Below, piece by piece: positions 1 through 64,000 of a stretch of DNA of 64,000 nt. Made by a program: the position numbers and the translations under genes. Each line of letters opens with the position of its first letter. Position 1 is the stretch's first letter. Source of the DNA: Theocolax elegans (Eukaryota > Arthropoda > Insecta > Hymenoptera > Cerocephalidae); contig CM047431.1 of NCBI GenBank assembly GCA_026168455.1, positions 13,938,183 to 14,002,182 of the forward strand. Direction: 5' to 3'. The notes beneath the pieces are model-generated. The model was not told the DNA's origin. It saw nothing but the letters and a program-made list of their open reading frames with translations, and did not search any database.

Positions 1-1091
1 TCTTGTAACCCGCGCCCCAGGGATCCGAGTCCGTCAATCTTTGCCAGCACTCTTTTTTGCTATTATTTATGGCGCACCGCAAGCGTCTCCTACTCTGTCT
101 GTATTCTTCGGTGAGATTTAATGCGGATTGTCGGTCGCGAGCCCGTTGGGTCTTCCATCTGAGTGCTAGGCAACTACGTCGGACTATCAATATTATTATC
201 ATTATTATTATTAGTTGTTGTTGGTAAAACTATGATTAATAAATATTATATTATTGTAGGTTGTCTTTCGATAACACAAGAAATACTTCATCGACGGAAG
301 AGTCGGATACACCACGAGTATTCTCACTATCTCACCCTTTGGATGATATTTGTCCACTTCTTATAAAACATGGTAATATTTTTTGTTTATAAATTAACTC
401 AATTTCATGTACCAGGTAAAAAAAATGTTTTTTGTAAAAATAGATAAATATTGAATCGTTCATGTTTGATCTTATTTATTTATTTATTTATTTATTTATT
501 TCTTTGTTTGTTTGTTTGTTTGTTTCTTTGTTTGTTTCTTTGTTTATTTATTTATTAATTTATTCATTCATTCATTCATTCATTCATTCATTGATTCATT
601 CATCGTTCATAGATATTTTTGTTATAAATGATGTTATTATATATTTTTTATTAAAAATGGATACAAATGCTCTCATTAAAAATGCCTTAAAGATCGTCAT
701 TTTTTAGAATTGCGAGAAAACAATATGAATCAGGGTGTGTTTACGTCAACACGGTATGATTTAACGATTAGTAAAATGTTTAATAATTATTGTTAAGAGT
801 AAATTGAAATCATATTTTCACATCGATATTGATACATTTTATTAGCGATGCTTTTATTCCACGGATATTTTTTCTGTTTATTAATTATTTAAAAATGGGT
901 TTGGTCCATTCGATCCCAAAAAATGTTCGAAAACCAAATGTAAAAGAACCGTTTCATCAGATAACTAAAATTGGGCACTTTATAGTATTATATATTATAA
1001 AATATCATTACATATTCTTATTTTATTAGAGAGATGTGTATTTAAAGCTTTTTGATAATGCCATAAACCAAAATTAATTTTAATATAGTAT
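1..1091. other. AT-rich intergenic stretch, no gene seen
   Basis: Apart from the tetranucleotide tract listed separately I see no coding pattern, transposon termini or RNA gene. The open frames here are short, low in complexity and without a recognisable domain. Confidence 0.6.
471..603. repeat. Compound tetranucleotide microsatellite (TTTA/TTTG/TTCA)n
   Basis: A pure run of TTTA units passes into TTTG units, back to TTTA and then into ATTC/TTCA units. The ordered change of motif suggests one slippage tract that mutated and re-expanded. The frame through it encodes only a Phe/Leu/Ile-rich stretch and is not a gene. Confidence 0.9.
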
Positions 1092-4000
1092 ATGTTTGCG
1101 ACGCTACTTTTCGTCGGAGAAAATCTAATTGAATTAAATTATAAACAGACGGAGGTTCCGTCGAAGCGACATTCCAAATTAGCTAGAATATCGCCGATTT
1201 CTATTTATTTCGGCGCCTGGCGATATTTAAAAATAAAAGAATAATTACTTTACAACACTACTCGGCAACCCGGCAAATCCTCACCTCGACTCCGCGTCAC
1301 AGAGGGAATCCCGACGGCTGGCCACCTCGGAACCGGCGGCTTTTAGAGTAAAGGAAAATAATTACTAGTACACTCTCGAATTCGGTATTATAACCACAAT
1401 TCAATTTATTAAAGATTTCAATAATAAGATATTACACAATATTTAACGCGATTCGCGACCGGCTCACACACGTGGACACACTCACTCAACTGCGTTCGTC
1501 CGGCGAATATAAAAATATAATATTAATAATAATTCGGCCGCCCGTCGGGCTAACCGTAACTCTACTCGCCTAATTAATTTCTCTCAACTCCAACCAACTC
1601 AACTCGATTTTACTTCTCGACTACAACTCCTTCTACTCTACTCGACTACTAACGACAAAAGAAAAAAATGGCTAAGTTGCCTCAAAATACTACTCAGTAA
1701 ACTCACGACTATCTTCTCGGACGATCAGGTAGCGAATCGTCGAGACCGGCTTCTTTATCCAGCTCGCAGCGTGGCTTGATCCTTCCAAATTAAGGATTTT
1801 CCTCCCTACCCTATTACTATCCTTGTCTATCTTATTCTACTCCTTATCTACCGGCGTTGATTATGGTGGTTGATTGCGTGATCGATACGCGTAGTCAGCC
1901 TTGATCTTATTTCCGTCAAGGTCGATTATCCAATAATAGTGGGTTACGTCACCACCAACCTGTTAATTATTAGGTCGATCACGCAACCAATCATCCCTGG
2001 CACTCGGAAGGCGCTCAATACAAATAAATAATTACCATATCGGTAACCCAGTCTGTGCTACCGCCCCGTGCCTACCGGCTATATAATTAATACTAACTAT
2101 CCCGACACTTTCATACAACAATTAAAATTTAATTACATCAGTTATTTACAACTATATACATATTTTTAAATTATTACATATCGCCCGAAACTCTACCGAC
2201 GGATCTACATATTTTAATTAATTAACTATGTGACGTTGTAAAATATACAACGCACAAGTACATGCACATGGCTTGTATTTACAAGTCATGTGCATGCATA
2301 CTTATAACTCACGATAGCTCGCGATCGCGTCGCAGGTAGCAAATCCCTCGCTGGCGGACCGAAGTGCACCGATGCACTTTTAAAATAAGTACTGATACCC
2401 ACGGTATAGGTATGTTCTAGCGACGGAGCCGAGGAAAGACGCGACCGATACTCGATAGTAACACTCGGTTCCGAGCCAGACCACGGCCGAGAAGTATCGT
2501 GAGCCAAGGACCGAGCCCAGGTCGTCTCATGATACCTGGCGTATCAACATCTGCTGATGTCAACAAGACGGGAGGTTAGGCGGCGTCCTAACCTCAACCG
2601 TCACACGTGCTCAGCAGACGACGACGGTCGAGATGGCGCATGGGTGCGCGCCAGGGTTGCCAGATGGCGATTTTTTCTCTTTGTTGCTCTTGCTTAATAA
2701 ACATCAATATACGTAAGAGAGAAAAGGAAAAAAAAATCGCCATCTGGTCACTCTGGTGCGCGCACGCCCGAACTCCGTACGACTAGTCGGGAGAGCCAGG
2801 GTGCTCCCCCACATTACACCCGTATACCGGGGAACGCGGCACCGACGGCGACGATCGTGTGGCACTAGGCGAGGTGCGCGGGAAGGGAGGAATCACTCGA
2901 GCAGCGAGAGTATTGCGCGCGCGAAGAGCTCGAGTGAGCGACCGTGAGTGGGATTATGGGAGAGAGCGCGCGGAGCGAGGGGAGCGCGCGAGTAGAGTAG
3001 GAGTCGCGGTATACCTAATGTATGCGTGCGAAGGTATACCGCGGCACAATAGAATATATATATATATATATATATATATAGACGGCGCGCACACCTATGC
3101 GTATATACTATTTGTATATAGCGCGCGCACGTATATGATATTATATTAATTATTTTAGCTAGATTGCGTAGTTAATAGACTGAATAAAAATATGTAGATC
3201 CGTCGGTAGAGTTTGGGGCGATTTGTAGTAGTTTTTAAAATGTATATAGTTGTAAATAGTTGCTGGAATTGAATACTAATTGTTGTGTGAGTGTGTCGGG
3301 ATAGTTAGTATTACTTATATAGCCGGTAGGCACGGGGCGGCAGCACCGACTGGGTTACCGATATGGTAATGATTTATTTGTATCGCGTGCCTTCAGAGTG
3401 TCGGGGATGATTTGTTGCGTGATCGACCCAATAATTAATAGGTTGGTGGTGACGTAAACCACTATTATTGGATACTTAACTGGATTGGACTACGCGTATC
3501 GATCACGCAATCAACCACCCTAATCAACGCCGGTAGATAAGGAGTAGAATAAGATAGAGAAGGATAGCGATAGGGTGGGGAGGAAAATCCTTAATTTGGG
3601 ATGATCAAGCCACGCCGCGAGCTGGATGAAGAAGCCGCTCTCGACGATTCGCTACCTGATCGTCCGAGAAGTCAGTCGAGGTTTATTGAGTAGTATTTTG
3701 GAGGCTGAGTAGCCATTTTCGTAGTAGAGTAGAGTAGAGTTAGAGTTTGTAGTTGAGGTGTGAGCAGAGTTGTATTGGAGCTGTGAGGAGATTAATTAGG
3801 CGAGTAGAGTTACGGTTAGCCCGACGGGCGGCCGAATTATATTAATATTTATATATTTTTTAATACCGCCGGACGGAGTGTGTGAGAGTGTGAGCACGTG
3901 TGAGAGTCGGTCGCGAATCGCGATTATTAATTGTGTCGGTGCCGGAATTGTAAGATCTTTTAATTTAAATAATTAATAAATTAAGTTGTGGTGGAATATT

Positions 4001-4275
4001 GAATTCGAGAGTGTTAAATAATTTTCCTTTACTCTAAAAGCCGCCGGTTCCGAGGTGGTCAGCCGTCGGGATACCCTCTGTGACGAGGTGAGGATTTGCC
4101 GGGTTGCCGAGTAGTGTTGTATCGTAATAATTCTTTTATTTTAAATATCGCCAGGCGCCCAACTAAATACAAATCGGCGATATCATAACCATTTTTAACG
4201 TCGCTACGACGGAACATCCGTCGGCTTATAATTTAATTTAATTATATTTCCTGCCGACGAAATTAGCGTCGCAAC
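1092..4275. mobile_element. Large foldback element with ~1.1-kb inverted arms
   Basis: The left arm (about 1092-2226) and right arm (about 3172-4275) are imperfect reverse complements over their whole length. The blocks TTTGCGACGCTA, CGCCAGGCGCC, the GAGGTGAGGATTTGCCGGGT block, the GCCCGACGGGCGGCCGAA block and the CACGGGGCGG block each recur inverted and in mirrored order. The ~950-bp centre is GC-richer, has no transposase-like ORF and holds a hAT-type MITE plus small perfect hairpins, for example GGTATACC...GGTATACC at 3007-3043. A further ~125-bp inverted pair (3055-3180 against 4265-4400) flanks the right arm, so the locus is nested or has rearranged. I cannot name the superfamily or prove the outer ends or a target duplication. 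It could be a non-autonomous foldback DNA transposon or an inverted duplication of an older repeat. Confidence 0.7.
2652..2755. mobile_element. 104-bp hAT-type MITE with 8-bp TSD
   Basis: The termini are imperfect inverted repeats beginning CAGGGTTGCCAGATGGCGAT on the left and CAGAGTGACCAGATGGCGAT on the right (read inward). The element is flanked by a perfect 8-bp direct repeat GTGCGCGC (2644-2651 and 2756-2763). CAG-type ends with an 8-bp duplication are hallmarks of hAT (or P-like) insertions. It has no coding capacity and lies in the centre of the large foldback element. Confidence 0.85.
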
Positions 4276-4368
4276 TAACTACGCAACGTGATTAAAATAA
4301 TTAATTAAACTAATATACGTGTGCGCACTATATACAATAGTATATAAGCATACATAGGTGTGCGCGCC

Positions 4369-4371
<3 letters not shown>

Positions 4372-4420
<49 letters not shown>
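4372..4420. repeat. (TA)n microsatellite
   Basis: An uninterrupted AT dinucleotide run. A shorter one sits at 3054-3080 at the mirrored edge of the foldback arm. Both flank the GACGGCGCGCACACCTATG block, which is present in inverted orientation. Confidence 0.9.
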
Positions 4421-4422
<2 letters not shown>

Positions 4423-4587
4423 ATATCAAATTTATCGGGCTTTGCGAACCAATATACTTTATTAAGCAAAGCTTTTACTCTTCGTCCACTATGGTTGGTG
4501 AAAGCCCCAAAATAAACCTTTAAAATTTAAAAATAGGCGTTTCGACCACAGCATATTGGTTCGCAAAGCCCGATAAATTTTATATTG
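4421..4587. mobile_element. 167-bp MITE with ~35-bp terminal inverted repeats
   Basis: The left end starts CAATATCAAATTTATCGGGC and the right end is its near-exact reverse complement, ending ATAAATTTTATATTG. The stem continues through GCTTTGCGAACCAATAT. The insert directly abuts a TA run, so a TA-type target is plausible but a target duplication cannot be separated from the microsatellite. The centre holds a stretch (about 4475-4499) that recurs at 46012-46036. Confidence 0.75.
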
Positions 4588-4638
4588 AAATAACCTGTAG
4601 CGAACGTTAAAATTTTCGTTGTTCTTATATATATATAT

Positions 4639-5634
4639 GGGGTATTCCACGTGAAGTGGTCCGATCAAAATTTTAAAATGCACCAAATTTTGGGTACATT
4701 TTGCAAATGTTTTTCAAAATACAGAAAAAAATTTTTAGGTACTGGAATTTATTAGTTCAAAAGTTATTCTAACCTCAAAAAGTGAACTTTTTCCAGTTTT
4801 TTTCAACACCAGCTGGGTTCATCGCTATTTAACTCAAAATCTATCAACTTTTACTATAGAACATTATATGTAACATTCGTTGCTAATTATGTCTAGAATT
4901 TATCCTTCTGGGTTAGAATTTCCAATCTCAAGGTTAATGACAAATAAACTACATGTCAACATTCAACTTAAAAAAAAACTAACTTCGCCACAATTGATTT
5001 TTTTATCCAAAAGTCTAAAAGAAAGCTTGGAGCAATACCTTTCAAATGATCTGTAGCATTTTTATGGCCTTCAATTCTGTAAAAAGTTATGATAATTTAA
5101 AGAAACACGAAATTTTTTTAAAAATTTAAATGGGAAATACCATGTTAATTTTTGTAAATTTTTTGTCTTTCTTTAAATTATCATAACTTTTTGCAGAATT
5201 GAAGGCCATAAAAATGCTACAGATCATTTGAAAGGTATTGCTCCAAGCTTTCTTTTGGATTTTTGGATAAAAAAATCAATTGTGGCGAAGTTAGTTTTTT
5301 TTTAAGTTGAATGTTGACATGTAGTTTATTTGTCATTAACCTTGAGATTGGAAATTCTAACCCAGAAGGATAAATTCTAGACATAATTAGCAACGAATGT
5401 TACATATAATGTTCTATAGTAAAAGTTGATAGATTTTGAGTTAAATAGCGATGAACCCAGCTGGTGTTGAAAAAAACTGGAAAAAGTTCACTTTTTGAGG
5501 TTAGAATAACTTTTGAACTAATAAATTCCAGTACCTAAAAATTTTTTTCTGTATTCTGAAAAACATTTGCAATGTGTACCCAAAATTTGGGGCATTTTAA
5601 AATTTTGATCGGACCACTTCACGTGGAATACCCC
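4639..5634. mobile_element. ~1-kb near-perfect palindromic element (copy 1)
   Basis: The whole ~996 bp is one long inverted repeat. It begins GGGGTATTCCACGTGAAGTG, ends with the reverse complement, and the arms (about 4639-5120 and 5150-5634) differ at only a few positions. It is flanked by TATATATA on both sides. There is no ORF. Related termini occur in the next element, so this is a family. As RNA or single-stranded DNA it would fold into a ~480-bp hairpin. Superfamily unknown; a TA-targeting non-autonomous DNA transposon is the simplest reading. Confidence 0.85.
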
Positions 5635-5646
5635 ATATATATATAT

Positions 5647-6582
5647 GGGCTATTTCACGTCAAGTGGTACGATGAAAATTTTAAATCGCTCTAAAATTTG
5701 AGAACAGGCTCGAAATGTCTTCAAGAAGATAGAAAAAAAAATTTTAGGTGTTAAAAATAATTTGCTTAAGAGTTATTCCACCATGAAAAATGGAAATTTT
5801 TCAATTTTTTAGAAAAATTTCTATTTTCAAAGCCATTTATCTCAAAATCTATTCATTTTTTTGAAAAAACATTACGAACAACTTTTGTTTAAAATAATCT
5901 TTAGAACTTATCTACCTGGGTTACAATTCTTAATTTTAAAATCTCGAAGAGATAGAACGACCGTAAATATTGAATATCAAAAGAAGGCGACCACGCCACG
6001 ATCGATTTTGATCTAACACCTCAACCGCTCAAAAGATCACATTTTTCGAGAGCTTTCGAATGGCGGTGGTTAGATTATTGGCCAAGACCGCTGGTGTAAG
6101 TTATGCATCATAAACCTCATAAAATCACCAATTTTCATGTATTTTAGGGCATAACTTACACCAGCGGTCTTGGCCAATAATCTAACCACCGCCATTCGAA
6201 AGCTCTCGAAAAATGTGATCTTTTGAGCGGTGTTAGATCAAAATCGATTGTGGCGTGGTCGCCTTTTTTTGATATTCAATATTTCCGGGCGTTCTATCTC
6301 TTCGAGATTTTAAAATTAAGAATTGTAACCCAAGTAAATAAGTTCTAAAGATTGTTATGAACAAAAGTTGTTTATAATGTTTTTTCAAAAAAATCAATAG
6401 ATTTTGAGATAAATGGCTTTAAAAATAGTAATTTTTCTAAAAAATTGAAAAATTTCCATTTTTCATGGTGGAATAACTCTTAGGCAAATTATTTTTAACA
6501 TCTAAAATTTTTTTTCTATCTTCTGGAAGATATTTCCAGTCTGTTCAGCAAATTTGGAGTGATTTAAAATTTTCATACCGCA
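5647..6582. mobile_element. ~0.94-kb palindromic element (copy 2, right end truncated)
   Basis: This is a second long inverted repeat. Its left end, GGGCTATTTCACGTCAAGTG, is a diverged version of the terminus at 4639. The arms pair through CGACCACGCCACGATCGATT and its complement around a centre near 6110-6150. The last ~25 bp of the right terminus are missing or replaced. The element begins 13 bp after copy 1 ends, separated only by TA repeats. Confidence 0.8.
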
Positions 6583-6591
6583 TCTCCGAGA

Positions 6592-7166
6592 TGTAAACAG
6601 TACCAGGTCACCATACACCATACAGCCGACTAGCACCGCTACAGCCTGAATACAGCGGTAATCGACTCGCTCGTTCGATGCGAGATCGATGTACCGCGTA
6701 CAAGTACATACTGCGCAGGTGCGCGGTACGATCGCGGCTCTCGAGCACGCCGAGAGCCAGAGCTCTACGGGCCGTGAGATCGACCGTACCTAACGGACAA
6801 TACGAAAACCCATAGCGAGTTGCGAGCGAATCAGAGTGCGAGAGTGAGAATAGCTTGTTCGAGTGACGAGGTCCGATCCTCAAGCGAAAGGTTGGTGTTT
6901 TATTTACCCTCGCTGCTGACGGTACCGCCGAGTACCGGAATACGTGTGTGCGAAATCCTGGTTCCCTCCTTCCCCTTCTCTTCCCCTACAGCGAAACCTG
7001 TTAGCTGCAACGGAGTAAATCTCCGACGTGTCGACAGCCGCGAGTTGTCTCGTTTTTCGTCGCGTAAACGCGACTGGCGCCCACCCGGTAATATTATTGT
7101 TTAATTAGTTTTAATAAATCTTGTAATAAAATCTATCTAGATCAATTATTCACGTGCACCGTGACA
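6592..7166 (+). mobile_element. Possible solo LTR (unassigned)
   Basis: A GC-richer island in AT-rich surroundings starts TGTAAACAG and ends CCGTGACA. It has AATAAA-type signals near the end (TAATAAATCTTGTAATAAAA at about 7112-7131). TG...CA ends and a late poly(A) signal fit an LTR, but I see no clean target duplication and no linked internal region. The overlapping open frames on both strands have no recognisable domain. Low confidence. Confidence 0.3.
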
Positions 7167-10100
7167 ATGTAAATTTTAAACTATATGAATTCTTATAAAG
7201 CTTAAATTTATATTTTAATAATTATGAATGTTAATGAAAAATTAACTTACCAGAAATAGTAAAGTGCATATACTTACTAAATTGTAGTATTTAGTAACTA
7301 CATATTTTAAATTTTGGATTGTTTTAAACGGATCTACATAAAACTTCACCCCCTAAACTTAATTTAGTTAATGTTGTACTTTTAGAGTAAAAAAAGTTTC
7401 TTTTTAAATAAATAAATTTTTGTATTAATTTTAAAGAACTATTTATAACATTTTAGCGGCATATAAATAAAAACCTGTTTCTTCCATTTCTCCCGTAATT
7501 CGTAATTTGCGCCCTCTTTCAAAATTTGCGTTTTAATCCATAATTATATCCAATTTATTTTTCCCTTTAGTTAGAGAGCCCATATATTTATTTTGATAAT
7601 TATAAACAAATTCATTTCTTAAATAACCTGCTGTTTCTAATAAATACATACTTGTTTATTGAAAATATTGTTTTATATAAATATACATTATCTACTCACT
7701 TATATATCCATACAATATTGAAATTTTAATTTAGAAAATATTTAAATTAAATGCTTCTAAATTAATAATTTTTGAAAAACTTTTCGAATGTAATTCGTAT
7801 TTTATATTGCCACTGTTAAAATTTGAATTTTCTTTTGCCATTACTGTTTATATTAGAATTATCTTAGAAATGCAATAATTAATGTATTTAAGTTTTAACC
7901 TATTGTATATATCATATTGATGTTTAGAAAAGTGTATGATTTACTTGATTAATATTTATTTTATCTTCAAATAATTTCGCATCTACATTTAAAGCATTAA
8001 ATTTTAGATCCGTTATTATCATTGAGTACACATTTAAAAATTTTATGAGTTTTATCTTCAGGAATGAGTAAACTAATACACATTATATCAAGTTATACTC
8101 ATAGTTTTTTTTTGCGCAAGGAAAAAATACATATGGGAATATCTCTAGAACTTTTAACTTTTGAATTTGAAACAGTTTTTGTAATTTTTTCATGGCATAC
8201 TTTATAAGCCTTGATTTTCTTGTATAAATATACATTAGAAACAAGAATCCATTTGTGTGATTTGTTTTTTTAAAGTGCTACAAAAATAAGAGCATCTTAC
8301 CTTTTAAAAGTTTATGCATAAAAAAACTAAATTCAAGGATGTCAAATTGGATGATTTACAAGGTATAAAGAAGTGTCTTAAAATTAATATTCAAATACTT
8401 TATTTGGTACGAAAGAACAAATATATTATATTAAATATAATTAGATAAATATTAAATAAACAGATTGTTATTTTAACTTTTGTTTTAGTCTTTTAACTTA
8501 GCACTCGATCTTGTTACTCTGTTTTCGTTACATAAGTTTTGCTTCGTAATGACCTTATTTTGTTTTTAGCAATCGCGGTTTTACTTTTATACAATTTAAC
8601 TGGGGTTTTCTTTTGTTTAGACAAAAGACAAATATTATTTTGGTTACTCAAGTTATTAGGTGACAAAGCAAAATGATTGCAGGGTATGCCACATAAATTA
8701 TTGCAAATACAATAAGAACATGACAAATAGTTTAAAAATAATTCTTTTAATAAATGTTTCGTCCATACAATTTGAAATATTTTTGTCATGTTAGGAACTG
8801 CTTTTATTTCAACATTTAAAATCAAATCTACGGTTTTTATATCTGATTCATTTATTAAAAAAGCTTTGATTTAGTTTACAACATGCTTCGATATTAGCTA
8901 TATCAATGACACGTATCGACTGACCATATCGAACTGACTTCCATAAAGTTTAAAATTTGGAAAGTGTAAACAAATTATCGAACTTTCCACTGTTTCGAAT
9001 ATAGCGCTGTATATAAATTCCATTGGTAACGAGTCATAAGTTTGTAATGTTTCAAAATATTTACATTTGGAAAATAGTAGGATATTTCGAGTTTTCAATA
9101 TTTAATGTAAATTCTACTTAATTTAGATATTACACACCTCAGTAAATTAGCATTTTACCTAGTGATTTGAAATACTATTTTCTAATGATCACACGATAAA
9201 TCAGCACAATTACTATTATTTTATTGTTGTGCCGCTAAAAAATTACATTAAAAAAATTAATTAACGCATCAAAGTATTATATTTAAATGATCATAACTTT
9301 TCTAATTTTAATAGCACATCTACCTAAAATCTCTAGATTTGTTTATTAATTCAAGAAGAACTGTTATGCATTTTTGCAATTATGACATTTTTTATGCTGA
9401 ATATCAGGAATGCCAAAAAGTCCAATTATGTGTTTAAACAAAAAGTTGAGCATCGTTAATTTATGTGTGCCATTTTTTCCAGTAGATAGCACACTCTTAA
9501 ATCTGCATTTTTTAAATAACACTATTGTAGTTTTATAATATGGGTTAATTGCGACTGATAATATTAATTGCTGAAAAAGTTACATCATAAAAATCAATAG
9601 AAACATTTGAAAGTACGCAGAAAATTTGATAAAGTAAAGTGTTTTGATAAACAAATCTGATTATATTTTGTAATTAGATCCATAAATGCTGCTATAATTT
9701 TTTACACTAATTGAAAATTACTAAATTTAAAGGAAACACGTCTTATGGTATGACCACATAAGCTGTAAATAAAAATACATAAGGGGATCACAAAAACTAA
9801 AAGTTCTGGAGATATTTTCATATATTATCTATTCTTGAAAAAACAATTTAAATATATATATGTTGAATTCTGAATTCTTAGACACGGCGGCGAAATATTT
9901 ATATATTATAGAAAGATATATGTGGGTGGTTCTCTGTGAAATCGAAGATGAAAAAAATTAATATTGCTATAACTGTGGGAATATGTTTTAGAGGTATCCG
10001 GTAGTTCTTCTGTATTTTTTCGGGGCCATTATTTTAAGTTACAAAGAGTCAAAATTGACATTTTAGCACTTTTTTGCATTCTATTCCTATTTTCATGAAT

Positions 10101-12370
10101 TTGTAGCTCCCAGGGGATGCATTTTTCACTGAAAACATAAATAGGACTTTTTTTTTAAATTTTCTAAATATTTTTTTTTAAAAATACTTTTAAAGTCATA
10201 AATGTATGCTGTCACACTCTTGTCGGACTCTGGAAACCTAATACTGTCTAAAAGATGTCTTTTTATAGTCAGAAACTGCCTAAAAATTTCCAGAGTGGGT
10301 CTAAATCATTAAGATCACTTATGGTCAAAATATCCGGGAAAAGTGCCCGAAATATTAATAGAAATGTATATTTGTTGCCTTATAACGATAAATCTATTAG
10401 ATTGATCATTGCAAAAAAATTTATGCACTTACATTGGAGTGGCAGAAAAGTATCTCCACTTGTTTCAGTATCCATCTAATCCCCTTCAAGCTGCTAAAAA
10501 TAGAAATATTATTATACTATTATAAAAAATTAATTTTTAAACATAAAACATAAAATGTAAAGAACGATAGATCCCGGAAATAGCTAAATCCGATTTAATA
10601 GAAAGTTATAAGCTCAAAGTAATTGTAAAATTTTATATAACTTGGGCATTAATGGGTTAATAGTATATCTTGCGTGGTGAAGTTTAAAATGGAATTAAAA
10701 AAAACATTCGGATTAATTTTTATAACGTATTCATTAATTTTTATCTTTAAAATAAATGTATTATTTTTAACAATAACTTAAAGTAAATGAATTAGTACTT
10801 GTGTAATACGGGAACAGAAAATAGAAATTTTGGCATTTAAAGTACCAAGAATGAGGAAGAAATGAAGGAAGACAAATACAGAAATAGTGAAAGGGACAGA
10901 AGGAACACAGGAAAGTACGAATCCCATACATCATATACTTTTATACAGGAATAAGTCATTAATGTATAACACTAACATGTTTAGAAAAAAGAGGAAACAT
11001 TTTATGCAAATGAACACTTGTGCAGCCGAAGTAAATTCTAAAAGAAATATAAGAATTCAAGGGTGATTAGACGGGAAACAGTAAATCATGCAAGACGAGC
11101 GACACGTGCCTATGTAACATCATAGGAACCAAAATCCGATAAATCACATGAACTGTATCAAAGTATAGTGAACACCCATGTACACTTTCACTCCCGTCCT
11201 TCTTACTTGGCGAGCCAATTGTGTCTAATAAAAAACGCAGTTAGGACCTCGAAATTTTCTTACGCATTATTCCAAGATGAAGGAAAATTCAGAAGAGGGG
11301 GAATCCAGGAAAAGGGGTATATAAAAAGTCGTATCTATGAACACAAGCAGCAGACCAATCAGTTTTTATTAACATACGAAAGTTCCACGTCGGTCGACTA
11401 CAAAATTTCAATCTGCGAAATTTACAGAAACTATGAGAGACAAAAAATAAAATTCGATAAGCTCGCAATTCGAAGTAAGACACAGCAGGAGGTCTTTGAG
11501 GGCCTTGAAGAGTGACTGTAGAGAAAATCCACGCTGCACAACGAGGGCGGGGGACCGACCAACGCCTGCTGCGGAAAGTAGATCATCGACTACGCACCAT
11601 CAAAACCGCAACTCCATTTCAAAATACTTATTTTTTGTTCTTGTAATAAAATACCGTGTGTTACGCGTAATTTAAATGACTCAATAACGTGCAAATGTTG
11701 TACTAACCCGAAACATTTAAAATATGTATATTTATAAAATTTGGATAATCAGTTATATCTTATTGATTACGTTCATTTCAAATTATGTTAAACGCCCAAC
11801 CTCGGAGACATGTCAACAAAAGTCTAGCTCAAAACAAGGCATGAGACCGCAAATTATTAATTAATAATTTGCTCGCTCGATTACAAAATGCAGTATAATT
11901 ATTTTTATAAATTGCCCCATAAGCTAGAAATGCACTAGAATTAATATCCCATACAACCACATGAGCTACAAATGCATATAAAATAAATTTTGCAATTGAC
12001 CCATAAGCTAGAAATACAATAAGATTCGATTGGGTGAAACATGCAATTCACGCACGAATCGCATTTGATGCCCGAGCGAACCAAATCGACATCTACATAA
12101 TAATAAAATTTTATACCGTGGAACTGACAATTTAATTACAAATTATGCTATAATTATTAAATATTTTGTATAATTTAATTTTTTTTAATCAATGTGTTCG
12201 CGGCACCTCAAGAATTAATTAGACCTAGTGTTTAACTTTTTTATAGGTCTTTAATTACTTTTTTAATGGTTTTAAAGTTTAAGTCTGAGTGTACGTACGT
12301 GCGTCCGTGCCTACAAGCAGACTTTTTCTTTTTTACTCCACTTATCTCTATTATTTGAAAAAATGAATTT
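7167..12370. other. 5-kb AT-rich intergenic DNA, no supported gene
   Basis: I see no recognisable protein domain, RNA gene or transposon terminus here. Minus-strand frames at 8514-8825 (103 codons, Cys/Asn-rich) and 8898-9098, and plus-strand frames at 10255-10479 and 11168-11515, are open but match nothing I recognise and lack codon-usage support. A TATATAAAAAG box near 11318 followed by a TAATAAAATA signal near 11645 resembles an LTR layout, but no paired repeat or ends could be defined. Confidence 0.5.
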
Positions 12371-12374
12371 TTTT

Positions 12375-13250
12375 AATGAGTGTGATCGGGGCTCTCTATC
12401 TTCCAGTAGATGATGCCCCGTCGACCTGGAGGTAAAATTAAGGACCTGGACATCATCTAAGAGTGTGATCGGGGTTATCTATCTTTCAGTAGATGATGCC
12501 CCGTCGACCTGGAAGTAAAATTACTGACCTGGACATCTTCTACAGGAAGAAAATATTTTTTTCAATTTCGTAATAGGCCTTTTAGTAGATGATGCCCCGT
12601 CGAACTGGAGGTAACATTAGGGACTTGGACATTATCTAGAGGAAGAATTTTTTTTTTTCAATTTCGTAATGCACCTTCCAGTAGATGATGCCCTGATAAC
12701 CTGGAGGTAACATTAGGGACCTGGACATCGTCTACAGGAAGAAATTATTTTTTTTAAATTTTGCAATAGGCCTTCGAGTAAATGATGCCCTGATGACCTG
12801 GAGGTAACATTAGGGACCAGGACATCATCTACAGGAAGAAATTATTTTTTTTTAACTTCGCAATGGGCTGTAGATGGTGTCCCGTCGACCTGGAGGTAAA
12901 ATTAGGGACCTGGACATCATCTAAGAGTGTGATCAGGGCTATCTATTTTCCAGTAGATGTTGTCCCGTCGCCTGGAGGTAAAATTACTGACCTGGACATC
13001 TTCTACAGGAAGAAAATATTTTTTTTTAATTTCGTAATAGGCCTTCCAGTAGATTATGTCCCGCCGAAATGGAGGTAACAATAGGGACCTGGACATCATG
13101 TACAGGAAGAAAATATTTTTTTAAATTTCGTAATAGACCTTCCAGTAGATGATGCCCCGTCGAACTGGAGGTAAAATTACCGACCTGGAGATTTTCTACA
13201 GGAAGAAAATATTTTTTTTAATTTAGTAATGAACCTTCCAGTAGGAATAA
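12375..13250. repeat. Minisatellite, ~9 copies of an 83-97-bp hairpin-forming unit
   Basis: Each unit carries AGTAGATGATGCCCCGTCGA, then CTGGAGGTAAAATTAGGGAC, then CTGGACATCATCTA. TAGATGATG at the start therefore pairs with CATCATCTA at the end, and CTGGAGGT with ACCTGG. Copies start near 12405, 12488, 12582, 12679, 12776, 12868, 12951, 13047 and 13143, and a partial one ends at about 13240. Two spacer types alternate: a T-rich AGGAAGAAAATATTTTTT spacer and an AAGAGTGTGATCGGGG spacer. Confidence 0.85.
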
Positions 13251-13329
13251 AAACGACCGCATTAAAATTTTCATAATCCATTTTGCTACATTTAATGATT
13301 TCTACTTATTGTAATAAAATTATTATTAA

Positions 13330-13790
13330 AATGTGATAGCGATTACTCAGGCAAAATAGTAAATATTTCTCATACATATTTTATTTTATTTTTATACTTC
13401 TATTAGTTTGTATGACGTATGAAAACATGTGACGACGATTACTCAACCAAAAAATTAAATATTTATCATAAATATTTTATGTAATTTTTATTATTCTTTA
13501 AGTAGTTTGTATGAAAAAATGTGATGACGATTACTCAACCAAAAAATAAAATATTTATCTTACATATTTTATTTTGTTTTTATTTTTCTTTAAGTATAGA
13601 ATAATTTTGTCGTCGATGCAGTATGTTTAAAGTGATTAGATTTTTTTCCGATTTTGATGAACAAACCATGCATGTTTTTATTTGGCTTTTATTCTTTAAG
13701 TAGTATGTATGAAACATATTATAGCGATTACTCAACAAAAAATTAATTATTTATCATACATATTTTATTTTATTTTTATTCTTTTTTTAG
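13330..13790. repeat. Degenerate ~95-bp tandem repeat, about 4 copies
   Basis: The phrase GCGATTACTCA...AAATATTT(A/C)TCATACATATTTTATTT...TTAGTTTGTATGA recurs near 13340, 13436, 13524 and 13722 with substitutions. The last copy is separated by ~100 bp of unrelated sequence. No coding content. Confidence 0.65.
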
Positions 13791-14431
13791 ATTTATTTTA
13801 TTATCGCGGCTGTTCAGCGGTACGGTTAAACCTACCGTATTTAAATAAACTATTTTTCCCGCGTTGTGGCGGCGGTTACCTGTCCGCCCTACCAAATCTG
13901 TTAATTGAGGTTCGGTGTCAGATAATAACCATGGTTATTATCTGCAGGTAAAATCAAATCTGAAATTGACCGCGAAGAGATATCGTGTCGAGCACTTGTC
14001 TACCAAAAATATACGAGCTCTTAGGTTTACGGAAGGAATCGTACATGGGTTAAATTCAATTAATCGAACACCGGATTGAATTCTAATAATAAAATGAATT
14101 TATTGAAATAAATATAAAGTATTGTATAATTATAAAGTATTGTATAAATATAAAGTATTGAAATAAATATAAATATAAATGACAAACAAAATATTTATAT
14201 GTCGCCGAGGTCTACGTTTATTATTACAAGTCGGTAAACGGTCGACTTGTAGAGAGAGAGAGAGAGGAAAAATATCGCGAACTAAAATAATATACACAGT
14301 CAACGGGACTAGTATAGCGCAATAAATAAACTATTTATTCTTTTTTAAATAAAACGCTGTCGCGTGAAGTGGTCCCACTTACTTTATAATTTGCTGTAGT
14401 CGTTGGTAAACAACGACCAGCCGATCGGTCG
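13791..14431. other. Non-coding spacer with short hairpins
   Basis: No gene seen. It contains a 26-bp perfect palindrome (13919-13944), a short ACAAGTCG/CGACTTGT hairpin around 14226-14252, a GA tract at 14250-14268 and small AAATATAAAGTATT direct repeats near 14110-14175. Confidence 0.5.
13919..13944. repeat. 26-bp perfect palindrome
   Basis: The segment equals its own reverse complement, centred on CCATGG with arms CAGATAATAA and TTATTATCTG. It could be a footprint of transposon excision, a dimeric factor site or chance. Confidence 0.8.

Positions 14432-14479
<48 letters not shown>
14432..14479. repeat. (TC)n microsatellite at the LINE 5' end
   Basis: An almost pure CT run ends exactly where the LINE begins (GGCGCGGTGAG). 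An equivalent CT run resumes directly after the LINE's CAAT tail at 19471, so the element was inserted within one CT tract. Confidence 0.95.
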
Positions 14480-14481
<2 letters not shown>

Positions 14482-14770
14482 CGCGGTGAGTACTAAGACA
14501 CCTGTTTACTTCTCTGTATTGTTTTTATGACTGTTGTACTCACGCGACCAACTCGAGTTTTCAGTGCAAGGCAAATTGGACCTACGCTGTCTACAGTTCG
14601 TACCTATTACATTAGATGCATTTTTACTGTAGGCAGTTGTCCGCAATTTTACAAAATAAATTCGCACAATCTTGGAGGTTAGCTGGAGGAATTTGCGAGC
14701 GGCAAAGATTGGGCGGTAAATTCGACACACACACGGAGTCTACACCAACGCTGCGAAACTCACTGCAAAT

Positions 14771-15967
14771 ATGGCAACACCGCGAGGCTGTTTTGTTTGC
14801 GGAGCACGACTGACGCGCAAGGATTACACAGAGGTCTGTAATCTTTGTAGTAACATTGCCCATACAAATTGCTTTGAGGTCGTGCCGGGCTCGTCCGAGC
14901 GGCGCTGCTGTGTCCTCGCGAAAACGCGTTCGAAATCGTTAGTTACAGCTTTAAACGACATGAGGGCGCCACCGCCCGGGTTACCGCGCCAGACTAGTGC
15001 GACCGACAGTGCCGCGTCGGCGACCACGCCCACTTTTACCACCTCTTACGCTAAGCGTGTGGCCTCGCCTCCGTCGCCATCAACATCGCAGGTTGCGAAG
15101 CAACCTCGCGGCGCTCCGCCCACTGTGCCCAATCAGGCGGCACACGACTCGAATAGCGACTCCGTTCCAATGGCGGCCGATCCACCACTGTGGTTGGAAG
15201 TATTTTCCAGGAGCTTGCGAGAAAGCCTGCAAAGCGATTTGAGATCAGTTCTGGAAGTCGTAAATCGGGTCGAGGGCAAGGTTGATGAGGTGAGAACGGA
15301 AATCAAAGATTTGAAAGCGAAGGTCAATGTTATTGAGGAAGAATTTGAGGCTAAGTTCACGGCTTTTGATGCGCGCATGGGCAATCTTGAAAACCGGGTT
15401 GGTAACTTGGAATTGAGTAGTAAAGACGTAATTACAGTGTCACAACCTCCACCAAAGGACACATGCGAACTACTCATTACCGGGTTGCCCAAGGATTCAA
15501 AGAAGACAGACAGTGAATTGCTAACAAATGTGTTTGATGCGTTGAAACTGCCGAAGCTGAACAGTCAAGTAATTGACCTCCGCCCTTGGACTCCGCGGTT
15601 AAAATCTAACTCGGCGGGTTCTCCAGCGACTCCGTTACTCACTCGAGGCATAGTTGTAAGAATGTCATCTGTAACGTCCAGAGATGCGGTTATAGAGAAG
15701 GCTCGACTCCTGAAGGGACGTGAGGCACGGGATATTTTCGGCGAAGGTGGAGTTAACTCACTATTTGTTAGACCTCTTTGGCCGAAGCCCGTTTTCGAGC
15801 TATGGCAGGCAGCCATACGTAAGTCAAGAGAGCTGGGCTATGCGAGGCCCATAGTTTTAGATTTAATAGTATTTATGCGAGAGGTGAGGGATGGACCTTT
15901 GAAACGTGTAAATTCGGAAGCTGAGTTTATAAACTTTTCTCCTCTCTCTCCAACTCATAACAAGTGA
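14771..15967 (+). CDS. LINE ORF1 protein
   Basis: A 398-codon ORF starting at ATG in a CAAATATGGC context. Residues ~8-45 carry a zinc-binding pattern (CFVCGARL...CNLC...HTNCF...RRCC), similar to the PHD/RING-like or gag-type fingers of insect LINE ORF1 proteins. A Pro/Ser/Ala-rich linker follows (~65-130). Residues ~150-215 form a predicted coiled coil with heptad Val/Leu spacing (VNRVEGKVDEVRTEIKDLKA). The C-terminal ~170 residues, starting near CELLITGLP, resemble the RRM-like/C-terminal RNA-binding fold of LINE ORF1. Likely role: a trimerising nucleic-acid chaperone that packages LINE RNA. The ORF ends with TGA, and ORF2 continues in the same frame at the next codon. A fragment of a relative lies at 48614-49118. 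Confidence 0.85.
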   Translation: MATPRGCFVCGARLTRKDYTEVCNLCSNIAHTNCFEVVPGSSERRCCVLAKTRSKSLVTALNDMRAPPPGLPRQTSATDSAASATTPTFTTSYAKRVASPPSPSTSQVAKQPRGAPPTVPNQAAHDSNSDSVPMAADPPLWLEVFSRSLRESLQSDLRSVLEVVNRVEGKVDEVRTEIKDLKAKVNVIEEEFEAKFTAFDARMGNLENRVGNLELSSKDVITVSQPPPKDTCELLITGLPKDSKKTDSELLTNVFDALKLPKLNSQVIDLRPWTPRLKSNSAGSPATPLLTRGIVVRMSSVTSRDAVIEKARLLKGREARDIFGEGGVNSLFVRPLWPKPVFELWQAAIRKSRELGYARPIVLDLIVFMREVRDGPLKRVNSEAEFINFSPLSPTHNK

Positions 15968-18900
15968 GATGAGGCTGGTCGGGCCAAACCATCAAAATCA
16001 TCAAAATCATCAAAACCATCAAAGTCACTCTCCATTTTTCACTCCAATATAAATCGTCTAAAAACACACTTTCCATCTATCGAAGCATTAGTTCATCCAG
16101 CCTCTCATGATGTCATCGCGATTACCGAAACCTTCCTTACAAGTCACGACTCCTCAGAGATTATTAAACTACCGGGTTATACATTATATCGTTTGGATCG
16201 TGAGGGTAAGGAGGGGGGAGGTGTTGCGGCCTACGTACGTGAGGGTTTTGGGGTAAGGATTATTGCGCATTCTGAACCTATCTTTTCGAATGCTCCGGAA
16301 TATCTGGTACTATGTTTGACGGGCAAATCAGTTTCAATGGTTTTAGCAATTGTTTACCGTAGGCCTTCGGCCGCTTACCCCACGGAGTTTTTTGAGGTCC
16401 TGTCGGACATACTACCACGGTACAAATATGTCATGGTCACTGGGGATTTTAACATTGACATGAATTCTGCTAGTACCATGTCAGATAGGTTTAGAGCTAA
16501 TCTAACGGCTCTGGGACTTTCACTCATTCAGTCAGAGCCAACGCATCACGCGATGACGTCAGGTGGGCCATCACACACATGGTTGGATCTCTTCCTTATC
16601 CGTGAACCAGTACCAGAGCATGAATATATTAAGACGTCGGCTCCTTTCGCAGCTGGACATGATGCCATTAGTATTATTCTTCGGATTGAAAATGAGCAGC
16701 CTCAAGTGAAGGTACTTGGTAAACGAAATTTGGAGGGGATCAACCTTCATAATCTTGCAACTACATTTGAATCATACATAACCTCCTCCTCCTTATCACA
16801 ATCGTTCACTCATCCTTGGCCTGACCAGTCCGTATTCGTGGATATGTCTCCACATAATCATCAACCTAGTCCGCAATTACGTCAAGTTCATTCGTGTAAT
16901 AATATTCACAGCACTATTTCATCCTCATTATCATTTATATGTAAGTCAATTTTATCTACTTTTGACCTGCTAGCACCTATAACTTTTCACTCTATCAAAT
17001 CAAACCACAAACCGTGGATTTCTCGGGAAATCAAAGAAGGCATTAAAGTCAGAAATGCAGCTTTTAATACATTTCGTGCTACAGGTTCCGATGACGATTA
17101 TGCAGTGTACAGGGGTCTTAGAAATAAGGTCTCGAATACTATTAACTCATGTAAGTTCCAATTTCTGAAAAAAAAACTTAGTAGCGCGAAAGACCCGAAG
17201 AAGTCGTGGAAGTGCCTAAAAAACATGGGCCTCAGCTCTAAGTCGAATCCATCACCACTCAAATTATTCACACCTCAACAGCTAAATTATCACTACGCCG
17301 CAGTTTCAAATCATATTCAACCCCTCTCCATACATTCATTCTCAAATATAACATGCAATTCATGTCCCACATCACCGTCATCTCCCTCTTTTCATTTCTC
17401 TGCCATAACCGCAAGAGAAGTTCAGTGTGCAATTCGGGGAGCGTCCTCGAGGGCAGTGGGAATTGATGGCATATCTGTTGAAATGATTAAGTTATTAGAG
17501 CCTCAATTAACACTGCAACTTGTTGACCTCTTCAATAGCATGCTCTCAGTTGGCTATTTTCCGGAGAGTTGGAAGAGGGTATCACTGTTTCCGCTGGCGA
17601 AGTCGGGCAGGGTAGAGTCGTGCTCTGATACAAGACCAATTGCGAAGCTTTGCGAGCTCTCGAAAATCTTGGAGAGACTTATACACAATCAATTGTCTGA
17701 ATATCTGGAGAAAAATCATATTCTTGTGGACAGACAGGCCGGTTTTCGCAGGGGGCATAGCACCCAGACAGCCCTCCTGGGTGTCCTAGATGACGTTAGG
17801 AGAGCCATTGATGGTAGGAAGATCACGATTCTCATCCTGTTTGACTTCTCAAAGGCATTTGATACAGTGCCTCATGGCAGGCTTATGCAAAAATTGTGTG
17901 AGATTGGCTGCTCAGACAATGTATTGAATTGGTTCTATCGTTATCTAGTAGGTCGTATGCATGCAGTGGAGAGTGAGACGGGTATGTTATCGGACTGGCT
18001 TGAGATAAATGCGGGGGTGCCTCAGGGCAGTGTTCTGGGCCCAATACTCTTTTCCATCTATATTAATGATTTACCTAAAGTTCTTTCATACAGCGATTGT
18101 ATGCTGTTTGCCGATGACGCCCAGGTCTACCATTCGTTTTTTCCGTCAGAATTGGAAGCAGGGGTACAACGCATCACACAAGATGCCAATGCGGTAGCCC
18201 TATGGGCTCACGCGAACGGATTAAAACTAAATGTAAAAAAAACGAAGGTTATGATTCTGGGTAGTCAGGCATTTTTGTCGCGTATCGACTTGAACACTGC
18301 CCCAAAGGTAGGACTAGGAGCGGACTTCTTGAATTATGAATGTGCGGTTAAATCGCTTGGGGTCATGATCTCTCCCACTCTAGACTGGTCAAAACAGGTG
18401 TTAACCATCTCGAGTCGTGTACATGGGGTTTTGCATTCATTGCGATATTATAAGAAATCGTTATCTCGAGGCCTTAGGAAAAAGCTGGTTGAAACACTAG
18501 TTTTTCCGCATCTTGACTATGCGTGTGCGGTGTTTAATGATGTTGACCAGACCAGAAATCTGAAGCTTCAAAGGCTACTGAATGCTTGTATCCGATTCGT
18601 GTGGGGGGACATAGAAAGGAGAGAACATGTAACTCCTTATAGGTTAAGTCTCAGGTGGTTATCAGTTGAGTCCAGACGCTCATACCTCATTGGTTCACTT
18701 GCATACGGCATCATTGCTCATAATTCACCTATTTATCTGGCTAATCATTTCATAAAATTAAATACGCTTCACCATAACCCTCGCACCTCTTCTCGTCATC
18801 CACCAAAATCGCTGCATTATCTTCCCCCTCGTACTGAGGCTATGAATAAGTCATTTGTCATCACTGCATCTAAAATCATTAACGAACTTCCTGCATTTTC

Positions 18901-19045
18901 ATTTGACACCTCATCCATCAGCCATTTCAAAAATACACTATTTAATCATCTGTTTGGACTTGACAAAACTGCCTGGGAAAATAGAGTGCAAAATGAGGGC
19001 TTAGCACCTCCTCAGATCCCTCACCTCGATTTCGATTTAGATTAA
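15968..19045 (+). CDS. LINE ORF2: APE endonuclease + reverse transcriptase
   Basis: An open frame of ~1025 codons directly follows the ORF1 TGA. After a Ser/Lys linker made of CATCAAAAT repeats comes the endonuclease domain: SNINRL, AITETF (catalytic Glu), GDFNIDMN (Asp/Asn), SHTWLDLFLI and AGHDAI (Asp/His). The reverse transcriptase covers roughly 17550-18350, with KAFDTVPH, AGVPQGSVLGP and the active site FADDAQVY. The C-terminal region contains RRSYLIGSLAYG and has no RNase H that I can see. I see no frameshift or internal stop. There is no in-frame ATG before the middle of the endonuclease domain (first at about 16336), so normal AUG initiation cannot make a whole enzyme. TGA readthrough, non-AUG initiation or termination-reinitiation must be considered. 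Role: nicks the target and primes reverse transcription there. Confidence 0.9.
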   Translation, partial: DEAGRAKPSKSSKSSKPSKSLSIFHSNINRLKTHFPSIEALVHPASHDVIAITETFLTSHDSSEIIKLPGYTLYRLDREGKEGGGVAAYVREGFGVRIIAHSEPIFSNAPEYLVLCLTGKSVSMVLAIVYRRPSAAYPTEFFEVLSDILPRYKYVMVTGDFNIDMNSASTMSDRFRANLTALGLSLIQSEPTHHAMTSGGPSHTWLDLFLIREPVPEHEYIKTSAPFAAGHDAISIILRIENEQPQVKVLGKRNLEGINLHNLATTFESYITSSSLSQSFTHPWPDQSVFVDMSPHNHQPSPQLRQVHSCNNIHSTISSSLSFICKSILSTFDLLAPITFHSIKSNHKPWISREIKEGIKVRNAAFNTFRATGSDDDYAVYRGLRNKVSNTINSCKFQFLKKKLSSAKDPKKSWKCLKNMGLSSKSNPSPLKLFTPQQLNYHYAAVSNHIQPLSIHSFSNITCNSCPTSPSSPSFHFSAITAREVQCAIRGASSRAVGIDGISVEMIKLLEPQLTLQLVDLFNSMLSVGYFPESWKRVSLFPLAKSGRVESCSDTRPIAKLCELSKILERLIHNQLSEYLEKNHILVDRQAGFRRGHSTQTALLGVLDDVRRAIDGRKITILILFDFSKAFDTVPHGRLMQKLCEIGCSDNVLNWFYRYLVGRMHAVESETGMLSDWLEINAGVPQGSVLGPILFSIYINDLPKVLSYSDCMLFADDAQVYHSFFPSELEAGVQRITQDANAVALWAHANGLKLNVKKTKVMILGSQAFLSRIDLNTAPKVGLGADFLNYECAVKSLGVMISPTLDWSKQVLTISSRVHGVLHSLRYYKKSLSRGLRKKLVETLVFPHLDYACAVFNDVDQTRNLKLQRLLNACIRFVWGDIERREHVTPYRLSLRWLSVESRRSYLIGSLAYGIIAHNSPIYLANHFIKLNTLHHNPRTSSRHPPKSLHYLPPRTEAMNKSFVITASKIINELPAFSFDTSSISHFKNTLFNHLFGLDKTAWENRVQNEGLAPPQIPHLDFDLD

Positions 19046-19417
19046 AACTTGTCAATGTAACTCTGTGTATATACATATATAGTTTAATTTTCGACGCATG
19101 AAGTGCAATAATTTTTATGTACGTTTACCATCTATTTTTAACTTTGTATACAGTTACTGAGTATTTATTATTGTATATATTGCGGCTGAGCGAATGTGCA
19201 ATGCATGCCTTATTTATCATTAATCAAAAGTTATTGTATATATTTTGTAATTATTGTTATTATTGTTTTTATTTTATACGTTTTATTGTTGTTTTTTATA
19301 TTTTTTATATTTTGTATTATTATATTTTTTTACATTTTTTATACTTTTCATATTCTTCATATTATTTACATTGTATATATGGATAAAATCAGACTGTATT
19401 TTATTTTTAGTGCCTAC

Positions 19418-19466
19418 GGGGTCTCAACCCCAAGGCCAAATAAATTTTATCAATCAATCAATCAAT

Positions 19467-19470
<4 letters not shown>
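19418..19470 (+). promoter_or_regulatory. LINE 3' hairpin and (CAAT)n tail
   Basis: GGGGT (19418-19422) and ACCCC (19427-19431) can pair around a CTCA loop. AATAAA and then (CAAT)5 follow up to 19470. In CR1/L2-type LINEs a 3' stem-loop plus short tandem repeat is the recognition signal for the element's own reverse transcriptase. Assignment here is by position and structure. Confidence 0.65.

Positions 19471-19502
<32 letters not shown>
19471..19502. repeat. (CT)n microsatellite at the LINE 3' end
   Basis: A pure CT run begins at the last CAAT unit. It is the downstream remnant of the CT target tract, or a target duplication of it. Confidence 0.95.
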
Positions 19503-19503
<1 letters not shown>

Positions 19504-19857
19504 ACTCTCGCTGCGGTGTAGAACGAATTGTCCGTTCGCCCGTTCACCGAGGTTGTATGGATGCAGGTCGGTTCACGGTGTTGCACCACTCACTGCAAAT
19601 GCAGAGTCAGCCTGCAGTCAAAATACACATGCGAGAACTACGGTAAAACACAACGCGGCGAAGCTGAACACGGAACGCGGGGGGATCACGCCTGTCGCGT
19701 GTCAAGGCGACTATTTCTCTTCTAAGCGCGCGCGAATCCCCCCTCACCTATCTAATCAGGTGCGCGCGCGAAGTCGATCTCGCCCGTGTAGCCACGACGA
19801 ACCGAGCCGAGCCGAATCTCGCCGGTCCGAGCCGATGCGAACATTACGATACAAATG
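19503..19857. other. GC-rich spacer after the LINE, no gene
   Basis: A GC-richer segment with CpG-rich stretches (GCGCGCGCGAA) and a short imperfect inverted repeat GCGCGCGCGAATCC...AGGTGCGCGCGCGAAG. The phrase CACTCACTGCAAATG near 19587 resembles AACTCACTGCAAATATGG just before LINE ORF1, so part of it may be a LINE 5' UTR relic. Open frames in several phases lack recognisable domains. Confidence 0.4.
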
Positions 19858-20292
19858 TCGAATTATTGGTGGAGTTTGTCTGAAGTCGCCAGATGTTATT
19901 ATTACTTTACCTCCAAAAGGTAGATTAGTTTTACAAATATCTTGAAAAAAATCTATCAATTGCTTCAAAAGCATATTTTGAAACCATTGATATTTCATGC
20001 CATATTATAATTTTTATATTTTTTAAAATATTCCTTGTTTAGAATCAGGATTTATGTTACAAGTAGTTTCTTCATTAATATGCAATGGTAACTTAAATAT
20101 ACTATGGACTGTTTTGCCATTAATTAATAAATTTGCAGCTATACCAGTCCACGCCATTGTAATTAGTGGTATTTTATACGAAATTAAATACTGTATAATT
20201 ACATTGTGTAAGTAGCTTTTACCACTACCACCAGGACCATCGATGAAATACAATAAATTTCCCTTGTCGTTAATTACTGCATTAGTAATTAT
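19858..20292 (-). pseudogene. Helitron Pif1-like helicase relic
   Basis: Read on the minus strand from 20292, the sequence encodes the start of a Pif1-family helicase. AVINDKGNLLYFIDGPGGSGKS carries Walker A (GPGGSGKS), then TMAWTGIAANLL...GKTVHSIFKLPL. After a small deletion and frame changes comes WHEISMVSKYAFEAIDRF, then FGGKVIITSGDFRQTPPII, a helicase motif typical of Helitron RepHel proteins. The two blocks are in different frames with stops between them (around 19975-20022), and the Rep domain and the C-terminal helicase are absent. It is a fragment of a dead Helitron. No Helitron 3' hairpin/CTRR end could be placed. Confidence 0.85.
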
Positions 20293-20762
20293 TCTGTTTT
20301 ATATTATGGGGAATTTCGGCAATCGGGTTTTTTTTTTATAAAGCATCCTATATTGATTTTTATTTATTTTGGATTATGTAGAAAGCGTTATGTGAAATTT
20401 TATATTAATTATTCAGTTTTTTATTATGGGGTAATTTATTAATGGTACTTTTTTGTGTAGGTTTCATTATTGATTTTCAGTAATCCTAAGATTTTCATAC
20501 ATCGTTTGTAATAAAATTATATAGAACATTACTTCATATATTAGGATAACAGAAACTCATTAACGTATTCTCTATAAAAAGTGCTATTAACAAATTACCA
20601 ATAATAAGCAAATTAATAAGTACTGCTAAATAAATAAATAAATAAAATTTTGCAAAGAATGTATACATATCACATGACAATAAAAAATCAATAATAATTC
20701 CTTTATTAAAAGTGCTATTGCAATAATAATTAAACTCTATTTAATAGACTATTACTATTACT
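20293..20762. other. AT-rich spacer, no gene
   Basis: No coding signal. The phrase TATTCTGTTTTATATTATGGGG recurs ~120 bp later as TATTCAGTTTTTTATTATGGGG, a weak local duplication. Two similar TTCCTTTATTAAAAGTGCTATT / CTCTATAAAAAGTGCTATT phrases also occur. Confidence 0.5.
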
Positions 20763-20960
20763 AGTGTGCGAAATTAGCGCATGCGCAATTTACGTAGATC
20801 GTCCAGTAAACATAAGATGACCCCTTACTAGCTTCGCTCGCACGGCAAATACGACTCGTGCATGAATGGCCTATTTTACATACTCGTATCGTAATATACT
20901 ATTTCCACATGGTCCTATAAACGAGTTCTATGTATTTAATTTAAATTAAATCATAAGATA

Positions 20961-21350
20961 ACGTCGGAGCTAAAGACTTTATCGACATATAGAAGTTATT
21001 GTTTTTAACCTTTATCAATAATTGAATAAGTTTATGAGGTATTTTGGCATCAGAGTACCATCTTATATAGTAATATAAGCAATCTATCAGATTTTGGTGC
21101 AATTCAGTGAATTACAGTTTGACACTATTCTTCGTAAATACTCAATGAATTTACAGCAGAATTTGATAGACTACTGATCTGTATAACATGACAATCTGAT
21201 GCTAAAATTCCTCATAAACCTTCTTAGTTTTTTTTCTCTTTATTAAAGCTTTGAAGTCTTAACAGACTTATTTAGCTAACCTTATTAGTTATTGATAAAA
21301 ATTAAAATCAATAACTTCTATATGTCGATAAAATTGCTAGCTTCAACGTC
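20961..21350. mobile_element. ~390-bp palindromic MITE
   Basis: The left arm begins ACGTCGGAGCTAAAGAC and the right arm, read inward, begins GACGTTGAAGCTAGC. Both then share TTTATCGACATATAGAAGTT and TTTATGAGG(T/A)ATTTT(G/A)GCATCAGA, leaving a short unpaired centre near 21130. No ORF. It sits within the larger TIR element. Confidence 0.75.
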
Positions 21351-21373
21351 CTCTTAATAAAGATATAATGAAA

Positions 21374-21426
21374 TGGCTCAGTGGTAATGCAAAATCTACG
21401 GAGTTATACGTTGAAGATTTAAATCC
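21374..21426 (+). other. tRNA-like Pol III A/B-box pair (SINE or tRNA fossil)
   Basis: TGGCTCAGTGG (21374-21384) matches the A-box consensus at every defined position. GATTTAAATCC (21416-21426) is a degenerate B box with normal spacing of ~31 bp. The sequence does not fold as a complete tRNA, so this is at most a tRNA-derived SINE head or a decayed tRNA. Confidence 0.35.
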
Positions 21427-21704
21427 CGATTGCCACAGTAACATATTTCAATACACATGTGCGAATGAAGTGATTCCCGCACAGATGTAATTTGTCAAAA
21501 AAAACGTGCAAGGATCACTAGCTTTACTCACATGTATCAAACTCTATTTTTTAAGTTAAGAGTCAAATCAGTGAGTACATGCTTACGATGTATATGTATG
21601 ATCTGCATATCATGAGTGTGAAGTTTGTCGACCGAGCGAAGCGAGCAGGACAAGCTGAGGATTGAGAATAACATAAATTTGCGCATGAGCGAATTTCGCA
21701 CACT

Positions 21705-22851
21705 CCACGAGAAGATCACCTACTTCGCCCATACAAAAGAAGTATGCAACGGCGAGTTTCCCGCTCTATGGTAAAAAAAATTTTTCATGATATATGTTCG
21801 AGAACATGATTTATCCTCGCGTGACCTTTCGTTCACGAAATCGTCCCAAATTGTCGCAAATTGTCTCACGAGTAATAAATCATATTTTTGCATTATTATC
21901 GAAATTTACTATTTTATTATTTTTTTCTTAAGTTTGGTTTTCTTGTTATAATAACTAATTACCGATTAAGTATATACTAATACATTATTTATGTTTATAA
22001 AATTTAAATCTGGAAAAGTCTGGTTTTCACCAGATCTCAGTCAAATATTTTTACACGGAAATTTAAAACATTAGATGCGGACTATATCTAGATTATTCCT
22101 AGACTTATATACTTTCAAAAACATCCAATATATTACAATGCATATACAATGAGAATAAATACAGTAATTATATCAAGTTTTTAATACATGTATGTCATTT
22201 ATTACCTAAATATGATACAAATTATTTTACTATTCTGTATTATCTATTGATTGTATATTGTAATTTTACAATCAATCTCATGAAATACATTTTGAGATTA
22301 TTTCGCTTTCGTGAAATTCTTTTGGGCTGTAAGCACGAGCACAAGGATTTTTCTGAGAGAGCATCGTTCGAAGATATTGCACTTTATCTAAAAATACCAT
22401 GTTTTTTATATAAATATTTTAGCACTGAGTAGCCCAGTAAAAGCAAATTTTTTTCGTGAAAACATATATTGTCGACAATAAAATACATTGATGTAGTATG
22501 AAATAACACGGATTAGATCAACTATTTCCTAAACAAAATTTGTGTACGCAATAGAGAAAAAAATTTGAACACTTTCCAAAGGCCTTAAAATAAGTATCGA
22601 GTGAAATAAAGTTTGTTAAGATCGCGAAATTAGATAATTTTCGACCTGTCTATAGTATTACATTTAACATAGGAACCCTGTGAGGTAGTACCTCACTATA
22701 TTTATAAATTTTAATTAAATAGGAAGTGAATGCATAGGATGGGCAAGGAAGAAGCATTGTCCAAACCTAAAAATTTAAATGAAAATTAGAATGCGGATAG
22801 AAAATACATGAATAAATAATATAAAATAATATAAATAAAGGTTACTCATAC
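21705..22851. other. AT-rich intergenic stretch, no gene
   Basis: Only short frames (for example 22247-22432) without recognisable features. No inverted termini or tandem arrays seen. Confidence 0.5.
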
Positions 22852-23048
22852 CAGCACGAGTAATGCTTATGCATCACTCGTATGCACCTTTCCTATACTC
22901 CTTCTTAACATTGGGGCGTTGAAGTCCCACTGGTTGGTCCTGAGGGGTCGACCACGCCTTGGGTTGAATACCTGAAAGTTATAAATTAATAATGAAATAC
23001 TTATCGAGTAGAAGGAATTAATTGGAATTTAATTTACCTTATACCGTA

Positions 23049-23298
23049 CACTGAAAAATACTTGGGGCACCCGATGTCCAACTATATTATTCGTGCATTC
23101 GCACGATGTTTAGGACGGCTGCTGCCCTAAAATGGTACGATAATCGTTCAAAAGTGGCGCTGTAGTCGCAAAACAAAACACATTTTCGTCGTTTAGGATA
23201 GCAGAGCTCCCAAAACTAGGAGAGCTGCTGTACAAAAGGCAATGTACTGTATTTGTCCTTCACATAAGTGCAGAAGATGCCCCAAGAATTTCTCAGTG
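23049..23298. mobile_element. 250-bp Tc1/mariner-type MITE
   Basis: The inverted termini read CACTGAAAAATACTTGGGGC on the left and CACTGAGAAATTCTTGGGGC on the right (inward). They are flanked by TA at 23047-23048 and 23299-23300. TA duplication plus CACTG ends is the Tc1/mariner pattern. No transposase is encoded. It lies in what would be an exon of the possible minus-strand transcript. Confidence 0.85.
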
Positions 23299-23850
23299 TA
23301 GACTCCTCCTTCCTGGTATGGACACATTTCTCCACTGGAACCAAGTACTCGATATGAATATTCTCCCTGTCCATGTCGAAACCTGTAAATACAGAAAATA
23401 ATGTTGAATTTAGTTATAAGAAGATGATTAAAAGATAATAGGAGTTAAAGTTATAATAAACAAAGTAAAGTAGGATAAGTGAATAGGGTTACTAGTATGA
23501 TTAACATGTGACAGGGAGAGATTAGGAAAAGGTAAACATATTTAAGAAAATAAGTAAAATAATAGTAAATAACCTGGCCAAAGCCATTCTCGTCACCGGT
23601 ATTAAAAGGATGTTAAAAAGGAGATATTAATGGGGCGGAGTTATGGGTTTGATTAATTTTCATGAGATGCACGGCATACTTACCTGTATACACCTGAAGA
23701 TGATGGAAGCCGACGTTGGAGATGAAGGAACCGATGAAACGCACGATGGCCTCACACTACGTAAAGACTCCACAGGCGATTTCGATGTCCTCATCACTCC
23801 AGGAACATCAACACCGTCGATTCGCACCAGGTCGACAAGTAAACAATACC

Positions 23851-23909
<59 letters not shown>
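23851..23909. repeat. (CT)n microsatellite
   Basis: About 59 bp of pure CT dinucleotide. Not bordered by a LINE. Confidence 0.95.
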
Positions 23910-23912
<3 letters not shown>

Positions 23913-24103
23913 CGCAGGAACATGAAAGAGACAGCGAGAAGCATGCGCGACATGCCGATACTGCGCGCATGCATACAGGTGGCAGTAGAGAGGGGATAAG
24001 CTCGCCTGCTCTCGCACGTTATGGCTGACCGAGAGTGCGCCGGCGCGGGGAAACGGGGAATCGAGATATCGTAAACGTACGTGTGAGAGAGAGATAAAAG
24101 CAC

Positions 24104-24771
24104 GAGTCTTGCATTAGTGGAGGCGTAAGCCGTTTTACGCTAGCTCCTCGATAAAATCTAAATCGACTACTATTACATTAACACTATAAATGCTATAATA
24201 GCTGGCGGTAGCGTCGGCAGTTACATAGTATCCTCGTGACGTAGTTCGATAAAATGATAGTTTAAATGACGGAAATAAGGGATGCTAGCGCCTCGAGTCG
24301 GCAATTGAAGGGATGAAACCGGCAAGAAGTCGAAAATAAAGAATTAACCGCTGATCCATAAAACGTGAAGCACCATACAAAAACCCATCAATATTGTTAA
24401 GGATTATTATAGATAACTAAGGAATGTTAAAGTTTGTTAGTTATTGCTGTTATTGTTTTTTAGTATTTTGGAGAAAGTTGAAGGCTCTCTTTGAGAACTG
24501 TTGAGACGATTGAAGTTGAGAGGAAAGGGTTGAAGCAAGTGGAAAGGCACGCATGCGGTGAGTGGACTGTGCGTCGACCACATTTAATGAACCTAATCGG
24601 GAGTGAGCGTTGTTACTTGGATCTTTTCTCGCGGTTCCTCTCCTTTCTTTTCTTTCTTTTGTTCTTGATAAATTACTGTGACGGAAAAAATCATGATGGA
24701 CCCCGTTAATAAATAGAATACGGGTAATAGTCGTGGGAATACTAATAATTGATATTATGAATATATATATA
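24104..24771. other. Spacer, no gene
   Basis: No recognisable gene. It contains a short GTAAGCCGTTTTACGCTAGC inverted patch and ends in a short TA run next to the Tc1-type MITE. Confidence 0.5.
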
Positions 24772-24841
24772 CAGAGTGTCCAAAAAGTAACGAAACACTT
24801 TTAGTATTTTTCTCAGGTTAAAATACACTTTAAGACACTCG

Positions 24842-26563
24842 TGTCGCGTCCCGACGAAAATTATATTATTATTTTTCGTAAAAAGTACTGCGTAGTTTAG
24901 AATAAAAATACGGCGTAGAAGACGAACAAAATAAGGTTGATAAAGAATGATTCTAAGTAAATGCAGTAATATAAAATATAATTTATAAAGCTAAGGAACA
25001 GATTATTTTACGAGTGTTTCAAACGAAACAGAGACTGATACGTAGAGTTGAAGATATTATTCAAAGCCAATACGCACATAAGCGGGATCGCCGATAGTGA
25101 GATCGAAACGAAGGGTTACGCTAGAGTTTTTTTGTACTGCACTATAAAATCAATGCTCGGAGAAGAACCGGCAATGGGAAACATCGACTAGAAAATTCGA
25201 GCATTAGAAGGAAGTAATAAATTAAGCCGTTCTTTGGATAACGTCGCAGTAATAAAAGGGGGACAGCAAATTCTCCGAATTAACTACGAAGCGATACAGA
25301 AAATGCATGGGATTCGACAATTTTTAACTACGCACATCTAACGGTCCAATCGGGTGCAAGCACAGAAAAATCGAGAACTACTTACACAATTTCCATATAA
25401 GGCAAAGTGTAAGACAAGGAAGAAGTGTAAGACAAGGAGAGATGCATAGATTTTAGGGTATATAAAGAGGACCCAGAACAGACACAGCCACTCCTAAATT
25501 TTCATCTAAAGCTTTCGCAAGGCGAAGCTCTGCTGGACAACTCTTTGATTTTTATCCAAGGGCGTGGCTCTGCTACTTGAACTTTGAAATAATACGTATT
25601 AAAAATCACAAGAGGAATCGAGACGTATCATTGACATCTACAAGCCATAGTCGAGGAACTACGACTTCGACATCTGGAAATCGTCGAGCTCCAACAGCAT
25701 ACACATCTAACGTCGACGCCCGCAGGTCTAGCAGGACATTATACGGCAATCTGACACCGCTACCCACGTTCAAGGCGGACCTTCGTTCCTCACCGAATAT
25801 ACACACATATATATATATATATACATATATATATCTATATATTTGGGTACTTAAGGTATATTCTTTTCGGCTATCTATACGCTTGTATTATTCGTAAAGG
25901 CAACCTGATATTTTATGTTGTTTCGATTGCTGAACCAACCGTTTTCTTTTATAACAATTATTATTATATATTACAATTTATTTATAATAATTATACGTTG
26001 TATTGCATTTAATTTGCAACATTCGCGGTTTGAAATACACTTTATTAACAATAATTCATGTTTAAAACGACAATAATTTTTAATTAAATCTGCATTTATT
26101 TATAACAATTCTTATTTCAATTATTAATGTTTATAATAAAAAACCTTGTGTATCTTTTATTCTATAATGTGTTAATGTGTTCGCCGTACACTTGTTTATT
26201 CAATAAAATTAATAGTTATTCGACTTAAATAATTTTATACAATTGTTAATAAAATAGTGTAATTTTATGTGTTTTTGCCCATTAAAAAGCTGTAATAATT
26301 TAGTTTCACGTGTTCATTTAAAGAAAAAAACAGCATATTATATTTAAATAAATAATGCATAATTAATACGAAATAAAACATATTATTTTATTTATCCCAC
26401 ATTATATCCTGCATCTCTACTCTCAAAATAACTTCGCTCGCTACTCCCGGAGACGTAAGGCTAGTCCTAGTCAAACAAGAGCGAAAGGAACGCGAATGGT
26501 TTATTAACCATTTGCCTTCTTGTAATATTTTTTATGGTAATTGGTGCAAGTCTGGACGTGACA
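24842..26563 (+). repeat. gypsy-A 5' LTR
   Basis: Starts TGTCGCGTCCCG and ends GGACGTGACA. Its length of 1722 bp is long for insect gypsy LTRs. It contains the promoter-like box at 25459 and a ~106-codon open frame (25577-25897) that is repeated in the 3' LTR and has no recognisable domain. Confidence 0.95.
25459..25467 (+). promoter_or_regulatory. Putative LTR TATA box
   Basis: TATATAAAG is followed by GAGGACCCAGAACAGACACAG, a plausible initiation region. The same box lies at 38551 in the 3' LTR. This would set the U3/R boundary about 640 bp into the LTR. Confidence 0.55.
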
Positions 26564-26589
26564 GATTGTATTAATTATTATAATAAATT

Positions 26590-26607
26590 TGGTGCATCGG
26601 CCGGGAA
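26590..26607 (+). promoter_or_regulatory. gypsy-A primer-binding site for tRNA-Gly
   Basis: TGGTGCATCGGCCGGGAA is the exact 18-nt complement of the 3' end of the common eukaryotic tRNA-Gly(GCC), including CCA. It starts 26 nt after the LTR end instead of directly at it, so minus-strand DNA would carry an unusual spacer. Confidence 0.8.
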
Positions 26608-26663
26608 ACTCACATTTCTGAGAGAAAAAAAGAGATTAAAGGAATAATGTGTTTAGATATAAA

Positions 26664-28839
26664 ATGTCAGGTTCGCCTAAAAATACTGATTGTTATGTAA
26701 ATAAACAAAGAAACACGAGTTTAGAATTTTCTATGAATGATACGTTATTAAATTTATACAAAGAAAAAGTTCAGACTCTCGATACTCTCGATTTAACTAA
26801 AACTCCTAGGGAAACAGTGCAAAATTTGACAAAAGAAATAAATTATTTAAAGGATAGAATAGAAAAAAGTGCAGCAAATATTTCATTATCTATAAAAATA
26901 CCTCGCGATTTTGAATATAGAGACCCTTTTTTTCCAACTGATCTTTCTATTTCCGAAGTTAGTGAAGACGAACAGGAAGACACAATAATTACTCCCACGC
27001 GTGTAAAACATTTTAGTTTAAAACCCGCAGTTTTGAATTACGAGGAACAAAAAGAACTTATCGCGAATAATCCTGTAAATTTTAGTACGCCAGCCCCAAT
27101 TTATCGTCCATATGAACCATTGATTTTAACACCGGATAACGTTATAAGCTCGGTAAGAAAACGGCTCGCGACTGAAGTAAAAAAAGAGTTGTTAGATTCT
27201 TATCTCGAGGAACCTAAAATCATAGAAAGTTTACAAGAAAGTGTAAAAAAAGGGACAACTTTTCAAGGTATCATAAATAAGATTAAAGGCGCGTTAAATA
27301 TTTTTTCCGCACCGATCGAAAAAGAGACTGAGGAAGCAAAGGCACTAGTGACAGACACGGCGAAAGTACTCGACGAAAAACTAATTCAAGGCGCGACAGA
27401 TTTTACAATTCCCTTCGATAATCAATTAATTAAAAAATCGCCCGAACAAGCAAACTCTTCTAAGATTAAAGACGAATTATTTAATAAAATTAATTTAGAC
27501 GAATTAAGAACAAGCACCGGAACAAAACCAAAAAAACTAGATAGGAGTGAAGTTAAAAAACAAATTAACAATAAAACAATGACGTCTCAAATTCGAGGTT
27601 TATCGCTAAAAGACGCTCTAGATTTAATACCGCGATTTAACGGTCATAATATAAATTTATCGCAATTTTTGGACGGATGCAACGAAGCAAAAGAAATTTT
27701 ACCGTCGGAGTATGAAAAAGAGTTAACAAAACTTATTCGAATGCGTTTATATGGGGAAGCTTTAACTTGTGCGCGCGGAGAAAATTTTAATTCTATCAAA
27801 GAGATATCCGATTTTTTCGAAAACTACCTTCGGATCGATAAAAACATATTACGAGTGGACGGGAGAACTAGCTAAATTAAAACAAAAAAACAATGAGACA
27901 GTCGTTGCTTATTTTAATCGGTTACAAGAAATAAAAAATGAAATAGTCAAAGCGGCCGACAGAGAGGGACGAGTCGCGATAGCAGATCATTTCATGCTTG
28001 AACTAAGGCGAGATTGTTTAAAATTCTTTTTAAAAGGGCTTCGTTGGGAAATTCGTGCGCGTTTAGGGACTCCAAGTTCTATAAAACAAGCTCGTGAACA
28101 AGCGCTCGAGGTGGAGCGCGAGTTCGCTTGTAGCGTCTTGGACGAGGAGACGCCGAGCCGAGAAGAGACTCGTTTTCGTTCAACTCGAGAAACGCGTAAA
28201 GTAAACTATATTTCTAATAACTCTCCGATTGTATGTCAATATTGTTCTAAGACTGGTCATGGAGCCATAAATTGTTTCAAATTAGCACGAAGTTTTGCGG
28301 AAAGATTTTCCGATAATAACAACCGACGCAATCCCATAAACAGTTCATATAGTCCACAAAATCGCTCGGATAACAGTCGTAATTATAATAGACCAAATTT
28401 ACAATTTGGTGGTTGGAATGAGTATCAAAATCAGACGGAATTTTTACCAAATAGAGACAGAGATAAAAATGATTCCTTTGTTCGTTATAATAATAATAAA
28501 TACTCGTCGCAGCAATTTAACAAAGAAGATCGGGGAAATAATTCCGGGACTCGCGGTGTGCGCGAGCCGGTTAATCCAACTTCCCAAGAATCACGATATA
28601 TTAATAACGAATCGAATAATAATATAAGATCACCAGTTACTTGTTTTCATTGCGGAAAACCCGGTCACATAAAGCGCGATTGTTATAAGTTACAAAGAGA
28701 GATAAGAGAAGGAAATCAAAATCAGGGAAACACCGATACTCTCTCTCCGAGGAGGGTCGAGAGAGAGGCTACGAATCAAATTCCCTCTACTTCGAGCGCG
28801 GAAACCCGCTCAATCGTCCCCTCCGCACCGCGAAAATAA
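26664..28839 (+). pseudogene. gag: gypsy-A gag, one frameshift
   Basis: It opens at ATG 26664 (MSGSPKNTD). The first part (~390 codons, to ~27828) is Lys/Glu-rich followed by the start of a capsid-like domain (ALDLIPRFNGHN...). A +1 change near 27825-27832 (CTACCTTCGG) moves the frame, and the capsid continues as GSIKTYYEWTGELAKLKQKN. The nucleocapsid part has two CCHC knuckles, CQYCSKTGHGAINC and CFHCGKPGHIKRDC, separated by an Asn/Arg/Ser-rich linker. It stops at 28837-28839. Only one extra base separates it from a continuous Gag, so mutation or assembly error are both possible. A programmed shift inside capsid would be unusual. Confidence 0.85.
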
Positions 28840-28841
28840 AT

Positions 28842-31640
28842 TTAAGCCAACAGAGTTCAGCCCCGGTCGTAATCTTCGATACCGGTCAGTTAAGACGTCC
28901 GTTAAAATTCTTGCTAGATACAGGAGCATCGGTAAGTCTAATTAAAGAGTCAGAGGTAGACTCTCGCGTAAAAATTGACGAAAATGATATTATATTGTTA
29001 AAAGGCATAACTGACCACTCATTAACTACTCGTGGTAAAATCAGAGTAGATTTCGAAGGATCTCCCGTGGAACTCAATTTAGTACATGATTCGTTCCCTA
29101 TACAACAAGACGGAATCTTAGGCACCGATTTTTTCCGTAGAAACGATGCAAAAATCAATTATTTGGAACAATATTTAGAATTTAACGGATTAATCCTCCC
29201 CTTTGAAAATGCAAATAATATGCAAAAGGATGAATCGATATATATAGTGGAGAATATCGAAAATTATGACCGAAAATCAATACGATATATGCCAAAACCA
29301 AGGGAAAACAATGGTTATACGAACATGAAAAATTCAAGATTTTATAATTATACCGATAGTGACTCAGAAACGTCAAGTGATTTTCAATTACACGAAAATG
29401 ATGAAATGTTTATAAAATTTGACACAAACGAATCGTATGAAATCTACGAGCAAGAACAAAAAAATGGAAGAAATCAAAATGGCAACGACAAAAACCTATA
29501 CAATCACAGTGAAAAAGAACAAGAGTTATATGACGATTATAAAGATGACGAAATACAAGTACATCAGATCGACGAGGCGTCGGATCTAAGGAATAATACA
29601 TGTAAAGCAAGTGAAAATTGTTATGGATTAATGAAGAAAGAACGATTACAAATAAATAATGGAAAAAAGCAGTCACGGGTATGTGATGTGACTGAGCTAC
29701 GTATTAAAGAGAAATTTGATGAAATTACTGAAAATTATGGTATTATTGAAGCACCATTGTTCGATAGGATGGCTGAGAGTCCCTCCTGTACTAATTATGA
29801 AAACGAAGTTGACCTGAAATATGATATTGAAAATGAAATAAAAAATGAAGAAAATTTATTGAATAAGACAGTCAATAATTGTCGAGTACAAATGGTTAAT
29901 GAAATCGAGGAGGGCGATAAATGCGGACCTCGTGAAAATAAGGAAAATTTTGTTGATAAAAAGATGAATTGTCGAGTACAAATGGATTATGAAATCGAGG
30001 AGGGCGATAAATGCGGACCTCGTGAAAATAAGGAAAATTTTGTTGATAAAAAGATGAATGGTCGAGTACAAATGGATTATGAAATCGAGGAGGGCGATAA
30101 ATGCGGACCTCGTGAAAATAAGGAAGATTTTGTTGATAAAAAGATGAATTGTCCAGTACGAATAGATTACGAAATCGAGGAGGGCGATAAATGCGGACCT
30201 CGTGATAAAAATGTTAGTTATGTTTGTAAATTGGATAACAAAGAATTGGTTATGTCGGGGGAAGAGTTAGATACTATCCCGAGAACCGAAATATTATGGA
30301 TAAACAAACAAGGAACTGAAGAAACTGAAAATGAGATAAATAATGAGAATTTAATAAACATACAAGACGAAAATGAACAATATGAGGACCCTAGCGATTT
30401 TTTATTGAATGAACGAGTTATAAACGAAAATTTACGAAGTGAATTTGTTGAAGCCATACACGAAAACGAAATGAATAACAGTTATTTGGTTTATTCAAAT
30501 AAACCTTATATTAATAATTTTTATAGTTATGAAAGTGAAGAGGTCGGCATACACGACATTTCTGACGACCGATCTGAAGCGAGGATACTTAACATAACGG
30601 AGGATACGAGTACACTTAATCGTAATGAACGATTAAAAGAAGCATTGCATTTTGATAAAATGGACGAGGAACAAAGACAATCTATAGAGAATTTAATTGA
30701 TAAATATTCGGATTGTTTCTGTCTAAAAGGAGAAAAATTAGGCGTTACAAATGCTATAGAACATAAGATACCGACTGTCGACGACATACCAATCACAGCT
30801 AAGCCATATAGATTTCCTCATGCTCTCAAAAGCGAACTTGATAAACAATTAAAAGAAATGATTGAAGGAGACATAATTGAACCATCAAGTTCCAATTATA
30901 CATCACCTGTTTTTCTAGTAACAAAAAAGCCTGATAGTCAGGGTAATAAACGATACCGACTAGTTGTCGATTTTCGACAATTAAACGATAAAACCGTAAA
31001 AGATCGATACCCATTACCTAATATACTAGATATTATCGATCAAATCGGACCAGAAAATCGTGTATTCACCGTCTTGGATTTATGTCAAGGATTTTTACAA
31101 GTTCCGTTAGCACAAGAAGATCGACACAAAACAGCTTTCGCATCTTCATTCGGTTTATTTCAATTTAAAACAATGCCTATGGGATTATGCAATTCTCCAG
31201 CCACTTTTCAAAGAATGATTGATCGTGTTTTCGAAGGCATGCAAGGCAAAGAAATATTTTTATTCCTTGACGACGCAGTTATATACGCTAAAAATATTCA
31301 GGAGCATAACCAAAAGTTTGAAAAATTTTTGCAAAGAGTACGCGCCGCAAATCTGAAATTACAGCCAGACAAATGTGAATTTTTGAAGAGAGAAGTAGTG
31401 TATCTGGGACACGTACTATCACCAGAAGGGGTTTTGCCGGATCCAAAAAAATTAGAAGCAGTAAAAAAATTTCCAATTCCAAAAACAGTGAAAAACATAC
31501 GTCAATTTTTAGGATTAGCAGGTTATTATAGACGATTCATTGCGAATTTTTCGGGTATAGCTAGACCATTAAGTAATTTATTAAAGAAAGACGCACCTTT
31601 CTATGGTCCAGCGAGGTTCAAAAGGCATTCGATGATTTAA
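28842..31640 (+). pseudogene. pol: gypsy-A pol, protease-RT part, frameshifted at its end
   Basis: The pol frame is -1 relative to gag and is open across the gag stop. The protease has FLLDTGASVSLIK near 28905-28945 and ILGTD near 29115. A ~480-residue acidic, Asn-rich linker follows, containing four 30-residue repeats. The reverse transcriptase starts near 30700: KPYRFPHAL, TSPVFLVTKK, LVVDFRQLN, MPMGLCNSPATFQR, and the active site FLDDAVIYAK at about 31262-31291. The frame ends at a stop after a one-base loss near 31604 (CTTTCTATGGTCC). Past that, WSSEVQKAFDDLREKL continues in another frame into RNase H. It would act in the virus-like particle to copy element RNA. Confidence 0.9.
29881..30210 (+). 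repeat. Four in-frame 90-bp tandem repeats within pol
   Basis: Units begin near 29881, 29971, 30061 and 30151. Each encodes 30 residues with the core YEIEEGDKCGPRENKE(N/D)FVDKKMN. The period is exactly 90 bp with few substitutions, so the copies are recent and the reading frame is kept. They lie between protease and reverse transcriptase. Confidence 0.9.
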
Positions 31641-33826
31641 GAGAAAAATTGTGTAAGCAACCAATACTACAAATCGCAGATTTTAACAAACCATTTATAG
31701 TGACTTGTGACGCTAGCGGTACAGCAATAGGAGCAATATTATCACAAGGAGAGGTGGGAACCGACCTACCAGTTGCTTATGTTTCACGAGTATTAAACAA
31801 AGCCGAGCAAAAATATGATACTTATTCAAGGGAAGCATTAGCCATACTGTATGCCGTTACTCAGTTCGATTGCTATCTAAGAGGCCGTCGTTTCCTCATT
31901 ATAACAGATCATAAACCACTTGTTTGGTTTAAAAACTCAGTAGATCCGACATCTAGAGTTAGTAGATGGAGAATAAAACTGAATGCATACGACTTTGACA
32001 TCGTATACAAAGCCGGTAAAAGTAACGTTAATGCTGACGCATTATCAAGAAATCCAATAGAAGAACCCGTTTATGTTATTAAAAATCATTCTATGGAAAC
32101 ACGCAGTCGTGCAGGAAAAATAACACGGCTAAACTACAACGAAAAGAGAGCAAAACGACCCAACAAGTCAAATATATCAAAAGAACCAGTCAAAAACCTT
32201 CCTATAATACAAGAAGCCCCCGAGGAAATTGAAACGATAGTCAACTCAGACAAAAGATTACAACCCATGGAGATAGATAATTTTAACAACAAATTTGACG
32301 AGTCCTGGGAAGAGAAGGATGTTTACGAAGAACCAAATGATGAAAAGAAATTCATTGAAGTTAAAGAACAACTCTTTATGAGAAAAGATAATTACGTTTA
32401 TTTCATAACTACGACTGGAATGCCTTTAGATGAAGGATCCAGAAATTTGGCTTCCAAATTATTACTACCTCATTTTTCCAATTTAAATCCAGGAGAAATA
32501 AGAATCAATAACAAAAACGGAAAAATGCATTTTGCTATGGTGTTACGTGACGAAGAGCGACTGAGTACTTCAGAAATTATTAATAATCTAAAAACGAATC
32601 TATTAAATTTAAAAAATATTATATTAAAAGAAAAATTACGTTCAATAAGTATCGCAAAGAGCGAATTTATTGAAAACGTTTCATGGAACGAAATATTGAA
32701 ACAAATAAGTATAACTCTACGAAAAATTAATGTAAAAATAATTATTTGTTTAGGATTCATAAAATGTGTGGAAGAGAGTAATAGGGAAAATATTATTCGC
32801 GAAATGCACGAGTCTGCTTGTGCAGGACATAAAGGGGTAACAAAAACCTATAAACGTATAAAACAACGTTTTTATTGGCCAGATATTAAGAAAGACGTAC
32901 AAAACTACATTAGACATTGTTTAACTTGCCAACTAAAAAAATTGGTTCGTGTTAAAACTAAACAACGTATGATAATAACAGATACTCCGTACTCGGCTAT
33001 GGAATCCATATCGGTCGATCTTGTGGGACCATTTCCCAGATCTCGAAATAATAATAATAATATATTAACCATTCAATGCAACCTTTCAAAATACTGTATG
33101 GCGATACCCATACCAGACGCGACCGCGGCAACGATCGCCGAAGCGTTAGTCCGTCGACACTTCTCAATTTTTAGCGCCCCGTTGTTAATTATATCCGACC
33201 AAGGTACCTCATTTTTAAGTAGTCTGATGAGAGAAGTAGCGAAAATTTTTAAGATTAAACAAGTTAAAACCACGGCTTATCACCCTCAGTCCAACTCCGT
33301 TGAGCGTTTTCATAGCAGCTTAGCAGATTATTTAAAAACAATGATAGAAAGAAATGACTCATGGGATGAGTTATGCGAATTAGCCGCGTTTTCATATAAT
33401 ACGTCGGTACATGAGGGTCATCTCTACACACCTTTTGAAATTGTTTTTGCAAGAAAAGCGCGACTACCATCAAACGAACCTTTAGACCCACGAGAACGAG
33501 TTCCAACGTATGATGATTACATTATAAATTTACGACAACGTTTAAACGAAATACAGGGAATCGCGCGAGAAAAATTAATAGCTTCTAAACATAGGTCAAA
33601 ATTCTATTACGACAGGAAAGCCAATCATCAAGAATTTCAGACAGGGGATAATGTCTGGTTATTAAAAGGAGGGAAGAAATACAAACTAGGCGATCAATAT
33701 ACTGGACCACATCGGATTTTAGAAATAGTTAATAACAAGGGAAATGTAAAAATAGAGCTACCTCATAATAAAACGAAAATAGTGCATGTTAATAGGTTAA
33801 GATATTCATATATGGAACCTTTGTAG
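31605..33826 (+). CDS. pol: gypsy-A pol, RNase H-integrase part
   Basis: This continues the polyprotein after the frameshift. RNase H has VTCDASGTAIGAILSQ, YSREALAILYA and ITDHKPLVWF. The integrase zinc domain reads HESACAGHKGVTKTY...RHCLTCQ (HHCC). The catalytic core has Asp in SVDLVGPF, Asp in IISDQGTSF and Glu in HPQSNSVERFHSSL. The C-terminal part has GDNVWLLKGGKKYKLG...YTGPHRILEI. It ends at 33826 with no further frame that looks like env. The residues needed for strand transfer all appear to be present, so only the upstream shift breaks the gene. Confidence 0.92.
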
Positions 33827-34392
33827 TGCCTAAACATAGGTATATAATATATAATAGCCCCAATGTGCTTGAAAATATGTATACGCACTTATATGTATAT
33901 TTTACAGTTCTAAAAGTTGTCAATAGAATAATATTTATTATCTTGTAATCACAATTGGCATACATTCAACTTGAAATAAAATTATTTCAATTTATCTGAC
34001 TTTATACAAAAAAAAAACGATATAAAAATAATATGTATATATCTAAAGTAACGACGAAAATAAACTACAAGGAAATAATATTTTTTTTTATTATACGGAA
34101 AGATCATTACAAGAATAGCATACACTCACTTAAATTAAATAAATACGCGATTATTAAACTAGAAACGAATAAAGCAAATAACAAAGAAAAAAGGTCTTTT
34201 TCTCTTTACTCTTCTCGCCTAAGATAACAATGATGTTAATGTACAAAGGAAAGTAAGAAAAAGGTTTAAATTTTCAATGTCAGTTGAACTTAGTCAAATT
34301 TAAATTTAATTGTTATATATATAAAAAAAAAATGATTTACAATAAAATAGAATCATTGGAGTCTAACACATCACTAAACCTAAAACCTATAT
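33827..34392. other. gypsy-A 3' region, non-coding part 1
   Basis: AT-rich, with poly(A)/poly(T) stretches and no recognisable gene. The 64-codon frame at 34033 has no features. Confidence 0.6.
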
Positions 34393-35656
34393 CCTATCCT
34401 TCCTAAGGAGTGCTTGATTGCACCCTTTCCTCCTCGTTGCGGTAAATGGTCCAGCAACACTGTCACTTATCCTTCCTAAGGAGTGCTTGGTTGCACCCTT
34501 TCCTCCTCGTTGCGGTAAATGGTCCAGCAACACTGTCACTTATCCTTCCTAAGGAGTGCTTGGTTGCACCCTTTCCTCCTCGTTGCGGTAAATAGTCCAG
34601 CAACACTGTCACTTATCCTTCCTAAGGAGTGCTTGGTTGCACCCTTTCCTCCTCGTTGCGGTAAATGAGTCCAGCAACACTGTCACTTATCCTTCCTAAG
34701 GAGTGCTTGGTTGCACCCTTTCCTCCTCGTTGCGGTAAATAGTCCAGCAACACTGTCACTTATCCTTCCTAAGGAGTGCTTGGTTGCACCCTTTCCTCCT
34801 CGTTGCGGTAAATAGTCCAGCAACACTGTCACTTATCCTTCCTAAGGAGTGCTTGGTTGCACCCTTTCCTCCTCGTTGCGGTAAATGGTCCAGCAACACT
34901 GTCACTTATCCTTCCTAAGGAGTGCTTGGTTGCACCCTTTCCTCCTCGTTGCGGTAAATGAGTCCAGCAACACCGTCACTTATCCTTCCTAAGGAGTGCT
35001 TGGTTGCACCCTTTCCTCCTCGTTGCGGTAAATGAGTCCAGCAACACCGTCACTTATCCTTCCTAAGGAGTGCTTGGTTGCACCCTTTCCTCCTCGTTGC
35101 GGTAAATGAGTCCAGCAACACCGTCACTTATCCTTCCTAAGGAGTGCTTGGTTGCACCCTTTCCTCCTCGTTGCGGTAAATGAGTCCAGCAACACCTGTC
35201 ACTTATCCTTCCTAAGGAGTGCTTGGTTGCACCCTTTCCTCCTCGTTGCGGTAAATGATCCAGCAACACCGTCAACTTATCCTTCCTAAGGAGTGCTTGG
35301 TTGCACCCTTTCCTCCTCGTTGCGGTAAATGATCCAGCAACACCGTCACTTATCCTTCCTAAGGAGTGCTTGATTGCACCCTTTCCTCCTCGTTGCGGTA
35401 AATGATCCAGCAACACCGTCACTTATCCTTCCTAAGGAGTGCTTGATTGCACCCTTTCCTCCTCGTTGCGGTAAATGGTCCAGCAACACCGTCACTTATC
35501 CTTCCTAAGGAGTGCTTGTTGCACCCTTTCCTCCTCGTTGCGGTAAATGGTCCAGCAACACTGTCACTTATCCTTCCTAAGGAGTGCTTGATTGCACCCT
35601 TTCCTCCTCGTTGCGGTAAATGCTCCAGCAACACGGTCACTTATCCTTCCTACATA
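34393..35656. repeat. 17-copy ~75-bp tandem array inside gypsy-A
   Basis: The unit reads TATCCTTCCTAAGGAGTGCT, TGGTTGCACCCTTTCCTCCT, CGTTGCGGTAAAT(G)(A)GTCCAGCAACACTGTCACT. I count 17 copies plus a partial last one. Differences are single-base changes (ACTG/ACCG, TTGG/TTGA, GGTCC/GAGTCC) and small indels, so copy lengths are 74-77 bp. Minus-strand open frames across it are by-products of the repeat. It lies between pol and the polypurine tract. Confidence 0.95.
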
Positions 35657-37914
35657 CCGTTCAAAATGTAAACCTATATAAATAATTACAACTGAACTTA
35701 CCTTGACTCTAGTAATTCTGTTAATTAGTCATATTTTCTTACTGGTCGCGCAGATATAAATATATAAGAAGAGTTTAGCATACTAGAAACAAAAAAAAAT
35801 CTAACACTAGACTCAATGGACATAGGAGAATCTGTACAACAAAACAACGAATGCAAAGAAACGAGAAGAGGAGGGAAAAGAAAGTTTTTTTTTAAAATTA
35901 ATAAAAAAAAAAGTTTAAAACTTCATTAATTAAAGTAATTAAGTAAAGTAAACTCACTAATAGTATCAATACACATGTCGGACAAAATCTTCGAATCAGA
36001 TTCAAAGTATGAGAATATTTATAATATTGATTTTAATAAAAAAAAATGCCGAAAATTCGATTAATTTGTCAATTTTGTGGATAAAGTTCAAAATTCAACT
36101 ATTAATAAAAATAATAATAATTAAAATTGTACAATTTAGTATTTATGCCAATGTAGTTCATACTAGTGTTCAATCTAATACTTTGCTCATAAATACTGAT
36201 TTAAACAATCTATGTATATAAAAGAAAAAGGTTTAAAAAAATAAAACAACACTTATTTTCATACGATTAATTCCATACGATTAATCAATTTTTATATAGA
36301 ACTAATAATATAAAACCTAAGACAGGCACATTAAAAGATTTTCCCCTTATTTATAAACAATAAGTATGCTAATTGTTTCGAATGGTATAAAAAAAAACGT
36401 ACATAACAAATAAATTTTAAAATTTTATAAAACAATTTAGGATATCCAATGATAATTGGTACAGATAAATAATATTTTTCTCGTGTTTATATTACCAATA
36501 ATACAATGTGTAGCAAAAAAAAATATACAAAAATAATATAATTAGTAATAAAATTCTGGTGAATTTATTTAAATATCATTCAAAATTAATATTCTTTCAT
36601 TGAAAACTAAAAAGTAAACAAATTCAAACGATTTCTCTTTATTTACTTAAACATAACAAATAAGTTTCTACATTTGTTAGTTTAAATAGAATCAAGAAAA
36701 CGACGAATATTTAAATTTTTCCTCAAAAAAATAAAAATAAAAAGAGTGTAAATTAGTCATTGTAACGTGAAACATAATGGAATTAAGCGAATAAAAACGA
36801 ACGTTGCTGCCACAATTCTATGATACGCAAGCATTGGACAGTTCTGTAACTTCTTGGGTTACTCTGTCGTACCGTTTATTCAGTGTAGTCCACTCTTTCT
36901 CCCAAGATATAGGAGGATGGTTCTACATGGGCCTATTTAGCCTACTCAATTTTCGCACTGTCACTTATGTATTGCTCATTTTTATTTTTTCATTTGTATC
37001 GATTGTATCTTTTTCTTATGAAACTAAATTAACTATTTCTCAATTATATATTATATTATATTAAAAGTGAATCTTTGTTTATAATGGCTGAAAAGAAAAG
37101 TCTAAAAAAAAAAAAGTCAAAAAATTATGTGTTCGCTTTATTTTGGGGGGGAGGGGGAGCGAAGAAAATCAAATTTTCTTCACTCCTAATCTTTTTATAA
37201 AAATATATATAGATATATTATTAAGATAGGATGTACTAACATTGTTCACATTGAAGGGAGAACCTATATTGCATAAGAACAAGAAATTTTTTTTTTCTTC
37301 TCTTCAACAATTCGTAATAGTAGAATTATTAATTGAATAAATGTAAAAAAAAAAGGAAACTAATATCTAACTCTTTTCTTTGACTTTTTAGAAAATATAT
37401 ATGTAAGCATACAAATATTAAAGAAGAAAATTGAAAATTTTGTAAAAAAAAATGTGGCTACGAGAAAAAAAAATGTGGCTACGAGAAAAAAAAATATTAG
37501 TAACATATATTTTTAACATGACTTGAAGTATACTAAAAATTAAGGGTACAAACTAAAGATAAATAATTTTTTTTGTTAACTATAGAAAACACATTTAATA
37601 ATAATTATACAATTTCTCGGAATATCTATAATAAATTGTAATAATAAAACTTTTTTTATTACGTATCTATTTGTATAGGTGAATTATATCAATACTGTTA
37701 AACTGTTTGAAATAATGTACTCGAAGTATGTAACATAATAACAAACGAAGTTGAACTACGAAATAAATAATTGTAATATGGTTTATAAAGTTCACCATAA
37801 GAAATAAAGAAAAATTAATCGAAATAATGTTTATAATTTAAAATTAAGTATGATATCTTATGTTAAGAGAAATAATAATATAATAATAATATTGATCAAC
37901 GACGAGGGCGTCGT
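35657..37914. other. gypsy-A 3' region, non-coding part 2
   Basis: A 2.3-kb AT-rich stretch with many homopolymer A/T runs. The frame at 36804-37064 (86 codons, ending in a hydrophobic segment) has no ATG and no recognisable env feature. A G-rich tract GGGGGGGGAGGGGGAGC at 37144-37160 resembles a second polypurine tract. A direct repeat AAAAAAAATGTGGCTACGAG occurs near 37446-37485. Confidence 0.5.
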
Positions 37915-37915
37915 T

Positions 37916-37933
37916 TTTAAAAAGGGGGGGAGT
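37916..37933 (+). promoter_or_regulatory. gypsy-A polypurine tract
   Basis: AAAAAGGGGGGGAG directly before the TGTCGCG start of the 3' LTR, the expected plus-strand primer position. Confidence 0.85.
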
Positions 37934-39657
37934 TGTCGCGTCCCGACGAAAATTATATTATTATTTTTCGTAAAAAGTACTGCGTAGTTTAGAATAAAAA
38001 TACGGCGTAGAAGACGAACAAAATAAGGTTGATAAAGAATGATTCTAAGTAAATGCAGTAATATAAAATATAATTTATAAAGCTAAGGAACAGATTATTT
38101 TACGAGTGTTTCAAACGAAACAGAGACTGATACGTAGAGTTGAAGATATTATTCAAAGCCAATACGCACATAAGCGGGATCGCCGATAGTGAGATCGAAA
38201 CGAAGGGTTACGCTAGAGTTTTTTTGTACTGCACTATAAAATCAATGCTCGGAGAAGAACCGGCAATGGGAAACATCGACTAGAAAATTCGAGCATTAGA
38301 AGGAAGTAATAAATTAAGCCGTTCTTTGGATAACGTCGCAGTAATAAAAGGGGGACAGCAAATTCTCCGAATTAACTACGAAGCGATACAGAAAATGCAT
38401 GGGATTCGACAATTTTTAACTACGCACATCTAACGGTCCAATCGGGTGCAAGCACAGAAAAATCGAGAACTACTTACACAATTTCCATATAAGGCAAAGT
38501 GTAAGACAAGGAAGAAGTGTAAGACAAGGAGAGATGCATAGATTTTAGGGTATATAAAGAGGACCCAGAACAGACACAGCCACTCCTAAATTTTCATCTA
38601 AAGCTTTCGCAAGGCGAAGCTCTGCTGGACAACTCTTTGATTTTTATCCAAGGGCGTGGCTCTGCTACTTGAACTTTGAAATAATACGTATTAAAAATCA
38701 CAAGAGGAATCGAGACGTATCATTGACATCTACAAGCCATAGTCGAGGAACTACGACTTCGACATCTGGAAATCGTCGAGCTCCAACAGCATACACATCT
38801 AACGTCGACGCCCGCAGGTCTAGCAGGACATTATACGGCAATCTGACACCGCTACCCACGTTCAAGGCGGACCTTCGTTCCTCACCGAATATACACACAT
38901 ATATATATATATATACATATATATATCTATATATTTGGGTACTTAAGGTATATTCTTTTCGGCTATCTATACGCTTGTATTATTCGTAAAGGCAACCTGA
39001 TATTTTATGTTGTTTCGATTGCTGAACCAACCGTTTTCTTTTATAACAATTATTATTATATATTACAATTTATTTATAATAATTATACGTTGTATTGCAT
39101 TTAATTTGCAACATTCGCGGTTTGAAATACACTTTATTAACAATAATTCATGTTTAAAACGACAATAATTTTTAATTAAATCTGCATTTATTTATAACAA
39201 TTCTTATTTCAATTATTAATGTTTATAATAAAAAACCTTGTGTATCTTTTATTCTATAATGTGTTAATGTGTTCGCCGTACACTTGTTTATTCAATAAAA
39301 TTAATAGTTATTCGACTTAAATAATTTTATACAATTGTTAATAAAATAGTGTAATTTTATGTGTTTTTGCCCATTAAAAAGCTGTAATAATTTAGTTTCA
39401 CGTGTTCATTTAAAGAAAAAAAACAGCATATTATATTTAAATAAATAATGCATAATTAATACGAAATAAAACATATTATTTTATTTATCCCACATTATAT
39501 CCTGCATCTCTACTCTCAAAATAACTTCGCTCGCTACTCCCGGAGACGTAAGGCTAGTCCTAGTCAAACAAGAGCGAAAGGAACGCGAATGGTTTATTAA
39601 CCATTTGCCTTCTTGTAATATTTTTTTATGGTAATTGGTGCAAGTCTGGACGTGACA
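37934..39657 (+). repeat. gypsy-A 3' LTR
   Basis: 1724 bp, almost identical to the 5' LTR. The visible differences are an extra A in a run near 39418 and an extra T in a run near 39628. It ends GTGACA before the CTCG duplication. Confidence 0.95.
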
Positions 39658-39875
39658 CTCGTTAGGTGTCTCGTTACTTTTTGGACACTCTGTATATGTA
39701 CGAACGATGAATAAAATAATGTGATGTGATTAAAATTAGTTGAATTATTAATTATGAGAATCGACGAGAATTTAGACGTATTTAATGTATTAAACTGATA
39801 GGATTTTCTTGTAGTAATTTTAATAAGAAAATAAAGGTATTTGTGGATTTTATATATATATATATAAATGTATTC

Positions 39876-40201
39876 TATTTTGGTTTTTTAAGCGATCTTG
39901 TAGGGCAATTCACAGGATGTTGAATAAATTTAACACCTTTTCTTTTAATTAAAAATTGCGACGTTTCGTCTGATTATCTTTTCAGACCTCTTCTGGCACA
40001 ATATTGAAAATAAGTTTAGCTCAACATCGAGCCATGTCAAATCGGAAATGTGCCAGAAAGAGGTCTGAAAAGATAATCAGACGAAACGTCGCAATTTTTA
40101 ATTAAAAGAAAAGGTTTTAAATTTATTCAACATCCAGTGAATTGCCCTACAAGATCGCTTAAAAAACCAAAATAAAATAATGGAGGGTGACTATCCACAA
40201 C
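39876..40201. mobile_element. ~326-bp foldback element with 15-bp flanking repeats
   Basis: The left arm (about 39878-40000) and right arm (about 40057-40178) are reverse complements. TTTTGGTTTTTTAAGCGATC, GCGACGTTTCGTCTGATTAT and CTTTTCAGACCTCTT recur inverted around a ~55-bp loop. The direct repeat TATATAAATGTATTC flanks it at 39861-39875 and 40202-40216. A long duplication is unlike MITEs and more like retroposition or break repair. Confidence 0.65.
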
Positions 40202-40216
40202 TATATAAATGTATTC

Positions 40217-40584
40217 CTTCCATATTCACGACGAGACCATTAATCCGCCATTTTCTCGCTGATAGGAGTAATTACTTTACCGATAGTCGGCATTTAAGAT
40301 ATATATTTGAATTTTCCCGTACCAGAGATTAGTATAAGAGATTGCCGATGTAATGTTATGAACCCGGGACGAAAACGACAACGGCGGCGCCCCATGGAGT
40401 GTATCCGAAGCTTACACATAGTTCAGAAACTGAATGGAGGGGGTACGGGATGGTAGTGGGAATGTTCGAACGACGATATGTGTAAGATGGGGAAATTCAG
40501 ATGAACAGAAGCGATAATTTAATTTCCACTTACAGCGAATTGCATATATTTTCATAATTTTAACTATGTACTTCTATATATATA
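40217..40584. other. Spacer before copia, no gene
   Basis: No recognisable feature beyond a terminal TATATATA run into which copia inserted. Confidence 0.5.
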
Positions 40585-40928
40585 TGTTCAGATTTTTAGT
40601 GAATCTTACACCAGTGGCAAGTCGAGAGTAATGAATACACACAAGGATAGGGAATAATTTTTAACAATAATGTTTATTGTCTTGTCAAGTTTGTCGGGGC
40701 TAGTTATATACACAAATCACGAGTACATGTTATCACTGTGCGCTTCTTCCTCACAAGTACGTACGAGTCTAAAATCGAGTAGTTGTTACTCTCACGAGTG
40801 CCTGAGTACGAGAGAGCGTTCCGACCAGTAATTCGGGATACGTTCGCGTCGCGGCGAGTAAACAATATTGGTACCACAATGACCAACATAATATTAAGCG
40901 GTTAGTTTGAATGTGAATAAATCCAACA
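40585..40928 (-). repeat. copia 3' LTR
   Basis: Reads TGTTGGA...TCTGAACA on the minus strand. It pairs with 45023-45366 and differs by about ten substitutions, for example at 40638 and 40871. Confidence 0.93.
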
Positions 40929-40940
40929 CTCCCGCTTTCA
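40929..40940 (-). promoter_or_regulatory. copia polypurine tract
   Basis: On the minus strand AAAGCGGGAG lies immediately before the TGTTGGA start of the 3' LTR. Confidence 0.75.
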
Positions 40941-40950
40941 CATTGAAACT

Positions 40951-43900
40951 TTAATCGTTGTTTTCATGTTTACGTAGACCGATGTCTAAACAAAGTTTTT
41001 CGTGCGGTTCTCGATACAGAGCTTTTGTGAATATATCTGCCAGTTGGCATTTAGTTTGAATATAAGTCACATTAATTTCGCCACGATCATATTTTTCACG
41101 AATAAAGCGATATTGAACTTCAATGTGTTTGGTCCGTCTGTGAAAAACTGGGTTTTTTACTAATTGGATAGTACTTTGATTGTCTATATGCATCATTAAC
41201 GGTTTTTCACATGGACGTTCAATATCTGACATTAATTGACGTAGCCAAACAGCTTCGCGCACGGCGGTACTTGCTGATACATATTCAGCTTCTGTGCTGC
41301 TTAAAGTTACACATTTTTGGCGCTGAGCGCACCATGAGATCGGTCCATTACATGCTGTAAATATATATCCAGACGTGGATTTTCGAGTACTTAAATCTCC
41401 CGCGAAATCGGAATCGCAATATCCATTTATAACAAAGTTACTCCCGCTGCTTTCATACATGATACCGAGGTTAATCGTTCCTTTTACATACCTAAGAATT
41501 CTTTTCGCGGCTTCTCTATGAGATTTATTGTGATTTTCTAAAAATCTACTCAACACGTTTGTGGCAAATGATAAGTCAGGCCGAGTGACCGTACATAGAA
41601 ACATAATCGAACCTATTAACTCGCGATATGGGAAAATATCCCCCTCTGAATCGAGATCCTTCGTCAAATCTAGATCGGCTCCTCTTTCCATAGGAATGCC
41701 AACAGGCTTAGCCTCAGTCATATTGAATCTGTTAAGAATCTTTTTCGCGTAATCCGTTTGATGAAGGAACACGGTTCTACTATTTCTATCGCGTACAATG
41801 TTGATACCGACAAAAGAATCCGGATTACAAGTGGTAATTTCGAATTTATTTTTAAGAATCACAATAACTTTTTCTAACGTAGTTTTGTTTTTAGTTAATA
41901 CCAAGCCGTCGTCGACGAATAATACTATGTACACGCGGACGCTATCTATCGCTCCTTTAAAAATCGATTTTTCCGAGATACAACATTCAAAACCGTAATT
42001 TGATAAATAATTCTTAAATGTTTCGTTCCATTCGCGCGACGCTTATTTGAGTCCGTACAATGCTTTATTTAATTTACACACTGAATTAGTCTTTTTGTTT
42101 TCTATGTTTACACCATCTGGTATTTTCATATAAATGTCTTCGTGGAGTACACCATGCAGGAACGCCGTTCGAACATCGAATTGTACCATTTCTAGGTCTT
42201 CGTGGGCCGCAACGGCCAGGATGAGACGCAGCGCGTCGTAGCGAACCACCGGGGCAAACGTGTCAGTATAGTCGATTCCATGTTGTTGTTGGAATCCTCT
42301 AGCGCATAAGCGCGCCTTGTATCTGCTGGTTTTGCCCGCCTTCGCTTGTTGCAGTTTGAAAACCCATTTTGAATCTATGAGATTGCATTTTTCCGGTCTA
42401 ATCACTATGGTCCAGGTACCATTTGATTCATGTGCTTGAAGTTTTTCACGAATTGCCCTTATCCAGGCGTCACTGTTTGGACCTGATAGTGCTTCACGAT
42501 AAGAATTTGGTTCGTGTTCTTGAATCAAATTTGCCTCATACCGTACGGGTTTCTTTATGGTGTCTCGGGCTCGCAGGGTCCTGACAGGAGCTTCTGTTTT
42601 ATCGTCTTTCTCGATACTGCTGCATTCAGCCACTTTTTCGGTCGATGCATCACGGGCGAGTGGATTGTCAGCACGAGCAGCGCATTCCTTTTCTGGACTG
42701 TCTTCGCAGGAAATTGATACATTAATTGATACATAATCATTCGGACGTTTCGAGATTCAAATACTCTTCTGGCATGAGGATCGTATACACGATAATTTTT
42801 GGAGTCTCTCTGATATCCCACAAATAAAACCTTCTTGGCTTTTGCGTCGAATTTCTTTCGGAACATTTTTGGAATGTGAATGAAGGCTGGCGATCCAAAA
42901 ACTCGCAAATGTTGATAGCTTGGCTTATTACCTGACCATAACTCCCATGGTGTGACATTAGGATTTCCTTGTGAGATCGTCATATTCAGAACGTATACTG
43001 CGGTGCTGATCGCTTCGGCCCATAGAAACGTCGGTACATTTTTCGCCATCATCATGGTTCGAGCACTTTCGACGATTGTCCGGTTTTCTCGCTCCGCCAT
43101 ACCGTACTGCTGCGGTGTATATGGCGCGGTTGTTTCCAATTTGATGCCTTTTTCGTGAAGAAGTTTCTCTACAGCGGCGTTACAATACTCGCGCCCGTTA
43201 TCGCATCGCAAAACCTGCATTGAACGATTAAATTTGTTGTATACTAATCTCTCAAAAACTTTTAATCGATTGTATACATCGGCTTTGTGCTTGAGGAAAT
43301 ACACATGCCTGTAACCAGTTGAGTAATCTTTGAAGGTTAAAAAATACCTCGAGCCGCTCAATGAATCAACCTGCATGGGACCGCATACGTCACTATGGAA
43401 CCGCTCGCCAGGTTAACAATTGATTTCTTCCGACTTTCTTTTAAACGGCCGGACGTACGCCTTTCCTTGATGACAATCTTCATACACAGCTTCGTTGTCG
43501 GGATGATTTTTGACTCCGTCGATGAGTCCCAATTTCGTCATGTGCAGTAGAGTTTTCTTGTTTACATGCCCGATTCTTGCATGCCACATTTGCAAGGTGC
43601 TCGTTGACATATTCGCTTTGTGTTGTGGAACGGCCCTAATAAGCATTCGATAAATTTGATTACTTTGTTTTATACCTTGAGCTACAAGAGTCTCGTTGTC
43701 AAAAAATGTTACTTTTTCTTCTTGAAATATTACCGTGAGGCCTTTGCTTGTGCAGGCACCGACAGAAAACAAATTTTTCTTTATGCGAGGGACATACAAA
43801 ACATTTTTTATTTTACCTGTCAGCCAATGACCGTCAATAAATCTTTGAATATTAACGGTTCCAATACTTTCGACTTTCAATACTTCATCATCACCTAGTG

Positions 43901-44870
43901 CAACTTCGCCGTTGTATGGAGAGATGGATGTAAACCAGTCACGTCGATAAGTCAGATGCTGAGATGCCCCGCTGTCGGTAAGCCAGATGTCGTTCGTTGG
44001 TTGTTTCATAACCTGCGCTGCGTCGCGCGAACTTTGTACACCGATCTCCGATGCTATAAACGCCACATCTTCGGAATTTTCCTTTGATTCGCCTTTAGGC
44101 TTTTGTTTTTCTGTATTCCTTTTCTTTCGGCAACTGCTGGCGTAATGTCCAAGTTTCTTACAATAGAAACACCGTATTGTTGACAAATTTTCGCGTGTCC
44201 TTGGTTGTCTGTTTTGATGTTCGTTCGGCACTCGTTCATCGCGGTGTTTACTTCTCGCGTTTGTAACCACGAAAGCGCTTGCTTCTTGACTGTCTTGCTC
44301 ACTCAAGCGTTTCTCTTCTTTGATTAGACGTTCCTGGAGAGTATCGAGTGTTTGTTTTTTGGAGTCTACGCTATCCCAGGCAGTCACAAAGTTATTATAT
44401 TTAGAGGGCAAACTGCCGAGAATTTTCGACCTTATTCCGAGCTCCGATATCTTCTCGTCTAAATCTGCCAGCGTTCGAGCCATGTTTAAAATTTTCGTCG
44501 TAAATTGTATAACTGAATCGCTGGGGTCCATGCGGCACGCGTAGAATTTTTGTAATAGACTTGATTTATTTGCTTCGGATTTCTGTTCGTGGATAAGCGT
44601 CATTTTCTCCCACATTTCATTAGCGGATTCGCTAGTAATACAATTTTCCAACTGATTCGGGACCATGGCTGATGCTAGTATGCACATGGCACGTGCATTG
44701 TCTTTTATCCACTTCAATCCTTCAGGAGTCGTAATGTCTTTAGGTTTCTTGGTTTTATCTATTACGATGTCGTACACACTGTTGGCTGTTAATACTGCGC
44801 GCATCTGGAACTTCCAAATTTGAAAGTTTGTACCGTCGAATTTATGTAGGTTTGACGTAGTCTTCGACAT
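40951..44870 (-). pseudogene. gag-pol: copia gag-pol polyprotein, two stops and one frameshift
   Basis: It starts at ATG 44870 (MSKTTSNLHKFDG). Gag carries a CCHC knuckle, CFYCKKLGHYASSC, and the protease has TDSGASQH. The integrase zinc region has HARIGHVN...YEDCHQGK, where the first Cys of the usual CxxC is Tyr. A TAA at 43413-43415 then interrupts the same frame. The core resumes with HSDVCGP, LRCDNGREY and MAERENRT (D, D, E). A frameshift lies near 42745. The reverse transcriptase has KWVFKLQ, KARLCARGF and VQFDVRTAFLHG, then a TAA at 42043-42045 replaces the expected Gln in YGLKQASREW. It continues with FVDDGLVLTK (active site) and RNase H with STEAEYVSAS and HIDNQST, ending at 40951. 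As one ORF it would be about 1300 residues. Confidence 0.93.
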
Positions 44871-45006
44871 CTTTGCGGCACGAAAAATTCACACTTTGTA
44901 GACAGCGAAAATATCGGCGATATTTGTTAAGTGTGATTTTTGCGCTGCAGAACACAATTGACACTAGACACAGATTATTTCTCTTCTTTGGTGCACTTGT
45001 TCACAT

Positions 45007-45022
45007 CACTGGGCCCATAACC
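45007..45022 (-). promoter_or_regulatory. copia primer-binding site (internal initiator tRNA-Met)
   Basis: Directly after the 5' LTR, the minus strand reads GGTTATGGGCCCAGTG. This complements the anticodon stem-loop of initiator tRNA-Met (...CTGGGCCCATAACC), not a tRNA 3' end. It is the half-tRNA priming mode known for Drosophila copia. Confidence 0.85.
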
Positions 45023-45361
45023 TGTTCAGATTTTTAGTGAATCTTACACCAGTGGCAAGTCGAGGGTAATGAATACACGTAAGGATAGGGAATAATTTTT
45101 AACAATAATGTTTATTGTCTTGTCAAGTTTGTCGGGGCTAGTTATATACACAAATCACGAGTACATGTTATCACTGTGCGCTTCTTCCTCACAAGTACGT
45201 ACGAGTCTAAAATTGAGTAGTTGTTACTCTCACGAGTGCCTGAGTATGAGAGAGCGTTCCGACCAGTAATTCGGGATACGTTCGCGTCGCGGCGAGTAAA
45301 CAATGTTGGTACCACAATGACCAACATAATATTAAGCGGTTAGTTTGAATGTCAATAAGTC

Positions 45362-45366
<5 letters not shown>
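45023..45366 (-). repeat. copia 5' LTR
   Basis: 344 bp; the minus strand begins TGTTGGACTTATTG. It abuts an (AT)n run into which the element inserted. Confidence 0.93.

Positions 45367-45402
<36 letters not shown>
45367..45402. repeat. (AT)n microsatellite
   Basis: A pure AT run at the copia insertion point, continuous with the ATATA duplication. Confidence 0.9.
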
Positions 45403-45406
<4 letters not shown>

Positions 45407-45509
45407 TGAATAATTCTTTTAATGATTATAAATATATATCTTATACCCCAAGTCAGGCAGATGATCATATACTGCTTTCACGTATATGTATTTGAATTAG
45501 AGCTCTCGA

Positions 45510-45620
45510 TTTCACGTGTACACGGGTACACGTACCACGCGTGTATTATACAATGACGTACACAAACCCGTGTACGGTGTATTTGCGTGAATTACATGGG
45601 TACACGGACTACACGTGAAT
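45510..45620. repeat. Inverted cluster of GTACACG-type motifs
   Basis: TTCACGTGTACACGGGTACACGTACC at the left pairs imperfectly with GGGTACACGGACTACACGTGAATT at the right. Further GTGTAC/GTACAC motifs lie between. Such clustered short motifs resemble the subterminal transposase-binding region of a hAT element, and one lies 0.5 kb to the right. I could not find a matching second terminus. Confidence 0.45.
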
Positions 45621-45745
45621 TAATTCGCATTTTTTTACATACTTCAAGAAAATATAATATTTTTGTCATCAGGCCGTAAAGTACTACCTTCGCTACCTAG
45701 GTCATGCAATGAATTTACTATAAAATAAGTATGAAAATGAGAATG

Positions 45746-45830
45746 AGAATGAGAGAGAGGGAGAGAGAGAGAGGCGGAATGAGGGGAGAGGGGAGGGAGA
45801 GACAGAGAAAAGAGGAGAGGGTCGAGGTTT
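45746..45830. repeat. GA-rich low-complexity tract
   Basis: Interrupted GAGAGA/GGGAGA purine run. Confidence 0.85.
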
Positions 45831-46093
45831 ATTACAAAAACATAATGTATTGTCTTTCAAACAATATATATACATTTTATAGTAAAAAAAAATTATAACA
45901 TAAATTTAATGAGTTTCTGAAAAATGAATCTATCGTTTGTAAATGTCTATATGTATGCATTATCGGTCACACCGAACTAAATAATTTACTTTTAGAATAA
46001 AGTAGGCCCATTGTACTCTTTGTCCACTATGGTTGGTGGAATTTCCCAGATTACATATACATCAAATATAAAAAGTAAGGAATTCTACAGTTT

Positions 46094-48283
46094 TTAACAT
46101 AATGATTTTAATATATTTCTATTTTGGTACAAAAATACCAACATATTGACTGTATCAGGATGCAACAATGATCTCTTAAAAGTTACAATATTTCCTGCTG
46201 AAGAAAAGCAGCGTTCAGAGCTTACGGATGTTGCTGGTATACACAAAAACTTACGGGCTACATGGGCGATAGAAGAACATTTGTGTACTCTATGCTTCCA
46301 CCAATCTAATGGATTCATGTCGAATTTCAATTGTGGCTCATATGATGGCTAAATATGATTGCCACTGGTTAACAATATTATTTTTCTCGGTGCAACTACT
46401 TTTGTACAGAAATTCTAATGCAGTTTGGTTCTTGGAAACAGTTTCTTCTATATTTTGATTTGGACAGGTTTCTGCAAGTAATTGTTTAACCTCAGCACGA
46501 ATTATAGGTTTTACAACATCTTCTTCGTGTTCCAAATCTTTGTATCTCGGATCTAGCAAAGATGCTATTTGTCGCGTAGACACTGTGCTAAATTCGGAAT
46601 CCCAGTACAAATACAAACGATCTTTTAAACCTTTTGAAATTTTAGTTTAAAATGATCTTATTATTTGAGAATCTGTTGAAACTAGTCTCAAGTGTTCTTG
46701 CAGCAGTTTGCATATAATAGGTCGTACCATTGAAGTAGAACAGTTTTCCGCACATAAAATGGTTGTTACCATTTGGATAGGTTTAAGAACACCAACTAAA
46801 TTATCCATATTAATCCATGCATCTTCAAAAATTTCTAATTTTTTAGCGATAGCAGTTGACGTGATATCCCGATCCATGAGAACATTCATTATTGCAGTTC
46901 TATTGTGAGTGAGCCGTTCTAACATTAAAAAAACTGAATTCCACCTTGACTGCAACTTTGTAAAAGTGTTAATTCAGGTAAGCCTAGCTGCTTCTGTTTT
47001 TCATGTAAAGCATACTTTGCAACGTTGGAATGTTTAAAATGTCCAACAATTTTACTAGCTTTACAAATTAAATCCTGTATTTCTTCATAATTGGAAAGAG
47101 CTAAATTGACCTCCAATTGATGACTATGAACTGCACAGGTTAAGTCATATTTCTCATGAACTTTTTCCATGGATTCTATGGCTTTGACAACGTTTGAAGC
47201 ATTGTCAGTGACAATAGCTACAACCTTTTCGTGCATATCCCAGGAATTAAAAATGCTATTTATTTTGTCCTTTAAATTTTCTGCTGTGTGCCGTTCACTT
47301 ATTTCCCAAGTATCAAGGGTGAATGATTCTGATACCCAATTGTCATTGATAAAGTGTACTGTGACTGTAATATACGATTCTTGGGCTGCTGAGGTCCAAC
47401 AATTCGTTGCGCAAGATACGGCAAGAGCTTTTTTTATAACCTCTCGTACTATAGTTTCAACATTACTTTTAAGTGCGAACAATCTTTTTTTAATAGCTTC
47501 GTCTTGAAGAGGTTTATAGCCCGGTTCTACTAATAACATAAATTCAAGAAATCCTTCACTTGAGCAGAAAGAAATCGGCATTTGATTAACCGCAATCATT
47601 TTCGCCAATGCTTTATGAATAGCCTCTGCTCTGTCGGGCGAACAAACCGATTTCGTTTGCTTCGTGTATTTACGACGTTTTGAAGGTGATGGTCCTGGTA
47701 TCTCCGAAACTTCATTACCTTCATCGTTTGCTTTTAATGCATCATCATTTGTTGAAGAATCCGATCTACCATACAATGTAAGAATTTCAAAATTAAATCT
47801 CAAAAAGAAATTCATGTATAATGAAATAGTAATTTATTTTAACCCTTTAAAGCACACATCTTTCTATTGGATATTTTCGCTTAAAACTTTAAAACTAATA
47901 TGTACGGATCAGAATTATTTAAAAAAAAATTAAGAAAAAAAGAGTGGATCGGAATTGTCAAATTAAATACAAAAAAAATCATGAAAAATAAATATATTTT
48001 TAAGTTATTTAAGTACTCGGTAGGAATTTAGAATATTTTATAACTTTTAAATTCTTATAGCGGTAATTATTTATTTTAATAACTACCTTTTGATCTCTGA
48101 TAGTGAAGATACGTTTGATGTTTGTGTAAGTCCATGCACATTTTGCAAGTGTCTACCGATTGATCCTGTTGAACCGCCGCGGCAACTATATTCATTGTTT
48201 CTGCTATCATCACACATCTCACAATATGCTATATCGTCAACTCGTCGAGCATAGTGCCAAACCCAACTTTTTGTTTTATTCAT
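46094..48283 (-). pseudogene. hAT transposase with BED finger, decayed
   Basis: Exon 1 (48283-48087) encodes a BED-type finger: SWVWHYARR...CEMCDDS...GSIGRHLQNVHG. After a 321-bp intron the frame continues as KRSDSSTNDD. The catalytic region has ATNCWTSAAQESYITVTVHFI, VAIVTDNASNVVKAIES (Asp) and CAVHSHQLEVNLAL. A frameshift near 46940-46955 precedes SRWNSVFLMLERL. An in-frame TAA near 46645 precedes KGLKDRLYLYWDSEFSTVS. A further shift near 46340 precedes the hAT C-terminal dimerisation block LDWWKHR...FLCIPATSVSSERCFSSAG. The whole protein order is preserved but at least three lesions kill it. Terminal inverted repeats were not identified. Confidence 0.88.
47766..48086 (-). other. Intron of the hAT transposase gene
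   Basis: Donor AAAAG|GTAGTT and acceptor TATGGTAG|ATCGG on the minus strand join AAA AG to A TCG in phase, giving continuous SEIKRSDSST. This supports a genuine intron. Confidence 0.65.
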
Positions 48284-48544
48284 ACTTATGTATAAAAATT
48301 AACTTTAAATAAATATCACTAATCGCTTGCCGAACTTTAACTGATGTATGAAATTGGTGAGTAAGAAGTTTTGTCTACTGTTTAGATAACTATTGTTATT
48401 CGTTGTCATATCCAAGAAAATCACATACATTATAGATAGCAAACCTTTATTATTATTACAAGTACAAGGATTTATATCAATAGATCCGAATTCTATCGAA
48501 ATTTCATACTTCTCTGTCGTTTAATATTTATATTCTCTCCCTTT
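48284..48544. other. AT-rich spacer, no gene
   Basis: Upstream of the hAT first exon. It could include its promoter, but no motif or terminus is clear. Confidence 0.4.
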
Positions 48545-48613
48545 CATCCTATCTCTCTCGCTCTCTCACTCTCTCGCTCTCTCGCTTCCTCTCTCTCTCT
48601 CTCTCTCTCTCTC
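48545..48613. repeat. CT-rich microsatellite
   Basis: Imperfect CTCT runs with CTCG interruptions become pure CT at 48589-48613, directly 5' of the second LINE fragment. Confidence 0.9.
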
Positions 48614-49118
48614 GTGTCGTCTCACATCAGTCGTGGCTCCTACTGATGTGAGGGCGCCACCGCCTGGGTTGCCACGACAAGCTAAGGAGAACTGCGCTAC
48701 CGAGCCACTTGCCACGCCCATATCGACTCCCTCCACTGCTAAGCGCGTGGCCTCGCCTCCGTCGCCATCATCGTCGCAGGTCACTTGCCACGCCCAAGGA
48801 GTGCCACTCCGGCCTACCCGCGCAGTCGACCGTTGCCGTCGATATGGCCGCGTTCCTCTCTGAGTTTGCAAGCCGCTTAGAGTCGAAACTCGACAATTCG
48901 GTCTCGCGCATCGAGTCATCGGTTCAAGGTTTGGCAAACGAGATTCGGGAACTTAATTCCTGAGTCTCACTATTAGAGGCCGAGACGGAAGAGAAGTTTT
49001 CGGGTATATCGAGTCGTCTGGGTGCCTTGGAGGGCGCGAATGATGCTTTACGTGGACAAATTGAAGCGGTAAAGAGTAATTGCTTGGGGAGTAACACGGA
49101 GCCGGTCAATGACACTTG
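48614..49118 (+). pseudogene. LINE ORF1 fragment, relative of the 14.5-kb LINE
   Basis: The translation VRAPPPGLPRQ...STAKRVASPPSPSSSQV parallels the LINE ORF1 MRAPPPGLPRQ...YAKRVASPPSPSTSQV. After a frameshift near 48800, a coiled-coil part follows (FASRLESKLDNSVSRIESSV...), with an in-frame TGA at 48961-48963. The zinc finger is missing. The first 38 bp form a snap-back (CTCACATCAGT...ACTGATGTGAG). A CT tract lies directly upstream, as for the full-length LINE. The 3' part is lost in the assembly gap. Confidence 0.85.
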
Positions 49119-49218
49119 NNNNNNNNNNNNNNNNNNNNNNNNNNNNNNNNNNNNNNNNNNNNNNNNNNNNNNNNNNNNNNNNNNNNNNNNNNNNNNNNNN
49201 NNNNNNNNNNNNNNNNNN
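49119..49218. other. Assembly gap (100 N)
   Basis: Exactly 100 N, the usual placeholder for unknown length. It separates the LINE fragment from the satellite array, so their adjacency and the array's left end are unproven. Confidence 0.99.
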
Positions 49219-52200
49219 CCTTTAAAGCGTAGCAGTATATGCTAAGTTTTTAACAAAGCGTTAAAAATAATTAATTAATAAAAAAAAGCATATCTAAAGT
49301 GCACACTTAATTCAATTATTTACAAATATACATATAAGCAGGCACCTTTAAAGAGTAGCGCTCAAAATTTTAAAACAAATCATCAATAGAACAATTCAAA
49401 AATTGAAGCAGCACCTTTAAAGTGTACCACTAATATTGCTATGTTTTTAACAAAGCATTAAAAATAAATTAATTAATAAAAAAAATCATATCTAAAGTGC
49501 ACACTTAATTCAAATATTTACAAATATACATTTAAGCAGCAACTTTAAACCGTAGCACTAATATTGCTTAGTTTTTAACAAAGCGTTAAAAATAAATTAA
49601 TTAATAAAAAAAAGCTTATCTAAAGTGCATAATTAATTCAAATATTTACAAATATACATATAAGCAGCACCTTTAAAGAGTAGCGCTCAAAATTTTAAAA
49701 TAAATCATCAATAGAACACTTCTAAAATTGAAGCAGCACCTTTAAAGCGTAGCGCTAATATTGCTAAGTTTTTAACAAAGCGTTAAAAATTAATTAATTA
49801 ATAAAAAAAATCATATCTAAAGTGCACACTTAATTCAAATATTTACAAATATACATATAAGCAGCACCTTTAAAGAGTAGCGCTCAAAATTTTAAAAGAA
49901 ATCATCAATACAGAAATTCAAAAATGAAGCAGCACCTTTAAAGCGTAGCACTAATATTGCTAAGTTTTTAACAGAGCGTTCAAAATAAATTAATTAATAA
50001 AAAAAATCATATCTAATGTGCACACTTAATTCAAATATTTACAAATATACATATAAGCAGCACCTTTAAAGAGTAGCGCTCAAAATTTTTAAATAAATCA
50101 TCAATAGAACAATTCAAAAATTGAAGCAGCACCTTTAAAGCGTAGCCCTAATATTGCTAAGTTTTTAACAAAGCGTTAAAAATACATTAATTAATAAAAA
50201 AAAATCATATCTAATGTGCACACTTAATTCAAATATTTACAAATATACATATAAGCAGCACCTTTAAAGCGTAGCGCTAATATTGCTAAGTTTTTAACAA
50301 AGCGTTAAAAATAAATTAATTAATAAAAAAAATCATATCTAAAGTGCACACTTATTCAAATATTTACAAATATACATATAAGCAGCACCTTTAAAGTTTA
50401 GCACTAATATTGCTAAGTTTTTAAAAAAGCGTTAAAAATAAATTAATTAATAAAAAAAGTCATATCAAAAGTGCACATTTAATTCAAATATTTGCAAATG
50501 TACATATAAGCAGCACCTTTAAAGAGTAGCGCTCAAAATTATAAAATTAATCATCAATAGACCAATTCAAACATTGAAGCATCACCTTTAAGCGTAGCAC
50601 TAATATTGCTAAGTTTTCAACAAAGCGTTAAAAATAAATTAATTAATAAAAAAAATCATATCTAAAGTGCACACTTAATTCAAATATTTACAAATATACA
50701 TATAAGCAGCACCTTTAAAGCGTACCACTAATATTGCTAAGTTTTTAAGAATGCGTTAAAAATAAATTAATAAATAAAAAAAATCATATCTAAAGTGCAC
50801 ACTTAATTCAAATATTTACAAATATACATATAAGCAGCACCTTTAAAGAGTAGCGCTTCAAATTTTAAAATAAATCATCAATAGAACAATTCAAAAATTG
50901 AAGCAGCATCTTTAAAGTGTAGCACTAATATTGCTAAGTTTTAACAAAGCGTTAAAAATAAATTAATTAATAAAAAAAATCATATCTTAAGTGCACACTT
51001 AACTCAAATATTTACAAATATACATATAAGCAGCACCTTTAAAGAGTAGCGCTCAAAATTTTAAAATAAATCATCAATAGAACAATTCAAAATTGAAGCA
51101 GCACCTTTGAAGCGTAGCGCTAATATTGCTAAGTTTTTAACAAAGCGTTAAAAATAAATTAATTAATAAAAAAAATCATATCTAATGTGCACACTTAATT
51201 CAAATATTTACAAATATACATATAAGCAGCACCTTTAAAGAGTAGCGCTCAAAATTTCAAAATAAATGAACAATATAACAATTCAAAAATTAAAGCAGCA
51301 CCTTTAAAGTGTAGCACTATTATTGCTATGTTTTTAACAAAGCGTTAAAAATAAATAAATTAATAAAAAAAATCATATCTAAAGTGCACACTTATTCAAA
51401 TATTTTCAAATATACATATAAGCAGCACCTTTAAAGAATAGCGCTCAAAATTTTAAAATAAATCATCAATACAACAATTCAAAAATTGAAGCAGCACCTT
51501 TAAAGCGTAGCAGTAATATTGCTAAGTTTTTAACAAAGCGTTAAAAATAAATTAATTAATAAAAAAAAGCATATCTAAAGTGCACACTTAATTCAATTAT
51601 TTACAAATATACATATAAGCAGCACCTTTAAAGAGTAGCGCTCAAAATTTTAAAACAAATCATCAATAGAACAATTCAAAAATTGAAGCAGCACCTTTAA
51701 AGTGTACCACTATATTGCTATGTTTTTAACAAAGCGTTAAAAATAAATTAATTAATAAAAAAAATCATATCTAAAGTGCACACTTAATTCAATTATTACA
51801 AATATACATATAAGCAGCACCTTTAAAGAGTAGCGCTCAAAATTTTAAAACAAATCATCAATAGAACAATTCAAAAATTGAAGCAGCACCTTTAAAGTGT
51901 ACCACTAATATTGCTATGTTTTTAACAAAGCGTTAAAAATAAATTAATTAATAAAAAAAATCATATCTAAAGTGCACACTTAATTCAAATATTTACAAAT
52001 ATACATATAAGCAGCAACTTTAAAGCGTAGCACTAATATTGCTTAGTTTTTAACAAAGCGTTAAAAATAAGTAAATTAATAAAAAAAATCATATCTAAAG
52101 TGCACACTTAATTCAAATATTTACAAATATACATATAAGCAGCACCTTTAAAGCGTAGCGCTAATATTGCTAAGTTTTTAACAAAGCGTTAAAAATAAAT

Positions 52201-55200
52201 TAATTAATAAAAAAAATCATATCTAATGTGCACACTGAATTCAAATATTTACAAATATACATATAAGCAGCACCTTTAAAGTTTAGCACTAATATTGCTA
52301 AGTTTTTAAAAAAGCGTTAAAAATAAATTAATTAATAAAAAAAGTCATATCAAAAGTGCACATTTAATTCAAATATTTGCAAATGTACATATAAGCAGCA
52401 CCTTTAAAGAGTAGCGCTCAAAATTATAAAATTAATCATCAATAGACCAATTCAAACATTGAAGCATCACCTTTAAGCGTAGCACTAATATTGCTAAGTT
52501 TTCAACAAAGCGTTAAAAATAAATTAATTAATAAAAAAAATCATATCTAAAGTGCACACTTAATTCAAATATTTACAAATATACATATAAGCAGCACCTT
52601 TAAAGCGTACCACTAATATTGCTAAGTTTTTAAGAATGCGTTAAAAATAAATTAATAAATAAAAAAAATCATATCTAAAGTGCACACTTAATTCAAATAT
52701 TTACAAATATACATATAAGCAGCACCTTTAAAGAGTAGCGCTTCAAATTTTAAAATAAATCATCAATAGAACAATTCAAAAATTGAAGCAGCATCTTTAA
52801 AGTGTAGCACTAATATTGCTAAGTTTTTAACAAAGCGTTAAAAATAAATTAATTAATAAAAAAAATCATATCTTAAGTGCACACTTAACTCAAATATTTA
52901 CAAATATACATATAAGCAGCACCTTTAAAGAGTAGCGCTCAAAATTTTAAAATAAATCATCAATAGAACAATTCAAAAATTGAAGCAGCACCTTTGAAGC
53001 GTAGCGCTAATATTGCTAAGTTTTTAACAAAGCGTTAAAAATAAATTAATTAATAAAAAAAATCATATCTAATGTGCACACTTAATTCAAATATTTACAA
53101 ATATACATATAAGCAGCACCTTTAAAGAGTAGCGCTCAAAATTTCAAAATAAATGAACAATATAACAATTCAAAAATTAAAGCAGCACCTTTAAAGTGTA
53201 GCACTATTATTGCTATGTTTTTAACAAAGCGTTAAAAATAAATAAATTAATAAAAAAAATCATATCTAAAGTGCACACTTATTCAAATATTTTCAAATAT
53301 ACATATAAGCAGCACCTTTAAAGAATAGCGCTCAAAATTTTAAAATAAATCATCAATACAACAATTCAAAAATTGAAGCAGCACCTTTAAAGCGTAGCAG
53401 TAATATTGCTAAGTTTTTAACAAAGCGTTAAAAATAAATTAATTAATAAAAAAAAGCATATCTAACGTGCACACTTAATTCAATTATTTACAAATATACA
53501 TATAAGCAGCACCTTTAAAGAGTAGCGCTCAAAATTTTAAAACAAATCATCAATAGAACAATTCAAAAATTGAAGCAGCACCTTTAAAGTGTACCACTAA
53601 TATTGCTATGTTTTTAACAAAGCGTTAAAAATAAATTAATTAATAAAAAAATCATATCTAAAGTGCACACTTAATTCAAATATTTACAAATATACATATA
53701 AGCAGCAACTTTAAAGCGTAGCACTAATATTGCTTAGTTTTTAACAAAGCGTTAAAAATAAGTAAATTAATAAAAAAAATCATATCTAAAGTGCACGCTT
53801 ATTCAAATATTTTCAAATATACATATAAGCAGCACCTTTAAAGAGTAGCGCTTAAAATTTTAAAATAAATCATCAATACAACAATTCAAAAATTGAAGCA
53901 GCACCTTTAAAGCGTAGCAGTAATATTGCTAAGTTTTTAAGAATGCGTTAAAAATAAATTAATTAATAAAAAAAATCCTATCTAAAGTGCACACTTAATT
54001 CAAATATTTACAAATATACATATAAGCAGCACCTTTAAAGAGTAGCGCTCAAAATTTTAAAACAAATCATCAATAGAACAATTCAAAAATTGAAGCAGCA
54101 CCTTTAAAGTGTACCACTAATATTGCTATGTTTTTAACAAAGCGTTAAAAATAAATTAATTAATAAAAAAAATCATATCTAAAGTGCACACTTAATTCAA
54201 ATATTTACAAATATACATATAAGCAGCAACTTTAAAGCGTAGCACTAATATTGCTTAGTTTTTAACAAAGCGTTAAAAATAAGTAAATTAATAAAAAAAA
54301 TCATATCTAAAGTGCACGCTTATTCAAATATTTTCAAATATACATATAAGCAGCACCTTTAAAGAGTAGCGCTTAAAATTTTAAAATAAATCATCAATAC
54401 AACAATTCAAAAATTGAAGCAGCACCTTTAAAGCGTAGCAGTAATATTGCTAAGTTTTTAAGAATGCGTTAAAAATAAATTAATTAATAAAAAAAATCCT
54501 ATCTAAAGTGCACACTTAATTCAAATATTTACAAATATACATATAAGCAGCACCTTTAAAGAGTAGCGCTTCAAATTTTAAAATAAATCATCAATAGAAC
54601 AATTCAAAAATTGAAGCAGCATCTTTAAAGTGTAGCACTAATATTGCTAAGTTTTTAACAAAGCGTTAAAAATAAATTAATTAATAAAAAAAATCATATC
54701 TAAAGTGCACACTTAACTCAAATATTTACAAATATACATATAAGCAGCACCTTTAAAGAGTACCACTAATATTGCTAAGTTTTTAAGAATGCGTTAAAAA
54801 TAAATTAATTAATAAAAAAAATCATATCTAAAGTGCACACTTAATTCAAATATTTACAAATATACATATAAGCAGCACCTTTAAAGAGTAGCGCTTCAAA
54901 TTTTAAAATAAATCATCAATAGAACAATTCAAAAATTGAAGCAGCATCTTTAAAGTGTAGCACTAATATTGCTAAGTTTTTACCAAAGTGTTAAAAATAA
55001 ATTAATTAATAAAAAAAATCATATCTAAAGTGCACACTTAACTCAAATATTTACAAATATACATATAAGCAGCACCTTTAAAGAGTAGCGCTCAAAATTT
55101 TTAAATAAATCATCAATAGAACAATTCAAAAATTGAAGCAGCACCTTTAAAGCGTAGCCCTAATATTGCTAAGTTTTTAACAAAGCGTTAAAAATACATT

Positions 55201-57192
55201 AATTAATAAAAAAATCATATCTAATGTGCACACTTAACTCAAATATTTACAAATATACATATAAGCAGCACCTTTAAAGAGTACCACTAATATTGCTAAG
55301 TTTTTAACGAATGCGTTAAAAATAAATTAATTAATAAAAAAAATCATATCTAAAGTGCACACTTAATTCAAATATTTACAAATATACATATAAGCAGCAC
55401 CTTTAAAGAGTAGCGCTTCAAATTTTAAAATAAATCATCAATAGAACAATTCAAAAATTGAAGCAGCATCTTTAAAGTGTAGCACTAATATTGCTAAGTT
55501 TTTACCAAAGTGTTAAAAATAAATTAATTAATAAAAAAAATCATATCTAAAGTGCACACTTAACTCAAATATTTACAAATATACATATAAGCAGCACCTT
55601 TAAAGAGTAGCGCTCAAATTTTTAAAATAAATCATCAATAGAACAATTCAAAAATTGAAGCAGCACCTTTAAAGCGTAGCCCTAATATTGCTAAGTTTTT
55701 AACAAAGCGTTAAAAATACATTAATTAATAAAAAAAAATCATATCTAATGTGCACACTTAATTCAAATATTTACAAATATACATATAAGCAGCAACTTTA
55801 AAGCGTAGCGCTAATATTGCTAAGTTTTTAACAAAGCGTTAAAAATAAATTAATTAATAAAAAAAATCATATCTAATGTGCACACTGAATTCAAATATTT
55901 ACAAATATACATATAAGCAGCACCTTTAAAGAGTAGCGCTTCAAATTTTAAAATAAATCATCAATAGAACAATTCAAAAATTGAAGCAGTATCTTTAAAG
56001 TGTAGCACTAATATTGCTAAGTTTTTAACAAAGCGTTAAAAATAAATTAATTAATAAAAAAAATCATATCTAAAGTGCACACTTAACTCATATATTTACA
56101 AATATACATATAAGCAGCACCTTTAAAGAGTAGCGCTCAAAATTTTAAAATAAATCATCAATAGAACAATTCAAAAATTGAAGCAGCACCTTTGAAGCGT
56201 AGCGCTAATATTGCTAAGTTTTTAACAAAGCGTTAAAAATAAATTAATTAATAAAAAAAATCATATCTAATGTGCACACTTAATTCAAATATTTACAAAT
56301 ATACATATAAGCAGCACCTTTAAAGAGTAGCGCTCAAAATTTCAAAATAAATGAACAATATAACAATTCAAAATTTAAAGCAGCACCTTTAAAGTGTAGC
56401 ACTATTATTGCTATGTTTTTAACAAAGCGTTAAAAATAAATAAATTAATAAAAAAAATCATATCTAAAGTGCACACTTATTCAAATATTTTCAAATATAC
56501 ATATAAGCAGCACCTTTAAAGAGTAGCGCTCAAAATTTTAAAATAAATCATCAATACAACAATTCAAAAATTGAAGCAGCACCTTTAAAGCGTAGCAGTA
56601 AAATTGCTATGTTTTTAACAAAGCGTTAAAAATAAATTAATTAATAAAAAAAATCATATCTAAAGTGCACACTTAATTCAAATATTTACAAATATACATA
56701 TAAGCAGCAACTTTAAAGTTTAGCACTAATATTGCTAAGTTTTTAACAAAGCGTTAAAAATAAATTAATTAATAAAAAAAATCATATCTAAAGTGCACAC
56801 TTAATTCAATTATTTACAAATATACATATAAGCAGCACCTTTAAAGAGTAGCGCTCAAAATTTTAAAACAAATCATCAATAGAACAATTCAAAAATTGAA
56901 GCAGCACCTTTAAAGTGTACCACTAATATTGCTATGTTTTTAACAAAGCGTTAAAAATAAATTAATTAATAAAAAAAATCATATCTAATGTGCACACTTA
57001 ATTCAAATATTTACAAATATACATATAAGCAGCAACTTTAAAGCGTAGCACTAATATTGCTAAGTTTTCAACAAAGCGTTAAAAATAAATTAATTAATAA
57101 AAAAAATCATATCTAAAGTGCACACTTAATTCAAATATTTACAAATATACATATAAGCAGCACCTTTAAAGCGTACCACTAATATTGCTAAG
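49219..57192. repeat. 8-kb two-module satellite with higher-order structure
   Basis: Two monomers alternate. Module A (~69 bp) reads CACCTTTAAAGAGTAGCGCT then AAAATTTTAAAATAAATCAT and ends ATTGAAGCAG. Module B (~128 bp) reads CACCTTTAAAGCGTAGCACT then AATATTGCTAAGTTTTTAAC, includes AAATTAATTAATAAAAAAAA, and ends ACATATAAGCAG. They share the CACCTTTAAAG start and AAGCAG end. They occur as AB and as BB. Diagnostic variants recur at ~1885 bp (for example 50386 and 52271) and ~521 bp (53791 and 54312; 54751 and 55272), showing higher-order units. The left edge is in the gap; the right edge is cut by gypsy-B. Confidence 0.95.
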
Positions 57193-57803
57193 TGTTATAA
57201 ATTTATTGGGACGATCTGTCGAAACATTGACAATCTGTTCAACATAGGTATAAATAATTATACAAATGAATAAGGCGGAATAGTAATTAATGATATCTTA
57301 CCTTTTGGAGACTCGGATAGCCAGGCGATAAGTATATATCTATATATATTGGTTGGTTCTAGGGCTCGATGAATAAATAATTAGATATTTCTACTGCTTT
57401 ATTTTAGACTTTTAACTTTATTGAAAAGAAATCACAAAACGGAAAAAATATAAGATTATAAATTTAGAAACCGGCGAATATTGTCGAAAATAAAAATAAC
57501 TATATAAAATCAAATATCGCCGAACGAAGAAAAGAACTAATTGTCGTACAACTCGTAGGAGATTACTTTCTCGCGGCTGAGAGAGAACTGGGCCCGGGGC
57601 AAGTGCAATGTCAGGAAGGAACTAGGAGAGGACCTTCCCTACTCCTAATTACTTCCCCACATTGACGTCACGCAGTTGGCCTTCGCTCATCAAAGTTGCA
57701 GTGTTGTGCATTCCTTGACCAGCGATAAGGAATCCGTGCGACTTTGTTAGCCCCGAGTCGTTCTTACATATATTTTCTTACATATATTTTCTGGCATGTA
57801 ACA
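57193..57803 (-). repeat. gypsy-B 3' LTR
   Basis: On the minus strand it starts TGTTACATGCCAG after the polypurine tract and ends AAATTTATAACA at the satellite junction, ~611 bp. TG...CA ends. The partner LTR is outside the window, so the limits rest on the tract on one side and the satellite break on the other. Confidence 0.8.
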
Positions 57804-57822
57804 TCCTCCCCCCCTTAAAGGC
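57804..57822 (-). promoter_or_regulatory. gypsy-B polypurine tract
   Basis: Minus strand TTTAAGGGGGGGAGGA immediately before TGTTACA. Confidence 0.85.
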
Positions 57823-58161
57823 GTTTGCCGTCCTCGGCAAAAGGTGGTACATTTTATTTCGTAAGGTGAGAAAGAGGGCTAAATGTAAAATTAACATATA
57901 TAAATAAAAAGGAAAAGCAAAAAAAAGAATATCCTTTGGTCGATTTAACTTTTGGTCAATTTGGTCTTTGGTCATTATTTCTTTTTTTTTTTTCTTTTCT
58001 TTATTTTCGTCGTAAGTGTTTTCATTTGATTTGATTACGTTTTTCCTCTTTCTTCCTTTCACAATAAAAAATTTTATATAAAAACTCGATCAAAAGAAGG
58101 AAATTAATAATAGTAAAAAAAAAGTAAAAATTTGATTATTATTGATCGGTTTAGTTTATAA

Positions 58162-58959
58162 CTAGTCTTGTTTAAAGTTTCGGTCCTTTCGCTGTATCTT
58201 CATACGGATGTTGCTACAATATTCGGGGTTCAATTCCCGCTTATTTAAATGTTCGTTTGGTCTGGTTCTATTTTGGTCTGTAGTGCCTCGCCTAACTTGT
58301 TTGCAGAATCGTACGTGGTCTAGGAAGTTTTTTCCATTGACCTGTCTACCGCATTGATAGTGAATCCTTTTCAATGGTCCGTTGTATCTGGTTAACGCCT
58401 GAGGTCCAACATGTTTTGGTTTAAACCGTCTTTCCCTTTGGACCGCTTGGTTTGCTGCCTCATTGTGAAAAAAACAAATGAATGCCATTCTTCCGTTATT
58501 TGTTTGTTCAATTAAATGGACATATTCTATGTCCCCGTGATTGGAGAAGGTGTCGTAGATGTCTTGATCGGGTAAATGGTCTGGTACTAGGATGTGAATG
58601 CGCCTTCCTGATTCGTCCACCACTTGGCGCACCTTGTTTTCTGGTTCTTTGAACTCTCGTCCGACCGATATCAGCGACTCATCGGTCGATTGAGTTTCAT
58701 ATTCTTGGTCATTTTTTTTGGTCTTAGTTGTGGTCGCTGGTTTCAATTTTCCATATTCCTCCGCATTCTTGGCACTTTCTTCCTGTTTGAAAGTTACATA
58801 AGCTATACCAGCTGGTATCTGATCTAATTTTATTTCTAAAATTTCTCCGAAGCGGACGAATAGGTCGAAGATTGCTCCTATATTTAAAGGTATGTTGAGA
58901 ATGAGGATCAGTTGGTTTAGTGCTCCTGCTGAGCGGAAGGTTGCTTTCACAGATTCCAT
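58162..58959 (-). CDS. Accessory ORF-2 of gypsy-B: two RRM-like domains + C..H..C motif
   Basis: 265 codons from ATG at 58959. Residues ~15-70 have an RRM-like pattern: LILILNIP (RNP2-like), then AGIAYVTF (RNP1-like, 50-57). A charged linker follows. Residues ~119-178 form a second RRM: IHILVPDHL (RNP2-like), SNHGDIEYVHLI, and GRMAFICFF (RNP1-like, 156-164). Then LKRIHYQC...LDHVRFC has Cys203, His215 and Cys219 as possible metal ligands, and the tail is basic (QRKDRNFKQD). It lies 195 bp downstream of the other accessory ORF and ~340 bp before the polypurine tract. The shared RIH..C...H...C block suggests paralogy with that ORF. Predicted RNA-binding protein; function unknown. Confidence 0.75.
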   Translation of the reverse strand: MESVKATFRSAGALNQLILILNIPLNIGAIFDLFVRFGEILEIKLDQIPAGIAYVTFKQEESAKNAEEYGKLKPATTTKTKKNDQEYETQSTDESLISVGREFKEPENKVRQVVDESGRRIHILVPDHLPDQDIYDTFSNHGDIEYVHLIEQTNNGRMAFICFFHNEAANQAVQRERRFKPKHVGPQALTRYNGPLKRIHYQCGRQVNGKNFLDHVRFCKQVRRGTTDQNRTRPNEHLNKRELNPEYCSNIRMKIQRKDRNFKQD

Positions 58960-59154
58960 TTTGGTTATCCTGTGTAACAGAAAGCAAATAAGACAATATA
59001 TTATAGATATGTAAATAGAAATTTATTTTATTTAGTGTGAGCATGCTTGAATGGTTAGAGAAAAAGGAAAGAAAAAAAAAGATAGAAATAAAGAAGAGAG
59101 GGAATTGCCATTGGTGTTAGTAAATGTGGAAGCTTTTTGGTCATTTTGGTCAAG

Positions 59155-60186
59155 TTAATTTTGGTCACTTTGGTCAATATCTATTAAGTTTTCAGTGGTT
59201 CCAAGCTCCGCTGCTTCTGGTTGCATTTGCATGAGCTGTAAATGTTCTCGAATTGTATTGACTTCTTCATCGGTTACATCTGGTTGTATTCTTCTTCTTT
59301 TTGGCTTTTCAACGTCTATGAGGTTAGCATTTTCACATAATACTCCTTCGAACGGATCTGCTTTGATTTCTGTTTCTAAATGAACAGGCTTGGGGCCTTG
59401 TTCCATTAAGTCCCCTGTGATAATATGTTTTCCTAGCTTCCAGATTATGGGGGAGCCTGGTTGGACCTCAGGTTCTCGCCACGAATAATCGACAACTTCT
59501 GTTTTTTCTACAACTTCATTGCTTAGGCGCCATGTTCCTGGGTCTCTTCTTATGTTTCTTAATTCCGTCTGTTTCTGGCATATTTCTTCGTGATGGTGAT
59601 AGGTGCTGCTGCTGACTAACCGTTTGCAAAGTGGATGAATACGTTTTTCTAATCTGGGTGGATTTTTCCATTTATCCTTACTTAATTTCCGTGGTTCCGA
59701 TATGAAAGCTCCGTATCTGGGGTGGCTTCGTTCCAGTGCTTCTTTTGTGTCCCTCGGGTCCAAGTATCTTACGTAACCGTAAAGACCTCGTCCTTTTTGG
59801 TCAGTAGTTGTGTATAGGTAATCTAATACTCCGAATTTTTCAAATTCTAAAAAGAAAGTTTCCTCGCTGATTGCGGGAGGTATTTTACAGAATAATCTGG
59901 TCCTGTCCTGTTTCTCCGTGATATATTCTTTTGGTCTTGTCATAATAGGCGTTAGCTCGTTCAATAATTTTACTTTTTCTTCTTCTTTCATAAGCGTCGC
60001 TCTGAACATATGATTTGGCCAGCCCTGTTTCACAATTTCGATCTTGTCCAATGGTCCATAATTTGATTCTATCCACTTGGCAGCTTCCCCAAGTGGTGTT
60101 GGTTTTTTCGCCGAGATTAGTATATTATTATCAGAAAGTTGTAGTTGGAAATCGAATCCGTATCTTGTATTTGATCCGTTTGCCAT
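59155..60186 (-). CDS. Accessory ORF-1 of gypsy-B: RRM-like protein + C..H..C motif
   Basis: 343 codons from ATG at 60186, 164 bp after env. Residues ~11-80 look like a degenerate first RRM (FQLQLSDNNILISAKK... then HMFRATLM). Residues ~96-150 are a clearer RRM: TRLFCKIP (RNP2-like), EFEKFGVLDYLYT, and KGRGLYGYVRY (RNP1-like, 131-141). Next KRIHPLC...HHHEEIC places Cys187, His197-199 and Cys203 as possible ligands, matching the end of the other accessory protein. The last ~130 residues are acidic and Pro-rich, possibly an interaction tail. No signal peptide or membrane segment. RNA-binding is a prediction from pattern; no homologue is known to me. Confidence 0.75.
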   Translation of the reverse strand: MANGSNTRYGFDFQLQLSDNNILISAKKPTPLGEAAKWIESNYGPLDKIEIVKQGWPNHMFRATLMKEEEKVKLLNELTPIMTRPKEYITEKQDRTRLFCKIPPAISEETFFLEFEKFGVLDYLYTTTDQKGRGLYGYVRYLDPRDTKEALERSHPRYGAFISEPRKLSKDKWKNPPRLEKRIHPLCKRLVSSSTYHHHEEICQKQTELRNIRRDPGTWRLSNEVVEKTEVVDYSWREPEVQPGSPIIWKLGKHIITGDLMEQGPKPVHLETEIKADPFEGVLCENANLIDVEKPKRRRIQPDVTDEEVNTIREHLQLMQMQPEAAELGTTENLIDIDQSDQN

Positions 60187-60350
60187 TACTATTTTTTTTT
60201 TATTTTTTTATTATTTATTTTTATTTTTGGTCGATATCTGTAATCATAAAATTTCAATTAATTTCTGTATTTCTGATGGGGTGAGTTGATGTTAATGGTG
60301 ACCAAATGTGTTATGACTCTTGTGTTTCTTTTTATGCTATAGGCTTATAG

Positions 60351-62339
60351 TTAGTCTAATTCTGCTGATTGTTTGGGTAATGCGTCAGATTGAGAATGGT
60401 GTAGATTAGTTGGGATAGAAGCGTAATGGGAATTTTCAGGAACAATAAAAATAGTATCAGTACTATGGTCTCGTCGTCGGTCATCTGTCCGTGGTGCTAC
60501 CTTTGTTAGGGTATTAGATTTAGTTGAGGTCCTTTTAGATTTAACCTTAGTGTTAACCCAATAACCAACTAATGATATGAGGGTTAAAATTAATAAAATG
60601 TGCAATGAAAAGCTTCCAAATGTCCAATAACTATAATGATTTTGACTTCTCTTGTGCTGCCTGATTTGGTCCAGCCTTGTTGATATATCAATCAACTTTT
60701 CTTCCTTATCTTTCCAGAGTGGGTGGTCAAAGGTTAGTTCCTTGATTACGTCCAGTTTGTCAGTTTCGTCGTCATGATGTTTAAAAATTGGGTACAGGTT
60801 TGCAATTTGTAAGTTAATATCTGGTTTGTAAATGTATCTATTCGGGTTTCTCGATTTTTCAATAATGATTAAGGTAACTCGGTCTGTGTGTCCGGTGCAG
60901 GTTGGTGCAATCCTTAATATTCCAACTCCTTTTAGGGTCGTAATTATGTCTGGTTTTTCTGGACATGTGATTCTTAGCATTTCTGGTTTGGCTGCAGAAA
61001 ATAGCCATGCTTCATCTTCTTGTAGGTACTTCCATTTAGTTTCAAGGTTGTGATGGTATATAATTTCACAAGTTTTTAAGTTTTTGATATTTGGTCTCAT
61101 CAGCATTGACAATTCGCAATCATCTTGAATTGATGCTTCCTTGAGTGGTTCTTTTAATGAACAAATATGTCCGTAGATTAAGTGTCGGCAATCGTTGAGT
61201 ACGTCATAATTCACTTTGAGATATTGTTTATGGTCCTCGCTCACTATTATGTAAGAATGGCTCGTTTTAACGTAGGCGAATCCGATAGTTTTATTTTCTA
61301 TTTCCTGTGGTACAGCCAAAGAATGTATTTTATACAAATTAAATGAATTTTGATCTACTAGCGGTAGGTGTAAGGTGGCTAATACTTGTCCGTTATGGTA
61401 GCTCGTAGTAATATCAGCTATGTTAGAAATTTCTTCTGCTTGTAGGTGTTGATAAGGAATGGGTAATTTAAAATAATTCATTTCTCGATGAATATCGTCT
61501 ACTATTTGTCTGATTAGATTGGTTTTCAACAATCGCGGATGTATTTCTTTTCGCCTTAAAGATTGAAGAATTTCTAAAAATTCTTTATTGCTATTTATTA
61601 GATGGTCGAAAATGGCTTCAACTTTTCTTGCGTAATTCATAAATTCTAGAACGTAATCGATGTGTTCTTCTTTGGTGGCTAATCCTCCTACTCTATCCTT
61701 AATAATTTTTACTAAAGTTTGTAAAGTTTTTGAATGTTGATTTGTAACGTTGTATAGATGGTCTAGTGAAGTATTAATTATATGGGTTTTTTTATTACTT
61801 AGATTAATTATTTCCTTTTGGTCTTCATAAATTTGGTCTATGTTGTTATTGATTTCATCTATTTCTTCCATGGTTGCTGTTCCGAAGAGGCTTTTGCTAA
61901 CGCTTCCTATAATTCCTAACGGCGCTGATCGTCTTCTTCTGATGGTGTATGGTGTACCTTTGTCGTTCTTTGGTGTATATTTTAAGTCTGAGAATACGAT
62001 ATTTATTTCTTTTTGGAGTTCTCGAAGAGTGTTATTTTTTATGTTGATTAACTCTTGGTCCAGTGACATGTCACATTTCCAGGTAAAAATAGCATTTTTA
62101 CATTGTAAATAAACTTGGTCGTCAATTTTGAGACCTGAGTGGTTATTTAAAAATTTCTCGGCATCGATATAGATTGCTATTTGCCAATCTGCTTTCTTTA
62201 TTCTTAAATTTCCTATTCTTTCATAATATATTCCGGATATTGAGTTTAATTTCTCTATGTCATAAGGGTCATTTGTCATGGTCACTGTCCGTAAGAGTAA
62301 AGGTAAAAGTAAGAATGTGTAGACTGTGGATATTTTCAT
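60351..62339 (-). CDS. env: gypsy-B envelope, baculovirus-F-like fusion protein
   Basis: 662 codons, intact. An N-terminal signal peptide (~1-22, Leu-rich) is followed by an ectodomain with a furin-type RRRR at 134-137. Directly after the site is a Gly/Ala-rich fusion-peptide-like stretch (GIIGSVSKSLFG), as in the F-like Env of insect errantiviruses. A helical region with Asn-linked glycosylation sites follows, then a Cys-containing central part, a hydrophobic anchor at ~572-594 and a ~68-residue cytoplasmic tail. It starts 36 bp after the pol stop, so expression from a spliced RNA is expected from the family. No stop, shift or missing hallmark seen. Confidence 0.92.
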   Translation of the reverse strand: MKISTVYTFLLLPLLLRTVTMTNDPYDIEKLNSISGIYYERIGNLRIKKADWQIAIYIDAEKFLNNHSGLKIDDQVYLQCKNAIFTWKCDMSLDQELINIKNNTLRELQKEINIVFSDLKYTPKNDKGTPYTIRRRRSAPLGIIGSVSKSLFGTATMEEIDEINNNIDQIYEDQKEIINLSNKKTHIINTSLDHLYNVTNQHSKTLQTLVKIIKDRVGGLATKEEHIDYVLEFMNYARKVEAIFDHLINSNKEFLEILQSLRRKEIHPRLLKTNLIRQIVDDIHREMNYFKLPIPYQHLQAEEISNIADITTSYHNGQVLATLHLPLVDQNSFNLYKIHSLAVPQEIENKTIGFAYVKTSHSYIIVSEDHKQYLKVNYDVLNDCRHLIYGHICSLKEPLKEASIQDDCELSMLMRPNIKNLKTCEIIYHHNLETKWKYLQEDEAWLFSAAKPEMLRITCPEKPDIITTLKGVGILRIAPTCTGHTDRVTLIIIEKSRNPNRYIYKPDINLQIANLYPIFKHHDDETDKLDVIKELTFDHPLWKDKEEKLIDISTRLDQIRQHKRSQNHYSYWTFGSFSLHILLILTLISLVGYWVNTKVKSKRTSTKSNTLTKVAPRTDDRRRDHSTDTIFIVPENSHYASIPTNLHHSQSDALPKQSAELD

Positions 62340-62375
62340 TGTAAGAGAAATAGCTGGAAAACAGAAAATAATAAT

Positions 62376-64000
62376 TTATTTGATAAGAGTTTTGCGTATG
62401 GGGGCGGGTTTTAATTTATTAATATGTTTTCGGATTCTTTTTCCATTGGGTAGTTCTAATATGACATTGCTGCGCCCTAATATTTCAATAATTTTTAAGG
62501 GTTTCTTATAATATGAGTCAAATTTAGATGTTCGCGGTTCATTCAATATATATGCATAATCACCTATTTTCGCATCAAACGGTTTCGTCTTCCTATCATA
62601 TCTCTCTTTCGACTTATACTTGGCTTTAATCTGGTTTTTACCGGCTTTAATTCGTACTTCATTTAGTCGTGTAATTAAATCACGTAAAAACGAATTGTAT
62701 GTATGTAATTTTTCATGATTTGGAATATACATTGGGAATCGAGCTATTTTTCCGAATACTAATTCGTAGGGGGTGTAGTTAGTGGCAGAATGCACGCTAG
62801 TATTGTAAGTAAATATGGCAAAGGGTATCAATCTGTCCCAATCATCAAAATTTTCTGAATAACATTTTAGAAAATCCATTAGTGGTGCATGGCTTCTTTC
62901 TAATTGGCCATTAGTTTGTGGTCGGTATCCGGACGTGGTCAAATGGTTTATTTTAAATGTTTGTAGCATAGTTTCCACTATCTCTGATAAGAAACTTGTT
63001 CCTCGATCTGATAAAATTGCTCTTGGGGCTCCAAATTGACAAATTAAATGTCTGGCTAGTGCGTCAGCTATAGTCGTCGCTCTAAGGTTCGGGATCGGCA
63101 CTGCTATTAGATATTTGGTCAGATTGCATTGCATGGTTAATATGTGGCAATTTCCTTGAGGTGTCGTTCTTAATTTCCCCACGGTGTCAATAGATACCTT
63201 GTCGAAAGCGTCTATAGGAGTGTCGGTTATTATCATTGGTTCTCTTGTTTTTATTCGGTCTAGTTTCTTTTCTTGACAGTCCGGACAAGTTCGAATGTAA
63301 TCTAGTATATCGTTTCTCATTCTCGGCCAGTAAAATCTTTCTCTAATTTTCTGGTACGTTTGATTTACTCCTTTGTGTCCTCCTATCAAACTGTCATGCA
63401 ATGTTGATATAATATTTTGCCTTTCTTCAGTCGATGGTAGTTCTACTTTTCCGTAACACATGGTAATTTTTATAGGTGAGTGTTCGAATATGTTGTATAA
63501 TATTTCAGTCAATAATCCGGGTTCAAGGACATCGGTAAAATCACCTTTTCTAGCTATTCGAAAGCTATGTAAATTTTTTTGAATTAAAATAGCTTTTAAA
63601 TTTCGAAGGGTTGTTTTTAATACGCTTACTTCTAAAGAGTCATAATGTTTATCTTTTATAACTAATGAAAAAATGTTATGATTTTTATATGGCGTGACTA
63701 AAATTTGGCCTATTTTGGGTCGTTTATATTTAAGAGTCTTTAGATCTATTCCTTCTATTTCACTTAATAACGTTATAGTTGAGTTGCTTGCTTCGCAATC
63801 TCGGGAAATAAAATGCACTAAATTATCTCGTTTATACATTAAGCATTGTCGGGTCGTGATTAAATTATTTTTCATAAGTATTGGTAAATCTGATAATGGT
63901 TCCGATTCACTGATAACTATATCGTTTTCGCTAAGCGGTTTATACTGATTAATGGGTCCTTGTGGTGGAGGTATTGGGTAAAATATTGGGAAGTCAATTT
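62376..64000 (-). CDS. pol: gypsy-B pol, integrase part (5' partial)
   Basis: The frame is open from the window edge to the stop at 62376, so the gene continues outside. A Pro/Gln/Ser linker comes first. The integrase zinc domain has HDSLIGGHKGVNQ...RTCPDCQ (HHCC). The core has Asp in VSIDTVGK, Asp in AILSDRGTSF and Glu in NGQLERSHAPL. The C-terminal part has GDYAYILNEP...KKPLKIIEILG. Sequence style (TDTP, QCNLTKY, YDRK) parallels the gypsy-A integrase, so both belong to related gypsy lineages. It joins element DNA to the host genome. Confidence 0.92.
   Translation of the reverse strand, partial: IDFPIFYPIPPPQGPINQYKPLSENDIVISESEPLSDLPILMKNNLITTRQCLMYKRDNLVHFISRDCEASNSTITLLSEIEGIDLKTLKYKRPKIGQILVTPYKNHNIFSLVIKDKHYDSLEVSVLKTTLRNLKAILIQKNLHSFRIARKGDFTDVLEPGLLTEILYNIFEHSPIKITMCYGKVELPSTEERQNIISTLHDSLIGGHKGVNQTYQKIRERFYWPRMRNDILDYIRTCPDCQEKKLDRIKTREPMIITDTPIDAFDKVSIDTVGKLRTTPQGNCHILTMQCNLTKYLIAVPIPNLRATTIADALARHLICQFGAPRAILSDRGTSFLSEIVETMLQTFKINHLTTSGYRPQTNGQLERSHAPLMDFLKCYSENFDDWDRLIPFAIFTYNTSVHSATNYTPYELVFGKIARFPMYIPNHEKLHTYNSFLRDLITRLNEVRIKAGKNQIKAKYKSKERYDRKTKPFDAKIGDYAYILNEPRTSKFDSYYKKPLKIIEILGRSNVILELPNGKRIRKHINKLKPAPIRKTLIK

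What the first reader, a model, noticed from the sequence alone, without database searches (positions are those of the whole stretch)
58162..60186. Errantivirus-like element with two extra RRM-protein genes after env
Between env and the 3' LTR of gypsy-B lie two intact ORFs (343 and 265 codons). Each can be read as two RRM-like domains plus a shared C-terminal RIH-x2-C...H...C block. RNP1-like motifs are visible (KGRGLYGYVRY; GRMAFICFF; AGIAYVTF). The usual errantivirus plan is gag-pol-env only, and I know of no described element with a duplicated RNA-binding module here. Inference: the proteins manage element RNA (nuclear export of unspliced RNA, splicing balance, packaging, or countering small-RNA silencing), in the way Rev-like factors do for complex retroviruses. 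The two ORFs look like an old tandem duplication.
Basis: partly seen in the sequence, partly recalled or inferred. Interest (0 to 1): 0.9.

Follow-up and report, generated by a model that had tools for sequence, protein, structure and literature searches.

The report
Retrovirus-like element with captured RNA-binding genes
A young, many-copy retrovirus-like element in an animal genome, probably an insect's, carries two extra genes after its envelope gene that resemble the host RNA-binding protein RBM45, and its RNA carries clusters of a short motif of the kind RBM45 binds, which suggests it manages its own RNA with a borrowed host protein.

Summary
On the minus strand, between a baculovirus-F-type env and the 3' LTR of a 16.2-kb Ty3/gypsy element, lie two intact ORFs (343 and 265 codons). 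ORFB has two RRMs by Pfam; ORFA has one, and its N-terminal domain is not shown to be an RRM. Both carry an HxxC-x11-H-x3-C block after the RRM. The pair is no one-off: 19 of the 20 best ORFA loci in this genome have ORFB downstream, 7 of 20 with both full length and stop-free, and 12 of 20 stretches around weaker matches keep env-ORF-ORF. ORFA is under purifying selection. New here: the best solved-structure match of both proteins is RBM45, and the genome's own RBM45 gene was found; env and ORFB have a good predicted splice acceptor 10-14 nt before the ATG, and the best predicted donor sits in the LTR; GACCAAA, containing the GAC that RBM45 reads, is the most enriched 7-mer in the 3' non-coding gaps. 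Best explanation: accessory RNA-binding proteins from spliced messages bind GAC arrays in the element's RNA and control its fate. Export, splicing, translation and packaging cannot be told apart. No expression or binding data; fold prediction failed.

The parts
57191..57803 (-). 3' LTR, 613 bp, TGTTACA...TATAACA; 5-bp target duplication CTTAG with the 5' LTR on contig C7 (14010919-14011531)
57300..57301 (-). GT of the best-scoring splice donor (AAG|GTAAGA), LTR offset 502; the 5' LTR copy would be the one used
   Evidence: top donor of LTR plus leader; intact in 12 of 13 LTRs that cover it (14 looked at)
57804..57816 (-). polypurine tract
   Evidence: read
57935..57973 (-). array of four GACCAAA in the 3' untranslated stretch
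58162..58959 (-). ORFB: RRM + RBM45-type RRM + HxxC...HxxxC block
58970..58971 (-). AG of the predicted ORFB splice acceptor (TTGCTTTCTGTTACACAG), 10 nt before the ATG
   Evidence: rank 2 of 419; comparable site in 9 of 9 diverged rows
59136..59175 (-). array of four GACCAAA that runs across the ORFA stop codon
59155..60186 (-). ORFA: N-terminal domain of unknown fold + RBM45-type RRM + HxxC...HxxxC block + tail with KPKRRR and EHLQLMQM
60238..60239 (-). weaker candidate ORFA splice acceptor (TTATGATTACAG)
   Evidence: rank 19 of 419
60351..62339 (-). env, Baculo_F family
   Evidence: E 4.6e-34
62354..62355 (-). AG of the predicted env splice acceptor, 14 nt before the ATG
   Evidence: rank 1 of 419
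62376..63875 (-). C-terminal part of pol (integrase zinc domain and rve core)

Best explanation
The element is a complex, env-carrying Ty3/gypsy retrovirus whose env-to-LTR region encodes two accessory RNA-binding proteins that descend, by duplication, from an RBM45-type RRM of a host. Each is probably made from its own spliced message (donor in the LTR, acceptor just before the gene). The proteins bind GAC-containing arrays (GACCAAA) near the 3' end of the element's RNA, and thereby steer that RNA after transcription. Shown by computation: genes, RRM family, selection, recurrence, motif enrichment. Predicted only: splicing. Inferred: binding of the arrays, and the outcome (most likely getting incompletely spliced RNA out of the nucleus or balancing splicing).
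For: RBM45 is the best PDB match of both proteins (ORFA E 6.5e-7; ORFB 3.5e-7) and of both family profiles (2.2e-18; 1.7e-12). Human RBM45 RRM1-2 letters searched in this genome give 25 rows: the two exons of the host RBM45 rank first, 18 of the other 23 rows lie in fetched ORFA/ORFB loci (9) or overlap other ORFA/ORFB matches (9), and 5 are unassigned. The RRM2 residues that read A and C (Arg122, Phe124, Tyr165; PMC11402289, passages and Discussion part 1) correspond to ORFA R97, F99, Y138, invariant in 7 of 7 aligned ORFA-like proteins. GACCAAA: 7 against 0.14 expected in 717 nt of gaps, top 7-mer without prior choice; for GACCAA none of 200 shuffles reached the 7 seen. Elsewhere no 4.5-kb stretch of window 1-57000 has more than 3 GACCAA (step 250). 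Arrays persist in L014 and L015 where the surroundings align poorly. Splice sites. Selection: ORFA omega 0.11-0.18 against four relatives at dS 0.8-1.4.
Against: No expression, splicing or binding data. In ORFB the Phe is His and the Tyr is Phe, and its first RRM matches the splicing protein p14/SF3B6 (E 7e-4), not RBM45. For the ORFA profile a poly(A)-binding protein follows closely (2.6e-11). Inside env, ORFB and the pol end the GACCAA count is no more than codon use gives; only the gaps, and weakly ORFA (43 of 1000 shuffles), stand out. Five L042-type loci have no GACCAA in the 2.2 kb after the ORFA match; L042 has two further on. GAC is a short core, so specificity is uncertain. The splice score is crude: the antisense strand has 7 sites as good as the ORFB one. 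AlphaFold models were poor (mean pLDDT 34 and 40). Against L061 ORFA omega is 0.33. In ORFA constraint is strongest in the RRM; the tail is no more constrained than the N-terminal part.
Confidence: 0.5

Rival explanations
1. The proteins act in the particle: they bind GAC arrays as packaging signals and stand in for the missing zinc-knuckle nucleocapsid of Gag.
For: Gag (474 aa) hits no Pfam family, zinc knuckle included; arrays and RRMs as above.
Against: The arrays lie near the 3' end and so, on the predicted splice plan, also in spliced messages, where packaging would not discriminate; leader and LTR have no GACCAA. Other env-carrying gypsy elements manage without such proteins (recalled).
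Confidence: 0.2
2. They interfere with the host: mimics of RBM45 that compete with it, or suppressors of small-RNA silencing or of m6A-linked control.
For: RBM45 resemblance; RBM45 is a reported m6A-preferring reader (PMC13224180, start of abstract in the listing; not seen for isolated RRM3 in PMC11402289). TGACC and GGACC fit the DRACH m6A consensus (recalled).
Against: The GAC arrays in the element's own gaps point to self-RNA as the target. No silencing-suppressor motif was tested.
Confidence: 0.15
3. They mainly set the splicing balance of the element, as RBM45 does for host introns.
For: RBM45 regulates splicing (PMC11402289, abstract); one array sits about 165-205 nt upstream of the ORFB acceptor, inside the putative intron.
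Against: The second array lies beyond all predicted acceptors; no RNA data.
Confidence: 0.2
4. Passenger ORFs without function, or a one-off host capture.
For: Little: many copies carry stops, as expected for dead insertions.
Against: Purifying selection, presence in diverged families, 19 of 20 loci with both ORFs.
Confidence: 0.02

Closest known systems
Insect endogenous retroviruses of the gypsy/gypsy clade (errantiviruses; Drosophila set in EMBO J 2025, PMC12992720, passages read)
   Same: Ty3/gypsy pol, baculovirus-F-type env downstream of pol, env expected from a spliced message
   Different: Passages read describe gag, pol and env; 'RRM', 'RNA-binding', 'accessory' and 'export' occur 0 times in the text. 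Here two RRM genes follow env, with a leader of almost 4 kb and a predicted donor in the LTR
Complex retroviruses: Rev/RRE of lentiviruses and Rex of deltaretroviruses (recalled; Rev summaries seen as abstract starts in the listing)
   Same: Regulatory RNA-binding genes read from spliced messages, with cis elements in the viral RNA; ORFs between env and the 3' LTR as in the deltaretroviral pX region (recalled)
   Different: Rev binds by an arginine-rich helix to a folded RRE (recalled); here RRMs and GAC arrays that fold no better than shuffles; export not shown
sORF1/sORF2 of Drosophila MDG1-group gypsy elements (PMC11952523, passages read)
   Same: Extra small genes in insect Ty3/gypsy elements; sORF1 protein is in a subnuclear compartment
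   Different: They lie upstream of gag in elements without Envelope and are a possible helix-turn-helix and a FAST-like transmembrane protein, not RRMs
Host RBM45 (Drb1)
   Same: RRM2: RLFC...GYV...AEPKK against ORFA RLFC...GYV...SEPRK
   Different: Element proteins show one or two RRMs by Pfam where RBM45 has three; they add the HxxC...HxxxC block and other tails
Bdelloid rotifer LTR elements with captured ORF3 (PMC5408684, outline and abstract)
   Same: Captured genes as a third ORF
   Different: The abstract names esterase/lipase, exonuclease and env-like types, no RRM

Membership tests
Errantivirus (Metaviridae) | Ty3/gypsy-type pol with integrase | tested here: met
   Integrase_H2C2 2.2e-22, rve 6.8e-10; RT and RNase H seen by eye in the frames of L026 and L021
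Errantivirus (Metaviridae) | env of baculovirus F type | tested here: met
   PF12259 E 4.6e-34
Errantivirus (Metaviridae) | RT falls inside the gypsy/gypsy clade in a tree with named references | not tested
   no named reference RT sequences were at hand
Errantivirus (Metaviridae) | env expressed from a spliced message | tested here: inconclusive
   predicted donor and acceptor, no RNA data
RRM proteins (Pfam RRM_1) | profile score above the curated cut-off | tested here: met
   ORFB 48.3 bits against 20.7; ORFA just under it at 20.6; 8 of 10 relatives above it
RRM proteins (Pfam RRM_1) | beta-alpha-beta-beta-alpha-beta fold | tested here: inconclusive
   single-sequence models too poor for a fold search
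RBM45 | closest match among solved RRM proteins is RBM45 | tested here: met
   reverse search
RBM45 | base-reading Arg, Phe, Tyr of RRM2 | tested here: met
   ORFA: R97, F99, Y138. ORFB does not meet it: R kept, Phe to His, Tyr to Phe
RBM45 | three RRMs and HOA domain | tested here: not met
   Pfam shows one or two RRMs only; HOA was not looked for
Rev/RRE-type export system | viral protein that carries intron-containing viral RNA to CRM1 | not testable with these tools
   NLS- and NES-like stretches only

The most novel reading that the evidence does not exclude
A Rev/RRE-like trans-cis system that evolved independently in an invertebrate retrovirus by capturing the host RBM45 RRM, duplicating it, and seeding its own RNA with GAC arrays.
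Probability: 0.35. Interest if true: 0.93.

Novelty: new variant of a known kind. Interest (0 to 1): 0.85.

Why it matters
How env-carrying gypsy elements of insects get intron-containing RNA exported and balance spliced with unspliced RNA is not settled (recalled). A captured RRM gene pair, a likely ancestor gene in the same genome, and a candidate cis motif would make that question directly testable, and would show that invertebrate retroviruses also became 'complex'.

Tried and rejected
AlphaFold2 on single sequences of both ORFs gave mean pLDDT 34 and 40; no fold search was run on them. No relatives in the 5.8-billion-protein search (three searches, none at E <= 1e-3) or in viral contigs. 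A first profile comparison of ORFA with ORFB (98.6%) was inflated because far rows were shared between the profiles; one search replaces it (RRMs 11%, blocks 82%). GAC-array enrichment inside coding sequence was rejected after synonymous shuffling, ORFA being borderline. L057 looked like an Env-RRM fusion; I read it as a deletion product. Whether env-carrying elements without the RRM genes exist here did not complete: the env search was never served. A telomere search to place the host was not made; 'insect' is inferred from the F-type env (recalled). The paper searches for earlier reports listed none that I could tell to describe an RRM gene in an env-carrying gypsy element; only the listings and six papers were looked at, and the library lacks most subscription journals.

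Full report
Anatomy. The element lies on the minus strand and runs off the window's right end. The 3' LTR is 57191-57803 (TGTTACA...TATAACA); a copy listed as 100% identical over 454 compared bases lies at contig C7 14011078-14011531, and both outer flanks show CTTAG, so the element is about 16.2 kb and looks young. Order on the sense strand: 5' LTR, a 3963-nt leader, most of which (L040) has no ORF of 70 aa or more, gag of 474 aa, pol, env (Baculo_F, E 4.6e-34), ORFA, ORFB, 3' LTR.

Domains. ORFB hits RRM_1 at E 9.5e-13 with two stretches; its first 67 residues alone pass the cut-off. ORFA hits RRM_1 at residues 102-153 (E 4e-4, 0.1 bit under the cut-off); its first 91 residues hit nothing. 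Of 10 relatives from diverged families, 8 pass the RRM_1 cut-off and 2 do not (L051 and L056 ORFA-like). Both proteins carry the block H-x2-C-x11-H-x3-C after the RRM (rows; column counts). BLASTP of ORFA with ORFB is collinear over RRM and block (E 9e-6, composition correction off); with clean profiles the blocks match at 82% and the RRMs at 11%. I read this as an old duplication of an RRM-plus-block module; the RRM part of that reading is weak.

Origin. The best solved structure for ORFA, ORFB and for both family profiles is RBM45, mainly its second RRM; the next other protein for the profiles is a poly(A)-binding protein at 8.7e-13 and 2.6e-11. ORFB's first RRM matches p14/SF3B6 instead (7e-4). 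Human RBM45 RRM letters gave 25 rows in this genome: two exons of a host RBM45 at C1:5945702-5946870 (E 2.5e-19 and 1.2e-6) rank first; of the other 23 (E 1.9e-6 to 8.9e-4), 9 lie in fetched loci (L050-L052, L054-L057, L060, L061), 9 more overlap ORFA or ORFB matches, and 5 are unassigned. In L054 and L060 I saw no env or pol within the stretch. The ORFA search itself lists the host RRM2 exon (E 7.8e-5). The host RRM2 reads RLFC...GYV...AEPKK and ORFA reads RLFC...GYV...SEPRK (31% identity over 86 columns). Capture of a host RBM45 is the likeliest origin; 31% identity means it is old, and the donor species cannot be told.

Recurrence and selection. ORFA and ORFB each have 103 matches in the genome (lower bounds, fragments counted singly). 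Of the 20 best ORFA loci, 19 have an ORFB match downstream, 7 with both full length and without stop. In 20 stretches fetched around weaker matches, 8 show pol, env, ORFA-like and a second RRM ORF in this order, 4 more show env and both ORFs, 2 show both ORFs without env in the stretch, and 6 are incomplete or rearranged (my tally). These were chosen by an ORFA match, so they say nothing on elements lacking it. Window ORFA against L014, L015, L016, L019: dS 0.85-1.40, dN 0.12-0.25, omega 0.11-0.18; against L061 omega 0.33 over 226 codons. ORFB against the first four: dN 0.19-0.42 with dS beyond saturation; against L061 0.21. Env: 0.09-0.13 for L014-L016, 0.33 for L019, 0.14 for L061. For close copies ORFA and ORFB omega range from 0.13 to 0.84 on few changes. 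Within ORFA the RRM is the most constrained part (dN 0.079 against 0.17-0.19 elsewhere).

Splicing. I scored AG sites with a crude matrix. Of 419 on the sense strand of 57191-64000, rank 1 is 14 nt before the env ATG and rank 2 is 10 nt before the ORFB ATG; the best ORFA candidate is rank 19. The antisense strand has 7 sites at least as good as the ORFB one, so the score alone proves little; the placement does the work. In diverged families a T-rich stretch ending in TACAG or TTTTAG lies 3-25 nt before the ORFB start in 9 of 9 rows, and a CAG within 3 nt of the ORFA start in 8 of 11 rows; L042 and L045 lack it and the start in the L061 row was misplaced. The best donor of LTR and leader is AAG|GTAAGA at LTR offset 502; it is intact in 12 of 13 LTRs that cover it, some only 77-80% identical overall; one is broken (L071) and one (L067) does not reach it. 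All this is prediction.

Motif. Without choosing a word beforehand, the most enriched 7-mer in the 717 nt of 3' gaps is GACCAAA: 7 against 0.14 in shuffles; no shuffle of 200 reached the GACCAA count. Four copies run across the ORFA stop codon, two of them inside ORFA; four lie before the LTR. Elsewhere in window 1-57000 no 4.5-kb stretch has more than 3 GACCAA on the + strand or 1 on the - strand. In L014 and L015 both arrays persist in part while their surroundings align poorly; L019 keeps the first array only and L016 keeps part of the first and one copy beyond ORFB; L061 has 5 GACCAA in a longer gap and none after ORFB. In the distant L050, L051 and L055 GGACCAA or TGGACCA is among the top words of the gaps; L042, L048, L052, L053 and L056 do not show GACCAA words at the top, L042 having two and L048 one GACCAA after ORFB, L052 one in each gap, L053 and L056 none. 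In coding sequence the count is about what codon use gives. RBM45 RRM1 and RRM2 bind GAC in extended RNA (PMC11402289: passages and Discussion part 1 read). The two arrays fold no better than shuffles, with one GAC paired in the second.

Mechanism. Most likely ORFA, and perhaps ORFB, bind these arrays on the element's own RNA and act after transcription. If splicing is as predicted, the array before the LTR is in every message, so it looks like a tag for 'own RNA' rather than for the genome alone. ORFA's tail keeps KPKRR[RK] and ExLQLMQ in four relatives, which fits a shuttling protein; that is inference. I put about 0.9 on 'conserved RBM45-type accessory genes', 0.5 on GAC-array binding, 0.35 on a Rev-like role.

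Known or new. Ten paper searches and six papers looked at (passages, one section part, or outline: PMC12992720, PMC13172572, PMC11952523, PMC11402289, PMC5408684, PMC7264820) showed gag-pol-env for Drosophila elements and extra ORFs of other kinds elsewhere; I saw none with an RRM gene after env. I call it a new variant of a known kind: an env-carrying gypsy element with a complex-retrovirus plan.

Noticed in passing
window 56000-57190: Tandem satellite (spacings 197 and 128 nt) borders the 3' LTR; the 5' flank resembles the same satellite, so the element seems inserted in the array.
   Followed up: partly
L040 and L039 (contig C7 14006956-14010918): Leader of almost 4 kb between 5' LTR and gag; the part in L040 has no ORF of 70 aa; no GACCAA in it.
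   Followed up: partly
L021: Pol appears to hold a long acidic, Ser/Thr-rich stretch between RNase H and integrase (by eye).
   Followed up: no
L044 (C7:49615000-49624900) and L047: The ORFA/ORFB region repeats three times with a 2,179-bp period in L044; ORFA repeats twice 2,158 bp apart in L047.
   Followed up: no
L042, L043, L048: Pol C-termini are nearly identical while the ORFA-like proteins of L042/L043 and L048 differ strongly, as if the 3' gene block were exchanged between elements.
   Followed up: no
C324:130665-146641: A copy almost identical to the window's element in ORFA, ORFB and both LTRs; perhaps the other haplotype. Its ORFB has a stop.
   Followed up: no
ORFA tail, window 59155-59330: LIDVE and LIDID resemble clathrin-box motifs (pattern recalled).
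   Followed up: no
window 14771-19045, 26649-33826, 40951-44870: Other retroelements: an ORF pair with a reverse transcriptase, a gypsy element whose scanned ORFs hit no env family, and a copia-type element.
   Followed up: partly
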